This document shows positions 1 through 64,000 of a stretch of DNA of 64,000 bases, one piece after another (position 1 is the first letter of the stretch; every line of letters starts with the position of its first letter). Made by a program: the position numbers and the translations under genes. Source of the stretch: Nitrospira sp. MA-1 (GTDB lineage: Bacteria > Nitrospirota > Nitrospiria > Nitrospirales > UBA8639); assembly GCA_032139905.1 (NCBI GenBank), contig JAQJDB010000001.1, positions 1 through 64,000 of the forward strand, written 5' to 3'. The notes under the pieces were generated by a model. That model had not been told where the DNA came from. It did not search any database and saw only the letters and a program-made list of their open reading frames with translations.

Positions 1-2
1 GT

Positions 3-917
3 ATGTATGCCGTCATCGTCCAGCCAACCGGCCCTTCTCCCGATATTACGCCCCCGACTACCAATGTGCTTTGGCGCAATACGAGTAGTGGTGAAGTGGC
101 TGTTTGGCGGATGAATGGGTTGACCATTATGTCGGTCGGTTTCCCTGGAAGTACCTCAACCGATTGGAAGATTAGGCAGGTGGGAGATATCAATGGTGAT
201 GGTGAAGGAGACATTCTTTGGCGGAACACCGTAAGTGGGGTTGTGGGTATTTGGCTTATCAAGGAGGGGAAAATACACTCATCAGGCTTTCTCGGAGGTG
301 TTTCAGGCGAATGGGTAGTAAAGGGAATTGGGGATGTCAATGGTGATGGCCAAGGGGATGTGATCTGGCGAAATTCGGATAATGGAATGGTGACTGTATG
401 GTTTATGGATGGGCTGTCGATCAACTCAGTTGGATATCTTGGAGGCACTCCCACAGTGTGGGAAATAGAGCAGGTGGGTGATATCAATGGAGATGGCAAG
501 GCCGACCTGGTTTGGCAGAATCGGACGAATGGCACAGTGGCGGTTTGGTTAATGAATGGGTTGACCATTACGTCGGTGGGATTTCCCGCAAGCACTTCGC
601 TGGATTGGGAAATTCAAATTCTTGGAGATGTCAATGGAGACAGTAGGAGGGATGTGATTTGGCGTAATAAGAAAAGTGGCATGGTGTCGGTGTGGCTAAT
701 GAACGGGGCGATGACACCTTTGTCAGGTTTTATAGGAGGTATACCCCCCGAATGGGAAATTAAGCAGGTGAGTGATGCGGATGGCGATGGGAAGGGAGAC
801 GTGATCTTGCAAAATCGGACGAATGGCAAGGTTGCGGTGTGGCTGATGAATGGGTTGAAAATCAATTCTGTGGGGTTTCCGGGCAGTACCCCGGTGAACT
901 GGGAAATTCAAAAATAG
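3..917 (+). CDS. FG-GAP/VCBS-type repeat protein, 5'-partial
   Basis: About 300 residues are visible, made of six or seven imperfect repeats of roughly 45 residues. Each repeat has a core like WRNxxSGxVxVWxMNG followed by a calcium-loop motif such as DINGDGKAD or DVNGDGQGD. These D-x-N-x-D-G loops are typical of FG-GAP/VCBS beta-propeller proteins, which are usually exported or surface-attached and bind Ca2+. The one loop reading DVNGDSRRD is degenerate. The reading frame is open to the window edge and its first residues do not look like a signal peptide, so the true start and any N-terminal domain lie upstream. The stop is TAG at 915-917. The function (adhesion, matrix or enzyme accessory) cannot be told. 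Confidence 0.8.
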   Translation: MYAVIVQPTGPSPDITPPTTNVLWRNTSSGEVAVWRMNGLTIMSVGFPGSTSTDWKIRQVGDINGDGEGDILWRNTVSGVVGIWLIKEGKIHSSGFLGGVSGEWVVKGIGDVNGDGQGDVIWRNSDNGMVTVWFMDGLSINSVGYLGGTPTVWEIEQVGDINGDGKADLVWQNRTNGTVAVWLMNGLTITSVGFPASTSLDWEIQILGDVNGDSRRDVIWRNKKSGMVSVWLMNGAMTPLSGFIGGIPPEWEIKQVSDADGDGKGDVILQNRTNGKVAVWLMNGLKINSVGFPGSTPVNWEIQK

Positions 918-1426
918 GATGGGTTGTTAAAACATCACAAGTCACGTCAAATTTCAAAGAGTGTCGAAGTATATGCAACAAGAAATGCTTCAGCCCCTGA
1001 ACTCATAAGGGCGAAACGAATGCTTTCACCAGCGTCTTGCATTTATCGGCAGGCCAGGCTGCTCTAAATTGTAAGGAGAAAAGGCAGAACTATTACACAA
1101 GAGTAATGAGCAGTGAGTTCGTTAAATTCAGGGAATTTTCATGCTGATTAGAGCGGACCTCTCCTATTGAGAATTTCCTATGGCTACAGGCAAAGCTTGC
1201 TTTCTCTTCCTGCTATGTCCAAATTCTGACTTTGAGTATGAGGTCGTGTTGCTTTGGGCCAACTCCCTTTTCCCTTTAAAGAAGCCTTGAAAATTCTGTA
1301 AGTAGTGTTCTGGCCACTTTGAACCCTCCATCTTTCTCTTCTGGTTGGATTTCGAATACGTTCTGTCTATGCTTCGGAAAAGTCAGGGGCAAAGTTGATT
1401 GGAGGAAAGAGGGAAGTTCTGAGTTC
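918..1426. other. non-coding stretch, nothing recognised
   Basis: This gap lies between the FG-GAP gene and the 3' end of the minus-strand barrel gene. I see no convincing ORF, RNA, repeat or U-tract terminator. The short ORF starting at 1319 overlaps the barrel gene antisense and has no ribosome-binding site. Confidence 0.5.
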
Positions 1427-2833
1427 TCAGGGAATGATGCTCACCAGCAACATGGCGGAAGTCTGGCAGTATTGGGTTTGAAAAGAAGAGGTGTTAATTT
1501 GCTGGTTGTGGGCGATTTTGAGGCTGAGAGTTTGCTGGCGATGGTTTAGATGCAAGTAGTCACGCACGTCTTTTTTGAATAACAGCGAAACGTCGTAGAT
1601 TTGAGGATTGACAGGGGTATTAGAGCGTTGGTTGAGAATATATTGCCCGAGAATGGAAACATCCAGGGAGTCATCCATAGCAAGGTAAGCATACCCAAGT
1701 TTGGCGGCAAGCGTGTCAGTACGAAGAGCGGCATATCGATTTAGGTCTCGGGCGAATTCAACTCCCGGTTTAAGAGTCGAAGTTGGGGAAACTCGAAAGC
1801 TCGAACCAAGCTTGGCAAAAAAGCGATCGTTTGCCATAGTCCCTCGGGAATTGACTCGCCGAGTAAACCCCCACTGTGGTGTGAGATCGACCGGCTCCAA
1901 TAAATTCAAGGTGCCACTCATTCTTGTTCCGATTTCTTCTTCCGATCCATTGTCTACAAACTCACTTTGAGAGGTTTTATAATACGAGGACCAATCCCCT
2001 TTACCCGCGCCGTGTAGAAACGACAGATTCGCCGAAACGGATTCTGTGGTAATGGCATCGGAGAGAGGGCCCTCAGGTCGAGTAAAGATGTCTGTCTGCC
2101 GCCGGGCATACCCAAGGGATAGGCTGGGCCAATTGGGAGGAGCCAGAAGCAAAGAAAATTTTTGCTGGTTAGCGACAGTTTGAGAACGAGACAGATCTCC
2201 CTCCACATTACTCGTGAATCGGCTGAGTTCAATTTGGGGAGTCACGAACGGAAGGTTCCATTCCCACGCCAGTTTTCCTCCTACACGATCATTGGGTGTG
2301 GTAATGGAAGTGTTCCCGGTTTCTTGCCCGGAGTAGCCATACTGAGCCTGGTACTTCATGCTGCCTGTTGTCCCCTTGAGGACGATTTGAGCTCCCATGC
2401 GGTTGGTAAAGGGTGTCGCGGAGTTGTCCGTTTCCCATGGATCTCGATACACCATCTGGATTCCAGCGGTCAGGGCTTCATGAAATAGAGGAATAACATT
2501 TGATGCTTCATAAATATTACTGCCACCTTGCCTCGCAAGCGAAGGTATATCTCGAGCGCCCTGAAGGTTGAAAGGTTCACGTTTTTGGGTAAAGTTGAAA
2601 CGAGTGAGAGAATATTCACCCGTGGATTCATTACAGGGAGTGCTTTGAGAGAAAAAATGGGAAGAACGTCCTAATGAGGAAGAGGTAGGGGAACCACATA
2701 CATTGGAATGTGAGCCCGTTCGCAGACCTAGGCGATCACCCAGCGGGATCGAATCCGCAGAAAAGGCTGAGCCACTCACGAATGGGAGAAGCAAACTTCC
2801 AACAACCAACCAGAGAACAGTCCGCACCATCAC
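1427..2833 (-). CDS. predicted outer-membrane beta-barrel protein
   Basis: This 468-residue protein opens with a clear Sec signal peptide (VLWLVVGSLLLPFVSGSAFSA). The mature part is rich in alternating polar and hydrophobic strands with many Ser, Thr, Asn and aromatic residues (for example SLSLGYARRQTDIF and SLDVSILGQYILNQ) and ends in a hydrophobic strand (MLLVSIIP). This pattern fits a porin-like or TIGR-type conserved outer-membrane barrel, but no named family is recognised. It stands alone on the minus strand between two non-coding stretches, so there is no operon context. The substrate and function are unknown. Confidence 0.65.
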   Translation of the reverse strand: MMVRTVLWLVVGSLLLPFVSGSAFSADSIPLGDRLGLRTGSHSNVCGSPTSSSLGRSSHFFSQSTPCNESTGEYSLTRFNFTQKREPFNLQGARDIPSLARQGGSNIYEASNVIPLFHEALTAGIQMVYRDPWETDNSATPFTNRMGAQIVLKGTTGSMKYQAQYGYSGQETGNTSITTPNDRVGGKLAWEWNLPFVTPQIELSRFTSNVEGDLSRSQTVANQQKFSLLLAPPNWPSLSLGYARRQTDIFTRPEGPLSDAITTESVSANLSFLHGAGKGDWSSYYKTSQSEFVDNGSEEEIGTRMSGTLNLLEPVDLTPQWGFTRRVNSRGTMANDRFFAKLGSSFRVSPTSTLKPGVEFARDLNRYAALRTDTLAAKLGYAYLAMDDSLDVSILGQYILNQRSNTPVNPQIYDVSLLFKKDVRDYLHLNHRQQTLSLKIAHNQQINTSSFQTQYCQTSAMLLVSIIP

Positions 2834-3394
2834 CTGCCCCCTTATTTATGATTTTTTCTCCTATTCCTTATCGGTAAGCAACCTAGATGCCGTAGTGCAA
2901 AACGGGCAAAAATTTCCTCCATAATTGTTAATTTTTTTCAGAAGAAAAAGAAAAGAGTTGATCTCATTACTAATATTCCCGATGGTAACAATCTCAGGAG
3001 CTGGAGGAATTTTCCTATGTGGAAAAATCTTGAGTGAATCTGCGTGATTCCAAGCACAGGTTCCCTGTGCGTTTATAACCACAGAGGAATTGTGGTGAAA
3101 TAAGAACTAAATAAGGTGTTGGCAGGCAGCCGACCCATCTGAAACTCAGTAACTCCGGTGCCTATTTCTGATGAGCAAGTGTTGAAATAATCGAATATCA
3201 GTATCCAAAAGTCACAAAGGATACCCAAAATGATACAAGTGAGGACTGTGGCCATTCACTAGGAATCAGGCCATGTAACGCAATTCAGTGTATTGAGACT
3301 AAGGAGTAATCCTATCTTCATGGGAATAAAGATATTTTGCTTAACTAAGAGGCCGATAATTCTTGAACGAAGGGGTGAAAATCTGGAGGTACTA
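2834..3394. other. divergent intergenic region
   Basis: This gap separates the divergent barrel gene and msrA and should hold both promoters. It is AT-rich. The only clear element is a Shine-Dalgarno-like CTGGAGGT just before the msrA ATG at 3395. Short ORFs here (for example 3073-3255 minus) lack support. Confidence 0.4.
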
Positions 3395-4021
3395 ATGAAG
3401 CGGGTACTATCTCATTTATTCAGTCTAGGATTGGTGGCACTGTTGATAGAGGGAATGACAGTCATCCATCATGGAAATCTTGCCGCCGAGGAAAGTCAAT
3501 ATGCCAAGGCTACATTTGCAGGAGGTTGCTTCTGGTGCATGGAAGAAGTGTATGAAAAAGTTGATGGCGTGGTATCGGTTGTTTCAGGGTATACGGGAGG
3601 GCAGTTGTCCAATCCAACATATGAACAAGTTTCGGCCGGAGGAACGGGTCATACTGAATCCGTTGAAGTGACCTACGATCCTACCAAGGTCACGTATCAA
3701 CATTTATTGGAGGTGTTTTGGCATAATGTTGATCCTACAACCCCGAATGCCCAGTTCTGTGATCATGGTAATCAATATCGGACCGCAATATTCTACCATG
3801 ACGAAGGGCAAAAAATGTTAATTGATGAATCCAAAAAGGCGTTAGAAAGTTCAAAGTCCTTTCCCCAACCAATTGTGACCGAGATTGTTCCAGTTTCGGT
3901 CTTCTTCTCCGCTGAAGCCTATCATCAGGATTTTTATAAAAAGAATCCGGTCCGCTATAAATTTTATAAATGGAATTGTGGTCGTTCACAGCGTTTGGAA
4001 GAGTTATGGGGAAAGTCATAA
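3395..4021 (+). CDS. msrA: peptide methionine sulfoxide reductase MsrA, exported
   Basis: MsrA reduces methionine-S-sulfoxide in proteins. The catalytic motif GCFWCMEE is present with C45 and C48. Downstream family motifs are also present: GYTGG, HTESVEVTYDP, the H-Q-F-C-D-H-G-N-Q-Y-R block and AEAYHQDFY. The protein has a hydrophobic N-terminal segment (residues 4-20), so this copy is probably secreted to the periplasm, unlike cytosolic MsrA. The start at 3395 is chosen because TGGAGG sits 5-10 bases upstream and a signal peptide begins there. The frame is open further upstream to 3293, but that extension is not credible. At 208 residues the length is normal. It is a single-gene unit; no msrB is fused or adjacent. 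Confidence 0.93.
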   Translation: MKRVLSHLFSLGLVALLIEGMTVIHHGNLAAEESQYAKATFAGGCFWCMEEVYEKVDGVVSVVSGYTGGQLSNPTYEQVSAGGTGHTESVEVTYDPTKVTYQHLLEVFWHNVDPTTPNAQFCDHGNQYRTAIFYHDEGQKMLIDESKKALESSKSFPQPIVTEIVPVSVFFSAEAYHQDFYKKNPVRYKFYKWNCGRSQRLEELWGKS

Positions 4022-4392
4022 TCTTTTTGTAGTCATCCCGCCCCACCCCCTTTCTGGACATTGTTTTATAGTCTTGGGACTGAAAGGGGGCTAGGCTGCC
4101 TTTTGATTCAGGGGACTCTTCGCAAGAGTACTGCCAAAACTCCATGAGACTCCTCCCCCCCCTCGTCGTTTTGTCCTAAAACCACTCTTTAGTTATTTTC
4201 TTCTATGGGATAATGGGGAGGAGGTAGAGGGGATGGAAATGTCATTTTCTCGTTGGGCTGTTTGATCGGGGTTCTTCCACCCTCGTCATTGCCACAGAAA
4301 CGATTCCTGTCCGACATCTTCTGTTGTGGTCTGATATATTCCATCACTGTATGAAGATTTGATTGCATTGTTCCTGCCTAAGCATTGCATCT
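4022..4392. other. intergenic; long-loop inverted repeat after msrA
   Basis: CCCCCTTTC (4046-4054) and GAAAGGGGG (4082-4090) form a 9-bp perfect inverted repeat with a 27-nt loop, and CTGCCTTTTG follows. It might terminate msrA transcription, but it has no proper U-tract. Nothing else is recognised. Confidence 0.3.
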
Positions 4393-5619
4393 ATGAAAAA
4401 CTCTTTCAGTAATCCAGGATCGAAAAAAATATATCTCTTTACCCGTGTGGGCCGGATGATGTTTGTGTTGAGGTGGGTGGGAGTGGTGGTTTCTCTGTCT
4501 ATTTTGGGTTGTCAGATGAAAGAGATACAAACAACATTTAAGGATGAATGTGGGATTCTTCGTTCCAACGTTGATTGGTCTAATCGGATTAAGGTGTTGA
4601 ATCTCTTAAGTCTGGCCTTTTCCCAAAAATGCGATGCCGCAGTCATTGAGTACACGGAACAAGCCCAATCTGGTTTTCGCGATAAGACTTTTTCTTTTTC
4701 TCGGGAAATGGCCGGGGTTTTTTTATCAGATGGGGTACTTACGGAGTATGTATTGGAATCATATGAACGGGCGTATTTAAGTGTTTTGTTTGCTGCGAGT
4801 TATCTGAGGTCGGGACATGTTGAGGAGGCCAAAGTGGAATTACGGCGATTGGACCATGAACTATTCGCCCCGTTGTATAATTTTGGGGAAGACCCCGTCA
4901 ATCTTGTGCTTTCCGCTGTGCTATGGGAAGTCCTGGGTGAACCAGGAGATGCCAGAACCGATTGGTTCAGGCTGGCGGAGCCCACCAGTTCTTTTCTTCT
5001 GCATGTACCTCCTGCTCTTCAATCGTTTGCCCAAAAGCAGGTGATCAGGCTGGATCAGGGTGCTCGTCCGACCACCCGGTGGGAGGTCTATGGGATTGGT
5101 CGCTTTCCTGAGGTCGATTGGGATTTCAAATTGTTTGGCGCTCCGAATGGATACTTTGTGATTCAACCCAAGCCGCCTTTTCAGGGGTTGTGTGTTTCTG
5201 AAACGGGCCTACGTCTTTCAACGGAAAGTTGGTTTGCAAAAATCGCGCACAGGCATGACCATGCTTACCACCCTCTTTTGAACATTCAGAGTTGGATTCG
5301 TTTGCCTGTCGGCGTGGTTTATGGATTAGTGCCCTTTTCTCTGGGGGTCGGTGTGGCTATTGGTGGCTGTGCGGGTGCAGCGTCACTTGGAGGAAGAGGC
5401 AGCGATGATTTGTGTGCCTTGTCCATTCTGGGTGGCGCGCAGTTAATGCAAGTTGCTCCCACAGTGTTTCAGAATACCGTACGTCCGGATTTGCGTCATT
5501 GGGAACTTCTCCCTGAAGCGATTGTTGTCACTCAGGAGTCCGCTTTGGGATCTGAGCCCTGTGATAGTCATCAGGCGAGGTTGCACCATTTGGTGACTCG
5601 TGCTCCTGCCCTCCTTTAA
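4393..5619 (+). CDS. predicted lipoprotein of unknown function
   Basis: This protein of about 400 residues has a lipoprotein signal: a hydrophobic stretch VLRWVGVVVSLSILGC with a lipobox cysteine. The mature part begins with helical, TPR-like sequence (repeated YLSVLFAASYLRSGHVEEAKVELRRLD). It continues with a segment rich in Gly/Ala and hydrophobic residues (VGVAIGGCAGAASLGG) that could enter a membrane. The layout resembles uncharacterised lipoproteins of the COG3014 type, but this is only a resemblance. The start is uncertain: ATG at 4393, or ATG at 4456, which would give a more usual short signal peptide. The frame is open to a TTG at 4363. No operon partner is evident. Confidence 0.6.
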   Translation: MKNSFSNPGSKKIYLFTRVGRMMFVLRWVGVVVSLSILGCQMKEIQTTFKDECGILRSNVDWSNRIKVLNLLSLAFSQKCDAAVIEYTEQAQSGFRDKTFSFSREMAGVFLSDGVLTEYVLESYERAYLSVLFAASYLRSGHVEEAKVELRRLDHELFAPLYNFGEDPVNLVLSAVLWEVLGEPGDARTDWFRLAEPTSSFLLHVPPALQSFAQKQVIRLDQGARPTTRWEVYGIGRFPEVDWDFKLFGAPNGYFVIQPKPPFQGLCVSETGLRLSTESWFAKIAHRHDHAYHPLLNIQSWIRLPVGVVYGLVPFSLGVGVAIGGCAGAASLGGRGSDDLCALSILGGAQLMQVAPTVFQNTVRPDLRHWELLPEAIVVTQESALGSEPCDSHQARLHHLVTRAPALL

Positions 5620-5994
5620 GTTTTTAGAAATTGGAATTTTCTTCAGAACCCTTTCATTCAGACGGGATTGCCTCCTTCCGGGTTAGTGGTCCATGCCAGT
5701 CCAAGTAAAATGGATAAGGGCGAGATTTATTTAATTGGTCATGAGGCATACGGAAATTTTGAGAGCCAATGGTCCAAAGGAAAATTGCCCCCGAATGAAT
5801 TGGTTACTAGGGATTTTATCCAATTAGATACAATGTGTATCGAAAAGGGAGAATGGAGAAATAGCCAAGGATAAGGTGACAGATCGGCAAAGAAGAATCC
5901 GCGTTGGATATTCCCTAGGTTTTTTCTTCGCCCCCCGTGTATGTCATACTGCATTATCATGGGAATAGGTCTTGCTTTATGAAAGGAATAGGTT
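5620..5994. other. intergenic stretch
   Basis: An ORF from TTG at 5668 to 5874 (68 codons) is possible but has no ribosome-binding site and no recognisable sequence. Otherwise I see nothing here. Confidence 0.35.
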
Positions 5995-6435
5995 ATGACA
6001 TACACACCATCGGAGGATGCTCGACTGTTTCCTTTTAGGCGAATCGGATCAATTGGGTCTCTTAGACTTGTCCTGACACTGTTGGTGATGGGGGTCATGA
6101 TGATGGGGGGCAGCAAGGGATGTGCAGAGGCTAAGCCTCCGGAAGCCCTGGCTCCTGCCCCACAAAGTATTTCTGTTTATGCTCTTTCCCGCGGGAAAGG
6201 GGTACCTGATCAGGCCAGGGAAGTGCTAGCCCAATCTCGCACCCTTCTCAAGTCTGCCCAGGAACGCGGGGAGGTCCGGCGGATGGTTGAGCAACGTATT
6301 GGCATAGAAGGAGAGACCAGGCTCTGCGCGGAATTTTCTGATACGGAATCGGCTCATTCAATGATTGAACAAATTCAGCTATTAGGTCAGGGAGTGGATT
6401 TGATCAACGTAAAAGTTGAGCCGTGTTCCCCATGA
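5995..6435 (+). CDS. small predicted exported protein, unknown
   Basis: This 146-residue protein has a hydrophobic segment at residues 22-38 (LRLVLTLLVMGVMMMGG) followed by GSKGCAEAKPPE, so it is probably exported or lipid-anchored (the lipobox is imperfect). The C-terminal half is mixed alpha/beta with two cysteines (C in RLCAEFSD and VEPCSP) that could form a disulfide. No family is recognised. It precedes the metzincin lipoprotein gene by 112 bp on the same strand, but co-transcription is not shown. Confidence 0.55.
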   Translation: MTYTPSEDARLFPFRRIGSIGSLRLVLTLLVMGVMMMGGSKGCAEAKPPEALAPAPQSISVYALSRGKGVPDQAREVLAQSRTLLKSAQERGEVRRMVEQRIGIEGETRLCAEFSDTESAHSMIEQIQLLGQGVDLINVKVEPCSP

Positions 6436-6547
6436 CCAAATTCTATACCCCACGAATTTGTTTTGCGGTATATGCCATCTAATGGTTTCCCAGGCTCCCG
6501 TGTTAATCAGCAGGGAGGTTCATCATTACATTCAAAGGAGCTGAATT

Positions 6548-7861
6548 ATGAAAAGTTATCGATGGTATTTCACGCGGGCATTCATGGCGGTAGGAATGGT
6601 CATCGGATTTGCCGCCTGTTCACAACTCCATACAACTCGCCTGCCAGTGGTTGACAATGGGCCAAAAAATTCACCAGACCAGGGCAAACAAATTTTGTCG
6701 GATAACGCAAAACAAAAACGGGACGAGTGGAACATCAAACCCTTTGAGGAGTTTAAAGCCCAGACGTATAAAGAACCATTTGAAGGCGGGAAATATATTG
6801 TGAATGGAGATACACCGATTCTCAATGAAAAACTCCTACAGGAATTTTTTGAAACCAGGATAAAGGAGTCGATCAACTCTCGCGAAGGGGTTCGAACGAA
6901 ATTAACCGTTCATCAAGTCAATGGTCAGGACGCAGTTTGGAATTCAGTAGAAAAACGACAACTGACCTACTGTGTCAGTAAAACTTTTGGCGCGAATTAT
7001 GAGAAGATGAAATCCGACATAGAGGCGGCCGGCAATGCATGGGAGGCGGTGGCTGCGGTTGATTTCATTTATGTAGGGGGAGAGGATGACTCTTGCACGG
7101 CGTCTAACCAGAATGTGGTTTTTGATGTGCGCCCGGTTAACGTGAATGGCCAATACCTGGCCCGAGCCTTTTTCCCCAATGAACCACGCTCCTCACGAAA
7201 TGTCTTGGTGGATAATAGTTCATTTCAATTGGATCCAAATGGCAAGCTATCGTTACAAGGAATATTGCGGCATGAATTAGGACATACGCTTGGGTTCCGG
7301 CATGAACATACCCGCCCGGATTCGGGTGCGTGTTTCGAAGATAATAATTGGCGGCCGTTAACCAGTTACGATGCCTTCTCGGTCATGCATTATCCGCAAT
7401 GTAACGGCAAAGGGGATTGGGCGTTGACCCTGACCAACATCGATAATAATGGGTCAGCGTGTTTGTATGGCCCTGCGCAGGGATTCACCATTGATGCCTC
7501 GATTTGTCAGGGGCCCGACGAACCGTCGGGGCCCATAGCCTGCGGACCCAAAACGGAAACTGTTGTCGGACAAAGTGTGGCCAAGAATGCAGAGCAAATC
7601 TATGGTCCCTTTGGGGTGGTTCCGGGAACATTAGTGGAAGTGGTTATGCATGGAGAGGCAAACCCTGGTGATCCAGATCTCTATGTTCGGTTCAATCAGG
7701 ATCCGACAACGACTGCTTATGATTGCCGTCCCTATCTGTCGGGTGCGGAAGAAAAGTGCGTCCTGGATGTGCCAACCAACGGGACTGCGGTTCATGTTAA
7801 GGTGCGGGGATATTCAGCCGCGCATTTCAATCTTACCGTGACTCATACGCCAGCACATTAA
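6548..7861 (+). CDS. metzincin-type zinc metalloprotease, lipoprotein with PPC-like C-terminus
   Basis: The zinc motif HELGHTLGFRHEH (H242, E243, H246, H252) matches HExxHxxGxxH, and a downstream SVMHYPQC supplies the Met-turn. This is the metzincin signature, closest to astacin/M12-like bacterial proteases. The N-terminus has a signal with lipobox GFAAC (C24), so the protease should be lipid-anchored outside the cytoplasm. Residues about 330-437 form a beta-rich domain (DPDLYVRFNQDP...VHVKVRGYSAAHFNLTV) resembling the pre-peptidase C-terminal (PPC) domain of secreted proteases. A strong AAAGGAG precedes the ATG. The substrate is unknown. Cysteines in the PPC part suggest disulfides. Confidence 0.85.
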   Translation: MKSYRWYFTRAFMAVGMVIGFAACSQLHTTRLPVVDNGPKNSPDQGKQILSDNAKQKRDEWNIKPFEEFKAQTYKEPFEGGKYIVNGDTPILNEKLLQEFFETRIKESINSREGVRTKLTVHQVNGQDAVWNSVEKRQLTYCVSKTFGANYEKMKSDIEAAGNAWEAVAAVDFIYVGGEDDSCTASNQNVVFDVRPVNVNGQYLARAFFPNEPRSSRNVLVDNSSFQLDPNGKLSLQGILRHELGHTLGFRHEHTRPDSGACFEDNNWRPLTSYDAFSVMHYPQCNGKGDWALTLTNIDNNGSACLYGPAQGFTIDASICQGPDEPSGPIACGPKTETVVGQSVAKNAEQIYGPFGVVPGTLVEVVMHGEANPGDPDLYVRFNQDPTTTAYDCRPYLSGAEEKCVLDVPTNGTAVHVKVRGYSAAHFNLTVTHTPAH

Positions 7862-7972
7862 TAGCGCACTCAATTTGATTTAGGGCAGAGAGGCTTTTGT
7901 CTCCCTGCCCTGATTCTGTTGAAAATCTAGATTGACCAGGCTTCTAGGAAATTGATGAGGAAATGAACTGTG

Positions 7973-8962
7973 TTAGGGGTGGGACTGAGCACAGCGGAAA
8001 CCGATGTTCGCAGAACGTTCTTCTGGAAAGGCCCCTCCTCGAGTCGCTGCACGCAACATAACGGGCCGGCTTTTCCATGAGCCCCCGCGCACAACCTTAT
8101 AGCGCCCCATTTTAGGACCAGGCGGATTCTTTTCTGGCATGATGGGGTAATAATCTGGTCCCAGCCAATCATTAACCCATTCCGCGATATTGCCAGCCAA
8201 ATGCAATACTTTATAAATACTTTGGCCATCCTCGAAGCTATCCACGGCAGCAACCAGAGGAATTTCATGGACGTGGTATTGCCCGAATACGGCTAAGTCC
8301 GCTGTCGGGTCCATCTCACCCCAAGGAAAGATGCGGGCAGATTCCCCTCTTGCGGCTTTCTCCCATTCAGCTTCCGACGGCAGTCTCTTGTTATGATGTT
8401 CGCAAAATGCATTGGCTTCCTCCCATGTGATGTAGAGGGCCGGCCATGAAGCGAGTGCCTGATCCGGGATGAAATGCACGCTATGGAGGTGCCAAATGAG
8501 TTCCCGTAATTCCTGAGAGACCTGCCTGTTGGTTGTGAGTAGAAATGCCAAGTATTCGCCTAAGTTGACTTCATAGCGATCCATGGAAAATCCATCTACC
8601 CAAATGGGACGTTGAGGAAATTCTGTGTCATCATAATGCATTTCAAGGCTATGGCGAATATCGTCTCGACGATTGGTTCCCATCAAAAACATCCCTTCTG
8701 GAATCGGAACTTGTGGAGAGGGTTTGGCCAAGTCGGCGATATGTGCAATATGCTCATCAACTTCGTCGGGAGGTGGGTGAGTCTCTCCAATTGCCAAACA
8801 GGACAGTCCAAAGAGAAGCCCTATGGCAAGGAAGGCAATCAAAAAACGATAATGGGAGAGTCGAACTGCTGTGACCGGCAGGAAGAATATGTGGAGCATG
8901 TTTCTTGTCGTTTCTGAGGACAGAAAGGAAGTCAGTCTACGTGAAGGGCACTTTGGGAGCAA
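7973..8962 (-). CDS. formylglycine-generating-enzyme (SUMF1) family protein, probably not an active FGE
   Basis: Family motifs are clear: PEGMFLMGTN, the WVDGFSMDRYEVN block, LPSEAEWEKAARG, LAGNIAEWVNDW, VVRGGSW and the closing GFRCA. The true FGE active site has two cysteines after GGSW; here that stretch reads KSRPVMLRAATRGGAFPEERS with no cysteine. It is therefore unlikely to oxidise sulfatase cysteines, and may be a binding or scaffold member of the family. The N-terminus carries a membrane or signal segment (FLIAFLAIGLLFGLSCLA), so the domain probably lies outside the cytoplasm. The start could be 8962 or ATG at 8899, which begins just before that segment. It is a single gene with no sulfatase nearby. 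Confidence 0.8.
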   Translation of the reverse strand: MLPKCPSRRLTSFLSSETTRNMLHIFFLPVTAVRLSHYRFLIAFLAIGLLFGLSCLAIGETHPPPDEVDEHIAHIADLAKPSPQVPIPEGMFLMGTNRRDDIRHSLEMHYDDTEFPQRPIWVDGFSMDRYEVNLGEYLAFLLTTNRQVSQELRELIWHLHSVHFIPDQALASWPALYITWEEANAFCEHHNKRLPSEAEWEKAARGESARIFPWGEMDPTADLAVFGQYHVHEIPLVAAVDSFEDGQSIYKVLHLAGNIAEWVNDWLGPDYYPIMPEKNPPGPKMGRYKVVRGGSWKSRPVMLRAATRGGAFPEERSANIGFRCAQSHP

Positions 8963-9678
8963 GCCGACAATAGCCGGGGATGCAATAGGATGATAAAGTT
9001 TGGGGGATGATAAGATTCAGAATTCCCCTGTTAGCAGGGTTAGGGCAATCAGAGATCCGGGCAATGACCACAGCTCATCCTTGTGGAGGGAAGCAATGTA
9101 GTGAACTGCAGGCGTGAGATACGAGCATGACAGAAATTGCGATGGGAGAGGCCAAGGCATCAGTCGTATAGGAATCAATACCCCAGGCATTTTGATGGCT
9201 TGGCAATATGGCGAAAGTCGTCCGCACGTCGGCATCAAGGCTCGCGACAATCCCGTAAATCAAGTATTTATAAACGAACATTATTGTTAATTGGGTTGTT
9301 AATAGTCCGCTTACATGTTCCTGCATGACCTTTATTAAATCCTGATGATGGGGTCATTGTATTTGGGCTGTATTATGGCGATCACCTGAGTACATTTCAG
9401 GCATCCGCCATTGCGCCCCGGTTGATTTTTTAAAGTCAGGAGTGAGAGTTGCAGATTTTATGAGGAGTAAAAGAAGCGTTGACTGATCGAATCATAGCCT
9501 TAGTCGTCAATAATCGCGGCAATCCATCCGGCAAAGTTTGAACTGGGTAAGACGTGGAGAGTCTTGTGGTCTTCGCCAAATAGTAAAACTTGCTGATTTT
9601 TACGGACGAGATCCTATCGAGGATGCCTGTTGGAGCGGGGAAAAATAAAGTGACCATTGTTGTATTTGCGAGGAAAAC
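8963..9678. other. 716-bp stretch without a supported gene
   Basis: Two overlapping minus-strand frames (9017-9250 and 9075-9326) carry short hydrophobic sequences and could be fragments of a frameshifted small membrane protein, but nothing confirms it. GAGGAAAAC just before 9679 is the ribosome-binding site of the next gene. No RNA or terminator is seen. Confidence 0.35.
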
Positions 9679-10200
9679 ATGAACAACGATATTTTCAATT
9701 CTGGTTCTGGCATGAAGAGGCGTGTCTGGTTGAAAATGTTCTGTGCCCTACTCATGGTAAGTACCCTTTCCGCATGCACAGGAGACAGGTATCAGCAACA
9801 GGCGGATGTCATTAAAGGCCATGTGGAAATGTTCTATGGCCATTTGCAATCCCATCAGCCTGCCCAGGCTGTGGCAGATAATGAACAGATCGAGGAACTG
9901 GCGCTAAGAAGTGAAGAGCGCTTGCTCCGTCGTGTGGGCCAGATGAGGCAGGGTGAGAGAACGCAGGAATGGAAAATTATCAAAACAGCAAAAGAGACAG
10001 CTGCGGAGAATTGGTTAGCCTTGGCCCGTTACTTTTCGGAATCCCAACGGTACAACAAAGCCCTGGGTACCTACCAACGGATTATTGAAACCTACCAAGG
10101 CTTGGCCTACCAATTATATGTCGATCGTGCGAAAATGGGAATGCAAGATGTGGAAGCCATCCTGGATTCCGGAACTCGGCCTGTTGGGCCTGCAAGGTAG
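9679..10200 (+). CDS. predicted lipoprotein with TPR-like helices
   Basis: This 173-residue protein has a lipoprotein signal ending in STLSAC, giving a lipidated cysteine near residue 33. The rest is strongly helical. The C-terminal third (WLALARYFSESQRYNKALGTYQRIIETY) looks like one tetratricopeptide unit, which usually mediates protein contacts. GAGG lies 7 bases before the ATG at 9679; an internal ATG (GSGMKRR) could also serve. No family name is recognised and no operon partner is seen. Confidence 0.65.
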   Translation: MNNDIFNSGSGMKRRVWLKMFCALLMVSTLSACTGDRYQQQADVIKGHVEMFYGHLQSHQPAQAVADNEQIEELALRSEERLLRRVGQMRQGERTQEWKIIKTAKETAAENWLALARYFSESQRYNKALGTYQRIIETYQGLAYQLYVDRAKMGMQDVEAILDSGTRPVGPAR

Positions 10201-10356
10201 CCTTCCCTAATACTGAGAATTTTTTAAATTTCCCTTAATGTATAGAGTAACTCCTGCTGTGGAATAGACAGGTTTTCTTATAATGTATTTACTAAATGTT
10301 TTTATGTAGCATGAAAATAGATGGGTGTTTCTGGGAAGACAAAGGATGGTGCAGAT

Positions 10357-10836
10357 TTATTGTGCATAAAAACTTTCTCCTTCTAGTGGTGGGCACCAAG
10401 CCTTTACGATTTGAATATTCTCAATTGTACAAGGGGAAAAACTGGTGCAATATACTTGAGGAGCCACAGCAGTCATATGTGACCCCACTTTGGAATCAGA
10501 TGCAAGCCCCTCAGGCCACGGAGCGATACCAAAGGCCCACTCTCCTTCCAGGCTTCTCGTGTCTTCATAATACACGTTAAAGCCAATGTACCCTCTCCCA
10601 GATGTTGTACAATAAACATTGTAGGGCGGTAATTGAATGTCCACATGGAAAATGTAGCCATCTTCCACCCAGGAATTCCCAAACTCGATATGTAGTTCAT
10701 TTGCCGAGACTGAGTTTACCAGGCTCAGGGAACAGAAAAGGACCAGAAAAACGACATTCCTCAGGGATAAAGACTTCAATGATAGGGAGGTCTTTCTGTA
10801 AAAAAAATAAATTGATGATAAGGCGCCTATATTCAT
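10357..10836 (-). CDS. small secreted protein, unknown
   Basis: This 159-residue protein has a signal peptide (VVFLVLFCSLSLVNSVSA, cleavage about residue 45). The mature part of about 115 residues has four cysteines (YCTTSG, YCTSFSPC, AWCPP) and many aromatic residues, suggesting a small disulfide-stabilised beta domain. No family is recognised. The N-terminus before the signal is unusually long, so the true start may be an internal codon. Confidence 0.5.
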   Translation of the reverse strand: MNIGALSSIYFFYRKTSLSLKSLSLRNVVFLVLFCSLSLVNSVSANELHIEFGNSWVEDGYIFHVDIQLPPYNVYCTTSGRGYIGFNVYYEDTRSLEGEWAFGIAPWPEGLASDSKVGSHMTAVAPQVYCTSFSPCTIENIQIVKAWCPPLEGESFYAQ

Positions 10837-11059
10837 TAGGAAATCCCCTCACTTTCGTATAAATGGATAAGACAGAACAGATTCATTTCATCTGACTCAT
10901 GGCCTGTTTGTCAGTTTTACCTACTATACCGGTCATTTTTCGGATACCGTCAATACAGCAAAGGAAGGGGAGGGAGGGGTCGGTTATTTTTTTACAAACG
11001 TGCGAGAGGGAAAGTGAAAGTGAAAGTTGTATAGATTAAAGGTAGGAGGGAAGATCTGG

Positions 11060-12073
11060 TCAGATCCCCATCGAAAAGAGATTAGGATTTTCTCCAAAAT
11101 GTTGCAAAGCTTTTGAGGTGATTTGTCGGCCTCGGGCCGTTCGATCCAGATATCCGGATTGAAGTAGAAAAGGTTCGTACACATCTTCTATGGTGGATTT
11201 TTCTTCTTGGATCGCTGCAGCCAAGGCGTCGATGCCAACCGGTCCCCCTTTGAATTTTTTAATTATGGTCAATAGTATTTTGCGGTCCATTTCATCAAAG
11301 CCCGCATGGTCGACGCCTAGCCATTGTAAAGCTTCCTGTGCGACCGATCTCGTGATACGTCCTTGGGCTTTGACTTCCGCGAAGTCACGCACACGCTTGA
11401 TTAACCGATTAGCAATACGGGGAGTCCCACGAGCCCGGCAGGAAATTTCCCCTGCCCCCTCATCATCAATGTGGACGCCGAGCAGTCTAGCGGAACGCAC
11501 AATGATGACCTGCAGCTCTTCAGGTAAATAATAATCCAATCGATAAACTAGTCCAAAGCGTTCTCGCAGAGGAGAGGTGAGTGAGCCCGCTCGTGTGGTG
11601 GCTCCAATGAGTGTAAAAGGCGGGAGATCTAATTTCATGGTGCGCAGTGAGGGGCCCTGTCCAATCACCAAATCGATTTGGTAGTCCTCCATGGCGGGAT
11701 ATAAGACCTCTTCGGCTGCTGGCGGTAATCGATGAATTTCATCGATAAACAGAACATCCCGTGGTTGAAGATTAGCCAAAATGGCGGCTAGGTCTCCCGC
11801 ATGGGTGAGCACCAGCCCGGAGGTAGAACGAATCGTGCCTCCCATTTCTTTGGCGATGATGTGAGCGATGGTGGTTTTACCCAATCCCGGAGGCCCATAG
11901 AAAATGGCATGGTCTAAGGCTTCTCCTCTTCCCGTCGCCGCGTCAATACAGACCCGAAGCGATTCTTTCATCCGCTCCTGCCCGATATATTCCGTTAAGC
12001 GTTGAGGCCTAAGAGTCCCCTCAAGGCCTTGCTCTTCTTCTATGAGATGGGTGGTAAGAATTCGGTCGTCCAT
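11060..12073 (-). CDS. ruvB: Holliday junction branch-migration ATPase RuvB
   Basis: RuvB is the hexameric AAA+ motor that, with RuvA, drives branch migration of Holliday junctions before RuvC cleavage. Visible motifs are the N-terminal [21 protein letters not shown], Walker [10 protein letters not shown], Walker [10 protein letters not shown], sensor 1 [20 protein letters not shown], and the C-terminal winged-helix part with [40 protein letters not shown]. The 337-residue length is normal for the family. It is not next to ruvA or ruvC here. The start ATG at 12073 gives a typical RuvB N-terminus. Confidence 0.97.
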
Positions 12074-12236
12074 AAAGGGAATCAGTCTAAACAGAAAAAT
12101 TAAAAGAACGGCATTCTTGACGACGTTGGGAAAACAGAAGAGGGAGGACGAATTCCTCCTTTGGGAAATGACTTAAAAATTGAAAGCAGATTGAGACTTA
12201 GGAAGTGAGATGAAACTGCAGCCCCCAACAGGGTTC

Positions 12237-12809
12237 CTAGAATCCTGAAAATAGATCCTGACAGCCAAGACAGAATTCAACATTTACTTGCCGTTCAAGG
12301 AAATTCACGAGAAACCCTTGCTTTTCATACAAGAGTTTGGCGCCCATTAGTGTTTCATTGGGGAAATCCTCTGGTCCCAGCAGGTCACGGATTTCTTTTG
12401 TGGATTTGGCCCCGAGGATGTGTCGGAAAATCCCACGGACTTTATGGGCAAACCGATTGTTTATAAAAATTAAATCTACTTTCCCGTCCGTGATACGGAC
12501 TCCTGCCATTGCACCAGTTGGATTTTCCTTGTCCCAAAGAAGAATAAAGGTACCTTCTTGCTCTGCCCGAACGCCAGAAATCCTTGCTTCCACGAGGGCT
12601 TCAACGGCGATAGCTTCAGCATCTCCGAGTTTTACGCGGAATAGGGAAATGTCTCCGGCATCCACATCCTTGGCATCCTCAATGCTGTTTCGGGTGAGTT
12701 CGTATTTGGCGGCCCATGCTGGTGGAGCAAGCGAAAAAAGACTCGTCAGAATAATAGTGGCAGTCAAGATACATGCTGTTTTCAGATTCTTCATGAAATT
12801 CCTCATCAA
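12237..12809 (-). CDS. secreted protein of unknown function
   Basis: This 190-residue protein has a signal peptide ending in APPAWA-A (cleavage near residue 33). The mature domain is alpha/beta with a segment rich in Val, Ala and Glu ([25 protein letters not shown]) and ends with CLGCQDLF, a CxxC pair that could bind metal or form a disulfide. No family is recognised. It is divergent from uvrA. The start may be ATG at 12809 or 12794 (MKNLKTA). Confidence 0.6.
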
Positions 12810-12951
12810 GGGAAATGAAAGTAAGGTTGGGGAAAAGAATACGATTCCGTCTATTCAAAATAGATACATAAAGCCTGCCAGATTGTATCCGACCTTTTGT
12901 GTAAGGGTCAATTCCATTGTTCAAAGAGAAGCCACAGTCAAGGGGATTCGT

Positions 12952-15486
12952 ATGATATACTCGCCTCCCATGAACAACTCAATCGTGATTAGGGGCGCTC
13001 GTCAACATAACCTCAAGAATCTCGACCTGGAGTTTCCTCGGGATCAGTTGGTGGTAATTACGGGCCTAAGTGGATCAGGTAAGTCGTCTTTGGCATTTGA
13101 CACGATTTATGCTGAAGGCCAGCGGCGATACGTCGAATCACTCTCCGCCTATGCCAGGCAATTCCTTGACCAAATGACGAAACCTGATGTGGATTCCATT
13201 GAAGGGCTTTCACCTGCCATTTCCATCGAACAAAAGACGACAAGTCAAAATCCCCGTTCCACGGTGGGGACGGTGACAGAGATCTATGATTATTTTCGTC
13301 TGTTGTTTGCCAGAATCGGCCAGCCCTTTTGCTACCTCTGTGGGAATGCCATTGCAGCGCAAACGGTCCAACAAATGGTGGATGCCATTCACGGGCTTCC
13401 TCTAGGCACAAAAATCCATATTCTGGCACCCATTGTGCGAGGACGCAAAGGCGAATATCGCAAAGAATTATTGGCAGCTCGCAAGGCCGGATTTGTTCGG
13501 GCTCGCATTGATGGAGCCATTCGGGATCTCGGGGAGTCTATTCATTTACATAAACAACGTAAACATACAATAGAGATTGTGATTGATCGACTCATCGTCA
13601 AGTCAGAGCCCGGGGTGTCGCGTCGTTTGGCAGATTCGGTAGAAACGGCCCTCAAGTTGGCGCACGGCCTCGTTGGGGTGCTGACAGAAGATGATCAAGT
13701 CCGTGTCTATAGCGAACACCTGGCATGTATTCAGTGTGGTGTCAGCTATTCAGAAATTTCCCCAAGAATTTTTTCATTTAACAGTCCCCATGGTGCTTGT
13801 GATGGATGCGATGGGATTGGGTATGAAGCTTCAACTCATTCGGATTGGGAGGAATGGACCTTCGATACCCCATGTGAGAAGTGTGGCGGAGGCCGACTGA
13901 AGAAGGAAAGCCTTGCCATAAAAATTGGAGGGCAGTCTATTGCTGAACTGACGCATCTGTCTGTGCGGAATACCTTGGCATTTATGAATGCGTTGAACCT
14001 CACTGATCGCGAACAGATGATTGGGGAGCGAGTGCTGAAAGAGATTCGGGAGAGGCTGGAGTTTTTACTCAACGTCGGATTGGGCTACCTCACGTTAGAT
14101 CGTCCCTCTGCCACTTTGTCCGGAGGGGAAGGGCAACGGATTCGATTGGCTACGCAAATCGGATCGGGATTGGTAGGCGTGTTGTATATTCTGGATGAAC
14201 CCAGTATCGGGTTGCATCAGCGGGATCACCGACGGTTACTCAAAACGTTGTTACGATTGCGTGATATGGGGAATACTGTCGTGGTGGTGGAGCACGACGC
14301 CGAGACCATGCGCGCTGCCGATTATGTATTGGATTTAGGGCCAGGAGCTGGCGTGGAGGGTGGAGAATTAGTCGCCCATGGATCTCCCGCGGTGGTAATG
14401 GCTCACCCCACCTCGCTGACCGGCCAATATCTAAATGGGAATCGCCGGGTGTCCTTGCCTCATCGTGCACGGCTCGCCAAAGGATTTTTGACCGTCGTGG
14501 GCGCGGAAAAGCACAATCTTCGGGATCTGACCGTAAATTTTCCATTGGGCCTCCTGACCTGTGTCACCGGGGTGTCAGGGTCAGGGAAAAGCACTTTGGT
14601 CGTAGATGTGTTGTTCCGGTCGCTGGGACAGGGTTTTTCCCAGAAGAAGCCGGTGTTTGAGGGATGCCGGGAAATACGTGGGCTTGATCAGCTGGATAAA
14701 CTTATTGATATTGATCAGTCCCCGATTGGACGGACCCCGCGTTCGAATCCCGCCACCTATACCGGCCTCTTTAGTTTTATTCGTGATCTGTTCGCGCAAT
14801 TACCGGAGTCTCGAGTGCGAGGCTACAAGCCAGGCCGCTACAGTTTCAATGTCAAGGGTGGGCGATGCGAGGCTTGTCAGGGTGATGGCCTCATAAAAAT
14901 TGAAATGCATTTTCTCCCAGATATTTATGTAACCTGTGAGGCCTGTAATGGCCAACGGTACAATCGCGAAACCTTGGATGTGACCTACAGGGGGCGAACG
15001 ATCGCAGATGTCTTAAACATGACCGTGGCTGAAGCCCTGGAGTTTTTCGTGAACATTCCGCCACTGCGGATTCGACTGCAAACTTTATCAGATGTGGGTC
15101 TGCATTACATTAAACTCGGGCAATCGGCGACCACTTTGTCCGGGGGAGAAGCCCAGCGGGTCAAGCTTTCTAAGGAGCTCTCGAAACGACCCACTGGTCG
15201 TACGCTCTATATTCTGGATGAACCGACGACGGGACTACATTTTGTAGATATTCAACGGTTGTTGGATGTGCTTGACCGGTTAGTGGAGACGGGGAATACG
15301 GTCCTCGTGATTGAGCATAATGTGGATGTGATTCAGAACGCGGATTGGGTCATTGATTTGGGGCCGGAAGGTGGAGATCAAGGAGGATGTGTGGTGGCGG
15401 AGGGTACTCCGCAAGCCGTGATGAAAGTCAAGGAATCGTGGACAGGGCAGGTGTTACTAGAAGATTCTAAAAGCCGAGCTTGCTGA
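12952..15486 (+). CDS. uvrA: excinuclease ABC subunit A, lacking the insertion domain
   Basis: UvrA is the damage-sensing ABC ATPase of nucleotide excision repair. Seen are Walker [10 protein letters not shown] (residues 38-46), the UvrB-binding region ([23 protein letters not shown]...[11 protein letters not shown]), zinc finger CIQC...CDGC, the first signature [12 protein letters not shown] with Walker [14 protein letters not shown], second Walker [10 protein letters not shown], the C-terminal zinc module CEAC...CEAC and the second signature [11 protein letters not shown]. It is 844 residues; usual UvrA is about 940. The deficit falls between [10 protein letters not shown] and [10 protein letters not shown] (about 13800-13885), where only about 17 residues replace the insertion domain of roughly 100. 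The start is ATG at 12952 or 12970. The frame is open upstream to 12337, but that part is antisense to the preceding gene. Confidence 0.95.
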
Positions 15487-15492
15487 AAAAGT

Positions 15493-15672
15493 CTAGGATT
15501 TTTTCTTGTAAATATTCAGCCCGATTTTTTCTTCTCGATCGGGAATCGAAACATTGCCTTCGGTTGAGGCAATGATCGTCGTTTTCCCAGATGAAGAAGG
15601 ACCAAAATCCTTCGACAGGTCTACCGTAATAGTTAGCATAGTTCCATTGACAGTCAATTCCACATTTTTCAT
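15493..15672 (-). CDS. small conserved-looking cytosolic protein
   Basis: This 59-residue protein starts at ATG 15672, which has AGAGAGGA about 8 bases upstream; an upstream in-frame extension to 15702 lacks support. The sequence begins KNVELTVNGTMLTITVDLSKDFG and contains SSGKTTIIASTEGNVSIP. It reads like a short beta-rich protein of a type seen as conserved hypotheticals in several bacterial phyla. No function is known. It converges with uvrA, leaving 6 bp between the two stops. Confidence 0.65.
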   Translation of the reverse strand: MKNVELTVNGTMLTITVDLSKDFGPSSSGKTTIIASTEGNVSIPDREEKIGLNIYKKKS

Positions 15673-15740
15673 GGTTGAATCCTCTCTAGAAGTGCAGATC
15701 AAACAGGTTCAAGGGTATTGGCAGAAAAGCTGCCCTATTC

Positions 15741-16076
15741 TCACAGGCCCGCAAGGACCAAGAGTGTTCCTGCTCCTATTATATAGGGAACAGCACAGGT
15801 ATAGAAGACCGATTCAGAGGGAGAATATTTCCATGTGGAAGTAGGAGGTAAAGACTGGTTCTTATAAATGAATTCATAGGAAAAAATAAGCATACCAATG
15901 GTCAGGACAAACACCCGACTGGTTCGAGGCCACGTGTAGAGACCGACGAAGAGATAGCTGGCAGTATGAAAGCCACTAAATGCGCAGAGGATGGGAGCCA
16001 GAAAAAAATGGAGAAATGATGCCGAGAGTCGAGGAGAACCCATAGCAGGTCGGGTTGAATGCCCTGGATGTTCCAT
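15741..16076 (-). CDS. small multi-pass membrane protein
   Basis: The start ATG at 16076 overlaps the stop of the upstream zinc-protein gene by one base (TAATG), so the two genes are translationally coupled. The 111-residue product has three probable membrane segments: SASFLHFFLAPILCAFSGFH, VFVLTIGMLIFSYEFIY and VFYTCAVPYIIGAGTLLVLAGL. No family is recognised. The coupling implies it works with the C4HC3 zinc protein, perhaps as its membrane partner. The frame stays open upstream to 16202, but that is the overlapping gene. Confidence 0.6.
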   Translation of the reverse strand: MEHPGHSTRPAMGSPRLSASFLHFFLAPILCAFSGFHTASYLFVGLYTWPRTSRVFVLTIGMLIFSYEFIYKNQSLPPTSTWKYSPSESVFYTCAVPYIIGAGTLLVLAGL

Positions 16077-16360
16077 TATTTGACTTCGGCAGGCACCGAA
16101 GGCGTGGACATGGCAGGTTGGGTGAAAGTCTGCTGGTCTGCACAAGTTTTGCACACACGCGGGCGTCTTTTCAGATAGGAGACCTTCCCGCTGGCCAGAC
16201 AACTATAATGGACGAAATGTTCACAAATGCTGCAACGAGACCATCCTCCGCGGAGCATGGTAAGGTTCCGGTATAGGCCTTCGTGACACACCCCACACAT
16301 TTCGGGTTCAATGCCCAACAACAGGGGTTCCCAATCTCCGGCTCGGTTTCGAATGCTCAT
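16076..16360 (-). CDS. small C4HC3 (PHD/RING-like) zinc-binding protein
   Basis: This 94-residue protein carries eight zinc-ligand candidates in the order and spacing of a cross-brace PHD/RINGv finger: CGVC, 17 residues, CSIC, 4 residues, H-Y-S-C, 15 residues, CKTC. This satisfies C-x2-C-x(9-21)-C-x2-C-x(4-5)-H-x2-C-x(12-46)-C-x2-C. The tryptophan that usually sits two residues before the last CxxC in PHD fingers is absent. Such fingers are common in eukaryotes (chromatin readers, E3 ligases) and rare in bacteria. The function here is unknown. It is coupled by a TAATG overlap to a three-segment membrane protein. Confidence 0.65.
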   Translation of the reverse strand: MSIRNRAGDWEPLLLGIEPEMCGVCHEGLYRNLTMLRGGWSRCSICEHFVHYSCLASGKVSYLKRRPRVCKTCADQQTFTQPAMSTPSVPAEVK

Positions 16361-16533
16361 GGCAGAAAAGTATACTGAGTAATTCAGGTGAAAACAATGA
16401 AGAATTTTTTTTGGAACCGTTTACTGAGCTAATGCTCCCAAGTTATAGACACATCATTTGACACTCCAAAAATCCATTTGATAGGGTCACGAACTATTTT
16501 TTCTATCCTTCCACAGCCTCTATTCGTTCCTTT

Positions 16534-17424
16534 GTGAACATTCAAGCCTACTTAGACCAGCAGCGCCAACGGGTTGACCAGTTTCTGGAGCGGAGCGTCC
16601 CCCTGCTTTCGGTCCATCCTCAACGACTGTATGAATCCATGCGATATAGCCTTCTGGGTGGAGGTAAACGCATTCGTCCGATTTTGACCATTGCCACTGC
16701 CCAAGCCCTGGGATATGACCGCGATGCCATGTTGCCGTTCGCCGCTTCCTTGGAGTTCGTTCATACGTATTCTCTTATTCATGATGATCTCCCGGCGATG
16801 GATAACGATGACTATCGGCGAGGCCGATTAACCAACCACAAAGTTTTTGGTGATGGTATGGCGATATTGGCAGGAGATGCATTGTTGACCATGGCGTTTG
16901 AGTTATGCAGTCAAGTTGATGGCACAGAGGCTTTTTCTGCTGCTCAGCAGTTAGACATTGTGCGGGAACTGGCACATGGTTCTGGGCATCAGGGAATGGT
17001 GGGGGGGCAGGTAATGGATATTCAGGCCGAAAACCAGGAGATTGACTTACCTCACCTCCAGCAAATCCACACCTGTAAAACGGGACGTCTGATTCGCGCT
17101 GCAGTGCGGATCGGCGGTATTATTGGTGAGGCCAAGACACAGCAAATGCAGTGCCTAACGGACTATTCAGAGGATATTGGGCTGGCTTTTCAGATTGCCG
17201 ATGATGTGTTGGATATGGTGGGGACACGGGAGGAATTGGGAAAGGACGCAGGGACTGATGAAAGAAGAGGGAAGCAGACCTATCCCTCTTTTTTTGGGGT
17301 TGAAGGTGCCAGGCAACTGGGAGAGGAGTGTGTCCAGCGGGCGATAACCCGATTAGATGCCTTTGATAAGCAGGCCGACCCCCTACGAGACATTGCCACC
17401 TATATAATGGCGCGACGGTCTTGA
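16534..17424 (+). CDS. ispA: polyprenyl (farnesyl/geranylgeranyl) diphosphate synthase
   Basis: This enzyme condenses IPP with allylic diphosphates, supplying C15-C20 precursors for hopanoids, carotenoids and quinones. It has the family motifs GGGKRIRP, first aspartate-rich motif DDLPAMDNDDYRRG, GDALLTMAFEL, and second aspartate-rich motif FQIADDVLDMVG, followed by GKDAGTDERRGKQTYPS. At 296 residues it matches IspA-type enzymes. The start is GTG at 16534, which yields the usual short N-terminus; no ATG fits. It leads a same-strand run with hpnA and cruF, consistent with isoprenoid lipid synthesis. Product chain length cannot be fixed by eye. Confidence 0.92.
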   Translation: MNIQAYLDQQRQRVDQFLERSVPLLSVHPQRLYESMRYSLLGGGKRIRPILTIATAQALGYDRDAMLPFAASLEFVHTYSLIHDDLPAMDNDDYRRGRLTNHKVFGDGMAILAGDALLTMAFELCSQVDGTEAFSAAQQLDIVRELAHGSGHQGMVGGQVMDIQAENQEIDLPHLQQIHTCKTGRLIRAAVRIGGIIGEAKTQQMQCLTDYSEDIGLAFQIADDVLDMVGTREELGKDAGTDERRGKQTYPSFFGVEGARQLGEECVQRAITRLDAFDKQADPLRDIATYIMARRS

Positions 17425-17525
17425 AGCGACTTTAGGTTTTTCCCCAACCCTTCTCATTTACAACAGTTTTGTCGGTGTAGGTCATGTTGGGTTGCTATTA
17501 AACTCCTTGGCAACACCCGAATTTT

Positions 17526-18512
17526 ATGAAAGTACTCATTACAGGTTCTTCCGGCTTCATTGGGGCTGCGGTGACACGGGCAGTTGTTGCGAAAGGCGAT
17601 GAGGTCCGTGTCCTGGTTCGACCCACCAGCAATCTGAAAAATCTTGAAGGGTTACCAGTCGAAACCGTTTATGGGGATTTGCAGGATTACTTGTCCCTCA
17701 AGAAAGCCGTTGCCGGCTGCGAAGGGCTCTATCACGTGGCGGCGCATTATGCGTTGTGGGATCAAAACCCTTCTGTTTTTTATGCCATCAATGTCGAAGG
17801 GACCAAAAATTTGTTTCGTGCCGCAAGTGAGGCAGGTGTTCAACGAATCGTCTACACGAGTACGATTGGTGCGATCGGGTTGCCCGATCAAGGGGGCCTT
17901 GGGAATGAAACGCTCTTTCCAACGTTGGCCCAACTGGCAGGGGATTATAAGAGATCTAAGTTTTTGGCGGAGCAAGAAGTCCTCCGCATGGCTCAAGAAG
18001 GGTTGCCTGTGGTTATTGTCAATCCAACGGCCCCAGTGGGAGAACGGGACGTCAAGCCCACTCCAACCGGCCAAATTATTGTGGATTTTATGCGTGGTCG
18101 AATGTTGGCATATATAGAAACCGGGATGAATTTGGTGGATGTTGAGGATGTGGCCATCGGGCATATCCGGGCGATGGAGTGCGGTCGAGTTGGGGAGCGG
18201 TATATTCTGGGCAATCAGAATCTTACACTGAAAGAAGTGTGTCAAATACTCAGTCGACTAACCGGAATGCCTGCTCCACGCCTTCGATTGCCTTGGAGGC
18301 TGGTGCTTCCCCTAGCGCATCTAAATCAATGGATTGCCAATTTGGTGACCCATCGTTCACCAAGAATTCCTTTGGAAGGGGTGCGGATGGCCAAATATCA
18401 CATGCATTATGATTGCACGAAAGCACGCCAGGAGTTGGCTCTTCCCCAAACGTCCGTGGAAACGGCTTTGAATAAGGCGGTAGAGTGGTTTCGCCAACAT
18501 GGATATGCCTGA
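17526..18512 (+). CDS. hpnA: hopanoid-associated NAD(P)-dependent sugar epimerase HpnA
   Basis: This is an extended short-chain dehydrogenase. It has an N-terminal GSSGFIG (GxxGxxG) nucleotide-binding loop at residues 7-13, the VYGDLQD acidic loop, the YTSTIGAIG segment and GDYKRSKFLAEQ with the catalytic Tyr-x3-Lys. The combination with VNPTAPVGERDVKPTPTGQIIVDFMRG is typical of HpnA, which belongs to hopanoid side-chain synthesis. The 328-residue length is normal. It lies 101 bp after the polyprenyl synthase and 46 bp before cruF. No squalene-hopene cyclase is in the window. Confidence 0.9.
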   Translation: MKVLITGSSGFIGAAVTRAVVAKGDEVRVLVRPTSNLKNLEGLPVETVYGDLQDYLSLKKAVAGCEGLYHVAAHYALWDQNPSVFYAINVEGTKNLFRAASEAGVQRIVYTSTIGAIGLPDQGGLGNETLFPTLAQLAGDYKRSKFLAEQEVLRMAQEGLPVVIVNPTAPVGERDVKPTPTGQIIVDFMRGRMLAYIETGMNLVDVEDVAIGHIRAMECGRVGERYILGNQNLTLKEVCQILSRLTGMPAPRLRLPWRLVLPLAHLNQWIANLVTHRSPRIPLEGVRMAKYHMHYDCTKARQELALPQTSVETALNKAVEWFRQHGYA

Positions 18513-18558
18513 CTCCCCTTCTCAAGTCTGAGCCATTTCCCATCGACAAATCTAAGCT

Positions 18559-19389
18559 TTGGAATACGTTTATCCTTTGGAATACGTTTATCTTCTCGCA
18601 AACACGTTCATACTCAGGCCCTATGTCTTTGTCTTTTTAGGGATCTCCCTATATAGCGGGCAACAACTTTTAGGATGGCGGCGGGCCGTCAGATTCTTTG
18701 GCCTCACGTGGGCAATTGCTTTTATTTGTGAATATGCCTCGACCCGGATCGGGATCCCCTTTGGCGATTATTTTTATACGGGTTCAACTCAGGACCATGA
18801 GTTGTATCTTTCCAATATCCCGTTCATGGACTCCATCTCATTCTCATTTTTATTATATGCCAGTTACTGCCTGGCTCTCATTTTCGTGTTACCCCCTGCA
18901 AAAGGGGTGGACCAACAGGGATGGCTATTCGATCCGGAATTAAGAAACTCATGGCCTGTTGTGGGATTAACGGTGGTGTTATTTACCTTTTCGGATGTGG
19001 TGATCGATCCAGTAGCCCTTCAGGGTGAACGATGGTTTCTGGGAAATATTTACGGTTACCACCAGGAGGGGATTTATTTTGGTGTTCCCCTCGCGAATTT
19101 TGCGGGATGGGCCGTGGTCGGATTTCTCTCCCTTCTCGGCTTCCGCTTGATGGAGCGGGGCACAAATGCCACAGACCCCATTCCCCGAATGGTAGTGAAA
19201 TGGGAATTGATACTAGGAATTGGCCTTTATTACGGTGTCCTGGCCTTTAACTTGGGGATGACCTTCTGGATTGGTGAAATGCTGATGGGTATCGTGGGAA
19301 GCTTTATTTTTGTACCCCTGACTGCGGTTCTTCTTAATACTTTGTGGCGAGGATTGTTCGCTTACAGAGTCAAGGAATCTTCAGAATGA
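18559..19389 (+). CDS. cruF: carotenoid biosynthesis membrane protein, CruF-like (DUF422)
   Basis: This is an integral membrane protein of about 276 residues with seven or so hydrophobic segments. It has the family blocks CEYASTRIGIPFGDYFYTG, LSNIPFMDSISFSFLLYASY, VVIDPVALQGERWFLGNIYGYHQEGIYFGVPLANFAGW and a C-terminal segment. These match the carotenoid 1,2-hydratase family PF04240 (CruF/CrtC-like), which hydrates acyclic or monocyclic carotenoid ends. The start is uncertain: TTG at 18559 or 18577. These sit in a perfect 18-bp tandem duplication (18557-18574 and 18575-18592), giving a repeated EYVY at the N-terminus. It follows hpnA and the polyprenyl synthase. Confidence 0.85.
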   Translation: MEYVYPLEYVYLLANTFILRPYVFVFLGISLYSGQQLLGWRRAVRFFGLTWAIAFICEYASTRIGIPFGDYFYTGSTQDHELYLSNIPFMDSISFSFLLYASYCLALIFVLPPAKGVDQQGWLFDPELRNSWPVVGLTVVLFTFSDVVIDPVALQGERWFLGNIYGYHQEGIYFGVPLANFAGWAVVGFLSLLGFRLMERGTNATDPIPRMVVKWELILGIGLYYGVLAFNLGMTFWIGEMLMGIVGSFIFVPLTAVLLNTLWRGLFAYRVKESSE

Positions 19390-19470
19390 ATCCCCTGTCC
19401 CAAAGAGGTGTTCCCTACTATTGGTGGCCACGGCTTGAGGCCACGACCGCAGGGCCGGTATGATGCAGCC

Positions 19471-19872
19471 ATGAAGGGTTTTCTTATTCGTTGCGGGATC
19501 ACGGGGTTTGCGGTTTTGTTGGCAAGCCAGATTATCCCAGGCATTGAAATCACGGGGGTTGCGTCGGGGATCGCGGCAGTGATTATCCTCGCCTTTCTTA
19601 ATGCCATCATCCGCCCCGTGCTTTATCTGCTTTCAGCTCCATTTATTTTCGTTACGTTGGGGCTGTTCATGCTTCTCATCAATGGATTTCTCCTTTATCT
19701 AGTCTCAATCCTGGTCAAGGGATTCATTATCTCAGGATTTTGGCCAGCGGTGGGTGGCGCGCTCATTATTAGTTTGGTCAGTGGAGTATTAAATCTCTGG
19801 ATTTCCGAGCAAGGCCGAATCGAAATTGTCACTCATCCTTCATCCGGTCGAAAAATTCGCCATATTAATTAA
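19471..19872 (+). CDS. phage holin-like family membrane protein (holin_4_2 type)
   Basis: This 133-residue protein has four membrane segments (FAVLLASQIIPGIEITG, AVIILAFLNAIIRPVLYLLSAPFIFVTLGLFMLLINGFLLYL, and a C-terminal AVGGALIISLVSGVLNLWI). The arrangement and the N-A-I-I-R-P motif match the small membrane family often annotated as phage holin family 4. In chromosomes these are ordinary bacterial membrane proteins of unknown role rather than lysis proteins. The start is ATG at 19471; upstream frame to 19408 is not credible. It lies 81 bp after cruF. Confidence 0.75.
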   Translation: MKGFLIRCGITGFAVLLASQIIPGIEITGVASGIAAVIILAFLNAIIRPVLYLLSAPFIFVTLGLFMLLINGFLLYLVSILVKGFIISGFWPAVGGALIISLVSGVLNLWISEQGRIEIVTHPSSGRKIRHIN

Positions 19873-20017
19873 CGGGACAACCACTTGGAAGTTCCATTCT
19901 GGCGTTGATGAGAGATTTAGGAATATATAGAGGGTTTGGGAAAGAACCTTTTCCCCTTAACCATCGGCATATCCCACACTGTCATTGTGCGAAAATATTC
20001 TGAGAGGAAACGCATGC

Positions 20018-21814
20018 ATGTCCAATCGTCTTGAACCCACACTAGCAGCCAAGCAACAAAGTACCCTTCAAAAGATTCTGACCTCTGTGGTTAATGAGGT
20101 CGGGATGGAAGCGGTCTTAGTTGCGATTATGACTCATGATGGTGGACCATTAGTCGAGCAGGTTTCCCGGGGGTTTTCTCCAAGGGAAGTCCGCGCGATT
20201 CTTCGTGCGCTTTCAATGGAGGATTTGAAAAGTGTCGCTGTCCGTAACGGGGGTGGCGGGGAGTTGGAGAGCGTACTCAGAGTTCGCATGGTCACTCCTG
20301 GGAGCAAGGTCGCGTTAGTCCTACCGCTAAAGTTTGGGGGCCGGGTATATGGCACGCTGGTGCTGGCCAGGAGAGAAAACTCCGCACTGACCAAAAGGGA
20401 AAAGACGACTCTCTCAACCAATGTCTCGCATATTTCTACAGAATTAAAGAAAGCGGGGCTATTTGGTTCTTCACTGATTTTGAGTAAGCCATTCGTGGGT
20501 AATGAACCTGTGTCATTGGCTGTGGAAGAGGGTCATGCCACGGTGGCTCGAACCTATTCAACTGCGGAGGTTCAAGAGCGGATAGGGAGTATTTTGACAG
20601 AAGACGTGGAGGGGGGCCTGTCTTTTGATCGTGGGTGGGTCAGCATTTATGACCCTCTTGCCGCGACGCTGGAAGTGTTGGGTGTATTCGGAACCCAGAA
20701 ACGGGATGTGACCCCGGGGCAGCTTCTCTCTCTAGATGATTCGGCGTCCGGGTGGTCTGTTCGCCATCGAAAGCCTCGCTGTGACAATAATCTGGCTTCG
20801 ACCCAAGGGCGGTTTCATGACTATAAGCAGCTGTATCGTGATCGCTTCGCGTCGACAATCGTCGTTCCTTTTTACGTCAGGGGACGAGTGGCGGGTACCG
20901 TCACGTTAGCGTCAAAAACTCCTAATAATTTTGATCAAACTGGGAGCGATTCCAAAAGTCTCGATGCCATTACGACCAAATTGGTGGAATTGTTTGAAGA
21001 CCCATCGTGTCACCTTTCCGTCATGGATGTTGCCCCGGTTCAACCGGAAAAACCTGTACTCAAGGGGCAGGTGATTGTTGCTCCACCGGAGGGAGGGGAT
21101 GTGCGTAAGGAAGAGCGACGTGCCGCACTGCATGAAGTGAGTTCGTTTTTGGCCACAGAAATTCGTGAACCTATCGGGTTTATCAGGGCTCAACTAGAAG
21201 AAATTACGACTGACGCCGACCTAGATTTCGATTCGCAAACCCGGGTGGAAAGTGCCATGCGGGATATGATTCGTATTGAAACCGTGTTGAATGAAATTCT
21301 AGATTTTGCCAAACCCTTGGAACTTGACCGAAAGATGTGCCGGGTTCAGGATCTATTGGATAAGGCTTTTTCATTGGTGTCGACGGACATTCGTGTAAAT
21401 CGCATTGAGGTTATCAAAAAGGTGCCGGCTCGGTTGGCCCAAGTCCGGTGGGATGAAGTGAAAATGCAACATGTATTCCTGTGTATTTTCAAAAATGCCA
21501 TTGAAGCCATGTCTCCGGGAGGTCATTTACGGGTGGAAGTCATGCTCACCCGGGCTCGAAAACCGGAACTTCAGATAATTATTGCCAATGATGGAGTGCC
21601 CATTCCAGCCGAGTTTGTGGATAAGGTGTTTGAACCCTATTTCACCACAAAGCGATCAGGGACCGGGTTGGGTTTGGCAACCGTGAAAAAAGTCGTTGAA
21701 GAGCACCAGGGGCAGATTAGTATCGCTAGTGAGCCGGATAAGGGAACGACCGTCACTATTCTCATGCCAGCCCCACGACCGAGAACTCCGTATCGGCCTC
21801 GCCGTCCGGTTTAA
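20018..21814 (+). CDS. GAF-domain histidine-kinase-like protein with a degenerate phospho-acceptor site
   Basis: This is a cytosolic protein of 598 residues with no membrane segment. Two GAF-like sensor regions occupy about residues 20-150 and 180-330. A dimerisation helix pair follows, then a HATPase_c domain with N-box FKNAIEAM, G1 box ANDGVPIP, F-box FEPYFTTKRSG and G2 GTGLGLATVKK. In the dimerisation helix the usual H-E-x-R-N-P is T-E-I-R-E-P: codon ACA at 21155-21157 gives Thr380 instead of His. ATP binding looks intact but His phosphorylation should be impossible. It may be a regulator or allosteric partner of another kinase. The start at 20018 has GAGAGGA upstream. No response regulator is adjacent. 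Confidence 0.85.
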   Translation: MSNRLEPTLAAKQQSTLQKILTSVVNEVGMEAVLVAIMTHDGGPLVEQVSRGFSPREVRAILRALSMEDLKSVAVRNGGGGELESVLRVRMVTPGSKVALVLPLKFGGRVYGTLVLARRENSALTKREKTTLSTNVSHISTELKKAGLFGSSLILSKPFVGNEPVSLAVEEGHATVARTYSTAEVQERIGSILTEDVEGGLSFDRGWVSIYDPLAATLEVLGVFGTQKRDVTPGQLLSLDDSASGWSVRHRKPRCDNNLASTQGRFHDYKQLYRDRFASTIVVPFYVRGRVAGTVTLASKTPNNFDQTGSDSKSLDAITTKLVELFEDPSCHLSVMDVAPVQPEKPVLKGQVIVAPPEGGDVRKEERRAALHEVSSFLATEIREPIGFIRAQLEEITTDADLDFDSQTRVESAMRDMIRIETVLNEILDFAKPLELDRKMCRVQDLLDKAFSLVSTDIRVNRIEVIKKVPARLAQVRWDEVKMQHVFLCIFKNAIEAMSPGGHLRVEVMLTRARKPELQIIIANDGVPIPAEFVDKVFEPYFTTKRSGTGLGLATVKKVVEEHQGQISIASEPDKGTTVTILMPAPRPRTPYRPRRPV

Positions 21815-21994
21815 TGGAAAAAGTAAGTCCCTGAGCGACGGCATTTCGCAAATTTTTCCATTTTTGTTGAGTAAACTTGACTCTACCGGCCAATCTGAAT
21901 AAGATCGCCTTTTCTATCTGAATAAATTAGGGCATGTACATATCCAGACCATTTTCTATTGTTAACCAGTCATAACCAACAAAGGAGCGGTCTT

Positions 21995-22348
21995 ATGAAA
22001 GGGATTGGAATTTTTCTTGGAACGGTGGGTGCTAGCACCTTCGCCCTATCAATGGCCTTTGCCAATCCAGGGTTGTTACCAGCTCACCCGGGGTATCCGG
22101 CTGCTGGGAAGTCTCCAGTGACGGGTCAAGCTACCGCCAATGATCCTGGTCAAACGAATGCAGGAGGAGAAACGAGTCTGTTGTCTTCTCAAGGATTTGG
22201 CAGCAAAGCTGCTATGAATGATGTTAATGATCCAAATCGGGCTCGGATCCAAAAGTCGGCTGGTGCCGGTCGTTTGCCTGAAGTTGAAGGCCCGATCAAC
22301 AAAATTACTCCGAATCCAGCTGGGGCTAAATCGACTGTAATTAAGTAA
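21995..22348 (+). CDS. small secreted Pro/Gly/Asn-rich protein, unknown
   Basis: This 117-residue protein starts at ATG 21995 behind AAAGGAG. The signal peptide ends near SMAFA-N, and the mature part is low-complexity and rich in Gly, Pro, Asn, Ala and Thr, without cysteine. It is probably a disordered periplasmic protein. No family is recognised. A strong intrinsic terminator follows at 22382-22408, so it is a monocistronic unit. Confidence 0.65.
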   Translation: MKGIGIFLGTVGASTFALSMAFANPGLLPAHPGYPAAGKSPVTGQATANDPGQTNAGGETSLLSSQGFGSKAAMNDVNDPNRARIQKSAGAGRLPEVEGPINKITPNPAGAKSTVIK

Positions 22349-22381
22349 TTTACTTTTTGTCGGTTTGAATACTTAGGAAAA

Positions 22382-22408
22382 GGGTGCCAGCAATGGCACC
22401 CTTTTTTT
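22382..22408 (+). terminator. intrinsic terminator with GNRA tetraloop
   Basis: GGGTGCCA (22382-22389), loop GCAA, then TGGCACCC (22394-22401), followed by seven T residues. This is a perfect 8-bp stem closed by a GNRA loop with a U-tract, so it is a textbook rho-independent terminator for the small secreted protein gene. Confidence 0.93.
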
Positions 22409-22506
22409 GTATGGCCACTTTCCCTCGCATAATTTTTATGACCTATCTACTCCTCATTCCATGATTCTTTTAATTCTGACCATCAACAAATTAGCCTGGA
22501 CATGCC

Positions 22507-23574
22507 TTGAACCGGATTGATACGGAACTTGGCAACGCCTTGAAGGGCAAGATTCGAACGCAAGGGCCAATAACCTTCAGGGACTTTATGGCTGCGGCCT
22601 TATATGATGAAAATATGGGGTTTTATGCAAAGGCACCCAAAATTGGGAGTCCTGATGGGCCGTTTGACACCAATGCAAGATTTCCGGCCTTTGGATATGC
22701 CATTGCCAAAGCCATCACGTATGCAGAGAAGGCGGTAGATGTTCCCCTACGGGTCTTGGAATTAGGTGGAGGAACAGGTCAGTTAGGGAGCAATATAATG
22801 GCTTGTCTTGAAAACGATCGTGAATACGTAGTTCTAGAACCAAGCCAAGGGTTGCGAGCCAACCAACAGCAAAGAGGATTGCAGGCCATCCAAAATATTG
22901 AATCTTTACCCCCAAAACCGACATTTGTATTCGGAAATGAAGTGCTTGATGCATTGCCCGTTCATCGTGTGATGGGAATGGGACATGAGGAAGTTTTGGA
23001 ATTGTATGTGGACCTGGATGAGGATGGAGAGTTTTGTGAGCAACCGAGGCCTCTTTCAACCATGGCTTTAGCAGAGCGGTTGAGTGGCGAGAGGGTGCAG
23101 CTTGGGCGAGGGCAAGTCGCAGAAATTTGTCTGGAGTTGAAACCATTCCTTAAAAGCATATGGAAAGTTGTGGATCCAGGGTATGTGATTTTTATCGATT
23201 ATGGCGATTGTGCGAAAAATTTATATTCACATCGACATAGAAACGGGACTCTTCGTTCTTACTATCACCAGAAACAAATATACGACCAGTTTTTTGCTGT
23301 GGGCCAACAAGATTTGACGGCTGATGTGGATTATACCGCTGCTTGTTTCCTTGCAGAAGAGGTCGGTTTTGAAGTGGATGGGCTTATCCCGCAAGGAAGA
23401 TGGCTGCGCAATCTTGGAATTCTGGATTATAAAGGCTCAGCAGGTGATAGGGAATCTGATCAAGAAGAGATTGATGTGCTCACTGGGCCTACTAGCTTGG
23501 GGAGTACCTTTGACGTTCTCATATTCAAAACCAAGGGTCTTTCTAATGGACCAGGCCTACAACCAGCCTCATGA
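22507..23574 (+). CDS. class I SAM-dependent methyltransferase, MidA/NDUFAF7 family
   Basis: The protein has the family N-terminus (GPITFRDFMAAALYDENMGFYAK), the SAM motif RVLELGGGTGQLGSNIM, YVVLEPSQGLR, and FGNEVLDALPVHRV, which are hallmarks of the MidA/DUF185 family. The eukaryotic member NDUFAF7 methylates an arginine of a complex I subunit during assembly, so a role in respiratory complex assembly is plausible but inferred. The start is a TTG at 22507; no ATG with ribosome-binding site is near. At 355 residues it is near the family's length. It is a single gene behind the terminator at 22408. Confidence 0.85.
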   Translation: MNRIDTELGNALKGKIRTQGPITFRDFMAAALYDENMGFYAKAPKIGSPDGPFDTNARFPAFGYAIAKAITYAEKAVDVPLRVLELGGGTGQLGSNIMACLENDREYVVLEPSQGLRANQQQRGLQAIQNIESLPPKPTFVFGNEVLDALPVHRVMGMGHEEVLELYVDLDEDGEFCEQPRPLSTMALAERLSGERVQLGRGQVAEICLELKPFLKSIWKVVDPGYVIFIDYGDCAKNLYSHRHRNGTLRSYYHQKQIYDQFFAVGQQDLTADVDYTAACFLAEEVGFEVDGLIPQGRWLRNLGILDYKGSAGDRESDQEEIDVLTGPTSLGSTFDVLIFKTKGLSNGPGLQPAS

Positions 23575-23950
23575 GGGCTCATGAGGGATCCTGTCAAAAA
23601 TTCCACTAGCCCGCCAAATCTCACCATATTTTTGATTGAACTGACATAGGTCGATAAATGCGGAGAGCAAAGTCAAAAAATATATTTTTCAAGAAGAGCC
23701 GGATGCCTGAATTATAGTCAATATTTCTATGACCCACAAAATGTGTGTTTGCTCTTTTTTTTTATCACAAAATATTGTAGACTCCAAAAATTCATTCGAT
23801 TGTCCAGTGTTCTCCATTCATTTTCCGCATTCATTCACACCTAATTAGTTGGTGCTTTTCGAGATATCACGTGATGCGTGGCACGCGTGATGCAATGACT
23901 CACCCGTTGAGAAGAGTGGGAAGCAGGAGGCTTTCAAAGGAGGTAGAGTT
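23575..23950. promoter_or_regulatory. AT-rich intergenic region with a palindrome upstream of the zinc-ribbon gene
   Basis: GCGTG-G-CACGC at 23876-23886 is a perfect inverted repeat, flanked on each side by TGATGC-like sequence (CGTGATGC occurs twice). It may be an operator for the small zinc-ribbon gene at 23951, whose Shine-Dalgarno AGGAGGT lies at 23938-23944. No regulator is identified. Confidence 0.3.
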
Positions 23951-24181
23951 ATGACGTGTGTACGATGTAATGGGCTGATGGTGGTTGATGATTGTCTGGA
24001 CATTAAGGGAGCAATGGGGGAACTGTGGATTAAAGCGTATCGATGTATTATGTGCGGGAACCTGATGGACCCCGTCATTAATCATCATCGCACTGATGGT
24101 CCTGTTCAGGCCCAGGTAATTCCATTTCGGAAGCGGCTGCGGAGAGCTCCACGGACTCCTGTTGCTCGGTTGACGGCCTGA
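23951..24181 (+). CDS. small zinc-ribbon protein, paralogue of the gene at 43104
   Basis: This 76-residue protein starts with CVRCNGLMVVDDC and has a second pair, YRCIMCGNLMDPVI, so two CxxC pairs about 28 residues apart form a zinc ribbon. The sequence order CxRCxGLM...RCxxCGxxxDPxI is shared with the protein at 43104-43328, so they are paralogues. The C-terminus is basic (FRKRLRRAPRTPVAR), which could contact nucleic acid. A strong AGGAGGT precedes the ATG. The function is unknown. Confidence 0.75.
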   Translation: MTCVRCNGLMVVDDCLDIKGAMGELWIKAYRCIMCGNLMDPVINHHRTDGPVQAQVIPFRKRLRRAPRTPVARLTA

Positions 24182-24772
24182 AAAGCTTAAAAGACCCGTT
24201 GTGTTCTGGGAAGGACCACGCTCCCAGGGACCGATTGATTCATGGTTCAGGATGAGGTTCGAATGCTGCGTTGCGGCGAGGACCTATCAATCTAATAGAT
24301 TAATTTCCTGGTTCTTCTGACGTTTCTGAAGCGGGTTCCTTTAGAGGTAAACATTCCTGGCCATACGGCTTTGGCATGGTACATTCCTCGACCTATTACC
24401 ATACTATCACCTGCGACTATTCCGGCGTGATTGCTTGAGGTTACCTGACAAGTCCTCCTTGAATTATTGACTGAGCATGTCCGAGGGGATGGGGGAGAAA
24501 TCTCCACGACGGCATTCAGCCCTGCATCCCCGGTATCCTGCATGAGCATTCCAATCTAGTCCGTAACTACCATTTTTATCCTGCTGGATTGAAATGGTGG
24601 AACATTCCTTTCCCAACCTTGATACACTAAGAGGGTTCCATTAGTCTCCGAATGATCGGAGGAGGCAGGGGTGCATAGTTTTTTTAAGATCTGATCTTGG
24701 AGTGTTTTGGCAATTTCCTTCCGGTTCCCGACCACAACATCGATGCCCTAAATAAAAGGATTCTTTTCGTTC
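24182..24772. other. 590-bp non-coding stretch
   Basis: Nothing is recognised. A minus-strand ORF at 24292-24549 has no ribosome-binding site or family signature and is not called. Confidence 0.4.
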
Positions 24773-26593
24773 GTGAACAGTGACCATCTCTTTTTCCTGG
24801 GCCTAATGGGAATCATGTTGGTGTTCTTTATCTGGGAACGATGGCGTTACGACTTGGTCGCCCTCAGTGCATTGCTTCTCTCAACACTTTTGGGGTTCGT
24901 TCCTTCCGAAGAGGCATTTCTAGGATTTGGTCATCCTGCGGTCGTCACCGTGGCGGCTGTGTTGATTATCAGTCGTGGGTTGAGTAATGCCGGAGCCGTG
25001 GAAATTCTCACGCGCTATGTCAATGTTGCCACGTCTTCTTCCCCGTCCATCCATGTGGCTGTTTTATCTTCTCTGGGTGGATTGATTTCAACCGTCATGA
25101 ATAATGTCGGTGCCCTGGCATTACTGATGCCAGTGGCTATTCAGTCGTCCGTCGAGGCCAAGCGTTCTCCGGCCGTAGTATTAATGCCCCTGGCTTTTGG
25201 AACGATTTTGGGTGGAATGGTTACGCTTATTGGAACACCTCCCAATATCATCGTGGCCCATTATCGGGCAGAGGTGGCCGGGGAGCCATTTGGAATGTTC
25301 GATTTCACGCCGGTGGGAGGAATCATGGCGCTGGTGGGAATTCTCTTTGTGGCGTTAGTGGGTTGGCGCTTTATTCCCATTGCCCGACGATCTCAAAATG
25401 CGCCACAGGACCTGTTTTCTATACAGGAATATTTAACAGAAGTTGAAGTGCCGGAAAATTCAAAGGCAATAGGAAAGTCTTTGTCAGAACTGGAAATGGC
25501 CACTGAGGATTCCGACGCCTTAATTATTGGATTGGTGCGAGGTGACCAATCTATTCGGGGGGCGGCTTGGAGGGAACACATTCAGGTCGGCGATGTCCTC
25601 GTCCTGGAGGCGGGACCACAAGGCATTAATAAGTTTGTGTCCACATTGGGTTTGAAGTTAACGGGGACCCAGCCAAAGGAAGAAATTCAGGATTCTAAAA
25701 AAGCGCCACCCGCAAAAAGGGATGAAGATATGTTATTGGAGGCCGTGGTGCCTCCGGATCGTTCCTGGTTGGTTGGGCGGCTGGCGGGGTCTCTCAAGTT
25801 GCGAAGCCGGTTCGGGATTAACTTGTTAGGGGCCTCTCGTCAAGGTACACCTTACCGTGGGCGGCTGAGGGAATTTCGGTTTAAAGCGGGGGATGTGCTT
25901 CTGCTGCAGGGAGAAAAGGAAAGGGTTTTGGAAGTGATTGGCCAGCTCGGATGTCTCCCTTTGGCAGAACGGGGACTTCAATTAGGAAAGCCGGGACAGG
26001 CGTGGCTGGCAGGCGGGCTATTCGCTCTTGCATTGGGCAGCGCCATGTCCGGATTGGCGTCACTCCCCATTGCCTTAATCTGTTCGGCCTTAGGAATGGT
26101 GCTTCTCAACATTGTTTCACCGAGGGATGTGTATCAATCCGTGGATTGGCCGGTCCTAGTATTGTTGGGGGCCATGATTCCTATTGGGCAAGCGTTGGAA
26201 CGGAGTGGAGCAACGACCGTGTTAGCTCAATTCTTGGTCAATATGATGGAGGGGTTTCCCCCAATTATGCTCTTAGGCATCATCATGGTATTAACGATGA
26301 CGTTATCAGATGTCATGAATAATGCCGCGACGGCGGTCGTGATGGCACCATTGAGCGTGGCGGTGGCGCAGAATCTTGGGGTGAATACCGATCCCTTTCT
26401 CATGGCAGTGGCGATTGGAGCCTCTTGTGCCTTTTTGACTCCAATTGGCCATCAAAATAATTTGTTGGTTATGGGGCCAGGGGGGTATCGATTTGGGGAC
26501 TACTGGCGTATGGGGTTGCCTTTGGAACTCTTAATCCTCCTGGTCTCAATTCCCCTACTTGTCTTTATGTGGCCCTTAACGGGGCAAAGTTAA
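24773..26593 (+). CDS. SLC13-family (divalent anion:Na+/permease) transporter with two RCK_C domains
   Basis: This 606-residue protein has an N-terminal half of membrane segments with family motifs (SLGGLISTVMNNVGALALLMPVAI and GGMVTLIGTPPNIIVAHYR). A cytosolic stretch (about residues 210-390) with two TrkA-C/RCK_C domains follows, then a second membrane half (LTMTLSDVMNNAATAVVMAPLSVAVA...FLTPIGHQNNLLVMGPGGYRFGDYWR). This is the SLC13/CitT-like SLC-TrkA_C architecture, whose members carry sulfate, dicarboxylates or other anions; the substrate cannot be told. The start is GTG at 24773. A K+ channel gene follows after 33 bp on the same strand, probably in one operon. Confidence 0.88.
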   Translation: MNSDHLFFLGLMGIMLVFFIWERWRYDLVALSALLLSTLLGFVPSEEAFLGFGHPAVVTVAAVLIISRGLSNAGAVEILTRYVNVATSSSPSIHVAVLSSLGGLISTVMNNVGALALLMPVAIQSSVEAKRSPAVVLMPLAFGTILGGMVTLIGTPPNIIVAHYRAEVAGEPFGMFDFTPVGGIMALVGILFVALVGWRFIPIARRSQNAPQDLFSIQEYLTEVEVPENSKAIGKSLSELEMATEDSDALIIGLVRGDQSIRGAAWREHIQVGDVLVLEAGPQGINKFVSTLGLKLTGTQPKEEIQDSKKAPPAKRDEDMLLEAVVPPDRSWLVGRLAGSLKLRSRFGINLLGASRQGTPYRGRLREFRFKAGDVLLLQGEKERVLEVIGQLGCLPLAERGLQLGKPGQAWLAGGLFALALGSAMSGLASLPIALICSALGMVLLNIVSPRDVYQSVDWPVLVLLGAMIPIGQALERSGATTVLAQFLVNMMEGFPPIMLLGIIMVLTMTLSDVMNNAATAVVMAPLSVAVAQNLGVNTDPFLMAVAIGASCAFLTPIGHQNNLLVMGPGGYRFGDYWRMGLPLELLILLVSIPLLVFMWPLTGQS

Positions 26594-26626
26594 CGCATCT
26601 TTGAATAGGGACGAGAAGAAGGCAAT

Positions 26627-27700
26627 ATGGCATTTTTATTCCGCACCCATGCTTCCCGAAAAGCCTCCAGGCTCTTTTTTCGGCGGGTGGTGTACATGCC
26701 CACCGACCTTGACCCATTTCGGACGCTTCTGAGCCGGATTATATTGGTAGCCATGTTATTTTGTTTTTTGACAGGGATACTCTGGTTGGATCGCAACGGT
26801 CTCAAGGATCAAATTGATGGAGAGATAAATTTTTCAGATGTGGTGTATTTCACGATGGTCACCGTGACGACTGTTGGTTATGGGGACATTGTGCCGGTTA
26901 CCACACGGGCCCGCCTGATTGATGCATTCGTCGTCACACCGGTCCGCATCTTTCTTTGGGTCATTTTTTTAGGGACGGCCTATCAACTGGCGTTCAGACA
27001 ATTTACTGAGGTATTTCGCATGGCAAAACTCCAACGGTCTCTTGATCAGCATGTCGTCATTTGCGGATTCGGTCATACTGGCTATTCGACCGTCAAGGAA
27101 CTGCTCGCTAAGGGGACGAACCCAGATCATATTTTGGTCATTGATCCAGGAGAAGAACGGGTACGCGTCGCTGGAGAATTGGGAGTTGTGGCACTCAGAG
27201 GGGACGCGACGCAGGAGGGAATCTTAAAGTATGGGGCGTTCCTCAATGAGGCCAAGGCCGTCATTATTGCCGCCGGACGAGATGATACGAATGCCCTTAT
27301 CTTGTTAACCGTCAGGAATTTGAATTCACGTTGTCGGGTGGTTGTCAGTGCCAAGGAAGAAGAAAACGTCAAACTCTTTCGCCAGGGAGGGGCACAGACC
27401 ATTATTTCGCCGGCGACGTATGGTGGATATATGTTAGCCGCCGCAGTGGATCAACATTTTTTGGTGGATTATTTGGAAGATTTCTTAACGGCAGGCGGGA
27501 AGGTCCGTATCGAAGAACGAACGGCCGACCAGCAGGATGTTGGAAAGTCCGCAATGGATTTGCGGCCGGATTTGCTGCTTCGGGTGTATCGGCAAGGTAC
27601 GATACTTTCACACTGGGAGTTTGAAAAGAACCACACACTGGAGCTGGGGGATGTGATGCTATTGTTTAAACCGGTTTCGGAGGATGCAGCTTCTTCTTGA
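26627..27700 (+). CDS. two-transmembrane K+ channel with TrkA-N/RCK domain
   Basis: Residues about 35-130 form an ion-channel unit: TM1 IILVAMLFCFLTGILWL, pore helix, selectivity filter TTVGYGD, and TM2 (VRIFLWVIFLGTAYQLAF). The rest is a Rossmann-type RCK domain (HVVICGFGHTGYSTVKELL with GxGxxG, then VALRGDATQEGILKYGAF) plus a TrkA_C lobe. It resembles MthK/Kch-type ligand-gated K+ channels. The 357-residue length fits. It follows the SLC13-like transporter by 33 bp. Confidence 0.9.
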   Translation: MAFLFRTHASRKASRLFFRRVVYMPTDLDPFRTLLSRIILVAMLFCFLTGILWLDRNGLKDQIDGEINFSDVVYFTMVTVTTVGYGDIVPVTTRARLIDAFVVTPVRIFLWVIFLGTAYQLAFRQFTEVFRMAKLQRSLDQHVVICGFGHTGYSTVKELLAKGTNPDHILVIDPGEERVRVAGELGVVALRGDATQEGILKYGAFLNEAKAVIIAAGRDDTNALILLTVRNLNSRCRVVVSAKEEENVKLFRQGGAQTIISPATYGGYMLAAAVDQHFLVDYLEDFLTAGGKVRIEERTADQQDVGKSAMDLRPDLLLRVYRQGTILSHWEFEKNHTLELGDVMLLFKPVSEDAASS

Positions 27701-27717
27701 AGGCACTCCATCCCATT

Positions 27718-28506
27718 TTAAAAGAGGAGAGGTCTGGCATTGGCCACGATTAACAATATGCCGATTACACCTATGAGGATGGCCACTCCCCGTCTCAGAT
27801 GATGTGCTGGAATAGATCGCGTCACTTGTGAAGCAAACATCAACCCTAGAAGACTGCCGAGTAACACCAATCCCGTTAACACAATATCCAGGTGGGCCTC
27901 CCTGAAATGGCCGATCACTCCACCAATGGAAATAAGAGCAATAATGAGAAGCGAGGTGCCAATAGCTAACCGAATAGGAAATCCCATGAGAAACATCAAA
28001 GCAGGAACAATGAGAAATCCGCCTCCGACCCCAAAAAACCCTGTCAACAGGCCAACCCCCCATCCGAGCGTGAGGGCTTTCAGCGCACAACGCCCGGAAA
28101 ATTCTTTTGCGCATCCGCTCGGGACATCGTTCTGTTCTCCCTCATAATTTTTCCAAAAGGTCCACATGCTAATAAACAAAAGTAGATTGCCAAACGAAAA
28201 AAGCACCAGGGAGTCTGGAACGAGCTGGTGGCCATGAGCGCCCACCCAAGCGCCGACCATTCCGGTCAGGCTGAATAAAAGGGCAGAGATGAAGTGAACC
28301 CGCTGCTGTCGGCTCTCATGCCATGCCCCAAAGAGAGCCGAATAGCCAACCACGATAAGTGACATGGTCGTGGCATTTTGAACGGGTACGCCAACGACAT
28401 AGACCAATAATGGAATGGCCACTAACGATCCGCCCCCTCCCGTGGCCCCCAATAACAGACCGATCACGCCACCAGAGAGGAGTGCTAACAAATAATGAAA
28501 GTCCAT
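27718..28506 (-). CDS. TauE/SafE-family sulfite/sulfonate exporter-like permease
   Basis: This 262-residue membrane protein has about eight hydrophobic segments and the paired half-repeats typical of TauE/SafE: SGGVIGLLLGATGGGGSLVAIPLLV near the N-terminus and GWGVGLLTGFFGVGGGFLIVPALM in the middle. Members export sulfite or related organosulfur compounds (TauE, SafE; in Staphylococcus the gene sits in the cst operon). Here it converges on the K+ channel gene, with 17 bp between the stops. Sulfite, thiosulfate or sulfide handling is plausible given the sulfur genes at 35700-47000, but it is not in that block. Confidence 0.88.
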   Translation of the reverse strand: MDFHYLLALLSGGVIGLLLGATGGGGSLVAIPLLVYVVGVPVQNATTMSLIVVGYSALFGAWHESRQQRVHFISALLFSLTGMVGAWVGAHGHQLVPDSLVLFSFGNLLLFISMWTFWKNYEGEQNDVPSGCAKEFSGRCALKALTLGWGVGLLTGFFGVGGGFLIVPALMFLMGFPIRLAIGTSLLIIALISIGGVIGHFREAHLDIVLTGLVLLGSLLGLMFASQVTRSIPAHHLRRGVAILIGVIGILLIVANARPLLF

Positions 28507-29387
28507 GAGAACCTAAGATGCAAGAGGAAAAAGTGAAAGGGTAGGGCCTGAGATGTCAGAATGGTGGTACATACCTTTAAAAGCCAAACGGACTAAGGAA
28601 GAAATTATGAACCACAATGATATTCATCGCCTCCAGTTCCAGGAGCTGCACCACTTCATGCGCTGAGGCCAGGATGCCCAGAGGTATTCATGCAGGCCGT
28701 AAGATTTATCGAGGCGGTGCGGACAATACCCCATAGATTACTTTCAGGAAATCTCCCAGGGATGAACAAATGAAACGTTTGAAGGTGAGTAGAAGTTAAT
28801 TGTATGGGGAGAAAGCGAATGAGACAAGAGTCTGCTCTGATCAGGGCAACCGGCTCTTAGATTCTTGTTTTTATGGATTGGTCGAACCATTAGGAAATTC
28901 TTTTTTCTACCGGTGGCTACAGGGGCACCAGTTATGGGTAACAGCCCGTCTATATTACAAAACGAAGTCTTGTCCGATGGGATTCCCCAGACATAAGTGG
29001 GTGGGTAATTGACGTGAATGGGAACCAATAATTGTTTTTCCCTGGATCAACCCCGTTTTTATGTCATGTATCCAGACTAAGCAATATTTGATCAGGTTAC
29101 GAATGATATATGGTGATTTATGGTTGCCTGAAAAGGATTAACAGGCTAGCGCGGACAGAAGATGTGGTTTCTGGGGTGACCATGGACCTAAAGGAAAGGA
29201 GAAAGGTCTTTCTTCCAAGGATGGGCAGGTCAGGATCACTACTCAATGAGTGGTTCCGCGCAGTGGACACCATCCTCCAAAGATATTTCGATACAACCGA
29301 CAGTTACCAGTTGGGGAATGTATGGTTTTGTCTAAGAGGGATTCAATTTGTGCAAGGAATGAATCTTCTTTGAATCGCATGATGATG
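28507..29387. other. 881-bp stretch with no supported gene
   Basis: Short ORFs on both strands lack ribosome-binding sites and recognisable sequence. The left part should hold the promoter of the TauE/SafE gene. No RNA, repeat or terminator is seen. Confidence 0.45.
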
Positions 29388-30998
29388 TCATTTGTTGCCA
29401 GGCTTGGCCTGGGATGAAACGACTTGAGATACGGGAAGGACAAGACGAAAGATCGTTCCGTGGCCTTCTTCACTTTCAACCGTAATGTGGCCATGATGGA
29501 GATCAATGGCATCTTTGATAATTTTGGTTCCGAGCCCTGTTCCTTCCTTTTTGGTGCTAATGGCCTGAGCGGTAAAGAGCCGATCCCGAACTTCTGCGGG
29601 CATTCCTTTTCCGGTATCGGCTACCGTCAATTCTACGGTGTCTGGACGCGGTCCTGGAGACCCGCCGACCGTGACTGATCCTCCACGGGGCACTTCCGGT
29701 ATGGCATTATTGATGAGATTGTAAAAGGCATTAAACAGTCGACGTTCATCGGCATCAATAACCGGCAGGGCATCAAGGCCATCGGTCAGAAGGGTAATGC
29801 CTTTTTCTCCAGCGTACGTGCGAAGAGTGTCGAGCACTCCATCCACGACGTCTCGTATCCGACAGGGTGTGAAATGTGGAGGACTGGTGACACCTTTCAC
29901 GGCATCCGCAATTTCCCGCACGCGGTCCTGAATCCGCTTGGCATTGGTGACGATCATTCTGATTAGATCCAGGCTGTTGGCATAACTGGTCTCTGCCCCT
30001 TTCGCCTTTTCCCTGATTAAGGTGGGGAACTGTTCATCCAATTCATCCTTTAATAAATCTGCACCTGACAACACAGGCATCAACATATTTTTAATATCGT
30101 GGCCGATATCCCCAAGAACTCTGGTCACTTCTGCAAGTTTGGCTTCTTCTAATAATTGGGCAGCCATCCGTTTCTTTTCGGTGATATCCTGAAACGTGAC
30201 CACGGCTCCCGCCAATCCCCCTTGCTCATCCCAGATCGGGGTGCTTGTATACCGGGCAGGGAAGCTCGTCCCATCTTTTTTCCAGAACACCTCTTCCTCA
30301 CCCTGGTGAACCAACCCATCCTTATAGGCTCCATAGATGGGGCATTCCTCTGCAGGATAAGGAGAGCCATCTGATTTCGTGTGGTGCCAGGTGGTGTGAC
30401 TGGGTTTTCCAAATAACTCGCCCGGTTCATAGCCGAGTAAGATGTTGGCGGCAGGATTGACAAAGGTGTGATGTCCTTGGAGGTCCAACCCGAAAATGCC
30501 TTCGCCGGCGGCCTGTAAAATCATATCGTTGTGTCGACGAAATTGTTCAAGGGATTTTTCACATTGTCGGCGATAGGTAATATCTTGAAAAACCACAACG
30601 GCGCCGACCAGAACCCCTTCATGGCGAATAGGGGTGCTGGAATATTCGACGGGGAAACTGGTGCCATTCTTTCGCCAGAACACTTCGTTGTCCCCTCGAT
30701 GCACCTGTCCATCCTTGTATGTCGCATAGTTGGGACATTGTTCCTGCGGGTAGGGAGTGCCATCGGCTTTGGTGTGGTGCCAGAGGGAGTGGCTGGGTTG
30801 GCCGATCAGTTCTTGGGGCTCGTAGCCCAACATTTTCGCGGCTGCCGGGTTCACAAAGGTATGCCGGCCCTCCAAATCCAGCCCGAATATCCCTTCACCG
30901 GCAGCCTGTAAGATGAGGGCATGGTGTTGTTCGAGATTTTTCAGCATTTGCGAAACGTCGGTATTGTCCGGCTGTACATTTTCTGGTGCTGGTGGCAT
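29388..30998 (-). CDS. cytosolic tandem-PAS sensor histidine kinase
   Basis: This 536-residue protein without membrane segments has two near-duplicate PAS domains (about residues 20-150 and 155-280), both with the pattern AAGEGIFGLDL, WHHTK.DG.PYP.E.CP, VFW.K.GTSFP. A kinase domain follows with phospho-acceptor helix GDIGHDIKN, N-box NAFYNLINNAIPEV, G1 ADTGKGMP and GTGLGTKIIKDAI. The two PAS repeats imply internal duplication and may sense a redox or small-molecule signal. It belongs to the minus-strand run with the tetraheme cytochrome and response regulator (32818-33264), its likely phosphorylation partner. Confidence 0.88.
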   Translation of the reverse strand: MPPAPENVQPDNTDVSQMLKNLEQHHALILQAAGEGIFGLDLEGRHTFVNPAAAKMLGYEPQELIGQPSHSLWHHTKADGTPYPQEQCPNYATYKDGQVHRGDNEVFWRKNGTSFPVEYSSTPIRHEGVLVGAVVVFQDITYRRQCEKSLEQFRRHNDMILQAAGEGIFGLDLQGHHTFVNPAANILLGYEPGELFGKPSHTTWHHTKSDGSPYPAEECPIYGAYKDGLVHQGEEEVFWKKDGTSFPARYTSTPIWDEQGGLAGAVVTFQDITEKKRMAAQLLEEAKLAEVTRVLGDIGHDIKNMLMPVLSGADLLKDELDEQFPTLIREKAKGAETSYANSLDLIRMIVTNAKRIQDRVREIADAVKGVTSPPHFTPCRIRDVVDGVLDTLRTYAGEKGITLLTDGLDALPVIDADERRLFNAFYNLINNAIPEVPRGGSVTVGGSPGPRPDTVELTVADTGKGMPAEVRDRLFTAQAISTKKEGTGLGTKIIKDAIDLHHGHITVESEEGHGTIFRLVLPVSQVVSSQAKPGNK

Positions 30999-31099
30999 GG
31001 CGCTCTTCCTACTCGTTAGGTTCAGGGACTGGAGAAGGTGTCTCCAGTCCCTGAAGTGAAATTTCAGGTTACCCAGAAGGGTTTGAACCGAATTTTCGG

Positions 31100-32533
31100 T
31101 TATTTGGCCAAAGTCCGGATGTACTGGATCACTTGCCAGATTTGGTTATCTGGCATCCCGGAAAACGCCATCATGCCTGTCCCCGGCGATCCGTTTTTGA
31201 TAATCCAATACAGTTGCCCGTCAGAAATATCTTTCATCGTTTCTCCACATGTAAAGTTTCGGGGATGTGGATTCAACGCTGCGCCCATTGCCCCCTGCCC
31301 GTCCCCCTTGTCGCCATGACATTGTGTGCAGGCCAAGGGTTGAGCGGTTTCGTGATACAGCTTTTCTCCCGCTGTGATGTGCTCTTGAGAGTTGGGTAAC
31401 GGACTGGTCATATTGCGAAACTTGCCAGGTGCCCGTTTGGTGTTGCGCGGTTGTGGACAGACTCCTGATGGTCCTCCGGATGGTGAAGCCGTGCCGGCCA
31501 TTTCCGGGGCACCCTTAAACGTGGTCTTCAAATAGGCAATGACATCGGATACGCCTTCTGTCCCGCCAATGGTCAGTCCCCAATACGGCATCAGGGGAGA
31601 TTTCCCAACAGCTTTCCCCCCATAGTAAATCACGTTATACAGATAATCGAGAGGAATTTTTTCAAAGGGAATATTGGCATGCACCGCCGGTTTGGGTTCT
31701 AAGCCTGAAGCCGCCGGACCATCACCTTTGCCTTCCGCTCCGTGACATTGGGCGCAGTATTCTTGATAAATTTTTGCACCGTTTTCCATATTCGGGTGGT
31801 CGAAATCGGCACTCTTCCATGGTTCATAATAGGGGAAATCCTCATTCCCTCGGGTCGCAATAAACCCCGTGACATATCGCAGCCCGAGTGCACTGACATC
31901 CCCGACAAACTCTCCACTGTGTGGCACAAAGTCGGGGGGATCGGAGTTGAAGCGATAAATCCAATCAGCCTTCAGCCTTTTGCCGGAGTTAAAGAACGAG
32001 GCGCTTTGTGGACCGCCGGTCTTTTTCCCATCCACCATAATCTGATGACAGCCAATGCAGGAATGTTGGGTAAAGATTTCCTCTCCAAACTTCGCTTCCT
32101 GTTTGCTGAAGGTGGACATATCAATGGACCCCGGCTTTACTCTCGGATCCTGAAGGTGTGTCTCGAAATAGTCGGCAAGGCCTTCAGCTTCCGGTTCAGA
32201 GACGGTCATGTGCTGCTCAGGTTGTTGAGACTGATCCCACCGGTAGCTTTTGGCGTATAACATTGGTTCTTTTCCTGTCAGCCATTTAATCAGCCAATCC
32301 CGCTGAAACTTGCTACCCCCCCACATGAGATCCGGAGCCTTTAAATTAAAGCGGCTCTCCCCCTCGCCCTGAATCTTATGACAGGTCGAACATGTGGTGT
32401 TGATCAGGGCTTCTGCATCTTTTCCGTCGGCGGCAAAAAGAGGACCGGGGAAAAGGAGAAAGAGAAGGACGCCCACCGTGAGTACGAGAGCATGGCCTTG
32501 AGTTCTGAAGTGGACAATCCTCGTGTGAGCCAT
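31100..32533 (-). CDS. tetraheme c-type cytochrome, exported
   Basis: This 477-residue protein begins with a Sec signal peptide (ALVLTVGVLLFLLFPGPLFA-A). Four heme-binding CxxCH motifs are present: CSTCH, CIGCH, CAQCH and CTQCH, so it is a periplasmic multiheme electron carrier. Methionines for axial ligation occur after each site (for example PLMPYWG and GMMAFSGMP). The start is ATG at 32533, with GGAGGTG 6 bases upstream; an ATG 15 bases earlier overlaps that ribosome-binding site and is rejected. It is flanked by a response regulator and a PAS kinase, which suggests redox-linked regulation. The electron donor or acceptor is unknown. Confidence 0.92.
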   Translation of the reverse strand: MAHTRIVHFRTQGHALVLTVGVLLFLLFPGPLFAADGKDAEALINTTCSTCHKIQGEGESRFNLKAPDLMWGGSKFQRDWLIKWLTGKEPMLYAKSYRWDQSQQPEQHMTVSEPEAEGLADYFETHLQDPRVKPGSIDMSTFSKQEAKFGEEIFTQHSCIGCHQIMVDGKKTGGPQSASFFNSGKRLKADWIYRFNSDPPDFVPHSGEFVGDVSALGLRYVTGFIATRGNEDFPYYEPWKSADFDHPNMENGAKIYQEYCAQCHGAEGKGDGPAASGLEPKPAVHANIPFEKIPLDYLYNVIYYGGKAVGKSPLMPYWGLTIGGTEGVSDVIAYLKTTFKGAPEMAGTASPSGGPSGVCPQPRNTKRAPGKFRNMTSPLPNSQEHITAGEKLYHETAQPLACTQCHGDKGDGQGAMGAALNPHPRNFTCGETMKDISDGQLYWIIKNGSPGTGMMAFSGMPDNQIWQVIQYIRTLAK

Positions 32534-32714
32534 TGGGAACACCTCCATTAATAATTGGTTAAGAAAAACAAGACATTCTCATCATGTTCGAGGTTTTTTG
32601 ATTTGAAAGATCTTTTTTGAATATGCTATGGGGAAAAATTCCCCATCCCAAGCTTATCTTAAATGGGGCATTTTGACTCATAAAACCCATGTTCAGCACT
32701 TTCCTAATAGATAG

Positions 32715-32730
32715 AGCAAAATCAACACCA
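32715..32730 (-). promoter_or_regulatory. weak candidate sigma54 promoter before the tetraheme cytochrome
   Basis: On the minus strand the sequence reads TGGTGTTGATTTTGCT, with GG and GC separated by 10 bases as in -24/-12 promoters. The -24 element matches TGGCAC poorly. It lies 180 bp before the cytochrome start. Confidence 0.3.
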
Positions 32731-32781
32731 AAATGAAAAGCTAGAAGTTTCCTCATAGGTTTTCAGAAAGAATTTTTCGTC

Positions 32782-32806
32782 AAAAAGAGGGAGGTAGTAC
32801 CCCTCT
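32782..32806 (-). terminator. probable intrinsic terminator of the response-regulator gene
   Basis: On the minus strand AGAGGG, a 9-nt loop and CCCTCT form a 6-bp stem, followed by TTTTT. It lies 12 bases after the response-regulator stop. It would separate that gene from the cytochrome gene. Confidence 0.55.
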
Positions 32807-32817
32807 CTTCTAACTTC

Positions 32818-33264
32818 TTATAGATGGTTGAGCTCCCGTTGTTCCATGGCCTTCGCAACCGCAGTCAGAAGTTTCTCCTTTTCAACCGGTTTGACCAAAT
32901 AGTCAATAACCCCATTCTTCATCAAGGACGTGGCCATAGTTAAATCCGGAAATCCCGTCAGCACAATCAACGAGACACGTGGGAATTCTTTCTGAAAAAA
33001 CTGAATGGCCTCAAGTCCGTTCAGTTTGGGCATTCGGATATCAGTGAGGATCACGTCCAGTAAAAGAGGGTTTTCTCCACTTTTGATTTCTTGCACGGCC
33101 TGTTGACCGTCTTCGGCTTCAATCACCTCGTAGCCGGCTTTTTCCAATGACAATTTCACAACTTTGCGTACATCCGGCTCGTCGTCAACGACCAGGATCC
33201 GGCCCAATGTGGCTTGACCACTGAACATTGCTGCAGTTCGAGATTTACTTGTCGTTTGTTCCAT
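32818..33264 (-). CDS. single-domain response regulator (CheY-like receiver)
   Basis: This 148-residue protein consists of one receiver domain: the acidic pair DDE in RILVVDDEPDVRKV, the phospho-accepting aspartate in VILTDIRMPKLNG, the conserved Thr in VLTGFP, and Lys in YLVKPVEKEKLL. There is no output domain. AAGGAGAG precedes the ATG at 33264. It probably receives phosphate from the PAS kinase at 29388-30998 and signals by protein contact. A -24/-12 promoter and a GTTAAC-type tandem site lie upstream. Confidence 0.93.
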   Translation of the reverse strand: MEQTTSKSRTAAMFSGQATLGRILVVDDEPDVRKVVKLSLEKAGYEVIEAEDGQQAVQEIKSGENPLLLDVILTDIRMPKLNGLEAIQFFQKEFPRVSLIVLTGFPDLTMATSLMKNGVIDYLVKPVEKEKLLTAVAKAMEQRELNHL

Positions 33265-33331
33265 GAGCGCTCTCCTTTGGTGAAAATTGTTAAGGGACCT
33301 TTGGATTTCTTCTCTTCATGTCATAAACATC

Positions 33332-33347
33332 AGCAAACCAAATGCCA
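33332..33347 (-). promoter_or_regulatory. sigma54 (-24/-12) promoter of the response-regulator gene
   Basis: The minus strand reads TGGCATTTGGTTTGCT, matching TGGCAC-N5-TTGC at all but one -24 position, with exactly 10 bases between GG and GC. It lies about 70 bp before the response-regulator ATG. The tandem GTTAAC site is about 110 bp further upstream, a usual enhancer distance. Confidence 0.72.
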
Positions 33348-33431
33348 AATGACATAAATGATATAAAAATAAGGAATATCAATTGCTTATGACGTATGAA
33401 AAAATATCCAGCAACGAAAAAAGCGGTGAAG

Positions 33432-33470
33432 CGTTAAGCTTGATTTAACGAATTGAGTTAACGAGTTAAC
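33432..33470 (-). promoter_or_regulatory. probable activator-binding site, tandem GTTAAC motif
   Basis: GTTAAC (33457-33462), two bases, GTTAAC (33465-33470), preceded by an inverted pair CGTTAA...TTAACG (33432-33450). The same GTTAAC-N2-GTTAAC arrangement occurs at 45610-45623 upstream of the persulfide operon. Each copy lies roughly 110-140 bp upstream of a -24/-12 promoter, as expected for an enhancer site bound by a sigma54 activator. Confidence 0.6.
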
Positions 33471-33524
33471 AGCTCAAGGTTTCGAAGATTTATGGGTTTG
33501 CTTGAATGGTAGGGGGATCCAATT

Positions 33525-33700
33525 TTATTGAGGGAAACTTAAAAAGCCGCCCGTGAGGTTGAAGACCTTGATGAAGCCATGCTGAAGGAGAATGCGCGCA
33601 GCAAGGTATCCGCGTAATCCGACTCGACAATAGACGACGGTTTCTTGGGAGGGATCCAGTTGCTGAAGATGGTCTCTCAGCTCATCCACGGGAATGAGGC
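33525..33700 (-). pseudogene. displaced 3' fragment of the CoA-disulfide reductase-rhodanese gene
   Basis: The frame encodes the last 55 or so residues of the rhodanese domain (PVDELRDHLQQLDPSQETV...) including the active-site CRVGLRGY, then stops after FLSFPQ. It is the same sequence as the end of the gene at 35684-37351 except one base (A at 33571 for G at 35745, giving HGFIKV for HGFTKV). It has no catalytic or FAD domain upstream and no start of its own in this region. It is best read as a leftover end of the gene displaced by an insertion. Confidence 0.9.
33531..33700. repeat. 170-bp direct repeat, copy 1
   Basis: This is identical to 35705-35874 over 170 bases except position 33571. 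Homology ends abruptly at both edges. It is the left boundary of the exonuclease/nucleotidyltransferase cassette. Confidence 0.97.
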
Positions 33701-33998
33701 TACTATGTGGGTCGAGGTGTGAGCTGTTGAATTCGGAATCTCCTGATTTAGGGAGTATAGGGAGAACGTCGTGTAAAGGCGGTCTAAGGAAGTTCATGAA
33801 GGAGAAGAGATTTTTGCATCGGCAGACTTTTATGTCTAGACCGCTACTCCGCGTGGATAGGGAGTTACCCGAGAGGGAGGACAGAATAGTGGGTGATGAT
33901 CGTGAAACATATGTCGTTCGGCCAGTATCGGTAGTCGGGTTTCATAATTGGTTTTATTGGCTGGACTCCCTAAATTCAGACTGTTAGGATCGGCCCTT
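33701..33998. other. leader region of the inserted cassette
   Basis: Unique sequence lies between the repeat and the exonuclease ATG. It should contain the cassette promoter, but I cannot identify -35/-10 boxes with confidence. An in-frame upstream extension of the exonuclease to 33948 is possible but lacks a ribosome-binding site. No integrase, transposase or tRNA end is present. Confidence 0.4.
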
Positions 33999-34688
33999 AT
34001 GGAGAAAATATCTCAAAAAGTGCGTGCTGTTTTCGATGAAAATTCATCTCGAGGATCCGATTGGGTCAAGGAACAAAGCATTGACGTCTATTTTTCTGCT
34101 GATGTTGAGACGGATGGTCCCATCCCTGGTCCCTATTCCCTTCTTTCGTTCGCCCTGGTCTATGCTGGCCGTTTTGATGGCCATAAATTTGAATCACCTG
34201 AAAACCTGAAGCAAACCTTCTATCGTGAGATAAAACCAATTTCTGATTCATTCGAGTTGGAGGCGTTACGTGTAAATCAGCTTGATCGTGATCGTCTTTG
34301 TCGCGAAGGGAAGGACCCCGTAGATGCCATGACTGAGGCTAGTCGATGGGTTCGAGAAATTGCGGGTCCCTACAGACCAATACTTGTTGCCTACCCATTA
34401 AGTTTCGATTGGACATGGTTATATTGGTATTTTATCCGATTTTCTTCTGAAGGTTCGCCCTTCAACCATTCGGGTTGTTTTGACATAAAAACCGCCTATG
34501 CAGTCAAGGCCAGGATTCCGGTGTCAGCGTCCGGCCGGTCGAATCTTGAAAGCTGGCTTCGTCCCCACCATGAACACTCCCACCATGCCCTAGAAGATGC
34601 GATTGAGCAGGCAGAGATTTTTGCAAACTTGTTCAGGTGGAAGGGTAACCTTGATGGATTTTCTCCAAAAACGTCGGAAAAACGCTAA
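33999..34688 (+). CDS. DEDDh-family 3'-5' exonuclease
   Basis: This 229-residue protein has a DnaQ/RNase T-like exonuclease fold. Motif I is SADVETDG (D35, E37), motif II is YPLSFDWTWL (D137), and motif III is HSHHALEDAIEQAEIF (H195, D200; H-x4-D). All four catalytic acidic residues and the general-base histidine are present, so it should be active on DNA or RNA 3' ends. It has no extra domain. The gene overlaps the following nucleotidyltransferase by 35 bases, so the two are probably co-translated. Flanking direct repeats suggest it arrived as an insert. The substrate (phage DNA, RNA or tRNA) is unknown. Confidence 0.85.
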   Translation: MEKISQKVRAVFDENSSRGSDWVKEQSIDVYFSADVETDGPIPGPYSLLSFALVYAGRFDGHKFESPENLKQTFYREIKPISDSFELEALRVNQLDRDRLCREGKDPVDAMTEASRWVREIAGPYRPILVAYPLSFDWTWLYWYFIRFSSEGSPFNHSGCFDIKTAYAVKARIPVSASGRSNLESWLRPHHEHSHHALEDAIEQAEIFANLFRWKGNLDGFSPKTSEKR

Positions 34689-35640
34689 TTCCCGCCTGGA
34701 TGAGCTCACAAACGAATTGGAAAATGCACGTAACCTTGCTGATGGTAAGGCATGCGTCTATTTAATAGGATCTTACGGTCGTGGAGAGGCCTGTAATCAC
34801 AGTGATCTAGACCTATTCATTGTTGGGGGTGGAACGAAAAAAGAGCGTGACCTAAAAAATCTTGATGAAATTTTGATAAAAGCTGAATTAATTAAGGCTA
34901 CCAGAAAATTGAAATTTCCAGAATTCTCCGGTGATGGTGAGTATCTTTCACACTATACTGTTGATGAACTTATTGGAAATTTAGGTACACGTGATGATGA
35001 TAATACCAACACATTTACAGCACGTCTCCTTCTGCTGTTAGAGAGTCGGCCGCTTTTAGAAGAAAATTTCTATTCAGAGGTAATCTCTAATGTAATTGCT
35101 GCCTACTGGAAGGATTTTGAACGTCATAAATCTGATTTTGTTCCAGCGTTTCTTATGAATGATATCCTCCGGCTTTGGAGAACATTTTGTGTGAATTACG
35201 AGGTTGGGCCTCAGAATAAAAAAGAAAAGCCAGATGAGAAGGCTAAAAGGAAGCTCAAAAATTACAAGCTCAAACATAGCAGACTTTTAACCTGCTATTC
35301 GGCTCTAGTGTATCTTATGGCAGTCATGGCTGAGCAAGGTACGGTAAGTCAAGACGATGCAAAGGAGATGGTTTTTCTTTCTCCCACTGAACGTCTTGAG
35401 TGGCTAAAAAACCAGACAAAATTTGGAGATAAGTCTGGTCAGGTGGATGAAATTATTTCCTTGTATGAAACGTTTTTGGAGAGAACCGATGCACCAAAGG
35501 GTAAGTTGATTGAAATATTTAAGGATCCCAAGAAATGCGAAGATGTTTTCCAAGAGGCCAAGGGATTTGGAGATCAAGTATATGAGCTACTTTGGTCAAT
35601 AGGGAAGGACAACAAAGTTTTTCGAATTCTGGTTGTCTAG
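34654..35640 (+). CDS. pol-beta-superfamily nucleotidyltransferase
   Basis: This 328-residue protein has the nucleotidyltransferase signature YLIGSYGRGEACNHSDLDLFIVG: G39-S40 and D51/D53 of S-D-x-D-L. The C-terminal two-thirds is helical and charged, with DILRLWRTFCVNYE resembling the helical part of DUF294/GlnD-like transferases. The coding sequence is visibly more AT-rich than neighbouring genes, which suggests horizontal transfer. The start ATG at 34654 lies inside the exonuclease gene (35-base overlap); an upstream extension to 34597 is unlikely. It might add nucleotides to RNA or to proteins. Together with the exonuclease it could form a conflict or toxin-like module; this is inference. 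Confidence 0.85.
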   Translation: MDFLQKRRKNANSRLDELTNELENARNLADGKACVYLIGSYGRGEACNHSDLDLFIVGGGTKKERDLKNLDEILIKAELIKATRKLKFPEFSGDGEYLSHYTVDELIGNLGTRDDDNTNTFTARLLLLLESRPLLEENFYSEVISNVIAAYWKDFERHKSDFVPAFLMNDILRLWRTFCVNYEVGPQNKKEKPDEKAKRKLKNYKLKHSRLLTCYSALVYLMAVMAEQGTVSQDDAKEMVFLSPTERLEWLKNQTKFGDKSGQVDEIISLYETFLERTDAPKGKLIEIFKDPKKCEDVFQEAKGFGDQVYELLWSIGKDNKVFRILVV

Positions 35641-35683
35641 AAAACTAATCCCAATGGTTTGGGGTTTCAGGCCCAAGAAAAAC

Positions 35684-37351
35684 TTAACCTGTTACTCTGT
35701 CCGAAGGGAAACTTAAAAAGCCGCCCGTGAGGTTGAAGACCTTGGTGAAGCCATGCTGAAGGAGAATGCGCGCAGCAAGGTATCCGCGTAATCCGACTCG
35801 ACAATAGACGACGGTTTCTTGGGAGGGATCCAGTTGCTGAAGATGGTCTCTCAGCTCATCCACGGGAATGAGGCGGGAATGAGGGATATGCGCTTCTTGA
35901 TATTCGTCCTTGGTCCGGACATCTAACAATTGGAGAGAAGGATTCGTCTTTATTTTCTGTTGTAATTCTTCTCCCGTGAGCGTGTTGACCTCACCACGTA
36001 GCGTATTGGCGGCGACGAAACCTGCCATAATGACCGGCCCTTTGGCCGAGTTAAATTGGGGGGCATAGGCCAAATCCAATTGTTCCAAATCCTGGACATT
36101 TAAATTTCCATGTATCGCAGTGGCCAATACATCAATGCGTTTATCCACTCCCTGATCCCCCACAATTTGAGCACCTAACAATCTTCCCGTCTGTTGCTCT
36201 ACGACTAATTTCATGTGAAGCGCATCTGCTCCAGGATAATATTCTGCATGATCCAGGGGGTGGGTGAGGGAGACAAAGTAATTCAAGCCGTGGGCCTTGG
36301 CTTCGTGTTCGCTTAATCCCGTTTTGCCAGCGGTGATGCCCATGCTCTCAACAATTGCCGTTCCGAGGGCACCGTGAAACCTTAAGTCTCCGCCCGCAGC
36401 ATTGGCTCCGGCGACCCTCCCCTGCTTATTGGCGGGGCCGGCTAAAGGAATTCTGGCATATTTGCCAGTCACGAGATGGAGCGTTTCGACCGCGTCACCG
36501 GCTGCATAGATATCGGGGTCAGAGGTTTGCTGTCGTGTATCCACGGCAATGCCTCCTGCTGCACCAATTTCAAGTCCTGCCTCTCTGGCAAGCTTGAGTT
36601 CCGGTCTGACGCCGATCGAGAGAATGGCCAGGTCCATCGGCAGCCGGGTTCCACTTTCTAATTCGGCTTCTTTGGCGAGATCGCCGTCCTGCCGAAATCC
36701 GTTGATACCGTCACCCGCAATAATCTTCACCCCCTTTTCTTGGAGATGATGAGCCACCAGGGTGGCCATGTCCTGATCAAAAGCAGGAAGTATTTGAGGA
36801 GCTTTTTCGACAATCGTCACGGCCAATCCAAGGCCTATCAGGGCCTCAGCCGATTCCAGTCCAATAAATCCCCCTCCAATCACCAAGGCGTGCTGAGAAG
36901 GTTGGCCAGCGAGAAAGGTTTTGATGGCATCAGAGTCAGGAACGGTTTTGACCGTAAAGATATTCCTGGCGTGAATGCCGGGTATGTCGGGCATGATGGC
37001 CCCGGCACCGGGTGCCAGAATGAGTGTGTCATAGGGGTGCGTGGTGATTGCCTGAGTCATCAGGTTTTTCACCTGTACGCATTTCGCCGTTCGGTCTATG
37101 TGAACGACTTCGTGTGACACGTAGGCTTGCACCCTGAAACGTTTCCAAAACCGCTCCGGGGTTTGAAGGAGAAGGTCATCACGATCCGAAATAGTCTCTC
37201 CCACATAATACGGGAGACCACAGTTGGCAAAGGAGACATAGGGCCCTTTTTCAAACATCTCAATATTTGCGGCTTCGTTGGTCCGACGCGCCTTGGCGGC
37301 CGCGCTCGCCCCGCCTGCCACGCCTCCGATAATGATGATGTTGAGGGACAT
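35684..37351 (-). CDS. CoA-disulfide/polysulfide reductase with C-terminal rhodanese domain
   Basis: This 555-residue FAD/NAD-linked disulfide reductase has the FAD motif IIIIGGVAGGASAAAKARR, the active-site motif FANCGLPYYVG (C44), a second dinucleotide motif HALVIGGGFIGLESAEAL, and YAAGDAVE. The C-terminal 100 residues are a rhodanese domain with catalytic CRVGLR (C517). This fusion (CoADR-RHD) reduces CoA persulfide, CoA disulfide or polysulfides with NAD(P)H, releasing sulfide. It is 24 bp after pyruvate kinase on the same strand. Its last 170 bp are duplicated at 33531-33700. The final residues SDRVTG here differ from the displaced copy's Q-stop, so the present end may be supplied by the inserted DNA. 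Confidence 0.93.
   Translation of the reverse strand: MSLNIIIIGGVAGGASAAAKARRTNEAANIEMFEKGPYVSFANCGLPYYVGETISDRDDLLLQTPERFWKRFRVQAYVSHEVVHIDRTAKCVQVKNLMTQAITTHPYDTLILAPGAGAIMPDIPGIHARNIFTVKTVPDSDAIKTFLAGQPSQHALVIGGGFIGLESAEALIGLGLAVTIVEKAPQILPAFDQDMATLVAHHLQEKGVKIIAGDGINGFRQDGDLAKEAELESGTRLPMDLAILSIGVRPELKLAREAGLEIGAAGGIAVDTRQQTSDPDIYAAGDAVETLHLVTGKYARIPLAGPANKQGRVAGANAAGGDLRFHGALGTAIVESMGITAGKTGLSEHEAKAHGLNYFVSLTHPLDHAEYYPGADALHMKLVVEQQTGRLLGAQIVGDQGVDKRIDVLATAIHGNLNVQDLEQLDLAYAPQFNSAKGPVIMAGFVAANTLRGEVNTLTGEELQQKIKTNPSLQLLDVRTKDEYQEAHIPHSRLIPVDELRDHLQQLDPSQETVVYCRVGLRGYLAARILLQHGFTKVFNLTGGFLSFPSDRVTG
35705..35874. repeat. 170-bp direct repeat, copy 2
   Basis: This lies inside the 3' end of the CoA-disulfide reductase-rhodanese gene and matches 33531-33700 with one difference (G at 35745). 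It bounds the exonuclease/nucleotidyltransferase cassette on the right. Confidence 0.97.
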
Positions 37352-37375
37352 GTTTCCTATTCTCCTTGCTCGACT

Positions 37376-38806
37376 TTAGACGACCACATGGGCTTTGATG
37401 ATATTGGTTCCAAAGGCATTTCCCAATTGTTCTCCGGTGACGATGACAATGAGCCGGTTTTCCTGAAGTAGGCCGAGCGTTTTGAGGTGATCCTGGGCGG
37501 TATGAATTCGGTCATCGGTTTTATTGATTTGAGGAAATACACTTGAAGTCATGCCCCATACTAAAGCTAATTGACGGGTGACGGTTGGGGAGGGAGTCAA
37601 TGCGAAAATCTTGACCGTCGGTCGATGGCGGGCCAATAGCATGGCTGTATGGCCGGACTCGGTGAAGACCACGATAGCTTGGGCATTAATGGATTTTGCA
37701 AGAGAGACGGCAGCTTCACAGACTGCTTCCGGAGTAGAACGCACGACTCCTTTGGGCGAATGGAGGTTTTGGCTTTTGCGGAACATTTCTTTTTCTGCTT
37801 GTCGAATAATCCGATCCATGACCTGGACCGCTTCCAAAGGAAAGTTTCCCATTGAAGTTTCGGCCGACAACATGACGGCATCAGTACCGTCCAGTACGGC
37901 GTTGGCCACATCCGAGGCTTCCGCGCGAGTGGGAAAAGCATTGCGAGTCATCGATTCCAGCATTTGTGTGGCGGTGATCACGGGCTTTCCCATACGATTG
38001 GCCTGTGCGATGATCTGCTTTTGCAGAAGCGGAACTTCTTCCGGGCTCATTTCCAGGGCCAGGTCTCCCCTAGCGACCATCACCCCGTCTGACGCATCCA
38101 GGATTTCATCAAGACATGTCAGGGCTTCAGGCCTTTCAATTTTGGCAATGAGAGGAATCACCGCTGATCGATCAGCCAAAGCCCTTTGGAGTGTGAGAAT
38201 ATCCTGCGGACTTCGAACAAACGAGAGGGCGATATAATCGGCTTCAATGTCGATGGCTACTTGAAGATCGTCGGCGTCTTTCTGCGTAAACCCCGGAATG
38301 TCGAGGGGGAGACCAGGGAAATTGACCCCTTTATGTGAGGTGACCTTGCCTCCCACCAGGACTTTGCAGATCAGTCGATTGGGTTCTTGCTTTTCCAGGG
38401 TGAGGGCCAGGTTTCCGTCATCAATGAGGACGATTTGACCTGGCTCCATTCGATCCGGGAAATGAGAAAGATTGACCGGCAGCGTTTCCTCCGATTCGTT
38501 TTGCCTTGAGCTTTGATCCGACTTCGCAACCAGTATAATATCCCGGCCTTTCTGCAAGAGGGTTCCTTCGTCCGGGAGTTTCCCCAGGCGGATTTTTGGA
38601 CCTGCCAAATCTACAAGGATGGCCAGTGGCGTCTTTTCCTCAAGAGCAAGGCATCGCAGTCGTTGGATCGTGGTTTTGTGCCATTCCGCGGTTCCATGAG
38701 ACATATTGAACCTGGCGACATTGATCCCGGCATGCAGGAGTTGTTTCAAGCATTCTAGTGAGGCAGTGGCAGGGCCAATCGTGGCTACAATTTTTACATG
38801 GCGCAT
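37376..38806 (-). CDS. pyk: pyruvate kinase
   Basis: This enzyme converts PEP and ADP to pyruvate and ATP in the last step of glycolysis. Family motifs are MRHVKIVATIGPAT, RFNMSHGTAEWH, LVDLAGPKIRLG, the B-domain region, IPLIAKIERPEAL with the catalytic Lys, GVMVARGDLALEM, KPVITATQMLESM and the C-terminal domain (ALTPSPTVTRQLALVWG). The 476-residue length is normal. It lies 24 bp upstream of the CoA-disulfide reductase gene and both are likely in one operon, an unusual pairing of a glycolytic gene with a sulfur gene. The start is ATG at 38806. Confidence 0.97.
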   Translation of the reverse strand: MRHVKIVATIGPATASLECLKQLLHAGINVARFNMSHGTAEWHKTTIQRLRCLALEEKTPLAILVDLAGPKIRLGKLPDEGTLLQKGRDIILVAKSDQSSRQNESEETLPVNLSHFPDRMEPGQIVLIDDGNLALTLEKQEPNRLICKVLVGGKVTSHKGVNFPGLPLDIPGFTQKDADDLQVAIDIEADYIALSFVRSPQDILTLQRALADRSAVIPLIAKIERPEALTCLDEILDASDGVMVARGDLALEMSPEEVPLLQKQIIAQANRMGKPVITATQMLESMTRNAFPTRAEASDVANAVLDGTDAVMLSAETSMGNFPLEAVQVMDRIIRQAEKEMFRKSQNLHSPKGVVRSTPEAVCEAAVSLAKSINAQAIVVFTESGHTAMLLARHRPTVKIFALTPSPTVTRQLALVWGMTSSVFPQINKTDDRIHTAQDHLKTLGLLQENRLIVIVTGEQLGNAFGTNIIKAHVVV

Positions 38807-39020
38807 GGGTATGGGATCTCCAAATTGGCTAAGGTGAAGCTACCAGACATTGGTGAGAGAAGCGGAAGATTTTTTGGCAACAACCGTCAATATTCCCCGG
38901 AGGTTTTCAGGTCTCACGGAGCTACGAACGGGAAGCACCCGTATGAAAAGAGAAATTCAAGGAATGGATGTGGTTGCTGATGGGATGGCCTCTGAGTCAG
39001 GCTCGAAGGATTCATCGGTG

Positions 39021-39689
39021 TTATGGTGTTAATGTTCGAAGAAATGAAAGGAGATGATTCAGCTCTTGTGGATTCAGATCGTGTTCCCAGGCTGGCATGG
39101 CCGTACCCGGACGTCCTTTTCGGAGCGTATCAAGGATGGTTTTGTCCGATTGCTTACCTAACAACGTGAGGTTGGCTGCTGGAGGAACCAAGACCGGTCC
39201 GATGGGGCCGTCTCCCTTGCCACCTGGTCCATGGCAGGTGACGCAATGTCGTTCATAAAGGGATTTTCCTTTTTGGGAATCGCCAGATTGAATGGAGGAT
39301 TGACCGGGTGTGTCTGTCTGGTCGTCCCGCTGAGCGGGAGGCGCAGAAGGTGAAGGCTGGAGTGAATTTTGCGTCACCAAATAGTCGACCAATTGAGCCA
39401 TGTCCTCATTCGGGATTGGACAGCCAAATGATTCTTTCATTTTGTTGACGATTTTCATCCATTGCCCATGAGGATGAGGTGGTTGCATATACACATACTC
39501 TGCCGAATGGCACATCAGACAGTACCGGCTGGCGAGTTCACTCCCGGAACCGGGTTGATACGATATCGGATCAGGAGGAAGATTAAGAATGGATACCTGC
39601 TGTTCCCTGTTTTCGCCATTGGCCGGAAGCCCCCACGCTAGTCCTGAAACCCACAGAAACACCACAATGACCATGCAAACACGCATCAC
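39021..39689 (-). CDS. sorB: diheme c-type cytochrome, SorB-like
   Basis: This 222-residue protein has a Sec signal peptide (MVIVVFLWVSGLAWG) and two heme-binding motifs: CLMCH near residue 54 and CVTCH near residue 137. The second domain, with GKGDGPIGPVLVPPAANLTLL and an AMPAW methionine ligand, is a class I cytochrome. The gene is 9 bp downstream of the SorA-like molybdoenzyme, so it is its probable electron acceptor. Classical SorB is a smaller monoheme protein, so this one is a variant. The start is GTG at 39689 or ATG at 39686. Confidence 0.85.
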   Translation of the reverse strand: MMRVCMVIVVFLWVSGLAWGLPANGENREQQVSILNLPPDPISYQPGSGSELASRYCLMCHSAEYVYMQPPHPHGQWMKIVNKMKESFGCPIPNEDMAQLVDYLVTQNSLQPSPSAPPAQRDDQTDTPGQSSIQSGDSQKGKSLYERHCVTCHGPGGKGDGPIGPVLVPPAANLTLLGKQSDKTILDTLRKGRPGTAMPAWEHDLNPQELNHLLSFLRTLTP

Positions 39690-39698
39690 GGGTTGTCC

Positions 39699-40931
39699 TC
39701 AGCTGGCTTGAATGTTCACTGCTTCGATCACATTACGAAGATATCCACTTGGATTCCATCGGGCACCGAACCGCTGTGATTCTCCAATCCGATTGATGGC
39801 CAATGATTGAAGTGCATATGCCTGTCCAGGCTTCGGAATAAATTTCGCTTCCCAGGGACGGAAGCTGAAATCTCCATAATCCTTTCCTAATCGGGCGGAT
39901 AGCCATTGTTGTCCTCCATCCACGGAGACTAATACGCGATCAATGCCATAGCCCTGGTCAAAGGCGATGCCTTTAATGGTGCAAGATTCCCCTCCCGGAA
40001 TGGTTCGACCCTCTTCCAGATTCGTGATAAAGGAGCGAACGGGCATTTTGCCAATGGGCACGGTATCGGTTAAGGCCTCTCCTGGTTTCACGCAATGACA
40101 AGGATTAGCCGGCAGGCGATAGGCTTGGGTCGTCCAAAAATTTTGATCGGCCTCATTGAGCACTTCAATATCATTCAGCATCTTCACCCAATAAGTGGCA
40201 TACCATCCAGGCGCCACGAGGCGAAGGGGAAAGCCGTTCAGCATGGGGAGTGCCTCCCCGTTCATGGAGTGAGCGATCAACACCTCTTCCTGCAGGGCAT
40301 CATCAAGCCTCAGCGATTTTCGTAAGTCAGGCGTGGCTTGTGCGACCGGTTGGTCCAGCCCATCGAACCTCACCTGTACTGCATCACCTTCTATTCCTGC
40401 CTTGAGAAGGAGATCACGAAGTCTGATTCCCTTCCAGTTGGCATTTCCCATCGCCCCATTTCCCCATTGTCCGCCGGGTACCCGTGGTTGAAAAAACCCG
40501 CGACTATTTCCGGCACATTGGGCGACGGCCGCAATTTCAACTTGTTCAAATTGGGTTTGTAATTCATGAAGGCTTAAGGATAGTGGGTGATTGACTCGAC
40601 CGCGAATAGTCAGCCGGAAGCCGTTCATGTCAATTTTCTGAGGGATATTGGCAAGATGCCAGCGAACAAAAAAGGCATCATTGGGCGTAAAGATGTCCTC
40701 ATTAAAAATATCGAATGGAGTTTCCAATTGGGGAGGTCTTGTGGTCATCACCAGGAGTGGCCGCTTCTGTGGAAAAGCGACCAATGGACGGCGACCTCGC
40801 TCGAAAGGAAGGGTGACGGTCGGGGAATCCTTAGCCCAAAGGCCTTTGGGAGTCAGTAGGCCTGTCAATCCAAGAGCCAGGCTTCCCTGCAATAAATGGC
40901 GACGGTCTATTCCCGATTTTTTTTCATTCAT
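39699..40931 (-). CDS. sorA: sulfite:cytochrome c oxidoreductase, molybdenum subunit (SorA-like)
   Basis: This is a sulfite-oxidase-family molybdoenzyme that converts sulfite to sulfate and gives electrons to cytochrome c. The N-terminus has a Tat signal with DRRHLLQGSLALGLTGLL, consistent with folding with Moco before export. The molybdenum-ligand cysteine lies in AAVAQCAGNSRGFF. Downstream are the GVxWKGIRLRDLL-type block (GNANWKGIRLRDLL), GFPLRLVAPGWYATYWVKML, and a C-terminal Mo-co dimerisation domain ending RNVIEAVNI. The length of 410 fits. SorB-like cytochrome follows by 9 bp. This is the sulfite-oxidising end of the sulfur block. Confidence 0.92.
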   Translation of the reverse strand: MNEKKSGIDRRHLLQGSLALGLTGLLTPKGLWAKDSPTVTLPFERGRRPLVAFPQKRPLLVMTTRPPQLETPFDIFNEDIFTPNDAFFVRWHLANIPQKIDMNGFRLTIRGRVNHPLSLSLHELQTQFEQVEIAAVAQCAGNSRGFFQPRVPGGQWGNGAMGNANWKGIRLRDLLLKAGIEGDAVQVRFDGLDQPVAQATPDLRKSLRLDDALQEEVLIAHSMNGEALPMLNGFPLRLVAPGWYATYWVKMLNDIEVLNEADQNFWTTQAYRLPANPCHCVKPGEALTDTVPIGKMPVRSFITNLEEGRTIPGGESCTIKGIAFDQGYGIDRVLVSVDGGQQWLSARLGKDYGDFSFRPWEAKFIPKPGQAYALQSLAINRIGESQRFGARWNPSGYLRNVIEAVNIQAS

Positions 40932-41229
40932 AGGTCAATCTACCTTGTCATTTTCCAATAGAAACCAGAATGCCTGCCCTTCTAGAGGCCAGGCCTTTAT
41001 CTGAATGTACGGATAGAATAAATACCTACCATCTCCGCTCCTCAGAATATTCCAGAAAGCGCTATGAGGTCCATTCCTGGTTTTCCATTTTAATAATCCC
41101 ATGCCGTTGATTTTTATACAGAATATTCATCTGAAATGGAGTTTTTTGGGGGGGACTAAAGCCCTAGATGACCTATCGACGAACCGATGGATAGTTGAGG
41201 GAGAAGACCCTGCTGCCATCGCCGTTTGG

Positions 41230-41637
41230 CTAGCAAGTTTGCCCGTTAAAGACACAAGGCTTATAACGGCTCACATCAAAATCGGTTTCCTCCTGATAGA
41301 CCTGTTCGTTTCCGTTGACACCATCGACAAACGGGTCATTCCACATCGTATGGTTCCACCAATAAAAAACGGGAAACTCTAACGTGTAGTACACCGGATT
41401 TCCGTAGGTGCTTCGGACATGTCGTTCGACCGTTCGTCCCGTAATGTAATCGGCTTTCCCATTCCCTTTTAAGGAATACAGGGACAGCAGCATGAGGGCT
41501 TCCTGATCGTAGATTTCATCGATGCGCGTACTTTCGTCGGGTTCTATGGGCAAGGCTAAGGTCGTTGAGGGGGAGGGAGATTCGACTGAGGTGAACGCTA
41601 ACCAGGTTGCAAGAACAACTAGAGGCATAACCGTCAT
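41230..41637 (-). CDS. small secreted protein, unknown
   Basis: This 135-residue protein has a signal peptide (MPLVVLATWLAFTSV), then a segment with LYSLKGNGKADYITGRTV that resembles a single calcium-binding (dockerin/EF-like) loop. The C-terminal part is rich in aromatic residues (FPVFYWWNHTMWNDPF) with two cysteines. A GGAGG lies upstream of the ATG at 41637. No family is recognised. It sits between SorA and the cytochrome c at 41969 on the same strand, so it may be periplasmic and belong to the respiratory block. Confidence 0.55.
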   Translation of the reverse strand: MTVMPLVVLATWLAFTSVESPSPSTTLALPIEPDESTRIDEIYDQEALMLLSLYSLKGNGKADYITGRTVERHVRSTYGNPVYYTLEFPVFYWWNHTMWNDPFVDGVNGNEQVYQEETDFDVSRYKPCVFNGQTC

Positions 41638-41968
41638 AAGCCAAGTCCTCCTTCCTAGATGTGGTTCGGAATATGGCCTCAGGAAAAGGCCATGCTCGCG
41701 TACGGAACAAATTAGGGTTGAACAACCGCAAGGCCATGCGGATCCGCTGTTTCACTTCCCTCCCCGATATTGATGAGAGGGGTAATACCTATCAATTCAC
41801 CGCCTTTTCCGGCATGTAACACTTTGATCATCGCCACTCCAGGCGTGGCCTCTTTCGCATATTGACATTCTTAAGGTGCCCGGTCAACGGATTCGGGACC
41901 TAAATGGCCACAAACGCCTCGTTGTGAGCGATAGAAAACTTACTGAGGTCGATGGCCGTATCATTGTT
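41638..41968. other. intergenic stretch
   Basis: No ORF, RNA or repeat is supported in this 331-bp gap between two minus-strand genes; it probably holds a promoter for the 41230-41637 gene. Confidence 0.35.
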
Positions 41969-42436
41969 TTATTCTTTTCTCGATTCTACCCCATTGCCAA
42001 ATGATCTCACATACAATATCACATACCAAGCCTCTTCTTCAGTCAACACCAGGGGGATGAAGGAGGCCATAGCAGTCCCCTGGCTGCCGTTTTGCAATAT
42101 CCAAAAGAGTTCCCCATCGGTGCGAGCTGCCTGCCAGGTTTTATCCGTAAAATTCCGGGGAAGTTTTCCTCTTAATCCAGGTATATCTCCCAGGCCTTTT
42201 CCGTCTGGTCCATGACAGGTGACACAAAAGGCTTTGCCGTGAAAAATGTGTTTGCCCTTCTTAATATTCTCAGGGGTGGAGGGAAATGGATTTTCCCACG
42301 ATCGCGCTTCGGCTATTTGATCCTGAGGTACCCGAGGCTTTAACACTTCAAGATCAGCCGCTTCACTTGGAAAAGCCCAGAGAATTTGAAAAATGAAATA
42401 CCCCACCAGGAGCCATCCCAATTTCCGACGTATCAC
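41969..42436 (-). CDS. monoheme c-type cytochrome, exported
   Basis: This 155-residue protein has a signal peptide (LGWLLVGYFIFQILWAFPSEA-A) and one heme motif, CVTCH in AFCVTCHGPDGKG, followed by a class I cytochrome layout with an MASF methionine ligand. It is periplasmic and soluble. The start is GTG at 42436 with AAGGAG upstream. It is 72 bp downstream of the DUF1264 gene. Its partners are probably the sulfur-oxidising enzymes of the block, but this is inferred from position. Confidence 0.88.
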   Translation of the reverse strand: MIRRKLGWLLVGYFIFQILWAFPSEAADLEVLKPRVPQDQIAEARSWENPFPSTPENIKKGKHIFHGKAFCVTCHGPDGKGLGDIPGLRGKLPRNFTDKTWQAARTDGELFWILQNGSQGTAMASFIPLVLTEEEAWYVILYVRSFGNGVESRKE

Positions 42437-42508
42437 AAGTGCTCCTTAAAATAATGAGTTTGTAGGAATACAGGGAGAGCGACAGACCGCTCTCCCTGTG
42501 AGGTTAGA

Positions 42509-43027
42509 TTATTCTGTTCGGAAGACGTGACCAAGCGAGGTTGGTATCGAGACGGCCCCATCTGGAACCACCTGATGCTTGCCCCAGAGGTGGAAGATGA
42601 CTCCATCGGTTTTCCCAGCCGCTTCTGCCAGTGCTTTAACTTTGGCAGGGTCTTCAACATCGAGAATTTGCACGCGCCCGGTATCGATTTCGACTTGATG
42701 ATCATGAAAGGCCCGATTCCACTGAATCAGGGGGACATTTTTGCGTGCGAGGTCTTTGGCAATAAAATATTCAATGGCCACCAGTTTGGCATTAGGATCG
42801 GTGGACTCATATAACTGACATTGCAACAGTTCATCCGAAATGCCCTTACAGTAATGATGGTACGGTCCTCCCACTGTCCCATCCGCCATCATATGCGGGG
42901 CCTGGATGTGAATATCATAGCCATCTGTCGGGCTTTTTCCCTCACTCATGGCTGGAGTGGTCATCCACCCCATGGCCAAAAGGCTAAACCCCCCCAACAT
43001 CAAAACGGAACGAATTAAATGATGCAT
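42509..43027 (-). CDS. secreted DUF1264-family protein
   Basis: This 172-residue protein has a signal peptide (SVLMLGGFSLLAMGWMTTPAMS). Its mature domain matches DUF1264 (related to plant oil-body-associated proteins) by PYHHYCKGISDELLQCQLYESTDPNAKLVAIEYFIA and the WNRAFHDHQVEIDTGRVQIL block. The His-His and Cys cluster suggests a metal or redox site. The family's biochemical role is unknown. AAGGAGGT precedes the ATG. It lies downstream of the zinc-ribbon gene in the persulfide operon. Confidence 0.8.
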   Translation of the reverse strand: MHHLIRSVLMLGGFSLLAMGWMTTPAMSEGKSPTDGYDIHIQAPHMMADGTVGGPYHHYCKGISDELLQCQLYESTDPNAKLVAIEYFIAKDLARKNVPLIQWNRAFHDHQVEIDTGRVQILDVEDPAKVKALAEAAGKTDGVIFHLWGKHQVVPDGAVSIPTSLGHVFRTE

Positions 43028-43103
43028 AGCAACCTCCTTGTGATTAAGGTGTGACAGACCTGACTGAATTCCAGGTTAGGGCCTGGGCAAAACTATAGAC
43101 GTC

Positions 43104-43328
43104 CTATCGTGTAATAGCTAATGGGGTTCTATTGTTTGTCCAACTTGTGGATTTTGAATGTTGCATGATCCCTTTCGCTTTTTGTGTCGTCCGGTTTTGG
43201 AGAATCATGGGATCAAACGATTCGCCGCAATTAACGCATCGCCATATGGGCAACACATATACAGCTTCCTCCGGGTTATAGACTTGATCACTCATCAATA
43301 ATCCTTCACATCGTGGACAATTCATCAT
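43104..43328 (-). CDS. small zinc-ribbon protein, paralogue of the gene at 23951
   Basis: This 74-residue protein has CPRCEGLL at the N-terminus and WRCVNCGESFDPMI near residue 30, making two CxxC pairs of a zinc ribbon. Residue order matches the protein at 23951-24181. Its start is ATG at 43328 or 43325; ATG at 43328 overlaps the stop of the rhodanese-DUF2892 gene (ATGA-type), so translation is coupled. It is the third gene of the persulfide operon. The role is unknown; a zinc-dependent regulator or chaperone are options. Confidence 0.75.
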   Translation of the reverse strand: MMNCPRCEGLLMSDQVYNPEEAVYVLPIWRCVNCGESFDPMILQNRTTQKAKGIMQHSKSTSWTNNRTPLAITR

Positions 43329-43912
43329 GAATCTCCTTTCTTGCCTATATTTTTCGAGGAATTTTCAATTCGGTTCATGGGTAGCTTGGCTAACAGCATA
43401 CCCATTAAACACGAATCGGTTAATCCCGCGTGCAGGAGCCCGGCTCCAACCAAGGCGGGGATGAAAAAGAATCCACCGTGAACCGTGAAGCCAAAGGCTA
43501 CCCCTGCCAGAATCAACCCGCCTGCAATGGCTCGAACCTGTCCTTCAAGTGAAATTCGTTGTTGTCCCCGGACAACAGGCTTGCCCTGATTAACCCAGGC
43601 GGTAATGCCTCCTTGCAGAATTTCACAATTCGTCAGACCATGGTTGGTCAAATATTCGTAGGCAATCTTCACACGGTTCTGTGTTCGGCACAGTAACCTG
43701 ATGGGGTGTTCACGAGAGAGAGTCTGTAGTTCCTCTACATAGGTATGGAGGTCTGGCAGAGGAATATTGCGAGAACCTGAAATGTGCATACCTTCAAATT
43801 CTTGCGGAGTCCTGACATCAATATAAATAGGGTCGTTCAACGAAAGAGGCGATATCTGATTTTTGTGACCCATTCCCGATTTTGGTTTTTGATCTAAGAG
43901 CATCATATTCAT
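43325..43912 (-). CDS. rhodanese fused to DUF2892-type membrane segments (YgaP-like)
   Basis: This 195-residue protein from ATG 43912 has a rhodanese domain with active-site loop LLCRTQNRVKIAYEYL (Cys followed by R-T-Q-N-R). Two C-terminal membrane helices of the DUF2892 type follow (GGLILAGVAFGFTVHGGFFFIPALVGAGLLHAG). E. coli YgaP has the same layout and binds persulfides. It would bring sulfur transfer to the inner membrane. AAAGGA lies 9 bases before the start. It is 19 bp downstream of the CstB-like gene and overlaps the zinc-ribbon gene; the longer frame to 44008 is rejected because it overlaps the upstream gene. Confidence 0.85.
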   Translation of the reverse strand: MNMMLLDQKPKSGMGHKNQISPLSLNDPIYIDVRTPQEFEGMHISGSRNIPLPDLHTYVEELQTLSREHPIRLLCRTQNRVKIAYEYLTNHGLTNCEILQGGITAWVNQGKPVVRGQQRISLEGQVRAIAGGLILAGVAFGFTVHGGFFFIPALVGAGLLHAGLTDSCLMGMLLAKLPMNRIENSSKNIGKKGDS

Positions 43913-43931
43913 CTTGTATTGTCCTTTACGG

Positions 43932-45362
43932 CTATTTCGCGCATGCGGCGGTATTTTCGTGTTGAACTTTGTGGCGTGGATGCCCCCATGTGGTGAGCCA
44001 GGCGTCATGCCCTCCGATGAGATCCATCGCCTGGGTTCGTCCGGCTTGTTCCAAAATCCCTATGGCGGTGGATGATCGATACCCACTGGCACAGTGGACC
44101 ACTACAGGGGTATCCGCAGGGATGTCCTGAAGATGTTCGGCCAGGTGAGGTAAGGGGATATTGAGGCTTCGATCAATATGCCCTGCCTGCCACTCTTTTT
44201 CCGATCTGACGTCGACAACCATTGGTGGTTGGGAGGTGGTCAATAGTTCTGCAAGTCCCTGAGCAGAGATGCGTTGGACTTTTTGGATAATATCGGGGTT
44301 TACCTCAAGGGATTGCATTCCACCCTTCAGATAGCCCAGGACCCGGTCAAACCCAATGCGGCATAATCGTTGAATCGCCTCCTTTTCATGTCCAGGCTCG
44401 GCAATGGTGACGATGGAGCGTTTGGGGTCCAGGACCGTCCCGGCCCATGTCGCAAATTTTCCTCCTAATCCAATATTGAGACTCCCCTTCAGGTGGCCTC
44501 CGGCATATTCAACGGCATTTCGGACATCAAGGACTTGAGTCCCACTTTTCTGGTGATCCAACACCGTTTGAAGAGAAAGTGGCGTAAGGCTGTTCCGTAC
44601 CACATCATCCAGAACGGGGTGCTGTTCCCTATTCATCTTGGCATCATATCCAAAGTACGAAGGGGCTTCAGGTTGGTCGGCCGTGACCAATTCCACAAAT
44701 TTTTCTTTTGTCATAGGTTGAAGCGCATAGTTTTCCCAACGTTGTCTGCCCAATGTGGACACCGTGTCACTGCTTAAATTTTTCCCGCACATAGATCCCG
44801 CTCCGTGTGCCGGATAGACCAGCGTTTCATCCGGAAGGCGCATGAGAGTATTTCGGAGCGAATCGAATAATTGGCCCCCTAATTCTTCGGCAGTCACGCC
44901 AATGGAGGCCATAAGATCCGGCCTACCGACATCGCCAATGAACAGGGTATCTCCTGTCAGCACACAGTGTGGATGATCGGCGCTCCTGCTCAGGTCGTAG
45001 ACGGCAAGTGAAATACTTTCAGGGGTATGTCCTGGGGTTTCCAACACCTGAATGCGCACCGATCCAAACTCAAGCACCTCTTTGTCCCGAAAATTTCGAA
45101 TGGGGAAGTCGGTCTTGGCTTTGGCGCCAAGGCAAATCTCAGCACCCGTTTGTCGTTGCAGTTCAAGGTGCCCGGCTAGAAAGTCCGCATGAAAGTGAGT
45201 AAGAAACACATACCGAATCTTCCAATCGTGACGTCGGGCCTCCTGAAGATATTGCTCGACGTCCCTTTGAGGATCTACGACCACAGCGGTTGAGGTTTTG
45301 TGATCGCCAATCATGTAAGACGCATGAGCTAAACAACTCAAATAAAATTGTTTCACAATCAT
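43932..45362 (-). CDS. CstB-like persulfide dioxygenase with pseudorhodanese and rhodanese domains
   Basis: This 476-residue protein has an N-terminal metallo-beta-lactamase-fold dioxygenase (iron motif LTHFHADFLAGH, TPGHTPESIS, GDTLFIGDVGRPD, PAHG), then two rhodanese modules. The first lacks the active cysteine (the loop reads IVTIAEPGHEKEA), so it is a pseudorhodanese. The second has the active VVHCASGYRS. This layout matches Staphylococcus CstB, which oxidises persulfides to thiosulfate. The start is ATG at 45362 behind AGGAGGGGAGGG. The frame is open to 45524, but the sigma54 promoter at 45464-45479 lies inside that extension. First gene of the operon. Confidence 0.9.
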   Translation of the reverse strand: MIVKQFYLSCLAHASYMIGDHKTSTAVVVDPQRDVEQYLQEARRHDWKIRYVFLTHFHADFLAGHLELQRQTGAEICLGAKAKTDFPIRNFRDKEVLEFGSVRIQVLETPGHTPESISLAVYDLSRSADHPHCVLTGDTLFIGDVGRPDLMASIGVTAEELGGQLFDSLRNTLMRLPDETLVYPAHGAGSMCGKNLSSDTVSTLGRQRWENYALQPMTKEKFVELVTADQPEAPSYFGYDAKMNREQHPVLDDVVRNSLTPLSLQTVLDHQKSGTQVLDVRNAVEYAGGHLKGSLNIGLGGKFATWAGTVLDPKRSIVTIAEPGHEKEAIQRLCRIGFDRVLGYLKGGMQSLEVNPDIIQKVQRISAQGLAELLTTSQPPMVVDVRSEKEWQAGHIDRSLNIPLPHLAEHLQDIPADTPVVVHCASGYRSSTAIGILEQAGRTQAMDLIGGHDAWLTTWGHPRHKVQHENTAACAK

Positions 45363-45463
45363 GATTGATACCCTCCCCTCCTTCTTGAAAAGGAGCATTG
45401 GTCGAAAGCGACTGAGCTCGTTTCGAAATGTTCCTTTAAGATTCTGTCCATGCACCATAGTTA

Positions 45464-45479
45464 AGCATGGATTGTGCCA
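45464..45479 (-). promoter_or_regulatory. sigma54 (-24/-12) promoter of the persulfide operon
   Basis: The minus strand reads TGGCACAATCCATGCT: TGGCAC is a perfect -24 core and the -12 element ATGC differs from TTGC at one base, with 10 bases between GG and GC. It lies about 100 bp before the CstB-like ATG at 45362. Confidence 0.78.
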
Positions 45480-45595
45480 GATTGCTTTTCTGTAGCCGTA
45501 TTTGAAAATTTCAAACAAAAACAATGGATAATGGAAAGACTACGACAGGTCAAATCCGGGTGATGGTCTTAAAATGAATATGAACTGAACAGAAT

Positions 45596-45625
45596 GCGTT
45601 AACTGTTAAGTTAACGCGTTAACGG
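45596..45625 (-). promoter_or_regulatory. probable enhancer/operator of the PAS-sigma54 activator
   Basis: GCGTTAAC (45596-45603), six bases, GTTAACGC (45610-45617) form a perfect 8-bp inverted repeat, and a further GTTAAC follows at 45618-45623, giving GTTAAC-N2-GTTAAC. It lies about 130 bp upstream of the sigma54 promoter at 45464-45479 and right after the activator's stop codon. The same tandem motif occurs at 33457-33470. Confidence 0.68.
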
Positions 45626-45630
45626 TTGGG

Positions 45631-47016
45631 TTATGTGTGTGGAGGGGACTGAAGCTGTTTGATTTTCTTCCAAAGGGTGACCCGGCTCACTCCGAGTAGC
45701 TTGGCAGCCTCCGTTTTATTGCCCTTGGTCTGTTGGAGGGCTTCAGCAATCCGAGCTTCCTCATCGGGTGGAAGGGAAGGCTCTGCTTGGGGAGAGATAG
45801 GTTTGATACTTTTAGATCGTTGGGGACGTTGGACTTCGGAAGGAAGATCCCACAGGGTGAGGCAATCACCATTGACGGTGACGAAGGCATGTTCGATCGC
45901 ATTTTTTAATTCGCGGACATTTCCGGGCCAGTTATAGTCAATTAATCGTTGAAGAGCATCCTGGGCTATATCTCCTATTTCGCGACGAAACGTCATGGAA
46001 CTGGCCGCCATGAAATGGTGAACCAGTAGGGGAATATCTTCTCGTCTGGCTCGCAAAGGCGGGAGGGTAATCTCGAACACATGAATCCGATAATAAAAAT
46101 CTTCCCGAACCGTGCCTTCCGCCATAAGGACTTTCAAGTCTCTATTGGTGGCCGTAATGAGTCGAACATCGACCTGCATGCCCCGATCATCTCCAACTCG
46201 GCGAATCTCGCTTTCCTGCAGGACTCTGAGCAATTTCAATTGCAGGAGAGGGCTGGTATCCCCGATTTCATCTAAAAATAATGTGCCACCGTCGGCGGCT
46301 TGAAAAACGCCGATTTTATCGCGTATGGCCCCGGTAAATGCTCCCTTCACATGGCCAAAAAGTTCGCTTTCAAGCAAGGTTTCAGGAATGGCTGAGCAAT
46401 TAATGGCGAAAAAAGGTTTGTCTTTTCGATCACTCAGGGTGTGAATGGCTCGGGCTGCCAGTTCTTTTCCGGTACCCGATTCCCCGGTGAGCAGCACCGT
46501 GACATCGCTTTGTGCAGCCAGGCGGAGGCGGCGAAACACTTCTTGCATTGCAGGGCTTTTGCCGATGAGCTGTTGAAAGGACTCACGGGATTTCGCCTGT
46601 TCCTCCAGCACCGCAATTTTTTGATTATTTAAAATAAATGAAGTGAGGTCGGTAAAGGTCCCCACAGCACCTCCGACTTGACCTTGTTCATCTCGGATGA
46701 TCGAGACATTGCCGAAAAGGTAGAGTTCTCGCCCATCTTTCCCCAGGACTTTGCATTCCTGGTTACAGATTCCCCATGGATACGGGGTCGGGTTGTCCAG
46801 GAATTCCGTCAGGATGCGAAAGCCCTTACAATTTTGACCCTCTAAAATATGACAGGATTTTCCCAGGATATCCTGACTGGAATATCCTGTTATCCGAGCA
46901 GCCCCGGTGCTCCAGGCGACAATATGACCTTTGGCATCGACGGTGAACACGCCATCGGCCATCACGTCTAACATGTTGCTGAGGATGGCGGGATTTTTTC
47001 GGAAATCTAGCTCCAT
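45631..47016 (-). CDS. PAS-AAA+-Fis sigma54-dependent transcription activator
   Basis: This 461-residue protein has an N-terminal PAS domain (residues about 10-125), a sigma54-interaction AAA+ domain with Walker A GESGTGKE, the sigma54-contact GAFTGA loop and Walker [12 protein letters not shown], and a C-terminal Fis-type helix-turn-helix ([21 protein letters not shown]). The PAS has four cysteines, C55, C63, C84 and C88 (CHILEGQNC and CNQEC), which could bind a metal or react with sulfane sulfur. It lies upstream of the CstB-like operon and is on the same strand, so it is the probable activator. FisR-type sigma54 activators control sulfide/persulfide oxidation in other bacteria; this one has a different sensor. 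Confidence 0.9.
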
Positions 47017-47088
47017 GGGAAGTGATTTAAAGAAGAGGTTCCCGGGAGAGAGGGACCGTGTTGAAAAGAAGAGGGAAGGTGAACCAAT

Positions 47089-47134
47089 AAGGCTGGAGAA
47101 CGTTCATTGAGGCAATGCGATTCTCCAGCCTATT
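47089..47134. other. long-arm inverted repeat between two minus-strand genes
   Basis: AGGCTGGAGAA (47090-47100) and TTCTCCAGCCT (47121-47131) form an 11-bp perfect stem with a 20-nt loop; the arms extend with AATA/TATT flanks except for one base. It lies between the gene at 47192-48955 and the activator gene. It may terminate the former or act in the activator's leader. There is no clear U-tract. Confidence 0.45.
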
Positions 47135-47191
47135 GTGGTCGTCAGTTTGTCCGGGACACCGCATGTGAAAATTTCATGAGGCCGCTCTCAC

Positions 47192-48955
47192 CTATTTTGC
47201 AGGATCTAGTTGTGCGGCCAGCAATGATTTGAAGGCGGGATCATTCTCGACTAGCCCCTTCAGCGTATCATTGTGCAACATATACGCCCAGCTTTGAGGG
47301 CTTGAGCCGGGAGTTTTTTCAAACCAGTCACGGGCTTGTTGTAGTAGCCCCAACATCGCCTGATTGTCACGAGGTACGTGAAACGCCAGGCTATAGGCCA
47401 TCGCATAGACTGCCGTAAATTTGTTGAGCGGATCTTCCGTGAGCTCGAATGCTTTTTGAGCTGCCTCATAGCCTTTCTGAATGTCTGGATCGTCAAAGTG
47501 CCGGTTCCAGGCCACTTTCCCAATCCGGGCCCACGCCAATTCCAAGAGCACCTGGGCGCGAAGTTCGTCCTGGTCGGCTGGGATTTCACTCAGTAATTCC
47601 TGTGGAGCGGACAGGGCCGCCATTTGGTCGTTCGTCCATCGGTAGGTAGAGGACAGGCGAATGCGGTTGTTGAAATCACCGGGCTCCAGGGAGGCTAAGG
47701 CCTCCATCACGGGAATCATTCGATAGAGAAAATCGGCAGGCATCGGCTCAGCCTTCCCGCCCATTTCCATTCCCAGGGACATATCAAACCGGTCGGTTTG
47801 GGATTGCACCGTCCAATAGAGTTCGTTAAACCGTTGGGCCAGTCGCTCGTCACCCAATTGAAGGCCGTTCAAACGACTTCCATAATCGAGAAACCCTTTG
47901 TACAGTTGATCTGAAAAAACTTCGAGGGTAGGGATGTGAGTTGGACCAATCATCAAAATCCGGTTTAACCTCATGATGGATTCGAGTCTGGTGGGGGCTG
48001 CCTGTGCCTGCTGAATCCCTTTTTGTATGGTCTCCATGCTTTCCGGGAGGCCAAACCATTCTGCTGAGCGAGGCATAAATCCACCTGGATCCACCACAAA
48101 TGGAATGGTTGTGCCACGCGGGCCATCAAGAATCAAATCCAGCACGGCACGGTCCGTGGGAAATCCCAATCGCTTAAGATCTGAAAGCACGACCCATTTC
48201 ACGTTGACGGATTTCACCACCCGCTGAGCCTTTTTATAAGGCACTGCCCAATCCTCGGCTCCCGGGGCATTGGCAATGGGTGCCGTCAAGGCATTCGGGT
48301 AGGACACTCTTGTGGTCAGAAAGGCGGTGGGTGTGGCGAGGACTCCGGTTTCATCCGGCGAAGGAAACGAGGCATGGGGCAAGGCACCCGATTCCACGGT
48401 CTCAATGACAAATGGCGTCGTTGGTTCCTGAACTGCAATGGCCTGCATGACAAAAAACGACGGAGCCAATTGTTGGTGGAGAGTCTCCGCAATATAGAAT
48501 CGTTCGAAGTCTGAAAAATCGACTAATTTCCCCAATCCAGGCCACACATTATCCAATGCCCGGTCGTGTTGTTGAATGACTCGTTGGTGGGCCTCCTGCC
48601 GACGCTGTTCACACCATTCATAGATAGGGTTTGACGGGTCTGGAAAGTTCCCGTCTGAGAACAACTGCTGATGGGCCATCTGATGTAAGCACACAAAATC
48701 CCGTTGGCCTGCTGCGACTCGATCGCCGTTTCCTACCGCATTGGCAAATTCCCGAACGGTGGTGAGCAGGGCCTCGTCATCGACGGGTGCTGGCTCGGCC
48801 GCCCACACAGGAGTGAAAGCTAACAGCGAGGAACAGCACAGGAGGCCGGCCCATTTGAGCCTAGACCACATCCGGCGAACAGGGGACCCGGGGCGATGAT
48901 TTGCCGCAGGTTGCAGGGTATCTGTCATAATTGGTTGAAGGCGAACAATATTCAT
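47192..48955 (-). CDS. periplasmic protein of unknown function with TPR-like C-terminus
   Basis: This 587-residue protein has a signal peptide (LKWAGLLCCSSLLAFTPVWA-A) after a longer N-region. The mature part begins with helical sequence (REFANAVGNGDRVAAGQRDFVCLHQM, CEQRR) and ends in a helical repeat region (LLELAWARIGKVAWNRHFDDPDIQKGYEAAQKAFELT...), suggesting a TPR-type C-terminus. No family is recognised. The start has GAGGAGG about 9 bases upstream. It precedes the sigma54 activator on the same strand after 175 bp, but is not obviously in the persulfide operon. Confidence 0.6.
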   Translation of the reverse strand: MNIVRLQPIMTDTLQPAANHRPGSPVRRMWSRLKWAGLLCCSSLLAFTPVWAAEPAPVDDEALLTTVREFANAVGNGDRVAAGQRDFVCLHQMAHQQLFSDGNFPDPSNPIYEWCEQRRQEAHQRVIQQHDRALDNVWPGLGKLVDFSDFERFYIAETLHQQLAPSFFVMQAIAVQEPTTPFVIETVESGALPHASFPSPDETGVLATPTAFLTTRVSYPNALTAPIANAPGAEDWAVPYKKAQRVVKSVNVKWVVLSDLKRLGFPTDRAVLDLILDGPRGTTIPFVVDPGGFMPRSAEWFGLPESMETIQKGIQQAQAAPTRLESIMRLNRILMIGPTHIPTLEVFSDQLYKGFLDYGSRLNGLQLGDERLAQRFNELYWTVQSQTDRFDMSLGMEMGGKAEPMPADFLYRMIPVMEALASLEPGDFNNRIRLSSTYRWTNDQMAALSAPQELLSEIPADQDELRAQVLLELAWARIGKVAWNRHFDDPDIQKGYEAAQKAFELTEDPLNKFTAVYAMAYSLAFHVPRDNQAMLGLLQQARDWFEKTPGSSPQSWAYMLHNDTLKGLVENDPAFKSLLAAQLDPAK

Positions 48956-49039
48956 GGAACCAAACTCCTCCTCACAAACATGCTTGGTTAATGATTTTAT
49001 GTACGAGTAGAAAGGGGAATGTCCCTCATGCCCAGGTGG

Positions 49040-49522
49040 CTAATCTACCATACTCTCGTTCTTGTGTACCACGATGGTACCCCGCATCACATGGCCCGGT
49101 AAATCGCAAAAATATGGGAACGTACCGGGATGAGATGGGATAAAGACAATGTCTGTTTGACCTCGGGTGGGAAGCAAAACGCGGCTGAGTCCTTCTTTGG
49201 AAAACTGTGGGGCACCACTTCCGCTGACATTCAAGTGGATATCTGTCAGTAGGCCGACCGGCAGAAATGCATGCAGTTCCGTATCCAAATTTTTGAGGAC
49301 CAGGCGGGTTTTTTGCCCCACGGTGAGTGAAAGGCTGTTGGGGTTGAATTCCCGAGATTTAATATTGATAGTCACAACTGTTTCTTCGGTATCATCGGCA
49401 GGAGCGAGACTGACCGGCGTGGCTCCCCTCACTAGGGCCAAGTTTAGGGGGGCAAACACCGTGAGACTCAGCATCAGAAGACCGGCCTGAAAAAATCTGA
49501 ACGAGGGCAGGGGGAACATCAT
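49040..49522 (-). CDS. periplasmic cupredoxin-domain protein
   Basis: This 160-residue protein has a signal peptide (RFFQAGLLMLSLTVFAPLNLALV). The mature domain is a cupredoxin with a type-1 copper site: an upstream His in LDTELHAFLP, and Cys, His and Met in YFCDLPGHVMRG. It is likely a blue copper electron carrier like plastocyanin/azurin or a nitrosocyanin-like domain. The upstream frame to 49594 runs into the dispersed repeat and is not used; ATG at 49522 is preferred over 49519, but no good ribosome-binding site is seen. It is a single gene. Confidence 0.85.
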   Translation of the reverse strand: MMFPLPSFRFFQAGLLMLSLTVFAPLNLALVRGATPVSLAPADDTEETVVTINIKSREFNPNSLSLTVGQKTRLVLKNLDTELHAFLPVGLLTDIHLNVSGSGAPQFSKEGLSRVLLPTRGQTDIVFIPSHPGTFPYFCDLPGHVMRGTIVVHKNESMVD

Positions 49523-49549
49523 AATGAAAGCATTATACCGGCTAGGGGG

Positions 49550-49780
49550 CTGTTGAAAAAAGCCGCCAGCGGCGTTCTCGCCATTTTTCCGCACTCACGT
49601 ACTCGAAGTACGCTCTGCGCGAAAAAATGCCTGCGGCCTTCCGTCTGACATGACTCAGGGCAGGTCTGAAGGAACCCTTCGAAAGGCTCAGCGCAGGTTT
49701 TTTTGAACCGCCCCGAGGTCTTTCATATGCACCGTGCCTGTGGGTTAATTGGCCCTTGGAAATTATTATTATTTAACACT
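49550..49780. repeat. dispersed repeat, copy A
   Basis: This aligns with 50233-50439 over about 200 bp with some substitutions. Shared blocks include TTGAAAAA...GCCGCCAGCGGCGTTCTC, a hairpin CGTACT-N3-AGTACG, GGAACCCTTCGAA, and CGTGCCTGTGGGT.AAT.GGCCCTTGGAAA. Copy A has an extra segment of about 25 bases in the middle. It is non-coding. Confidence 0.85.
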
Positions 49781-50232
49781 CAGGTTAGCGATTCCGGCGC
49801 GAAACGAGCAGAATGAATGGTTAGGCAATCCCTGGAAAAAATTTGGTACAGCCGTAAGTGGAAATATGTATAAAAGGTATAAAATTCGGAAGGTGAGAGA
49901 AAATATCAAGATCCTGCGGGAACGACCGAAAAAATGAGAATATATCTGGAGAACGATCCACTGTGCATCTCATTGAGTTTTTTATCGGTTCCGACCCCCT
50001 TTCGATAGGCATAGCGCTCGTGTTGGTCCTGAGCGTGTTGGCGTATGGATGGTATGAGGTCCGTCGAACCGCCCGCCTCCCTCATATCGGGACGGTCCTG
50101 ATCAAAAATCGATTAAAGACGACCAGCAATTTCCCAACTCCTCGCCGATAAGCAACTTTCCCCGGTTTCCTCGATCCCCGTCCGCAAGACGGCACTCCGA
50201 CAAAGCGCAGCTGTTGAGATTCCCATGTGCTG
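49781..50232. other. spacer between dispersed repeats; possible small membrane protein
   Basis: An ORF from GTG at 49963 to 50151 (62 codons) encodes one hydrophobic segment (LSIGIALVLVLSVLAYGWYEV) followed by basic residues. It could be a small membrane protein, but the start and ribosome-binding site are weak, so it is not called as a gene. Nothing else is seen. Confidence 0.3.
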
Positions 50233-50439
50233 GCAGTTGAAAAATGCCGCCAGCGGCGTTCTCACCATTTTTCCGTGCTCACGTACTGGAGTACGCTCTG
50301 CGGGCAAAAATGACCGCGGCTTTGCTGGAGGAACCCTTCGAAGGCTCAGGGCATGCTTTTGGAGCCGCCTCCGAGGGCTCTGATATGCAACGTGCCTGTG
50401 GGTCAATAGGCCCTTGGAAAATATTATTATTCAACACTC
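50233..50439. repeat. dispersed repeat, copy B
   Basis: This is the second copy of the repeat at 49550-49780, in the same orientation. The CGTACT-GG-AGTACG hairpin is preserved, as are the GCCGCCAGCGGCGTTCTCACC and CGTGCCTGTGGGTCAATAGGC type blocks. Its purpose is unknown. Confidence 0.85.
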
Positions 50440-50531
50440 CCATATTGGCAGCCGTGAGGCATATCTGTTCCCCGGCTGGAGAACACACTCCTGGCATCCT
50501 GCCACCCGGGTCTCAGCATCATGAACGCTGG

Positions 50532-50738
50532 TTAGAAGGAGGCTGATGACGGGGAGAGCGTGGCGGTTGAAAGAGGGCGATGAGCAAGGTTTCGCGTGAA
50601 AGCCTGACGCAGGAGGAGCCCATGGTCGTGGCAAATCCCGTGGGATTCCGGCTCATTCATCTCCCCGGACTCTCCCGGGTTCCTTCCAAGTATTCCAGTT
50701 TTGCCTTCCTGTCGACACCATGCACAGATCCGAATCAT
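50532..50738 (-). CDS. small Cys/His protein (MIRICAWC family), probably zinc-binding
   Basis: This 68-residue protein starts at ATG 50738 behind AAGGAG. It opens with RICAWCRQEG and has SHGICHDHG near residue 35, so a CxxC and a C-x-D-H site could bind one zinc. This CAWC...SHGIC layout is a common small conserved family in Proteobacteria and Nitrospirota. The function is unknown. The longer frame to 50837 is rejected in favour of this start. Confidence 0.7.
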   Translation of the reverse strand: MIRICAWCRQEGKTGILGRNPGESGEMNEPESHGICHDHGLLLRQAFTRNLAHRPLSTATLSPSSASF

Positions 50739-51117
50739 GCCATCTCCTTTTCTTTTTCGAGGGTCTAACAAAAAATTTGCGCACCCAATAATCATAAGCT
50801 TCTCAGCTTTGAGACTTCTGCACTCTGACAAAAGCAATAATTGAACCTAAAAAGGCATTAGCTTTAATGTATTGTATATATTGATGTTTTTCGATTTCCA
50901 CTGAAATCAAAAAAATGGTTGTTGAGAATATAACACACACAGTTGAATCGAAAGAGATACGGAGTTGAGCCACACGTTTGGAGCTCACACCGATGTGGCA
51001 TTTCATGCCGAGTGGTCTATAGGTTTTCGCGGTCAGCGGTGAATTTTCAAATGGCTCAAATGGATAAAAGGATGTTTGTGGTTGCTCGACCTCGCCTAGG
51101 TCACGGATAATGAAGTT
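50739..51117. other. AT-rich divergent intergenic region
   Basis: This gap separates the minus-strand small zinc gene and selO, so it should hold two promoters. No gene or defined regulatory site is recognised. Confidence 0.35.
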
Positions 51118-52587
51118 ATGGCTAAATTAGAACATCTCAATTTTCAGAACACCTATGCGGGCCTGCCTGACGTGTTTCATGAGCGGGTCAAGCCAACGCC
51201 TTTTCCAAATCCTTACCTTGTGAGCGTGAATCCGGCAGCAGCCGAATTACTCGAAATTGATCCCACGGAATGGACCCGTCCGGAGTTTGCAGAATACTTC
51301 TGCGGTGCCAAGCTGTTGCCTGGGAGCGATCCCATTGCCATGTTGTATTCGGGGCATCAATTCGGACATTACGTGCCGCAGCTCGGCGACGGGCGGGCCA
51401 TCATGCTGGGCGAGGTGCGCAATCAAAAAGGGGAGCGGTGGGAGTTGCAATTAAAGGGCGCAGGGCTGACGCGATTCTCAAGGGATGGCGATGGTCGTGC
51501 AGTGATGCGTTCGACTATTCGGGAATATCTCTGTGGCGAAGCCATGCATGGGTTGGGGATTCCCACAACTCGCAGTTTATGTATTGTGGCCGGGGAAGAA
51601 GTGGTTTGGCGGGAAACACCAGAACCGGGGGCGATGCTGCTCCGGATGGCGCCGACCCATGTGCGGTTTGGCAGTTTTGAGGTGTTTTACTATCGCCGTC
51701 AATTCGAATATCTGAAAACGCTGGCAGACTATGTCATCGAATATCATTATCCGCATTTGGAAGAAGCAGAGAATCCCTATGCCAGGCTGGTGCATGAAGT
51801 CGCGGTTCGCACCGGACATCTCGTGGCTCAATGGCAAGCCGTGGGGTGGGCCCATGGTGTCCTGAATACCGATAACATGTCCATACTCGGGTTGACGATG
51901 GATTACGGCCCCTTCGGGTTCATGGAAGGCTATGATCCAACGTTTATCTGCAATCATTCAGACCATCATGGGCGGTATTCCTTCCAGAACCAACCCGACA
52001 TCGGCTATTGGAATATTCGGGCGCTGGCACGGGCTTTGTCACCGTTTTTGGAAGAAGCCGACGTCAATGCCACTCCGGCAGTCTATGAAAAGGCGATGAC
52101 GGGAAAATATGCCGAACTGATGCGGGCTAAACTCGGTCTGGTCGAATCGCATGCGGGAGACGACAAACTCGTGACTGATCTGTTGAACCTTATGGATTCC
52201 AGCCGGGCGGATTACACGACCCTTTTCCGTACCTTGGGTACCGTTCGCCAGGAGAGTCCCACGGTACCCTCCGAACTACGGGACCAGTTCCTCCACCGAG
52301 AACCCTTTGATGATTGGACGGCACGGTATCGGGAACGGCTTCGAGCCGAAAAAAGTGATGATGCGGAGCGCTCAGTCAGAATGGATCAGGTGAACCCCAA
52401 GTACATCCTCCGAAACCATCTCGCGCAAAGGGCCATTACCCAAGCCGTTCAGCAGAAGGACTATTCGGAAATAGACCGGTTGTTGAAACTCCTGAGTGAT
52501 CCCTTTACCGAACAACCAGGCATGGAAGTCTATGCCCTGCCTCCGCCTCCCGGCGAACCATCGATTATCGTCTCGTGCTCTTCGTAA
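51118..52587 (+). CDS. selO: protein adenylyltransferase SelO (YdiU family)
   Basis: SelO is a pseudokinase that AMPylates proteins in redox control. The family layout is present: the N-terminal LEIDPTEWTRPEFAEYFCGAK, SGHQFGHYVPQLGDGRAIMLGE, LQLKGAGLTRFSRDGDGRAVMRSTIREYLCGEAM, FGSFEVFYYRRQ, and NTDNMSILGLTMDYGPFGFM with the DYGPFGF nucleotide-site motif. The C-terminus is VSCSS, with Cys at the antepenultimate position where eukaryotic SelO carries selenocysteine. At 489 residues the length is normal. There is no clear operon partner; an SDR gene follows after 73 bp. Confidence 0.95.
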   Translation: MAKLEHLNFQNTYAGLPDVFHERVKPTPFPNPYLVSVNPAAAELLEIDPTEWTRPEFAEYFCGAKLLPGSDPIAMLYSGHQFGHYVPQLGDGRAIMLGEVRNQKGERWELQLKGAGLTRFSRDGDGRAVMRSTIREYLCGEAMHGLGIPTTRSLCIVAGEEVVWRETPEPGAMLLRMAPTHVRFGSFEVFYYRRQFEYLKTLADYVIEYHYPHLEEAENPYARLVHEVAVRTGHLVAQWQAVGWAHGVLNTDNMSILGLTMDYGPFGFMEGYDPTFICNHSDHHGRYSFQNQPDIGYWNIRALARALSPFLEEADVNATPAVYEKAMTGKYAELMRAKLGLVESHAGDDKLVTDLLNLMDSSRADYTTLFRTLGTVRQESPTVPSELRDQFLHREPFDDWTARYRERLRAEKSDDAERSVRMDQVNPKYILRNHLAQRAITQAVQQKDYSEIDRLLKLLSDPFTEQPGMEVYALPPPPGEPSIIVSCSS

Positions 52588-52660
52588 ACAATTTAGCGAA
52601 AAACAGTAGAAAACCTGATCGGGGAGTTCCACTCGTCCGTCATGGGAAGGGAGTGTCATC

Positions 52661-53449
52661 ATGAATCTGAATCTAAATGGGAAAACGGCGTTGGTGACGG
52701 CGTCCTCAGGGGGCATAGGGCTGGAAATCGCGCGTGCTCTCGCCGCTGAGGGCGCTAAAGTGATAATCAACGGTCGTACGCAGGCCAGCGTGGAGCAAGC
52801 GATGGCGGAGATCCAGGCCGATCTTCCTCATGCAGAGACGATCTCTCTTGTGGCTGACAACGGCACTGCCGCCGGTTGCAACCACACCATCTCCCAAGTG
52901 CCCGAGGTTGATATTCTGGTCAACAATCTCGGCATCTACGAGGCTGTCGGATTTTTTGAGGAAACGGATCAGGCGTGGCAGGAGATGTTCGAAATCAATA
53001 TCATGAGCGGCGTGCGTCTCGCCCGTCATTACCTCCAGAGCATGCTCGGGCGTGGTCACGGACGGATCGTATTCATTTCAAGCGAATCAGGCGTCTCCCC
53101 GGCTCCCGAAATGGCGCATTACAGCGCAACGAAAACCATGCAATTAGGCATTGCCCGTTCACTGGCCGAACTCACCAAAGGGACGGAGGTGACGGTCAAT
53201 TCGGTGCTCCCCGGCCCCACCCGCACGGAAAGTGTTGAGAAGTTCATCCGGGACATCTTTCCCGACCTTCCGCCAGCAGAAGCCGGGCGCCGTTTTATGG
53301 CGGAAAATCGCCCGACCTCCCTAATCGGTCGTCTGATTGATCCCAAAGAAATCGGAGAGATCGTGGCGTTCGTCTGCAGTTCCCGCGCCTCAGTGATTAA
53401 TGGATCGTGCATCCGGGCCGAAGGCGGTCTCGTGCGGACGGTCTTTTGA
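52661..53449 (+). CDS. short-chain dehydrogenase/reductase
   Basis: This 262-residue classical SDR has the cofactor motif TASSGGIG (T-x3-G-x-G with an extra Ser), the [10 protein letters not shown] stretch, the catalytic Ser in [10 protein letters not shown], and Tyr-x3-Lys in YSATKTMQL. The acidic or basic residue after beta-2 suggests NADP preference only weakly. The substrate cannot be told. It lies 73 bp after selO on the same strand, with GGAGTG weakly preceding the ATG. Confidence 0.9.
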
Positions 53450-53566
53450 TGGAACAGGCCAATAAGCAAAAAGACCTCTCCGGAAAATCCTTGAATGTAA
53501 TCAGGAAAACAACAGAAGGAGCAATCCCTTCCTTGGTAATGAGCCGGCTGAGGAGATAGTAATTTC

Positions 53567-54250
53567 ATGCGCATGATTCTTCTTTTTCTCCTGCTCATGA
53601 TTGTCGTGTTGGGACCCCAACTGTGGGTGTGGTGGGTCTTCCGCCAATATCGTCAACACCGTGAGGATCTTGGTGGAACGGGCGGGGAATTAGCCCGTCA
53701 TTTGCTCAATCGGTTTGGTCTGCAAAAGGTGCGTGTGGAACCCACGCCGATGGGGGACCATTACAATCCCGAAACCAAAGTCGTCGGTTTGAACCCGAAA
53801 CATTACAATGGCAGATCCCTCACCGCCGCAGTCATCGCGGCGCATGAAGTGGGGCATGCTCTGCAAGATCATGAAGGTTATTCACTTTTAAAAGATCGAA
53901 CCCACCTGATCAAATTTGCGCAGAAAGCCGAAAAGGCCGGGTCGTATCTGATGTTGGGCATTCCTGTCCTGGCTGGAGTGACCCGGATTCCTGCCGTGGG
54001 TCTTGCCGTCTTAGTCGTGGCGATCGGGACCATGAGCGTCTCCGCCATGGTGCATCTCATCACCCTACCCGTGGAATGGAATGCGAGTTTTCGGCGGGCT
54101 CTGCCGATCCTCAGAGAAGGCGGCTACCTGGCACCTCCGGATTTGCATGGCGCCAAACGTATCCTTACTGCCGCCGCCCTCACCTATGTCGCCTCCTCAC
54201 TCTTCAGCCTGGTGAATATGTGGCGGTGGATTCGCCTCGTCAGGCGCTAA
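53567..54250 (+). CDS. membrane zinc metallopeptidase, YugP family
   Basis: This 227-residue protein has an N-terminal membrane helix (ILLFLLLMIVVLGPQLWVWW), zinc motif HEVGHALQDHEGY (H93, E94, H97), and hydrophobic segments YLMLGIPVLAGV and LAVLVVAIGTMSVSAMVHLITLP. It ends with ALTYVASSLFSLVNMWRWIRLVRR. The layout matches the neutral zinc metallopeptidase family of YugP (PF04298). The role is unknown, perhaps membrane protein turnover. Two broken copies of its 3' end follow at about 56658-56837 and 57536-57726, so this locus appears to have attracted insertions. Confidence 0.9.
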   Translation: MRMILLFLLLMIVVLGPQLWVWWVFRQYRQHREDLGGTGGELARHLLNRFGLQKVRVEPTPMGDHYNPETKVVGLNPKHYNGRSLTAAVIAAHEVGHALQDHEGYSLLKDRTHLIKFAQKAEKAGSYLMLGIPVLAGVTRIPAVGLAVLVVAIGTMSVSAMVHLITLPVEWNASFRRALPILREGGYLAPPDLHGAKRILTAAALTYVASSLFSLVNMWRWIRLVRR

Positions 54251-54568
54251 ATCTCCTTGGAGACGTCCTGCGGATACGCTTCGGAATGCAACAATAGATA
54301 TCCTCCCCTTCCTCTTAGATCCCCCATCCGGAATGTACAAACTCATCGACAGTCAGGAAGGCGCCCGAATCTATTAGATTTTGATTGGGAAGCCAGATTC
54401 CTGGGGAAATGGATCATGAAATACCGTATGCTTCTTGTGGCTGGTCTTAAGTTGACGGAATTCAATTTTGACCTATGTGGGACCGACGAAATAGTAGATC
54501 CGATGCAATCCATCCTGTGAAGCTTTCCGGGAAGTTCAACAACAGTATTGGTTTTAAGTGACGATCCT
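54251..54568. other. intergenic stretch before the KAP-like gene
   Basis: The plus frame 54257-54520 is in phase with the following large ORF and is separated from it only by a TGA at 54518-54520, but its sequence is not recognised. No other gene, terminator or repeat is seen. Confidence 0.35.
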
Positions 54569-56602
54569 ATGGAGGACACCGCCATATTAAATACAGATAG
54601 GCCTGAAGATTCCTCATCTGATGGTGGAATTGTCCGGCCCAGGATTTCTCTGCCTCCAGAAGGAATGGAATCCATAGATCGCGACCCCTATTTCTCTGAC
54701 AAGGATGACCATGTTTCCTCAATAGCCAGACTGTTGAGAAATCTCGAGATTGAAGAGAAAAGAATTGAAGGTTTTGAGAAAATTTTCACTCCAATCTACG
54801 CCACCCAGTTATCGAAGCTGTTTCCCACTCTAGAGTGCAGAAACCTTTTCTGGCACGGTCTCAATCAAAGTCTCCCTTCTTTGAAGGAAGAGGTTCATCT
54901 TCCAGATTTCCTGATTCTGGAAGCAATCAGGACCTTTTACCCTAACGTCTACGAAGATATCGTTGAATATCCGTGGATATACCTCCCACCCTGGGGTGAG
55001 GAGGCATTTTTTTCTTTTCCCCATGAATTCACCACCAGAGATGACAGAACTTACCTCCTCATCAAAGAGCACATCGAAATGCTATGTGACAACGAGGAGA
55101 ACCCGGAGGTCCTGTGCCAACTTCTTCAAGTTTTATTCTTTGAAGTGAGAAAGGGATTTTTCAAAACGAATATTGGAGATGATGCCTCGGAGCGAGAGTA
55201 TCTCCGTCAGAAACGACTGAGTCATCCGGACATTTTCTGGAAATACTTCACTCTCAGTGTTCCGGCCAGGGAAACGCCAGAACAGGTTGTCGAATCCTTC
55301 ATTAATTCTTGCCGTCGGCTTGGCCAAGACGAGTGTGGAGAGGATGGTGATTCCCATCTTTCAAGTGGGAGGAATAGGAAACAGCTAAGTGAGTTATGGC
55401 AAAAGAGTCCTATGTTTATGCCAATAATGACCCGTGAAACTTCTGTCGTACTTATAGAATGCCTGTACAAGAATATGCATCTCTTCAGAAAAGAAGGAGC
55501 TGATATTTTTTATGACCCAGAATTCTTGGCCGCCATCCGCCTTCTGTTTGATCTTATAGACAACAAGTTGCACTCAGATGAAATGGAAGTTGTGCTGAGT
55601 GACCTCGTCCAACAAACTCCGTCCTTTGAGCTTGCCGTTCGAGTCGTGGATAACGTTCGAAGCAGAATGAGAGATTTATTCAACATCCCTAGGCAAGGCA
55701 ATTTTTATGCACTGAGCTCACAATTGGATGAGAGGCTCACCGCACATTTCATTGAAGGCAAGCGAAATATTTTCAATGAAGAAAAGAATTACGGATACAT
55801 ATTGGCGCAATGGGGCACTTACAAGCCGCAAAATAATCTGAAGGTAAATGATTATGTCTTTGAGCTCATCAAAGAAAATCCCACTGCCATAGGGAAAGTG
55901 CTCGGTGTGTACATGAACCACCATGGGGACAAAACCGGAATTCGGATTAGATGGGAGGACCTTGCCAGAATTTATGATGTACATACGCTGTACGAACTTG
56001 CAAGCCAATCCCTCGATTCTTCGTATTCTAACCGCGATGAAAGAACAGCCGTAGAACTATTTATGAGTCAGTTTGAAGCGCGTACCGAAGCTGCGGCACT
56101 TGAAATGACCCAGCAAGCAAATAAACAGAAGTTCATGCATGCCAGTAGCCAAGGGATTCAGTTGTTCAGGGGAGGCCAATACGAATTGGCATTGGAAGAA
56201 TTCAATCGGACTCTTGATATCACTGATTGGAACGATGAGGTTCATTTAATCCGATTTGTACAGTTGCAAAAATGGCATACCTTGCTCGAACTTGGACTGA
56301 AAAGTGAAGGGGATGTTCGAACACAATTTCATTCGGGTGCTCAGAGGATTGCTTCAAATGATGGCGAGATTCGAGATTTATTCAATGCGGCGTTCCCAAA
56401 AGGTGCCGCGCACGCACTTCAAGAACTGTACTGCTGTATTTTTTATTATCTCCAATGGGAGGCTGCGTCAGCCGTTGAAAAAAAATCAATAAAAAAAGAC
56501 TTTGATGCTCATTTCGGCCTCGCAACTGCCAAAAAAACTTTCGGGGGGACCGAGGAAATAACGAAACGTTGCAGTGAGCTATTGGTGCTGCTAAGACTAT
56601 GA
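54548..56602 (+). CDS. KAP-NTPase-like C-terminal protein without a P-loop, accessory
   Basis: This 684-residue protein lacks any Walker A or B motif. Two segments resemble the helical C-terminal part of KAP P-loop NTPases: LPDFLILEAIRTFYPNVYEDI and RLSHPDIFWKYFTLSVPARETPEQVVESF. In KAP proteins these follow the ATPase domain, which is missing, so the gene is either a truncated remnant or a stand-alone accessory. The C-terminus (ASSQGIQLFRGGQYELALEEFNRTLD) looks TPR-like. The start may be TTG at 54548 or ATG at 54569. It is bounded by the yugP-like gene and a decayed copy of that gene's 3' end. Function unknown; KAP proteins are often in mobile or defence regions. Confidence 0.55.
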   Translation: MVLSDDPMEDTAILNTDRPEDSSSDGGIVRPRISLPPEGMESIDRDPYFSDKDDHVSSIARLLRNLEIEEKRIEGFEKIFTPIYATQLSKLFPTLECRNLFWHGLNQSLPSLKEEVHLPDFLILEAIRTFYPNVYEDIVEYPWIYLPPWGEEAFFSFPHEFTTRDDRTYLLIKEHIEMLCDNEENPEVLCQLLQVLFFEVRKGFFKTNIGDDASEREYLRQKRLSHPDIFWKYFTLSVPARETPEQVVESFINSCRRLGQDECGEDGDSHLSSGRNRKQLSELWQKSPMFMPIMTRETSVVLIECLYKNMHLFRKEGADIFYDPEFLAAIRLLFDLIDNKLHSDEMEVVLSDLVQQTPSFELAVRVVDNVRSRMRDLFNIPRQGNFYALSSQLDERLTAHFIEGKRNIFNEEKNYGYILAQWGTYKPQNNLKVNDYVFELIKENPTAIGKVLGVYMNHHGDKTGIRIRWEDLARIYDVHTLYELASQSLDSSYSNRDERTAVELFMSQFEARTEAAALEMTQQANKQKFMHASSQGIQLFRGGQYELALEEFNRTLDITDWNDEVHLIRFVQLQKWHTLLELGLKSEGDVRTQFHSGAQRIASNDGEIRDLFNAAFPKGAAHALQELYCCIFYYLQWEAASAVEKKSIKKDFDAHFGLATAKKTFGGTEEITKRCSELLVLLRL

Positions 56603-56657
56603 AGAGTGAAAAGGTGCCGAACAAACTTACCAATCGGGGATCGTTCCAATTTCGAAC

Positions 56658-56837
56658 CCGTGGAATGAAATGCCAGCTTCCGGCGGGTCCTTTTCATCCT
56701 GGATGAAGGCGGCTCCCTGGCACCGCCGGATTTGCACGCCGCCAAACGTATCCTCACTGTCGCCGCCCTTACCTATGTCGCCTCCTCTCTCTTCAGCCTG
56801 GTGAGAATGTGTGGCGATGGATTCGATTGGTCCGGCG
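56658..56837 (+). pseudogene. decayed copy of the yugP-like gene's 3' end (copy 2)
   Basis: This aligns with 54067-54246 over about 180 bases (shared blocks GGAATG, GGATTTGCA, GCCAAACGTATCCT, CACCTATGTCGCCTCCTC-like). In frame it has a stop where the parent has Trp (GAA TGA AAT for GAA TGG AAT), and a one-base insertion near the end destroys the NMWRWIRL frame. It is not a gene but a leftover fragment. Confidence 0.88.
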
Positions 56838-57280
56838 TTCATTGAAAGCCCCTACCCCACACTTCGTAATATGTAACCTTGAATTGACCTTCTGGGTTAT
56901 CCTACCTTGACGTCCCAATCACCCTGGATCTCCTGACCATCAATCATTCAGTACCTGTCATGATTTAGACATTCTCAGATGTTTTGATACATCCTGATAC
57001 ACTGGGATACCTCGGTGTTGATGGGGGGGCAAACCGTTCTTTCCCTCAAGCTTCCTATTTCTTTCAATAAATCAATCAGTTGGCAGTATGGAAGTGGGGC
57101 AGTCCGAGGCGAGTGAGGAAATGGCATTAAGGTTGCTCTCTCATGAACCAAGAGCAGGAAGGGAACGACTCAAGAACAAGGAGAATGCCATCATGGACCT
57201 AACCCAATTGAGCATCGGAACTTTGCCAGCGTGTTGGGGAGCCCTCGCCTTTCATTGTTAAGAACAAAAGGAGGACGGTT
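56838..57280. other. intergenic stretch between yugP fragment and the 83-aa gene
   Basis: No gene is supported here. The Shine-Dalgarno AGGAGG just before 57281 belongs to the next gene. No repeat or RNA is recognised. Confidence 0.4.
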
Positions 57281-57532
57281 ATGGAACAAACCAATCGACC
57301 TTTAACGTATGATGAAAAAAAAGCTGCAGACGCCGCCTTCAAAGGATTCCCATGTGACCCTAAGTGGTCTGAGGCGGCTCGAAACGTCTATGACGGCCTT
57401 TCTTTGGCAATGGCGAATCAACGGAATGAAACCTTCCAAGAAGTTCGTCTTTTGGAGGTGGCGACCATTGCAAAGCAGGCAGTGCCCGAGTCCAATCAGA
57501 TGTCAGAAATGATTTGCAGGGAGCAACCGTAG
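57281..57532 (+). CDS. small conserved-looking protein, unknown
   Basis: This 83-residue protein starts behind AAAGGAGG. It reads EQTNRPLTYDEKKAADAAFKGFPCDPKWSEAARNVYDGL, a pattern I associate with small conserved hypotheticals in Nitrospira-like genomes, but no function is known. It ends 4 bases before a second decayed copy of the yugP-like 3' end. It may be a cargo gene of that locus. Confidence 0.6.
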   Translation: MEQTNRPLTYDEKKAADAAFKGFPCDPKWSEAARNVYDGLSLAMANQRNETFQEVRLLEVATIAKQAVPESNQMSEMICREQP

Positions 57533-57535
57533 CCT

Positions 57536-57726
57536 TCACGTTGCCGGTGGAATGGAATGCCCGTTTCCACTGAGCATTGCCGATTCTGGAGGAAGAGGAC
57601 GAGTTCGCACAGACGGATATGGAGGGCGCCAGACGTATTCTTAAAGCCGCAGCCTTGACCTATGTCGCCTCCACTCTCTTCAGCTTTTTGAATATGTGGC
57701 GATGGATTCGCCTAGTCAGGCGGTAA
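57536..57726 (+). pseudogene. decayed copy of the yugP-like gene's 3' end (copy 3)
   Basis: This aligns with the last 190 or so bases of the yugP-like gene and its following bases: CCGGTGGAATGGAATGC, TATGTCGCCTCC, CTCTTCAGC, AATATGTGGCG, ATTCGCCT.GTCAGGCG, then TAAA. A TGA replaces an Arg codon in the FRRALPIL stretch, and the centre is diverged (LEEEDEFAQTD for the parent's LREGGYLAPPD), so it is broken and probably from a diverged relative. Confidence 0.88.
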
Positions 57727-57943
57727 ACCTTCCTGAAAACATTCTGACAATACGATTTAATTGCCCCGAGCGAACCCTGCTGGAGGTCTCACTTTGTAGC
57801 TTTCGCATTCGGAAACGGGATGCCGTGGTCCTATGGCGCTACACGCCAGAAACTTTTTATTGAATCCTAGCCGTTTACCTCAGACTTGGCCCGCTTACCT
57901 ATCACTGACTTCTTTTGTATAAGGCCAACTGCGATGCTACCTC

Positions 57944-59860
57944 TCAATTTGCAGAAGAGGCGACCGCCTCTGCGCGTGAACAGATCGAACGTTCTACCGG
58001 CAAAACCCTCTTGATTTGTTCCAGATGTTCCAAAAGAGTTCTCGTAGCTTCACCCTGAGGGAGTCTGTAAGCAAGGTCTGCGAGTTGCTCCGCAATCCAA
58101 TCCGACCATTCATCCTCACACTCGAACGCTGCGCTGGCGAATAAGAGGATATGTAAGATTTTCAGGGCCTTCTCGGCAGACTGTGCATGCGGCGCTTTCG
58201 CTAGAGCGATGGACGAGATTGCCCGAGCCAAATCCGTATTCCGGTGTGCTGCAGCCACGAGACAGATATCGAACAGTCGATCTGGTTGTGTCTGCCCCTC
58301 CAACTGCTCAATTTTGAAGTCTGGCCCTGAACTCACCTCGCACGCACGCAGGAGGATTTTTGCGCCTAGGTCGAAGTATTGAGAGAAGTAGGCTAATCTT
58401 GACCAAATTGAAACAAAAGGGTCCTTGGCAAGCTCTTCGAGGACATAGGTGACGTCAGTTTCTGACAGACTGCGTCCTTTCAGTTCGGCTGGTCGCAGAT
58501 GTCCATCAAGTGGCCCTGGCATTGCCCAGCCTAGTGGGGAGCCTTTGATGGAAAGACTAGTCATAGCCTCGGAAATCTCCGCAGATCGTGGTATCGGGCA
58601 ACTAGTAGATTGGTGTCTATCCCTAAGCATCCCAAGCCTTCCTATGATTTCTTCTCGGAGAGAAGATCGCGACATTTCACCAGCTCGGTACATCGGTTCA
58701 TGGCGAAGATCGACCATCTGCGCATATGTTCCAGATATATTTCTATTGGAAAGAACCCAACCACGCAGAACTTCCAGGTTAATTTGTCTATTCAGGGTTG
58801 ATTGCATAAGTATTCCAGCATGCATCCATGCACACATACGCTTCCAAAATGGTTCACATAGGGCGCCGCCTTCTAGTAGGTTTATGCGGTCCAGCACAAG
58901 CTGCGAAAAGATGGGGAGCAGTTCATAACAATCAATGCCATCCTGACGAAGCAATTGTTCCTGTAGTAGGTTGGTCATAATCTCGTCCGCTAAGACCTTA
59001 AATCGTTCGTCATATTGACGATTTATCGCGATATCGAGTGTGCCAAGGAGCGCGAATGGATTACCGCTTAAATCGATTGTCCCTAGAGCGCTCCACATTT
59101 CGTCATCAGTAACGATGTCGGTCCAAGCAGCAGGCATAAGATCATCGCGCAATGCACCAAGCAGGCAAATCTCCAACCCTCTCCCAAGATTTCTGTTGAG
59201 CAATTGTTTCCTGTATGAAGGCAATATCTTGGTCAAGTACTCCTCGGGCAAAATGCCACGTGGATTGGGGCCGCAAAAATGCTCAAAATAGGCAAGGGAA
59301 TCTGGCACGATATCGTCGAGCTGTATTTTTCCTCTATCGAGAGCCGTTGTAATTCTCGTTCGGTGACCTGCAAATCCATTACTCATCGCTTCCAATAACT
59401 CTCCAGTTTCCGCATCAGTTACTTCGCGCTCCTCGGCTGCCCTTTGTAGTGCAGAAAAGTCCGGTGCCGTTGGACCAAGACAATCCAAGAGGTTATTGAG
59501 TGCCCGCATCCGGGTATCTCTATCAGGTGAAAGAATCACAAAGTCTCTGAGGTCAGCTAGTGTTTTTTGCTCTTTCTCAACCATCATCTTTAGAAGAAGA
59601 TTGTCCTTTTCGAAAACAACCAGGACTTCATTGCCATTGAGATTTTTCACCTTTTGATTCTCATGGTGAGCAAGTGTACGCCTAATGGCAGCAAGGAGTT
59701 CACCTTGACTTAGGGAAATTCCAGTGGAAAATGCCATGATTGACTGTGTCAATGGGCCATATTGAGATACGAAAGCTACGTCTCCTAGAACTTGCCTTTT
59801 TACTCGAGAGGGCAAGAGGTTGCAAAGGTAGCTAGCGATTAGGGTTTTGTCCATTCTCAT
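57944..59860 (-). CDS. large accessory protein of unknown function
   Basis: This 638-residue protein is mostly alpha-helical with no recognised domain, signal or membrane segment. Notable segments are LLEAMSNGFAGHRTRITTALDRG and ILPVERSICSRAEAV near the C-terminus. Its start overlaps the 3' end of the PIN-like gene (59832-62027) by 29 bases, so the two are co-translated and probably act together. It is possibly a partner of that protein in a conflict or defence module; this is inference from overlap only. Confidence 0.6.
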   Translation of the reverse strand: MRMDKTLIASYLCNLLPSRVKRQVLGDVAFVSQYGPLTQSIMAFSTGISLSQGELLAAIRRTLAHHENQKVKNLNGNEVLVVFEKDNLLLKMMVEKEQKTLADLRDFVILSPDRDTRMRALNNLLDCLGPTAPDFSALQRAAEEREVTDAETGELLEAMSNGFAGHRTRITTALDRGKIQLDDIVPDSLAYFEHFCGPNPRGILPEEYLTKILPSYRKQLLNRNLGRGLEICLLGALRDDLMPAAWTDIVTDDEMWSALGTIDLSGNPFALLGTLDIAINRQYDERFKVLADEIMTNLLQEQLLRQDGIDCYELLPIFSQLVLDRINLLEGGALCEPFWKRMCAWMHAGILMQSTLNRQINLEVLRGWVLSNRNISGTYAQMVDLRHEPMYRAGEMSRSSLREEIIGRLGMLRDRHQSTSCPIPRSAEISEAMTSLSIKGSPLGWAMPGPLDGHLRPAELKGRSLSETDVTYVLEELAKDPFVSIWSRLAYFSQYFDLGAKILLRACEVSSGPDFKIEQLEGQTQPDRLFDICLVAAAHRNTDLARAISSIALAKAPHAQSAEKALKILHILLFASAAFECEDEWSDWIAEQLADLAYRLPQGEATRTLLEHLEQIKRVLPVERSICSRAEAVASSAN

Positions 59861-62027
59861 TACAAAATTCCAAAATCAACTGTTCCATTTCGACTTTTAT
59901 TTGGTTAGCCAGATCGTCAATCAAGGTATTGTTGGCTGGCAACAACGGCTCTAACACGGCCTGCTCCATCCATTCCAAGAATGCCTCATATCGCTTGGGT
60001 TTGAGAGGTCCCATAGGACTGAACAGAGGAATGAGGTGCCTGACATAAACCTCACGATTTTGGACACTGTCTTCGTTGAAGTGAGCAGTTCGTTCCCAGT
60101 CAATTGGCGAAGGTGACACGTTTTCCCAAACCCAGTTCGTAAGAGTCACCGTCTGCTCGACTGGCATATTATCGTCTTGCCATAAACGGCGAATGGTGAG
60201 GATACAAACAAGACGCAACCTGGCGAGATAGGGTGTTTCTGTTGGATGTTGGATCATATCCAAGCTGCGAATGCGCATGAGGAGCTGTCGGATTACCCTT
60301 AGCTCGGGATTTTCGATCAATTGGTTGTCCTGATCAAATAATGCTGCGCGCAACAATCGCTCAAGCTCATCAGGATCTACTGGTATCAAAGCGAAACCCG
60401 CTTCTCGGAGCTGATGTAAGGACCTCTGTTTCTTCTTGTTGTCTATTAATCCGTGTGCTTCAAGATAGCTAATTAGATCTAGAGTGCAAGAAATTGGCAC
60501 ATTGCGTCCCTTTTTGTCTGTAAGAAGACCATGGCGATTTAGATAGCGGTCATCGATGCATACAATGTCGCACATTCCAGTGTCGGCAAGAAATCCTGAA
60601 AGAGATCCGATCATCTCATTATCGACATCATGTCGCGGAAGAAAAATGGCCTTACCATTATTTATGGCCTCGACTAGTGCGGACCGAATGTCGTCTATAT
60701 TGTTATTAAGTCGTTCACACTCTCTGTTTGCAGACATAAGGATAGACTGTTCTTCTCTCATGGATGGGAGGACCAGGAGATCTACACCGCAACGACACAC
60801 CGACTGCAGGAGTCCAGCTTGCTGTAGATATGTAATAGCGAGGTCATCGAGATATACGGGAGCGCTAAAAATGGAGGCAGCAGTCAGCGTGTCCACTTCC
60901 TGGCCTTTGTCGTGGGCAACTAGGTACTTTCTAGCCTGCATATACATTTCACTACTAAGTTTCCCTGTCTCAACCAGAAGGCGTCCTAAGTCGGTGGTCG
61001 ACAAAATTAATTTGTCGTACTCCTTTAAAGCAGCTTCTTTCTCAAGGAATGTGCGCAATTGATATATAGGGCGTGGATGAACCACGTGGCCATTGTTGAT
61101 GCGAGCAGCTTCCAGCATTTCAGCAAGATCGCGGCCGACCTCCTCAACAAGCCATGGCGGGGGTTCTATAGATAAAGTCAATGGTTTTAGCTGTTCTTTT
61201 TCTATGAGTTCACGAATCTCTTCGGCATTCTCAATGCGTGAAGGTTGGTGAAAACGCACACGGCGACGTTCGTTGAGAAGAGCAACCATGGTCTCAGGTG
61301 CCAGAACAATATGATCAAAAGCCGTGAGGACAATTCGGAGGAGGTCTAGGTATCCAAGCACCAATAGGGAAGTGATATCTAACCCCACAACCCAGGAGGG
61401 TTGAAGTGGAATGGTCTGTCGCGCCCCTGAAGCTATCGGGATGATCACACGGCGGCGGCCATCACCCTGCTCAGCATTCCGTCGAGGGAGGTCGATAAGT
61501 ATCCGTGAAAGCGGTATATGGAGCATGGCTGCTGCCGTATGCAAGGGCACTTCTCCTTTTAGCAAATTGCGTTCGATTAACCGTTCACGCTCGCGGTGTG
61601 CGGGCATCATCTCCTGAACAAGAGTTCGCATGTCCACTCGATGGACCGGACCACTGTCCGAAGACAAATCTGCTGCTCGAGACATCCATGTTGGATCTGC
61701 ATCCTGATCTCGCCCAAGTTGAATAACCAATGAATAGGCATTCATAAGAACATTTGGGTCATTCGGGGCCTTGCTTGCCGCAAGTTTGGCTAGCTCAATT
61801 GCTCGGTTAGCAGTTGTATCAGCTTCAGCAGCTATCGATGCAAGGCGAAGTAGTAGATCCGCATTGTATTGATCCCGCTTGCTCCATTCCCGATCGACGA
61901 TCGTTGGAAATCTCTCCCAGTTTCCCGACTGAATTGCTAAATTCATGTCCAGCAGAAGATCTGCCGAGTTGTTGCGAGCATTGAGAAGCTGGTCATTGAT
62001 TGCACGAGACTCTATTGTCTGCCCCAA
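59832..62027 (-). CDS. TPR/PIN-like protein, 3' part of an interrupted gene
   Basis: This 731-residue ORF has an N-terminal helical TPR-like part, then PIN-like segments: VVGLDITSLLVLGYLDLLRIVL (acidic motif I), APVYLDDLAITYLQQAGLL, and CDIVCIDDRYLNRHGLLTDKKGRNVPISCTLDLISYL. These resemble PIN RNase domains, which cut RNA with clustered acidic residues. The start is a TTG at 62027. Just upstream in the same frame is a TGA at 62040-62042, and beyond it the frame continues into the IS-interrupted upstream part (63353-64000), so this is probably the 3' part of a longer gene. It overlaps its partner at 57944 by 29 bases. It may have lost function. Confidence 0.6.
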   Translation of the reverse strand: MGQTIESRAINDQLLNARNNSADLLLDMNLAIQSGNWERFPTIVDREWSKRDQYNADLLLRLASIAAEADTTANRAIELAKLAASKAPNDPNVLMNAYSLVIQLGRDQDADPTWMSRAADLSSDSGPVHRVDMRTLVQEMMPAHRERERLIERNLLKGEVPLHTAAAMLHIPLSRILIDLPRRNAEQGDGRRRVIIPIASGARQTIPLQPSWVVGLDITSLLVLGYLDLLRIVLTAFDHIVLAPETMVALLNERRRVRFHQPSRIENAEEIRELIEKEQLKPLTLSIEPPPWLVEEVGRDLAEMLEAARINNGHVVHPRPIYQLRTFLEKEAALKEYDKLILSTTDLGRLLVETGKLSSEMYMQARKYLVAHDKGQEVDTLTAASIFSAPVYLDDLAITYLQQAGLLQSVCRCGVDLLVLPSMREEQSILMSANRECERLNNNIDDIRSALVEAINNGKAIFLPRHDVDNEMIGSLSGFLADTGMCDIVCIDDRYLNRHGLLTDKKGRNVPISCTLDLISYLEAHGLIDNKKKQRSLHQLREAGFALIPVDPDELERLLRAALFDQDNQLIENPELRVIRQLLMRIRSLDMIQHPTETPYLARLRLVCILTIRRLWQDDNMPVEQTVTLTNWVWENVSPSPIDWERTAHFNEDSVQNREVYVRHLIPLFSPMGPLKPKRYEAFLEWMEQAVLEPLLPANNTLIDDLANQIKVEMEQLILEFCNENGQNPNR

Positions 62028-62170
62028 GTAAAAATGTGCTCATGCCTTGGCCGATCTGAAATCATTGCCCCAATCCTCCACATCTGGATTTTCTTCGAAG
62101 AATGCCAGTGGTCTTCCCCCGAATTTACGGACACATCTAAAAAGCCTCATACTAGGCAAGGAGGTGTGTC

Positions 62171-62458
62171 ATGGAGCAACGGAGAAAGTACAGCCAAGAG
62201 TTTAAGCAGGAAGCCGTTCAACTGACCAAACAGGCCGGTGGGGCGATTACCCAAGTGGCGAAGGCTTTAGGCCTTAATGCGGCCATGTTGGGGCGGTGGT
62301 GTCGGGAGGCCGGACGGCGAGGGGCGAAAGCTTTTCCAGGCACTGGGATGCCTCACGATCAAGAGTTGGCTCGCCTCAAACGTGAATTGGCCCTGGTCAC
62401 TCGCGAGCGGGATTTTTTAAAAGAGGCGGCAGCGTTCTTCGCCAAGACCTCCCGATAA
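62171..62458 (+). CDS. IS3-family transposase OrfA
   Basis: This 95-residue protein is an IS3-type OrfA with a helix-turn-helix of the form FKQEAVQLTKQAGGAITQVAKALGLNAAMLGRWCREAG, followed by a leucine-zipper-like coil (ARLKRELALVTRERDFLKEAAAFF). It binds the IS ends. Its stop TAA at 62456-62458 is 8 bases before OrfB's ATG, and a slippery TTTAAAA lies in frame at 62416-62422. Confidence 0.94.
   Translation: MEQRRKYSQEFKQEAVQLTKQAGGAITQVAKALGLNAAMLGRWCREAGRRGAKAFPGTGMPHDQELARLKRELALVTRERDFLKEAAAFFAKTSR
62416..62422 (+). other. programmed -1 frameshift heptamer TTTAAAA
   Basis: The heptamer sits in the OrfA frame as T-TTA-AAA, matching the X-XXY-YYZ rule. The -1 frame runs open from here into OrfB with no stop before the ATG at 62467, so an OrfAB fusion transposase can be made. 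Confidence 0.75.
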
Positions 62459-62466
62459 GGGATGCC

Positions 62467-63336
62467 ATGATTCAACGTTGTCGCACCATGTTTCCTCTGC
62501 GTCTGATGTGTCGTCTCCTCCACGTCTCCCCGAGTGGGTTTTATGCCCGGCAGCGCCGCTCTCCGAGTCCCTGGGCTCAAGACTGTCAGCGCCTGACGGC
62601 CGCCATTCGCATCATCCATGCAGACAGTGATGGGGTCTATGGGAGCCCGAAGATCTGGCAGGTGTTACGCAGGCAAGGCGAGGGCTGTGGGAAACATCGT
62701 GTTGCCCGTTTAATGCAACGGGAGCGGTTGCGAGGGATTCCTGCTCCCACGCGTTGGAAACGGCGGAGATCTGGAGACCGACCGGCTGGAATCACGAATC
62801 AGTTGGCCCGGGATTTTTCAGCCCCAGGTCCGAATGCCAAATGGGTGACGGATATCACCTATATTCCCACGCAAGAAGGCTGGCTGTACTTGGCGGTGGT
62901 GCTCGATTTGTTCTCTCGGCAAGTGATTGGGTGGTCGATGCAGCCACAACTGGGACGGGACCTGGTCCTCCAAGCCGTGCTGATGGCCGTGTGGCAGCGG
63001 ACGAGTGCGGCCCCTGTCATCCTGCATTCCGACCGAGGCACCCAGTATACCTCACAGGAGTTTCAAGCCTTTCTCCAGGCTCATGGGATTGTCAGCAGTA
63101 TGAGTGGCGTGGGAAGTTGTTATGACAATGCCGTGGCAGAGAGTTTCTTTGGCCTCCTCAAACGAGAGCGAGTCCATCGGCGGCAGTACCAAACCCGGGC
63201 AGAGGCCCGCGCCGATATTTTTGACTACATTGAGCGGTTTTACAATCATCAGCGGAGCCACTCCTTTACTCAGGGACTGGCCCCGAAGAATTTTAGGGAG
63301 CAACACGATCCACAGTCTTCTTTAACCCGTCCGTGA
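62467..63336 (+). CDS. IS3-family transposase OrfB (DDE integrase core)
   Basis: This 289-residue catalytic subunit has the rve/DDE core: first Asp in WVTDITYIP, second Asp in ILHSDRGTQYTS, and Glu in NAVAESFFGLLKRE, preceded by an HTH_21-like segment (FYARQRRSPSPW...YGSPKIWQVLRRQGEGCGKHRVARLM). It is probably made as an OrfAB fusion by frameshifting. The gene appears intact, so the element could still be active. Confidence 0.96.
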   Translation: MIQRCRTMFPLRLMCRLLHVSPSGFYARQRRSPSPWAQDCQRLTAAIRIIHADSDGVYGSPKIWQVLRRQGEGCGKHRVARLMQRERLRGIPAPTRWKRRRSGDRPAGITNQLARDFSAPGPNAKWVTDITYIPTQEGWLYLAVVLDLFSRQVIGWSMQPQLGRDLVLQAVLMAVWQRTSAAPVILHSDRGTQYTSQEFQAFLQAHGIVSSMSGVGSCYDNAVAESFFGLLKRERVHRRQYQTRAEARADIFDYIERFYNHQRSHSFTQGLAPKNFREQHDPQSSLTRP

Positions 63337-63352
63337 AACTGGGGGAAGACCA

Positions 63353-64000
63353 CAGAATGGAAGCATGTCCAAGCTTTGGATCATGTCGTATGCACTCTAC
63401 TAATCGGCGGGCATTGTGTTTGGTTCGTTCGAATTGGAATAGCTTCTCCGCTAGTGGACGTAATGCCTTCCAATCTCCTGCTCGTTCAATTTCTCGTACA
63501 AGATTCTGGAGGTCTAGTAACACTCCTGTCCGTGAATAGATCTCTTCAAGGGTGGTTCGGGCATCTCCACCCTCCCTTCTGAGAATCACTACACGAAGGC
63601 GATCATAGTCATCATCGAAATCACTCTTGTGCTCCTCCAATACATGCTTTGCTCGGGCAATTTGCCCATCCGCTAGCAGCGCCTCAATTCTTTTCCCCGC
63701 TAGAGTAGCTATTGGGACACCTGTGACTAGGCGACTCTCTTCTTGCTCTAAAAAATCCGCATACTCGCGCGCAGTCATAGTAATCTCGCTCAAAAGAACC
63801 TCGGCAATAATCTCCTGGCCCTTCAGCCCACCCATCTGCGTCCGCTGTATAAGGTAACGTTGGAGCGGGCCTTTATCAAAATCAACGTCAAATGCGAGGG
63901 CGATAGGTAGAAAATTCACCGCCTGTGCAGGATCTTTCATGGCCTCTCCAACTTCTCCACGAGCCACCTTCGAGATTTCTTGTTTTTCTTCCGTGAGTCT
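63353..64000 (-). pseudogene. 5' part of the IS-interrupted TPR/PIN-like gene, continuing past the window
   Basis: The minus frame is open from the window edge through the helical sequence ...GGLKGQEIIAEVLL..., ...LLADGQIARAKHVLEEHK... and ends at ...KLGHASIL where the IS cuts in (the ORF then runs into the IS). If the IS and one CAG are removed, the reading frame continues as ILAFFEENPDVEDWGNDF and reaches a TGA (62040-62042), after which the same frame runs straight into the 731-residue ORF. Helical repeats suggest TPR. The beginning of the gene is outside the window. Confidence 0.75.

Follow-up and report, generated by a model that had tools for sequence, protein, structure and literature searches.

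The window, a 64-kb stretch of DNA from Nitrospira sp. MA-1, contains an intact yugP-like gene for a Zn_peptidase_2 protein (53567..54250, + strand; PF04298, E=1.7e-65) that forms the left border of a variable region. The last part of this gene (54060..54250, +) reappears twice further downstream. Fragment 1 (56656..56837, +) corresponds to yugP from nucleotide ~499 to the stop codon with 84% nucleotide identity (E=4e-49), and fragment 2 (57536..57757, +) corresponds to yugP from nucleotide ~492 onward with 74% nucleotide identity (E=6e-35). The two fragments begin no more than 7 nt apart in yugP, at the conserved stretch GTGGAATGGAATGC. Both contain an in-frame TGA, and fragment 1 also has a frame-shifting 2-nt insertion. 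The right end of fragment 2 is at the stop codon, or perhaps ~30 nt beyond it. We compared the yugP 3' end to the whole of the organism's own genome by blastn, and nothing beyond these two fragments matched significantly (next best E>1). The first-pass annotation had described two broken yugP 3'-end copies, each behind a cargo gene and carrying stops or a frameshift, and both parts of that description hold, as do the coordinates given for them.

The DNA between yugP and fragment 1 (cargo 1; 54405..56602, +) is what is left of a KAP/PifA-like NTPase gene. It contains an ORF of 684 aa (54548-56602) that had no Pfam match and is related to a gene in another genome of the genus, G017, in which the KAP gene is full-length and includes the P-loop (L042:3231-6352; PF07693). 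Homology to the G017 gene starts inside that gene. A KAP-like gene behind yugP had been proposed; the gene in the window is a truncated remnant that is missing the P-loop half. Cargo 2, between the two fragments, is an 83-aa ORF of no known family (57281..57532, +) that had no Pfam or PADLOC match and is common to G017 only. Past fragment 2 are genes for a 638-aa protein and a TPR/PIN-type protein (57944..62027, -), and homologues of these are located behind yugP in G019. Across the genus, the cargo in this region includes genes for a KAP NTPase, VapBC, DsrE with cytochrome c, a DUF1614 protein, TPR/PIN proteins, and a Dsr1-like protein. There was no tRNA or tmRNA target in the 64-kb window, and no Rfam match to a structured RNA in the region. 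No tyrosine recombinase (PF00589) was found near the yugP site in the seven genomes searched, and no serine recombinase was noticed among the translated ORFs.

Insertions beside yugP in related genomes

We compared the yugP locus in 20 genomes of the same genus (marine Nitrospirales MAGs such as NPIRA03). yugP is intact in 17 of the 20; in G003 it is on two contigs that could not be joined. The DNA behind yugP ranges from ~40 bp to ~20 kb, but the genes at the right-hand border of this variable region are conserved. They are ~40 bp after yugP in G008 and G006, and in the genome of the window a border gene is at C1:76143, ~22 kb from yugP. Tail fragments of yugP were found in six genomes: G000 (two), G017 (two), G018, G012, G016, and G001. 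The junction at fragment 1 is also present in G017, G018, and G012. The 3' end is retained in eight of nine fragments, the remaining one (in G012) being internal, and a 5' yugP fragment was found neither among the nine nor in any genome compared. The fragments start at five different places (yugP nt ~310, 492, 499, 540, and 595).

Three of these genomes have a recognizable order of insertion. In G016, a VapBC pair is between intact yugP and the tail fragment, and the displaced tail is followed by a DUF1614 gene, the same gene that is directly behind intact yugP in G002 and G009; the offset from the stop codon agrees within 7 nt. Similarly, G001 has a DsrE/cytochrome c pair between yugP and its tail fragment, and beyond the displaced tail is F52, which is directly behind intact yugP in G005 and G007 with an offset that agrees within 2 nt. 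The second fragment of G017 has behind it the start of the VapBC cassette, which in G016 and G004 is located immediately after yugP. Based on this stratigraphy, each insertion landed beside yugP, and the older tail and its cargo moved outward. Filled and empty sites can be paired among the relatives, and as read from these pairs, the newest cargo is that nearest to yugP. The filled and empty pairs in G016 and G001 also support the earlier suggestion of successive insertions, and together with the absence of a 5' yugP remnant and the recurrence of the scar (below) they support the suggestion that the cargo is bounded by 3'-end fragments.

Descent of the tails

As diagnostic sites, we used 15 tail positions at which the two main clades (A-type and B-type) differ. 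The resident yugP tail in the window is A-type at 15 of 15. Fragment 1 has 11 A-type and 2 B-type sites, and fragment 2 has 1 A-type and 12 B-type sites. An AU test did not place fragment 2 significantly outside the clade of the resident gene (p=0.34), and the diagnostic sites, at which the B-type is largely the outgroup state, were used in its place. Fragment 2 thus carries a different allelic type from that of the resident gene, indicating that tails were exchanged. The first-pass annotation was right that both fragments are broken yugP 3' ends, but fragment 2 was not simply copied from the resident tail. Judging from its sites, it could be either a former tail of the resident gene or a tail of foreign origin.

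The intact genes also have parts of different descent. When the two parts of intact yugP were treated separately, the tree of the 5' part and that of the 3' part were mutually rejected (AU p=0.005 and <1e-50). In G019, the 5' part of yugP is sister to that of G009 (~90%); its 3' end, at only 79%, is similar to that of the other clade.

The same scar at other genes

A second gene in the window has a displaced tail. The gene for a CoA-disulfide reductase (CoADR; FAD reductase plus rhodanese; PF07992/PF00581) is at 35684..37351 (-). Next to it are two ORFs (33948-34688 and 34597-35640; together 33948..35640, +) for a DEDDh exonuclease and a nucleotidyltransferase, and beyond these is a displaced CoADR tail (33531..33700, -) with 99.4% identity over 170 nt. 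The displaced tail retains the original end (SFPQ and the stop codon) and the original downstream DNA. In five relatives, CoADR ends in SFPQ or a similar sequence and is then followed by the DNA that is found after the fragment in the window. The intact CoADR in the window ends in SFPSDRVTG; that is, its last codons are altered. As had been proposed, the CoADR locus shows the same kind of event as yugP, with a displaced tail in the window and an empty site in each of five relatives.

We also scanned contig C7 (1.6 Mb) and the window (together 1.66 of 4.76 Mb) for genes with a fragment of one of their ends nearby. The limits of the scan (<3 kb, >55% identity) were chosen after hits had been seen. 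Eight 3' fragments of seven genes were found, every one of them downstream of its gene. The seven genes are those for yugP, CoADR, PMT, a UvrA-like protein, an Fe-S protein, a PD-(D/E)XK protein, and an unnamed 444-aa protein. With an IS3 transposase set aside, three 5' fragments were also found, all upstream of their genes (AtpG, a cupredoxin gene, and a gene for a 406-aa protein). No case of the opposite polarity was found in the 1.66 Mb under the same limits. As controls, we scanned 400 kb from each of two other genomes (from the same family and order). There was no case of either kind in these 0.8 Mb, in which ~5 would be expected from the ten genes in 1.66 Mb. The recurring mode of integration that had been suspected from two loci is supported by seven genes with the same 3' scar.

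Empty sites were sought with queries in which the gene end was joined to the DNA beyond the fragment. For PMT, this query was uninterrupted in G018, G012, G010, G004, and G003. The UvrA-like gene has an empty site in G018, and several other genomes contain further fragments of its tail. The 5' mirror case at AtpG is filled in G000, G002, and G012 and appears empty in several others. Tandem segmental duplication was considered as a source of the fragments and was rejected since the cargo was not repeated beyond the fragment at 9 of the 12 places tested. The exceptions were the IS3 transposase, the PD-(D/E)XK region, and the cupredoxin head. The 5'-end copy of the cupredoxin gene (50232..50402, -), upstream of the gene at 49040-49594, is a possible mirror case and may be a plain tandem duplication.

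We aligned ten events to locate the right ends of homology. Counted from the last nucleotide of the stop codon, the ends of seven events are at -21, -15, -10, -4, -3, 0, and +2 nt. Right ends were unclear in two older events (g19010 and the PD-(D/E)XK gene), and homology in yugP fragment 2 may continue for 31 nt after the stop codon. Ends within ~20 nt of the stop codon point to an incoming homologous tail rather than a bare target duplication. At PMT, the intact end and the fragment both encode EPLL and a stop, in different codons. The PMT end therefore has its source in a homologous gene, as such an end would not be supplied by random cargo.

How tails may be displaced

We think it fairly probable (roughly 0.6) that an incoming yugP tail and its cargo recombine by homology in the resident tail, with an illegitimate join or a circle closing the other side, and that this displaces the old tail. 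The DNA behind yugP would be a landing site for horizontally acquired genes. Donor DNA, probably from related Nitrospirales, would contain a yugP tail and then other genes. Homologous recombination in the resident tail would leave yugP intact and in frame with the new genes directly behind its stop codon, and the far end would be joined without homology at a variable point of the resident tail. Closure might be by end joining, or a circular donor might integrate through one crossover. Such a single-crossover integration gives the same product as a linear donor in homology-facilitated illegitimate recombination. The old tail and all of the DNA behind it would be shoved downstream, where the tail would decay. 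Repeated rounds would produce the order yugP, cargo 1, old tail, cargo 2, older tail. The homologous anchor at one end is seen in the conflict between the tail and the 5' part of yugP and in homologous ends with different codons, and the variable, non-homologous join at the other end is seen in the five fragment starts. The closing step, be it a circle or end joining, is inferred, as are the enzymes that would be used (RecA, Ku); we saw neither a donor molecule nor a circle or other intermediate.

Three other explanations bear on the same observations. Integrase islands of the icd/e14 type replace the 3' end of a gene, and the 3' fragment stays at the far end of the insert. The geometry at yugP is that of e14 at icd, so it is conceivable that site-specific integrative elements inserted at the yugP 3' end with a replacement tail and that their integrases were lost later. 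Because the two fragments in the window start at almost the same place in yugP, at GTGGAATGGAATGC, a fixed recombination core was suspected at first. This was ruled out by the starts in other genomes (nt ~310, 540, and 595). Unlike at the icd/e14 islands, there is no fixed core here and no integrase in the seven genomes searched, and the same scar is found at many unrelated genes. Given variable starts and no tyrosine recombinase nearby, one integrase with one core is therefore improbable. An origin of the fragments as tandem full-length yugP paralogues that decayed in place would fit yugP-like sequences in order and on the same strand. However, no genome has a 5' remnant, the fragments begin beside cargo and end at the stop codon, and the cargo differs between fragments and is itself unduplicated. 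Empty sites exist, and since filled and empty sites can be matched, decayed tandem paralogues are as good as excluded.

In the case of long target duplication, cargo might insert anywhere and duplicate 70-250 bp, with only the insertions that spare a gene surviving. This predicts the polarity that is seen, with 3' fragments downstream and 5' fragments upstream, and it suits CoADR, in which the 170 nt are 99.4% identical as far as the junction, the intact copy is altered at its last codons, and the fragment keeps the original end. However, most right ends are close to the stop codon and hardly any reach intergenic DNA, into which a bare duplication of the target would be expected to extend often. 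The ends of PMT, the Fe-S gene, and the UvrA-like gene resemble ends of homologous genes with different codons, and both the tail in fragment 2 and the chimeric yugP of G019 imply that tails were exchanged. We consider target duplication unlikely, while giving it some weight, and favor homologous entry of a new tail with its cargo.

Relation to known systems

Strings of displaced 3' fragments have been described for rhs genes, for which a circular intermediate that carries a gene fragment and integrates through homologous recombination was proposed (Jackson et al. 2009; PMC2935791). As at rhs, there is an intact gene and then decayed 3' fragments of variable length with genes between them, and the newest insert is proximal. 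In rhs, displacement of the conserved core comes with a new variable toxin tip. In contrast, the yugP tail is conserved to the stop codon, the protein is hardly altered, and the gene (Zn_peptidase_2) has no variable, non-homologous toxin tip. Sequential displacement of type VI secretion (T6SS) effectors in Vibrio cholerae, for which homology-facilitated illegitimate recombination was suggested (Kirchberger et al. 2017; PMC5361080), is similar in having a homologous anchor on one side, an illegitimate join on the other, the newest module proximal, and the older ends arrayed behind it. The T6SS modules are effector-immunity pairs under selection, whereas the cargo here is mixed and is found at several unrelated genes. 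Helicobacter pylori has insertions with long target duplication (Nobusato et al. 2000, as described in PMC1643837), which are also similar in that small and often defence-related cargo is between long direct repeats of the target. They differ in that most repeats here stop at the stop codon and several pairs of copies differ in origin. No papers were found when the literature was searched for minimal mobile elements and for islands in Nitrospira. By this comparison, the yugP case would work like the rhs and T6SS arrays, and what appears to be new is that housekeeping genes are used, that the tail is conserved, and that the gain consists of the genes behind the tail.

A possible general route and the distribution of Ku

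Many variable regions in bacterial genomes are integrase-free, which raises the question of how small sets of genes enter them. At such regions, displaced gene ends reveal the homologous side, the non-homologous side, and the order in which inserts arrived. It is possible, and we suggest this only tentatively, that there is a general acquisition route in the genus in which the ends of housekeeping genes serve as landing pads, tails or heads from relatives serve as anchors, and Ku perhaps helps with the non-homologous closure. The displaced ends would then be a datable record at many loci. If the pattern holds across the genus, it would offer a signature to look for in other genomes of any kind, making it possible to count events and to test the role of end-joining genes.

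The distribution of Ku is a lead only. Ku was not found in G001, which has a yugP fragment. It is encoded in 7 of the 20 genus members, including the genome of the window, and in 5 of the 6 genomes with yugP fragments (5/7 against 1/13; p~0.007, calculated by hand and uncorrected for phylogeny).

The genome that contains the window has a UvrA-like gene with a displaced tail, that is, a broken copy of its 3' end downstream of cargo (L066, from G000:C7:140001-160000, at 3504-7206 of that extract). Several UvrA-like tail fragments are present in six relatives (G016, G004, G002, G009, G011 and G017), and for this reason the locus may be a second serial array.

Two relatives, G014 and G019, retain nothing of the CoA-disulfide reductase gene but tail pieces. 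G010 has this gene in pieces only (residues 1-40, 30-120 and 484-549, at G010:C1:3778434-3779179). G003 has two contigs with yugP (L046 and L047), whose products are 98% and 97% identical to the YugP protein of the window. This pair may reflect a complete tandem duplicate of the gene, or it may have arisen in the assembly.

The head of the cupredoxin gene and its upstream DNA are duplicated at 49548-50439 (about 75-81% identity). The DNA between the copies is also repeated in part, so this could be a plain tandem duplication.

An IS3-family element, with transposase domains HTH_21 and rve, is located at 62168-63350 and appears to split a TPR/PIN-type gene. The two parts of that gene (59832-62027 and 63293-63967) belong to a single homology group, and the G019 version is longer. 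Close to the left end of the window (285-912), a protein-coding unit of 147 nt (49 aa) is repeated four to five times.
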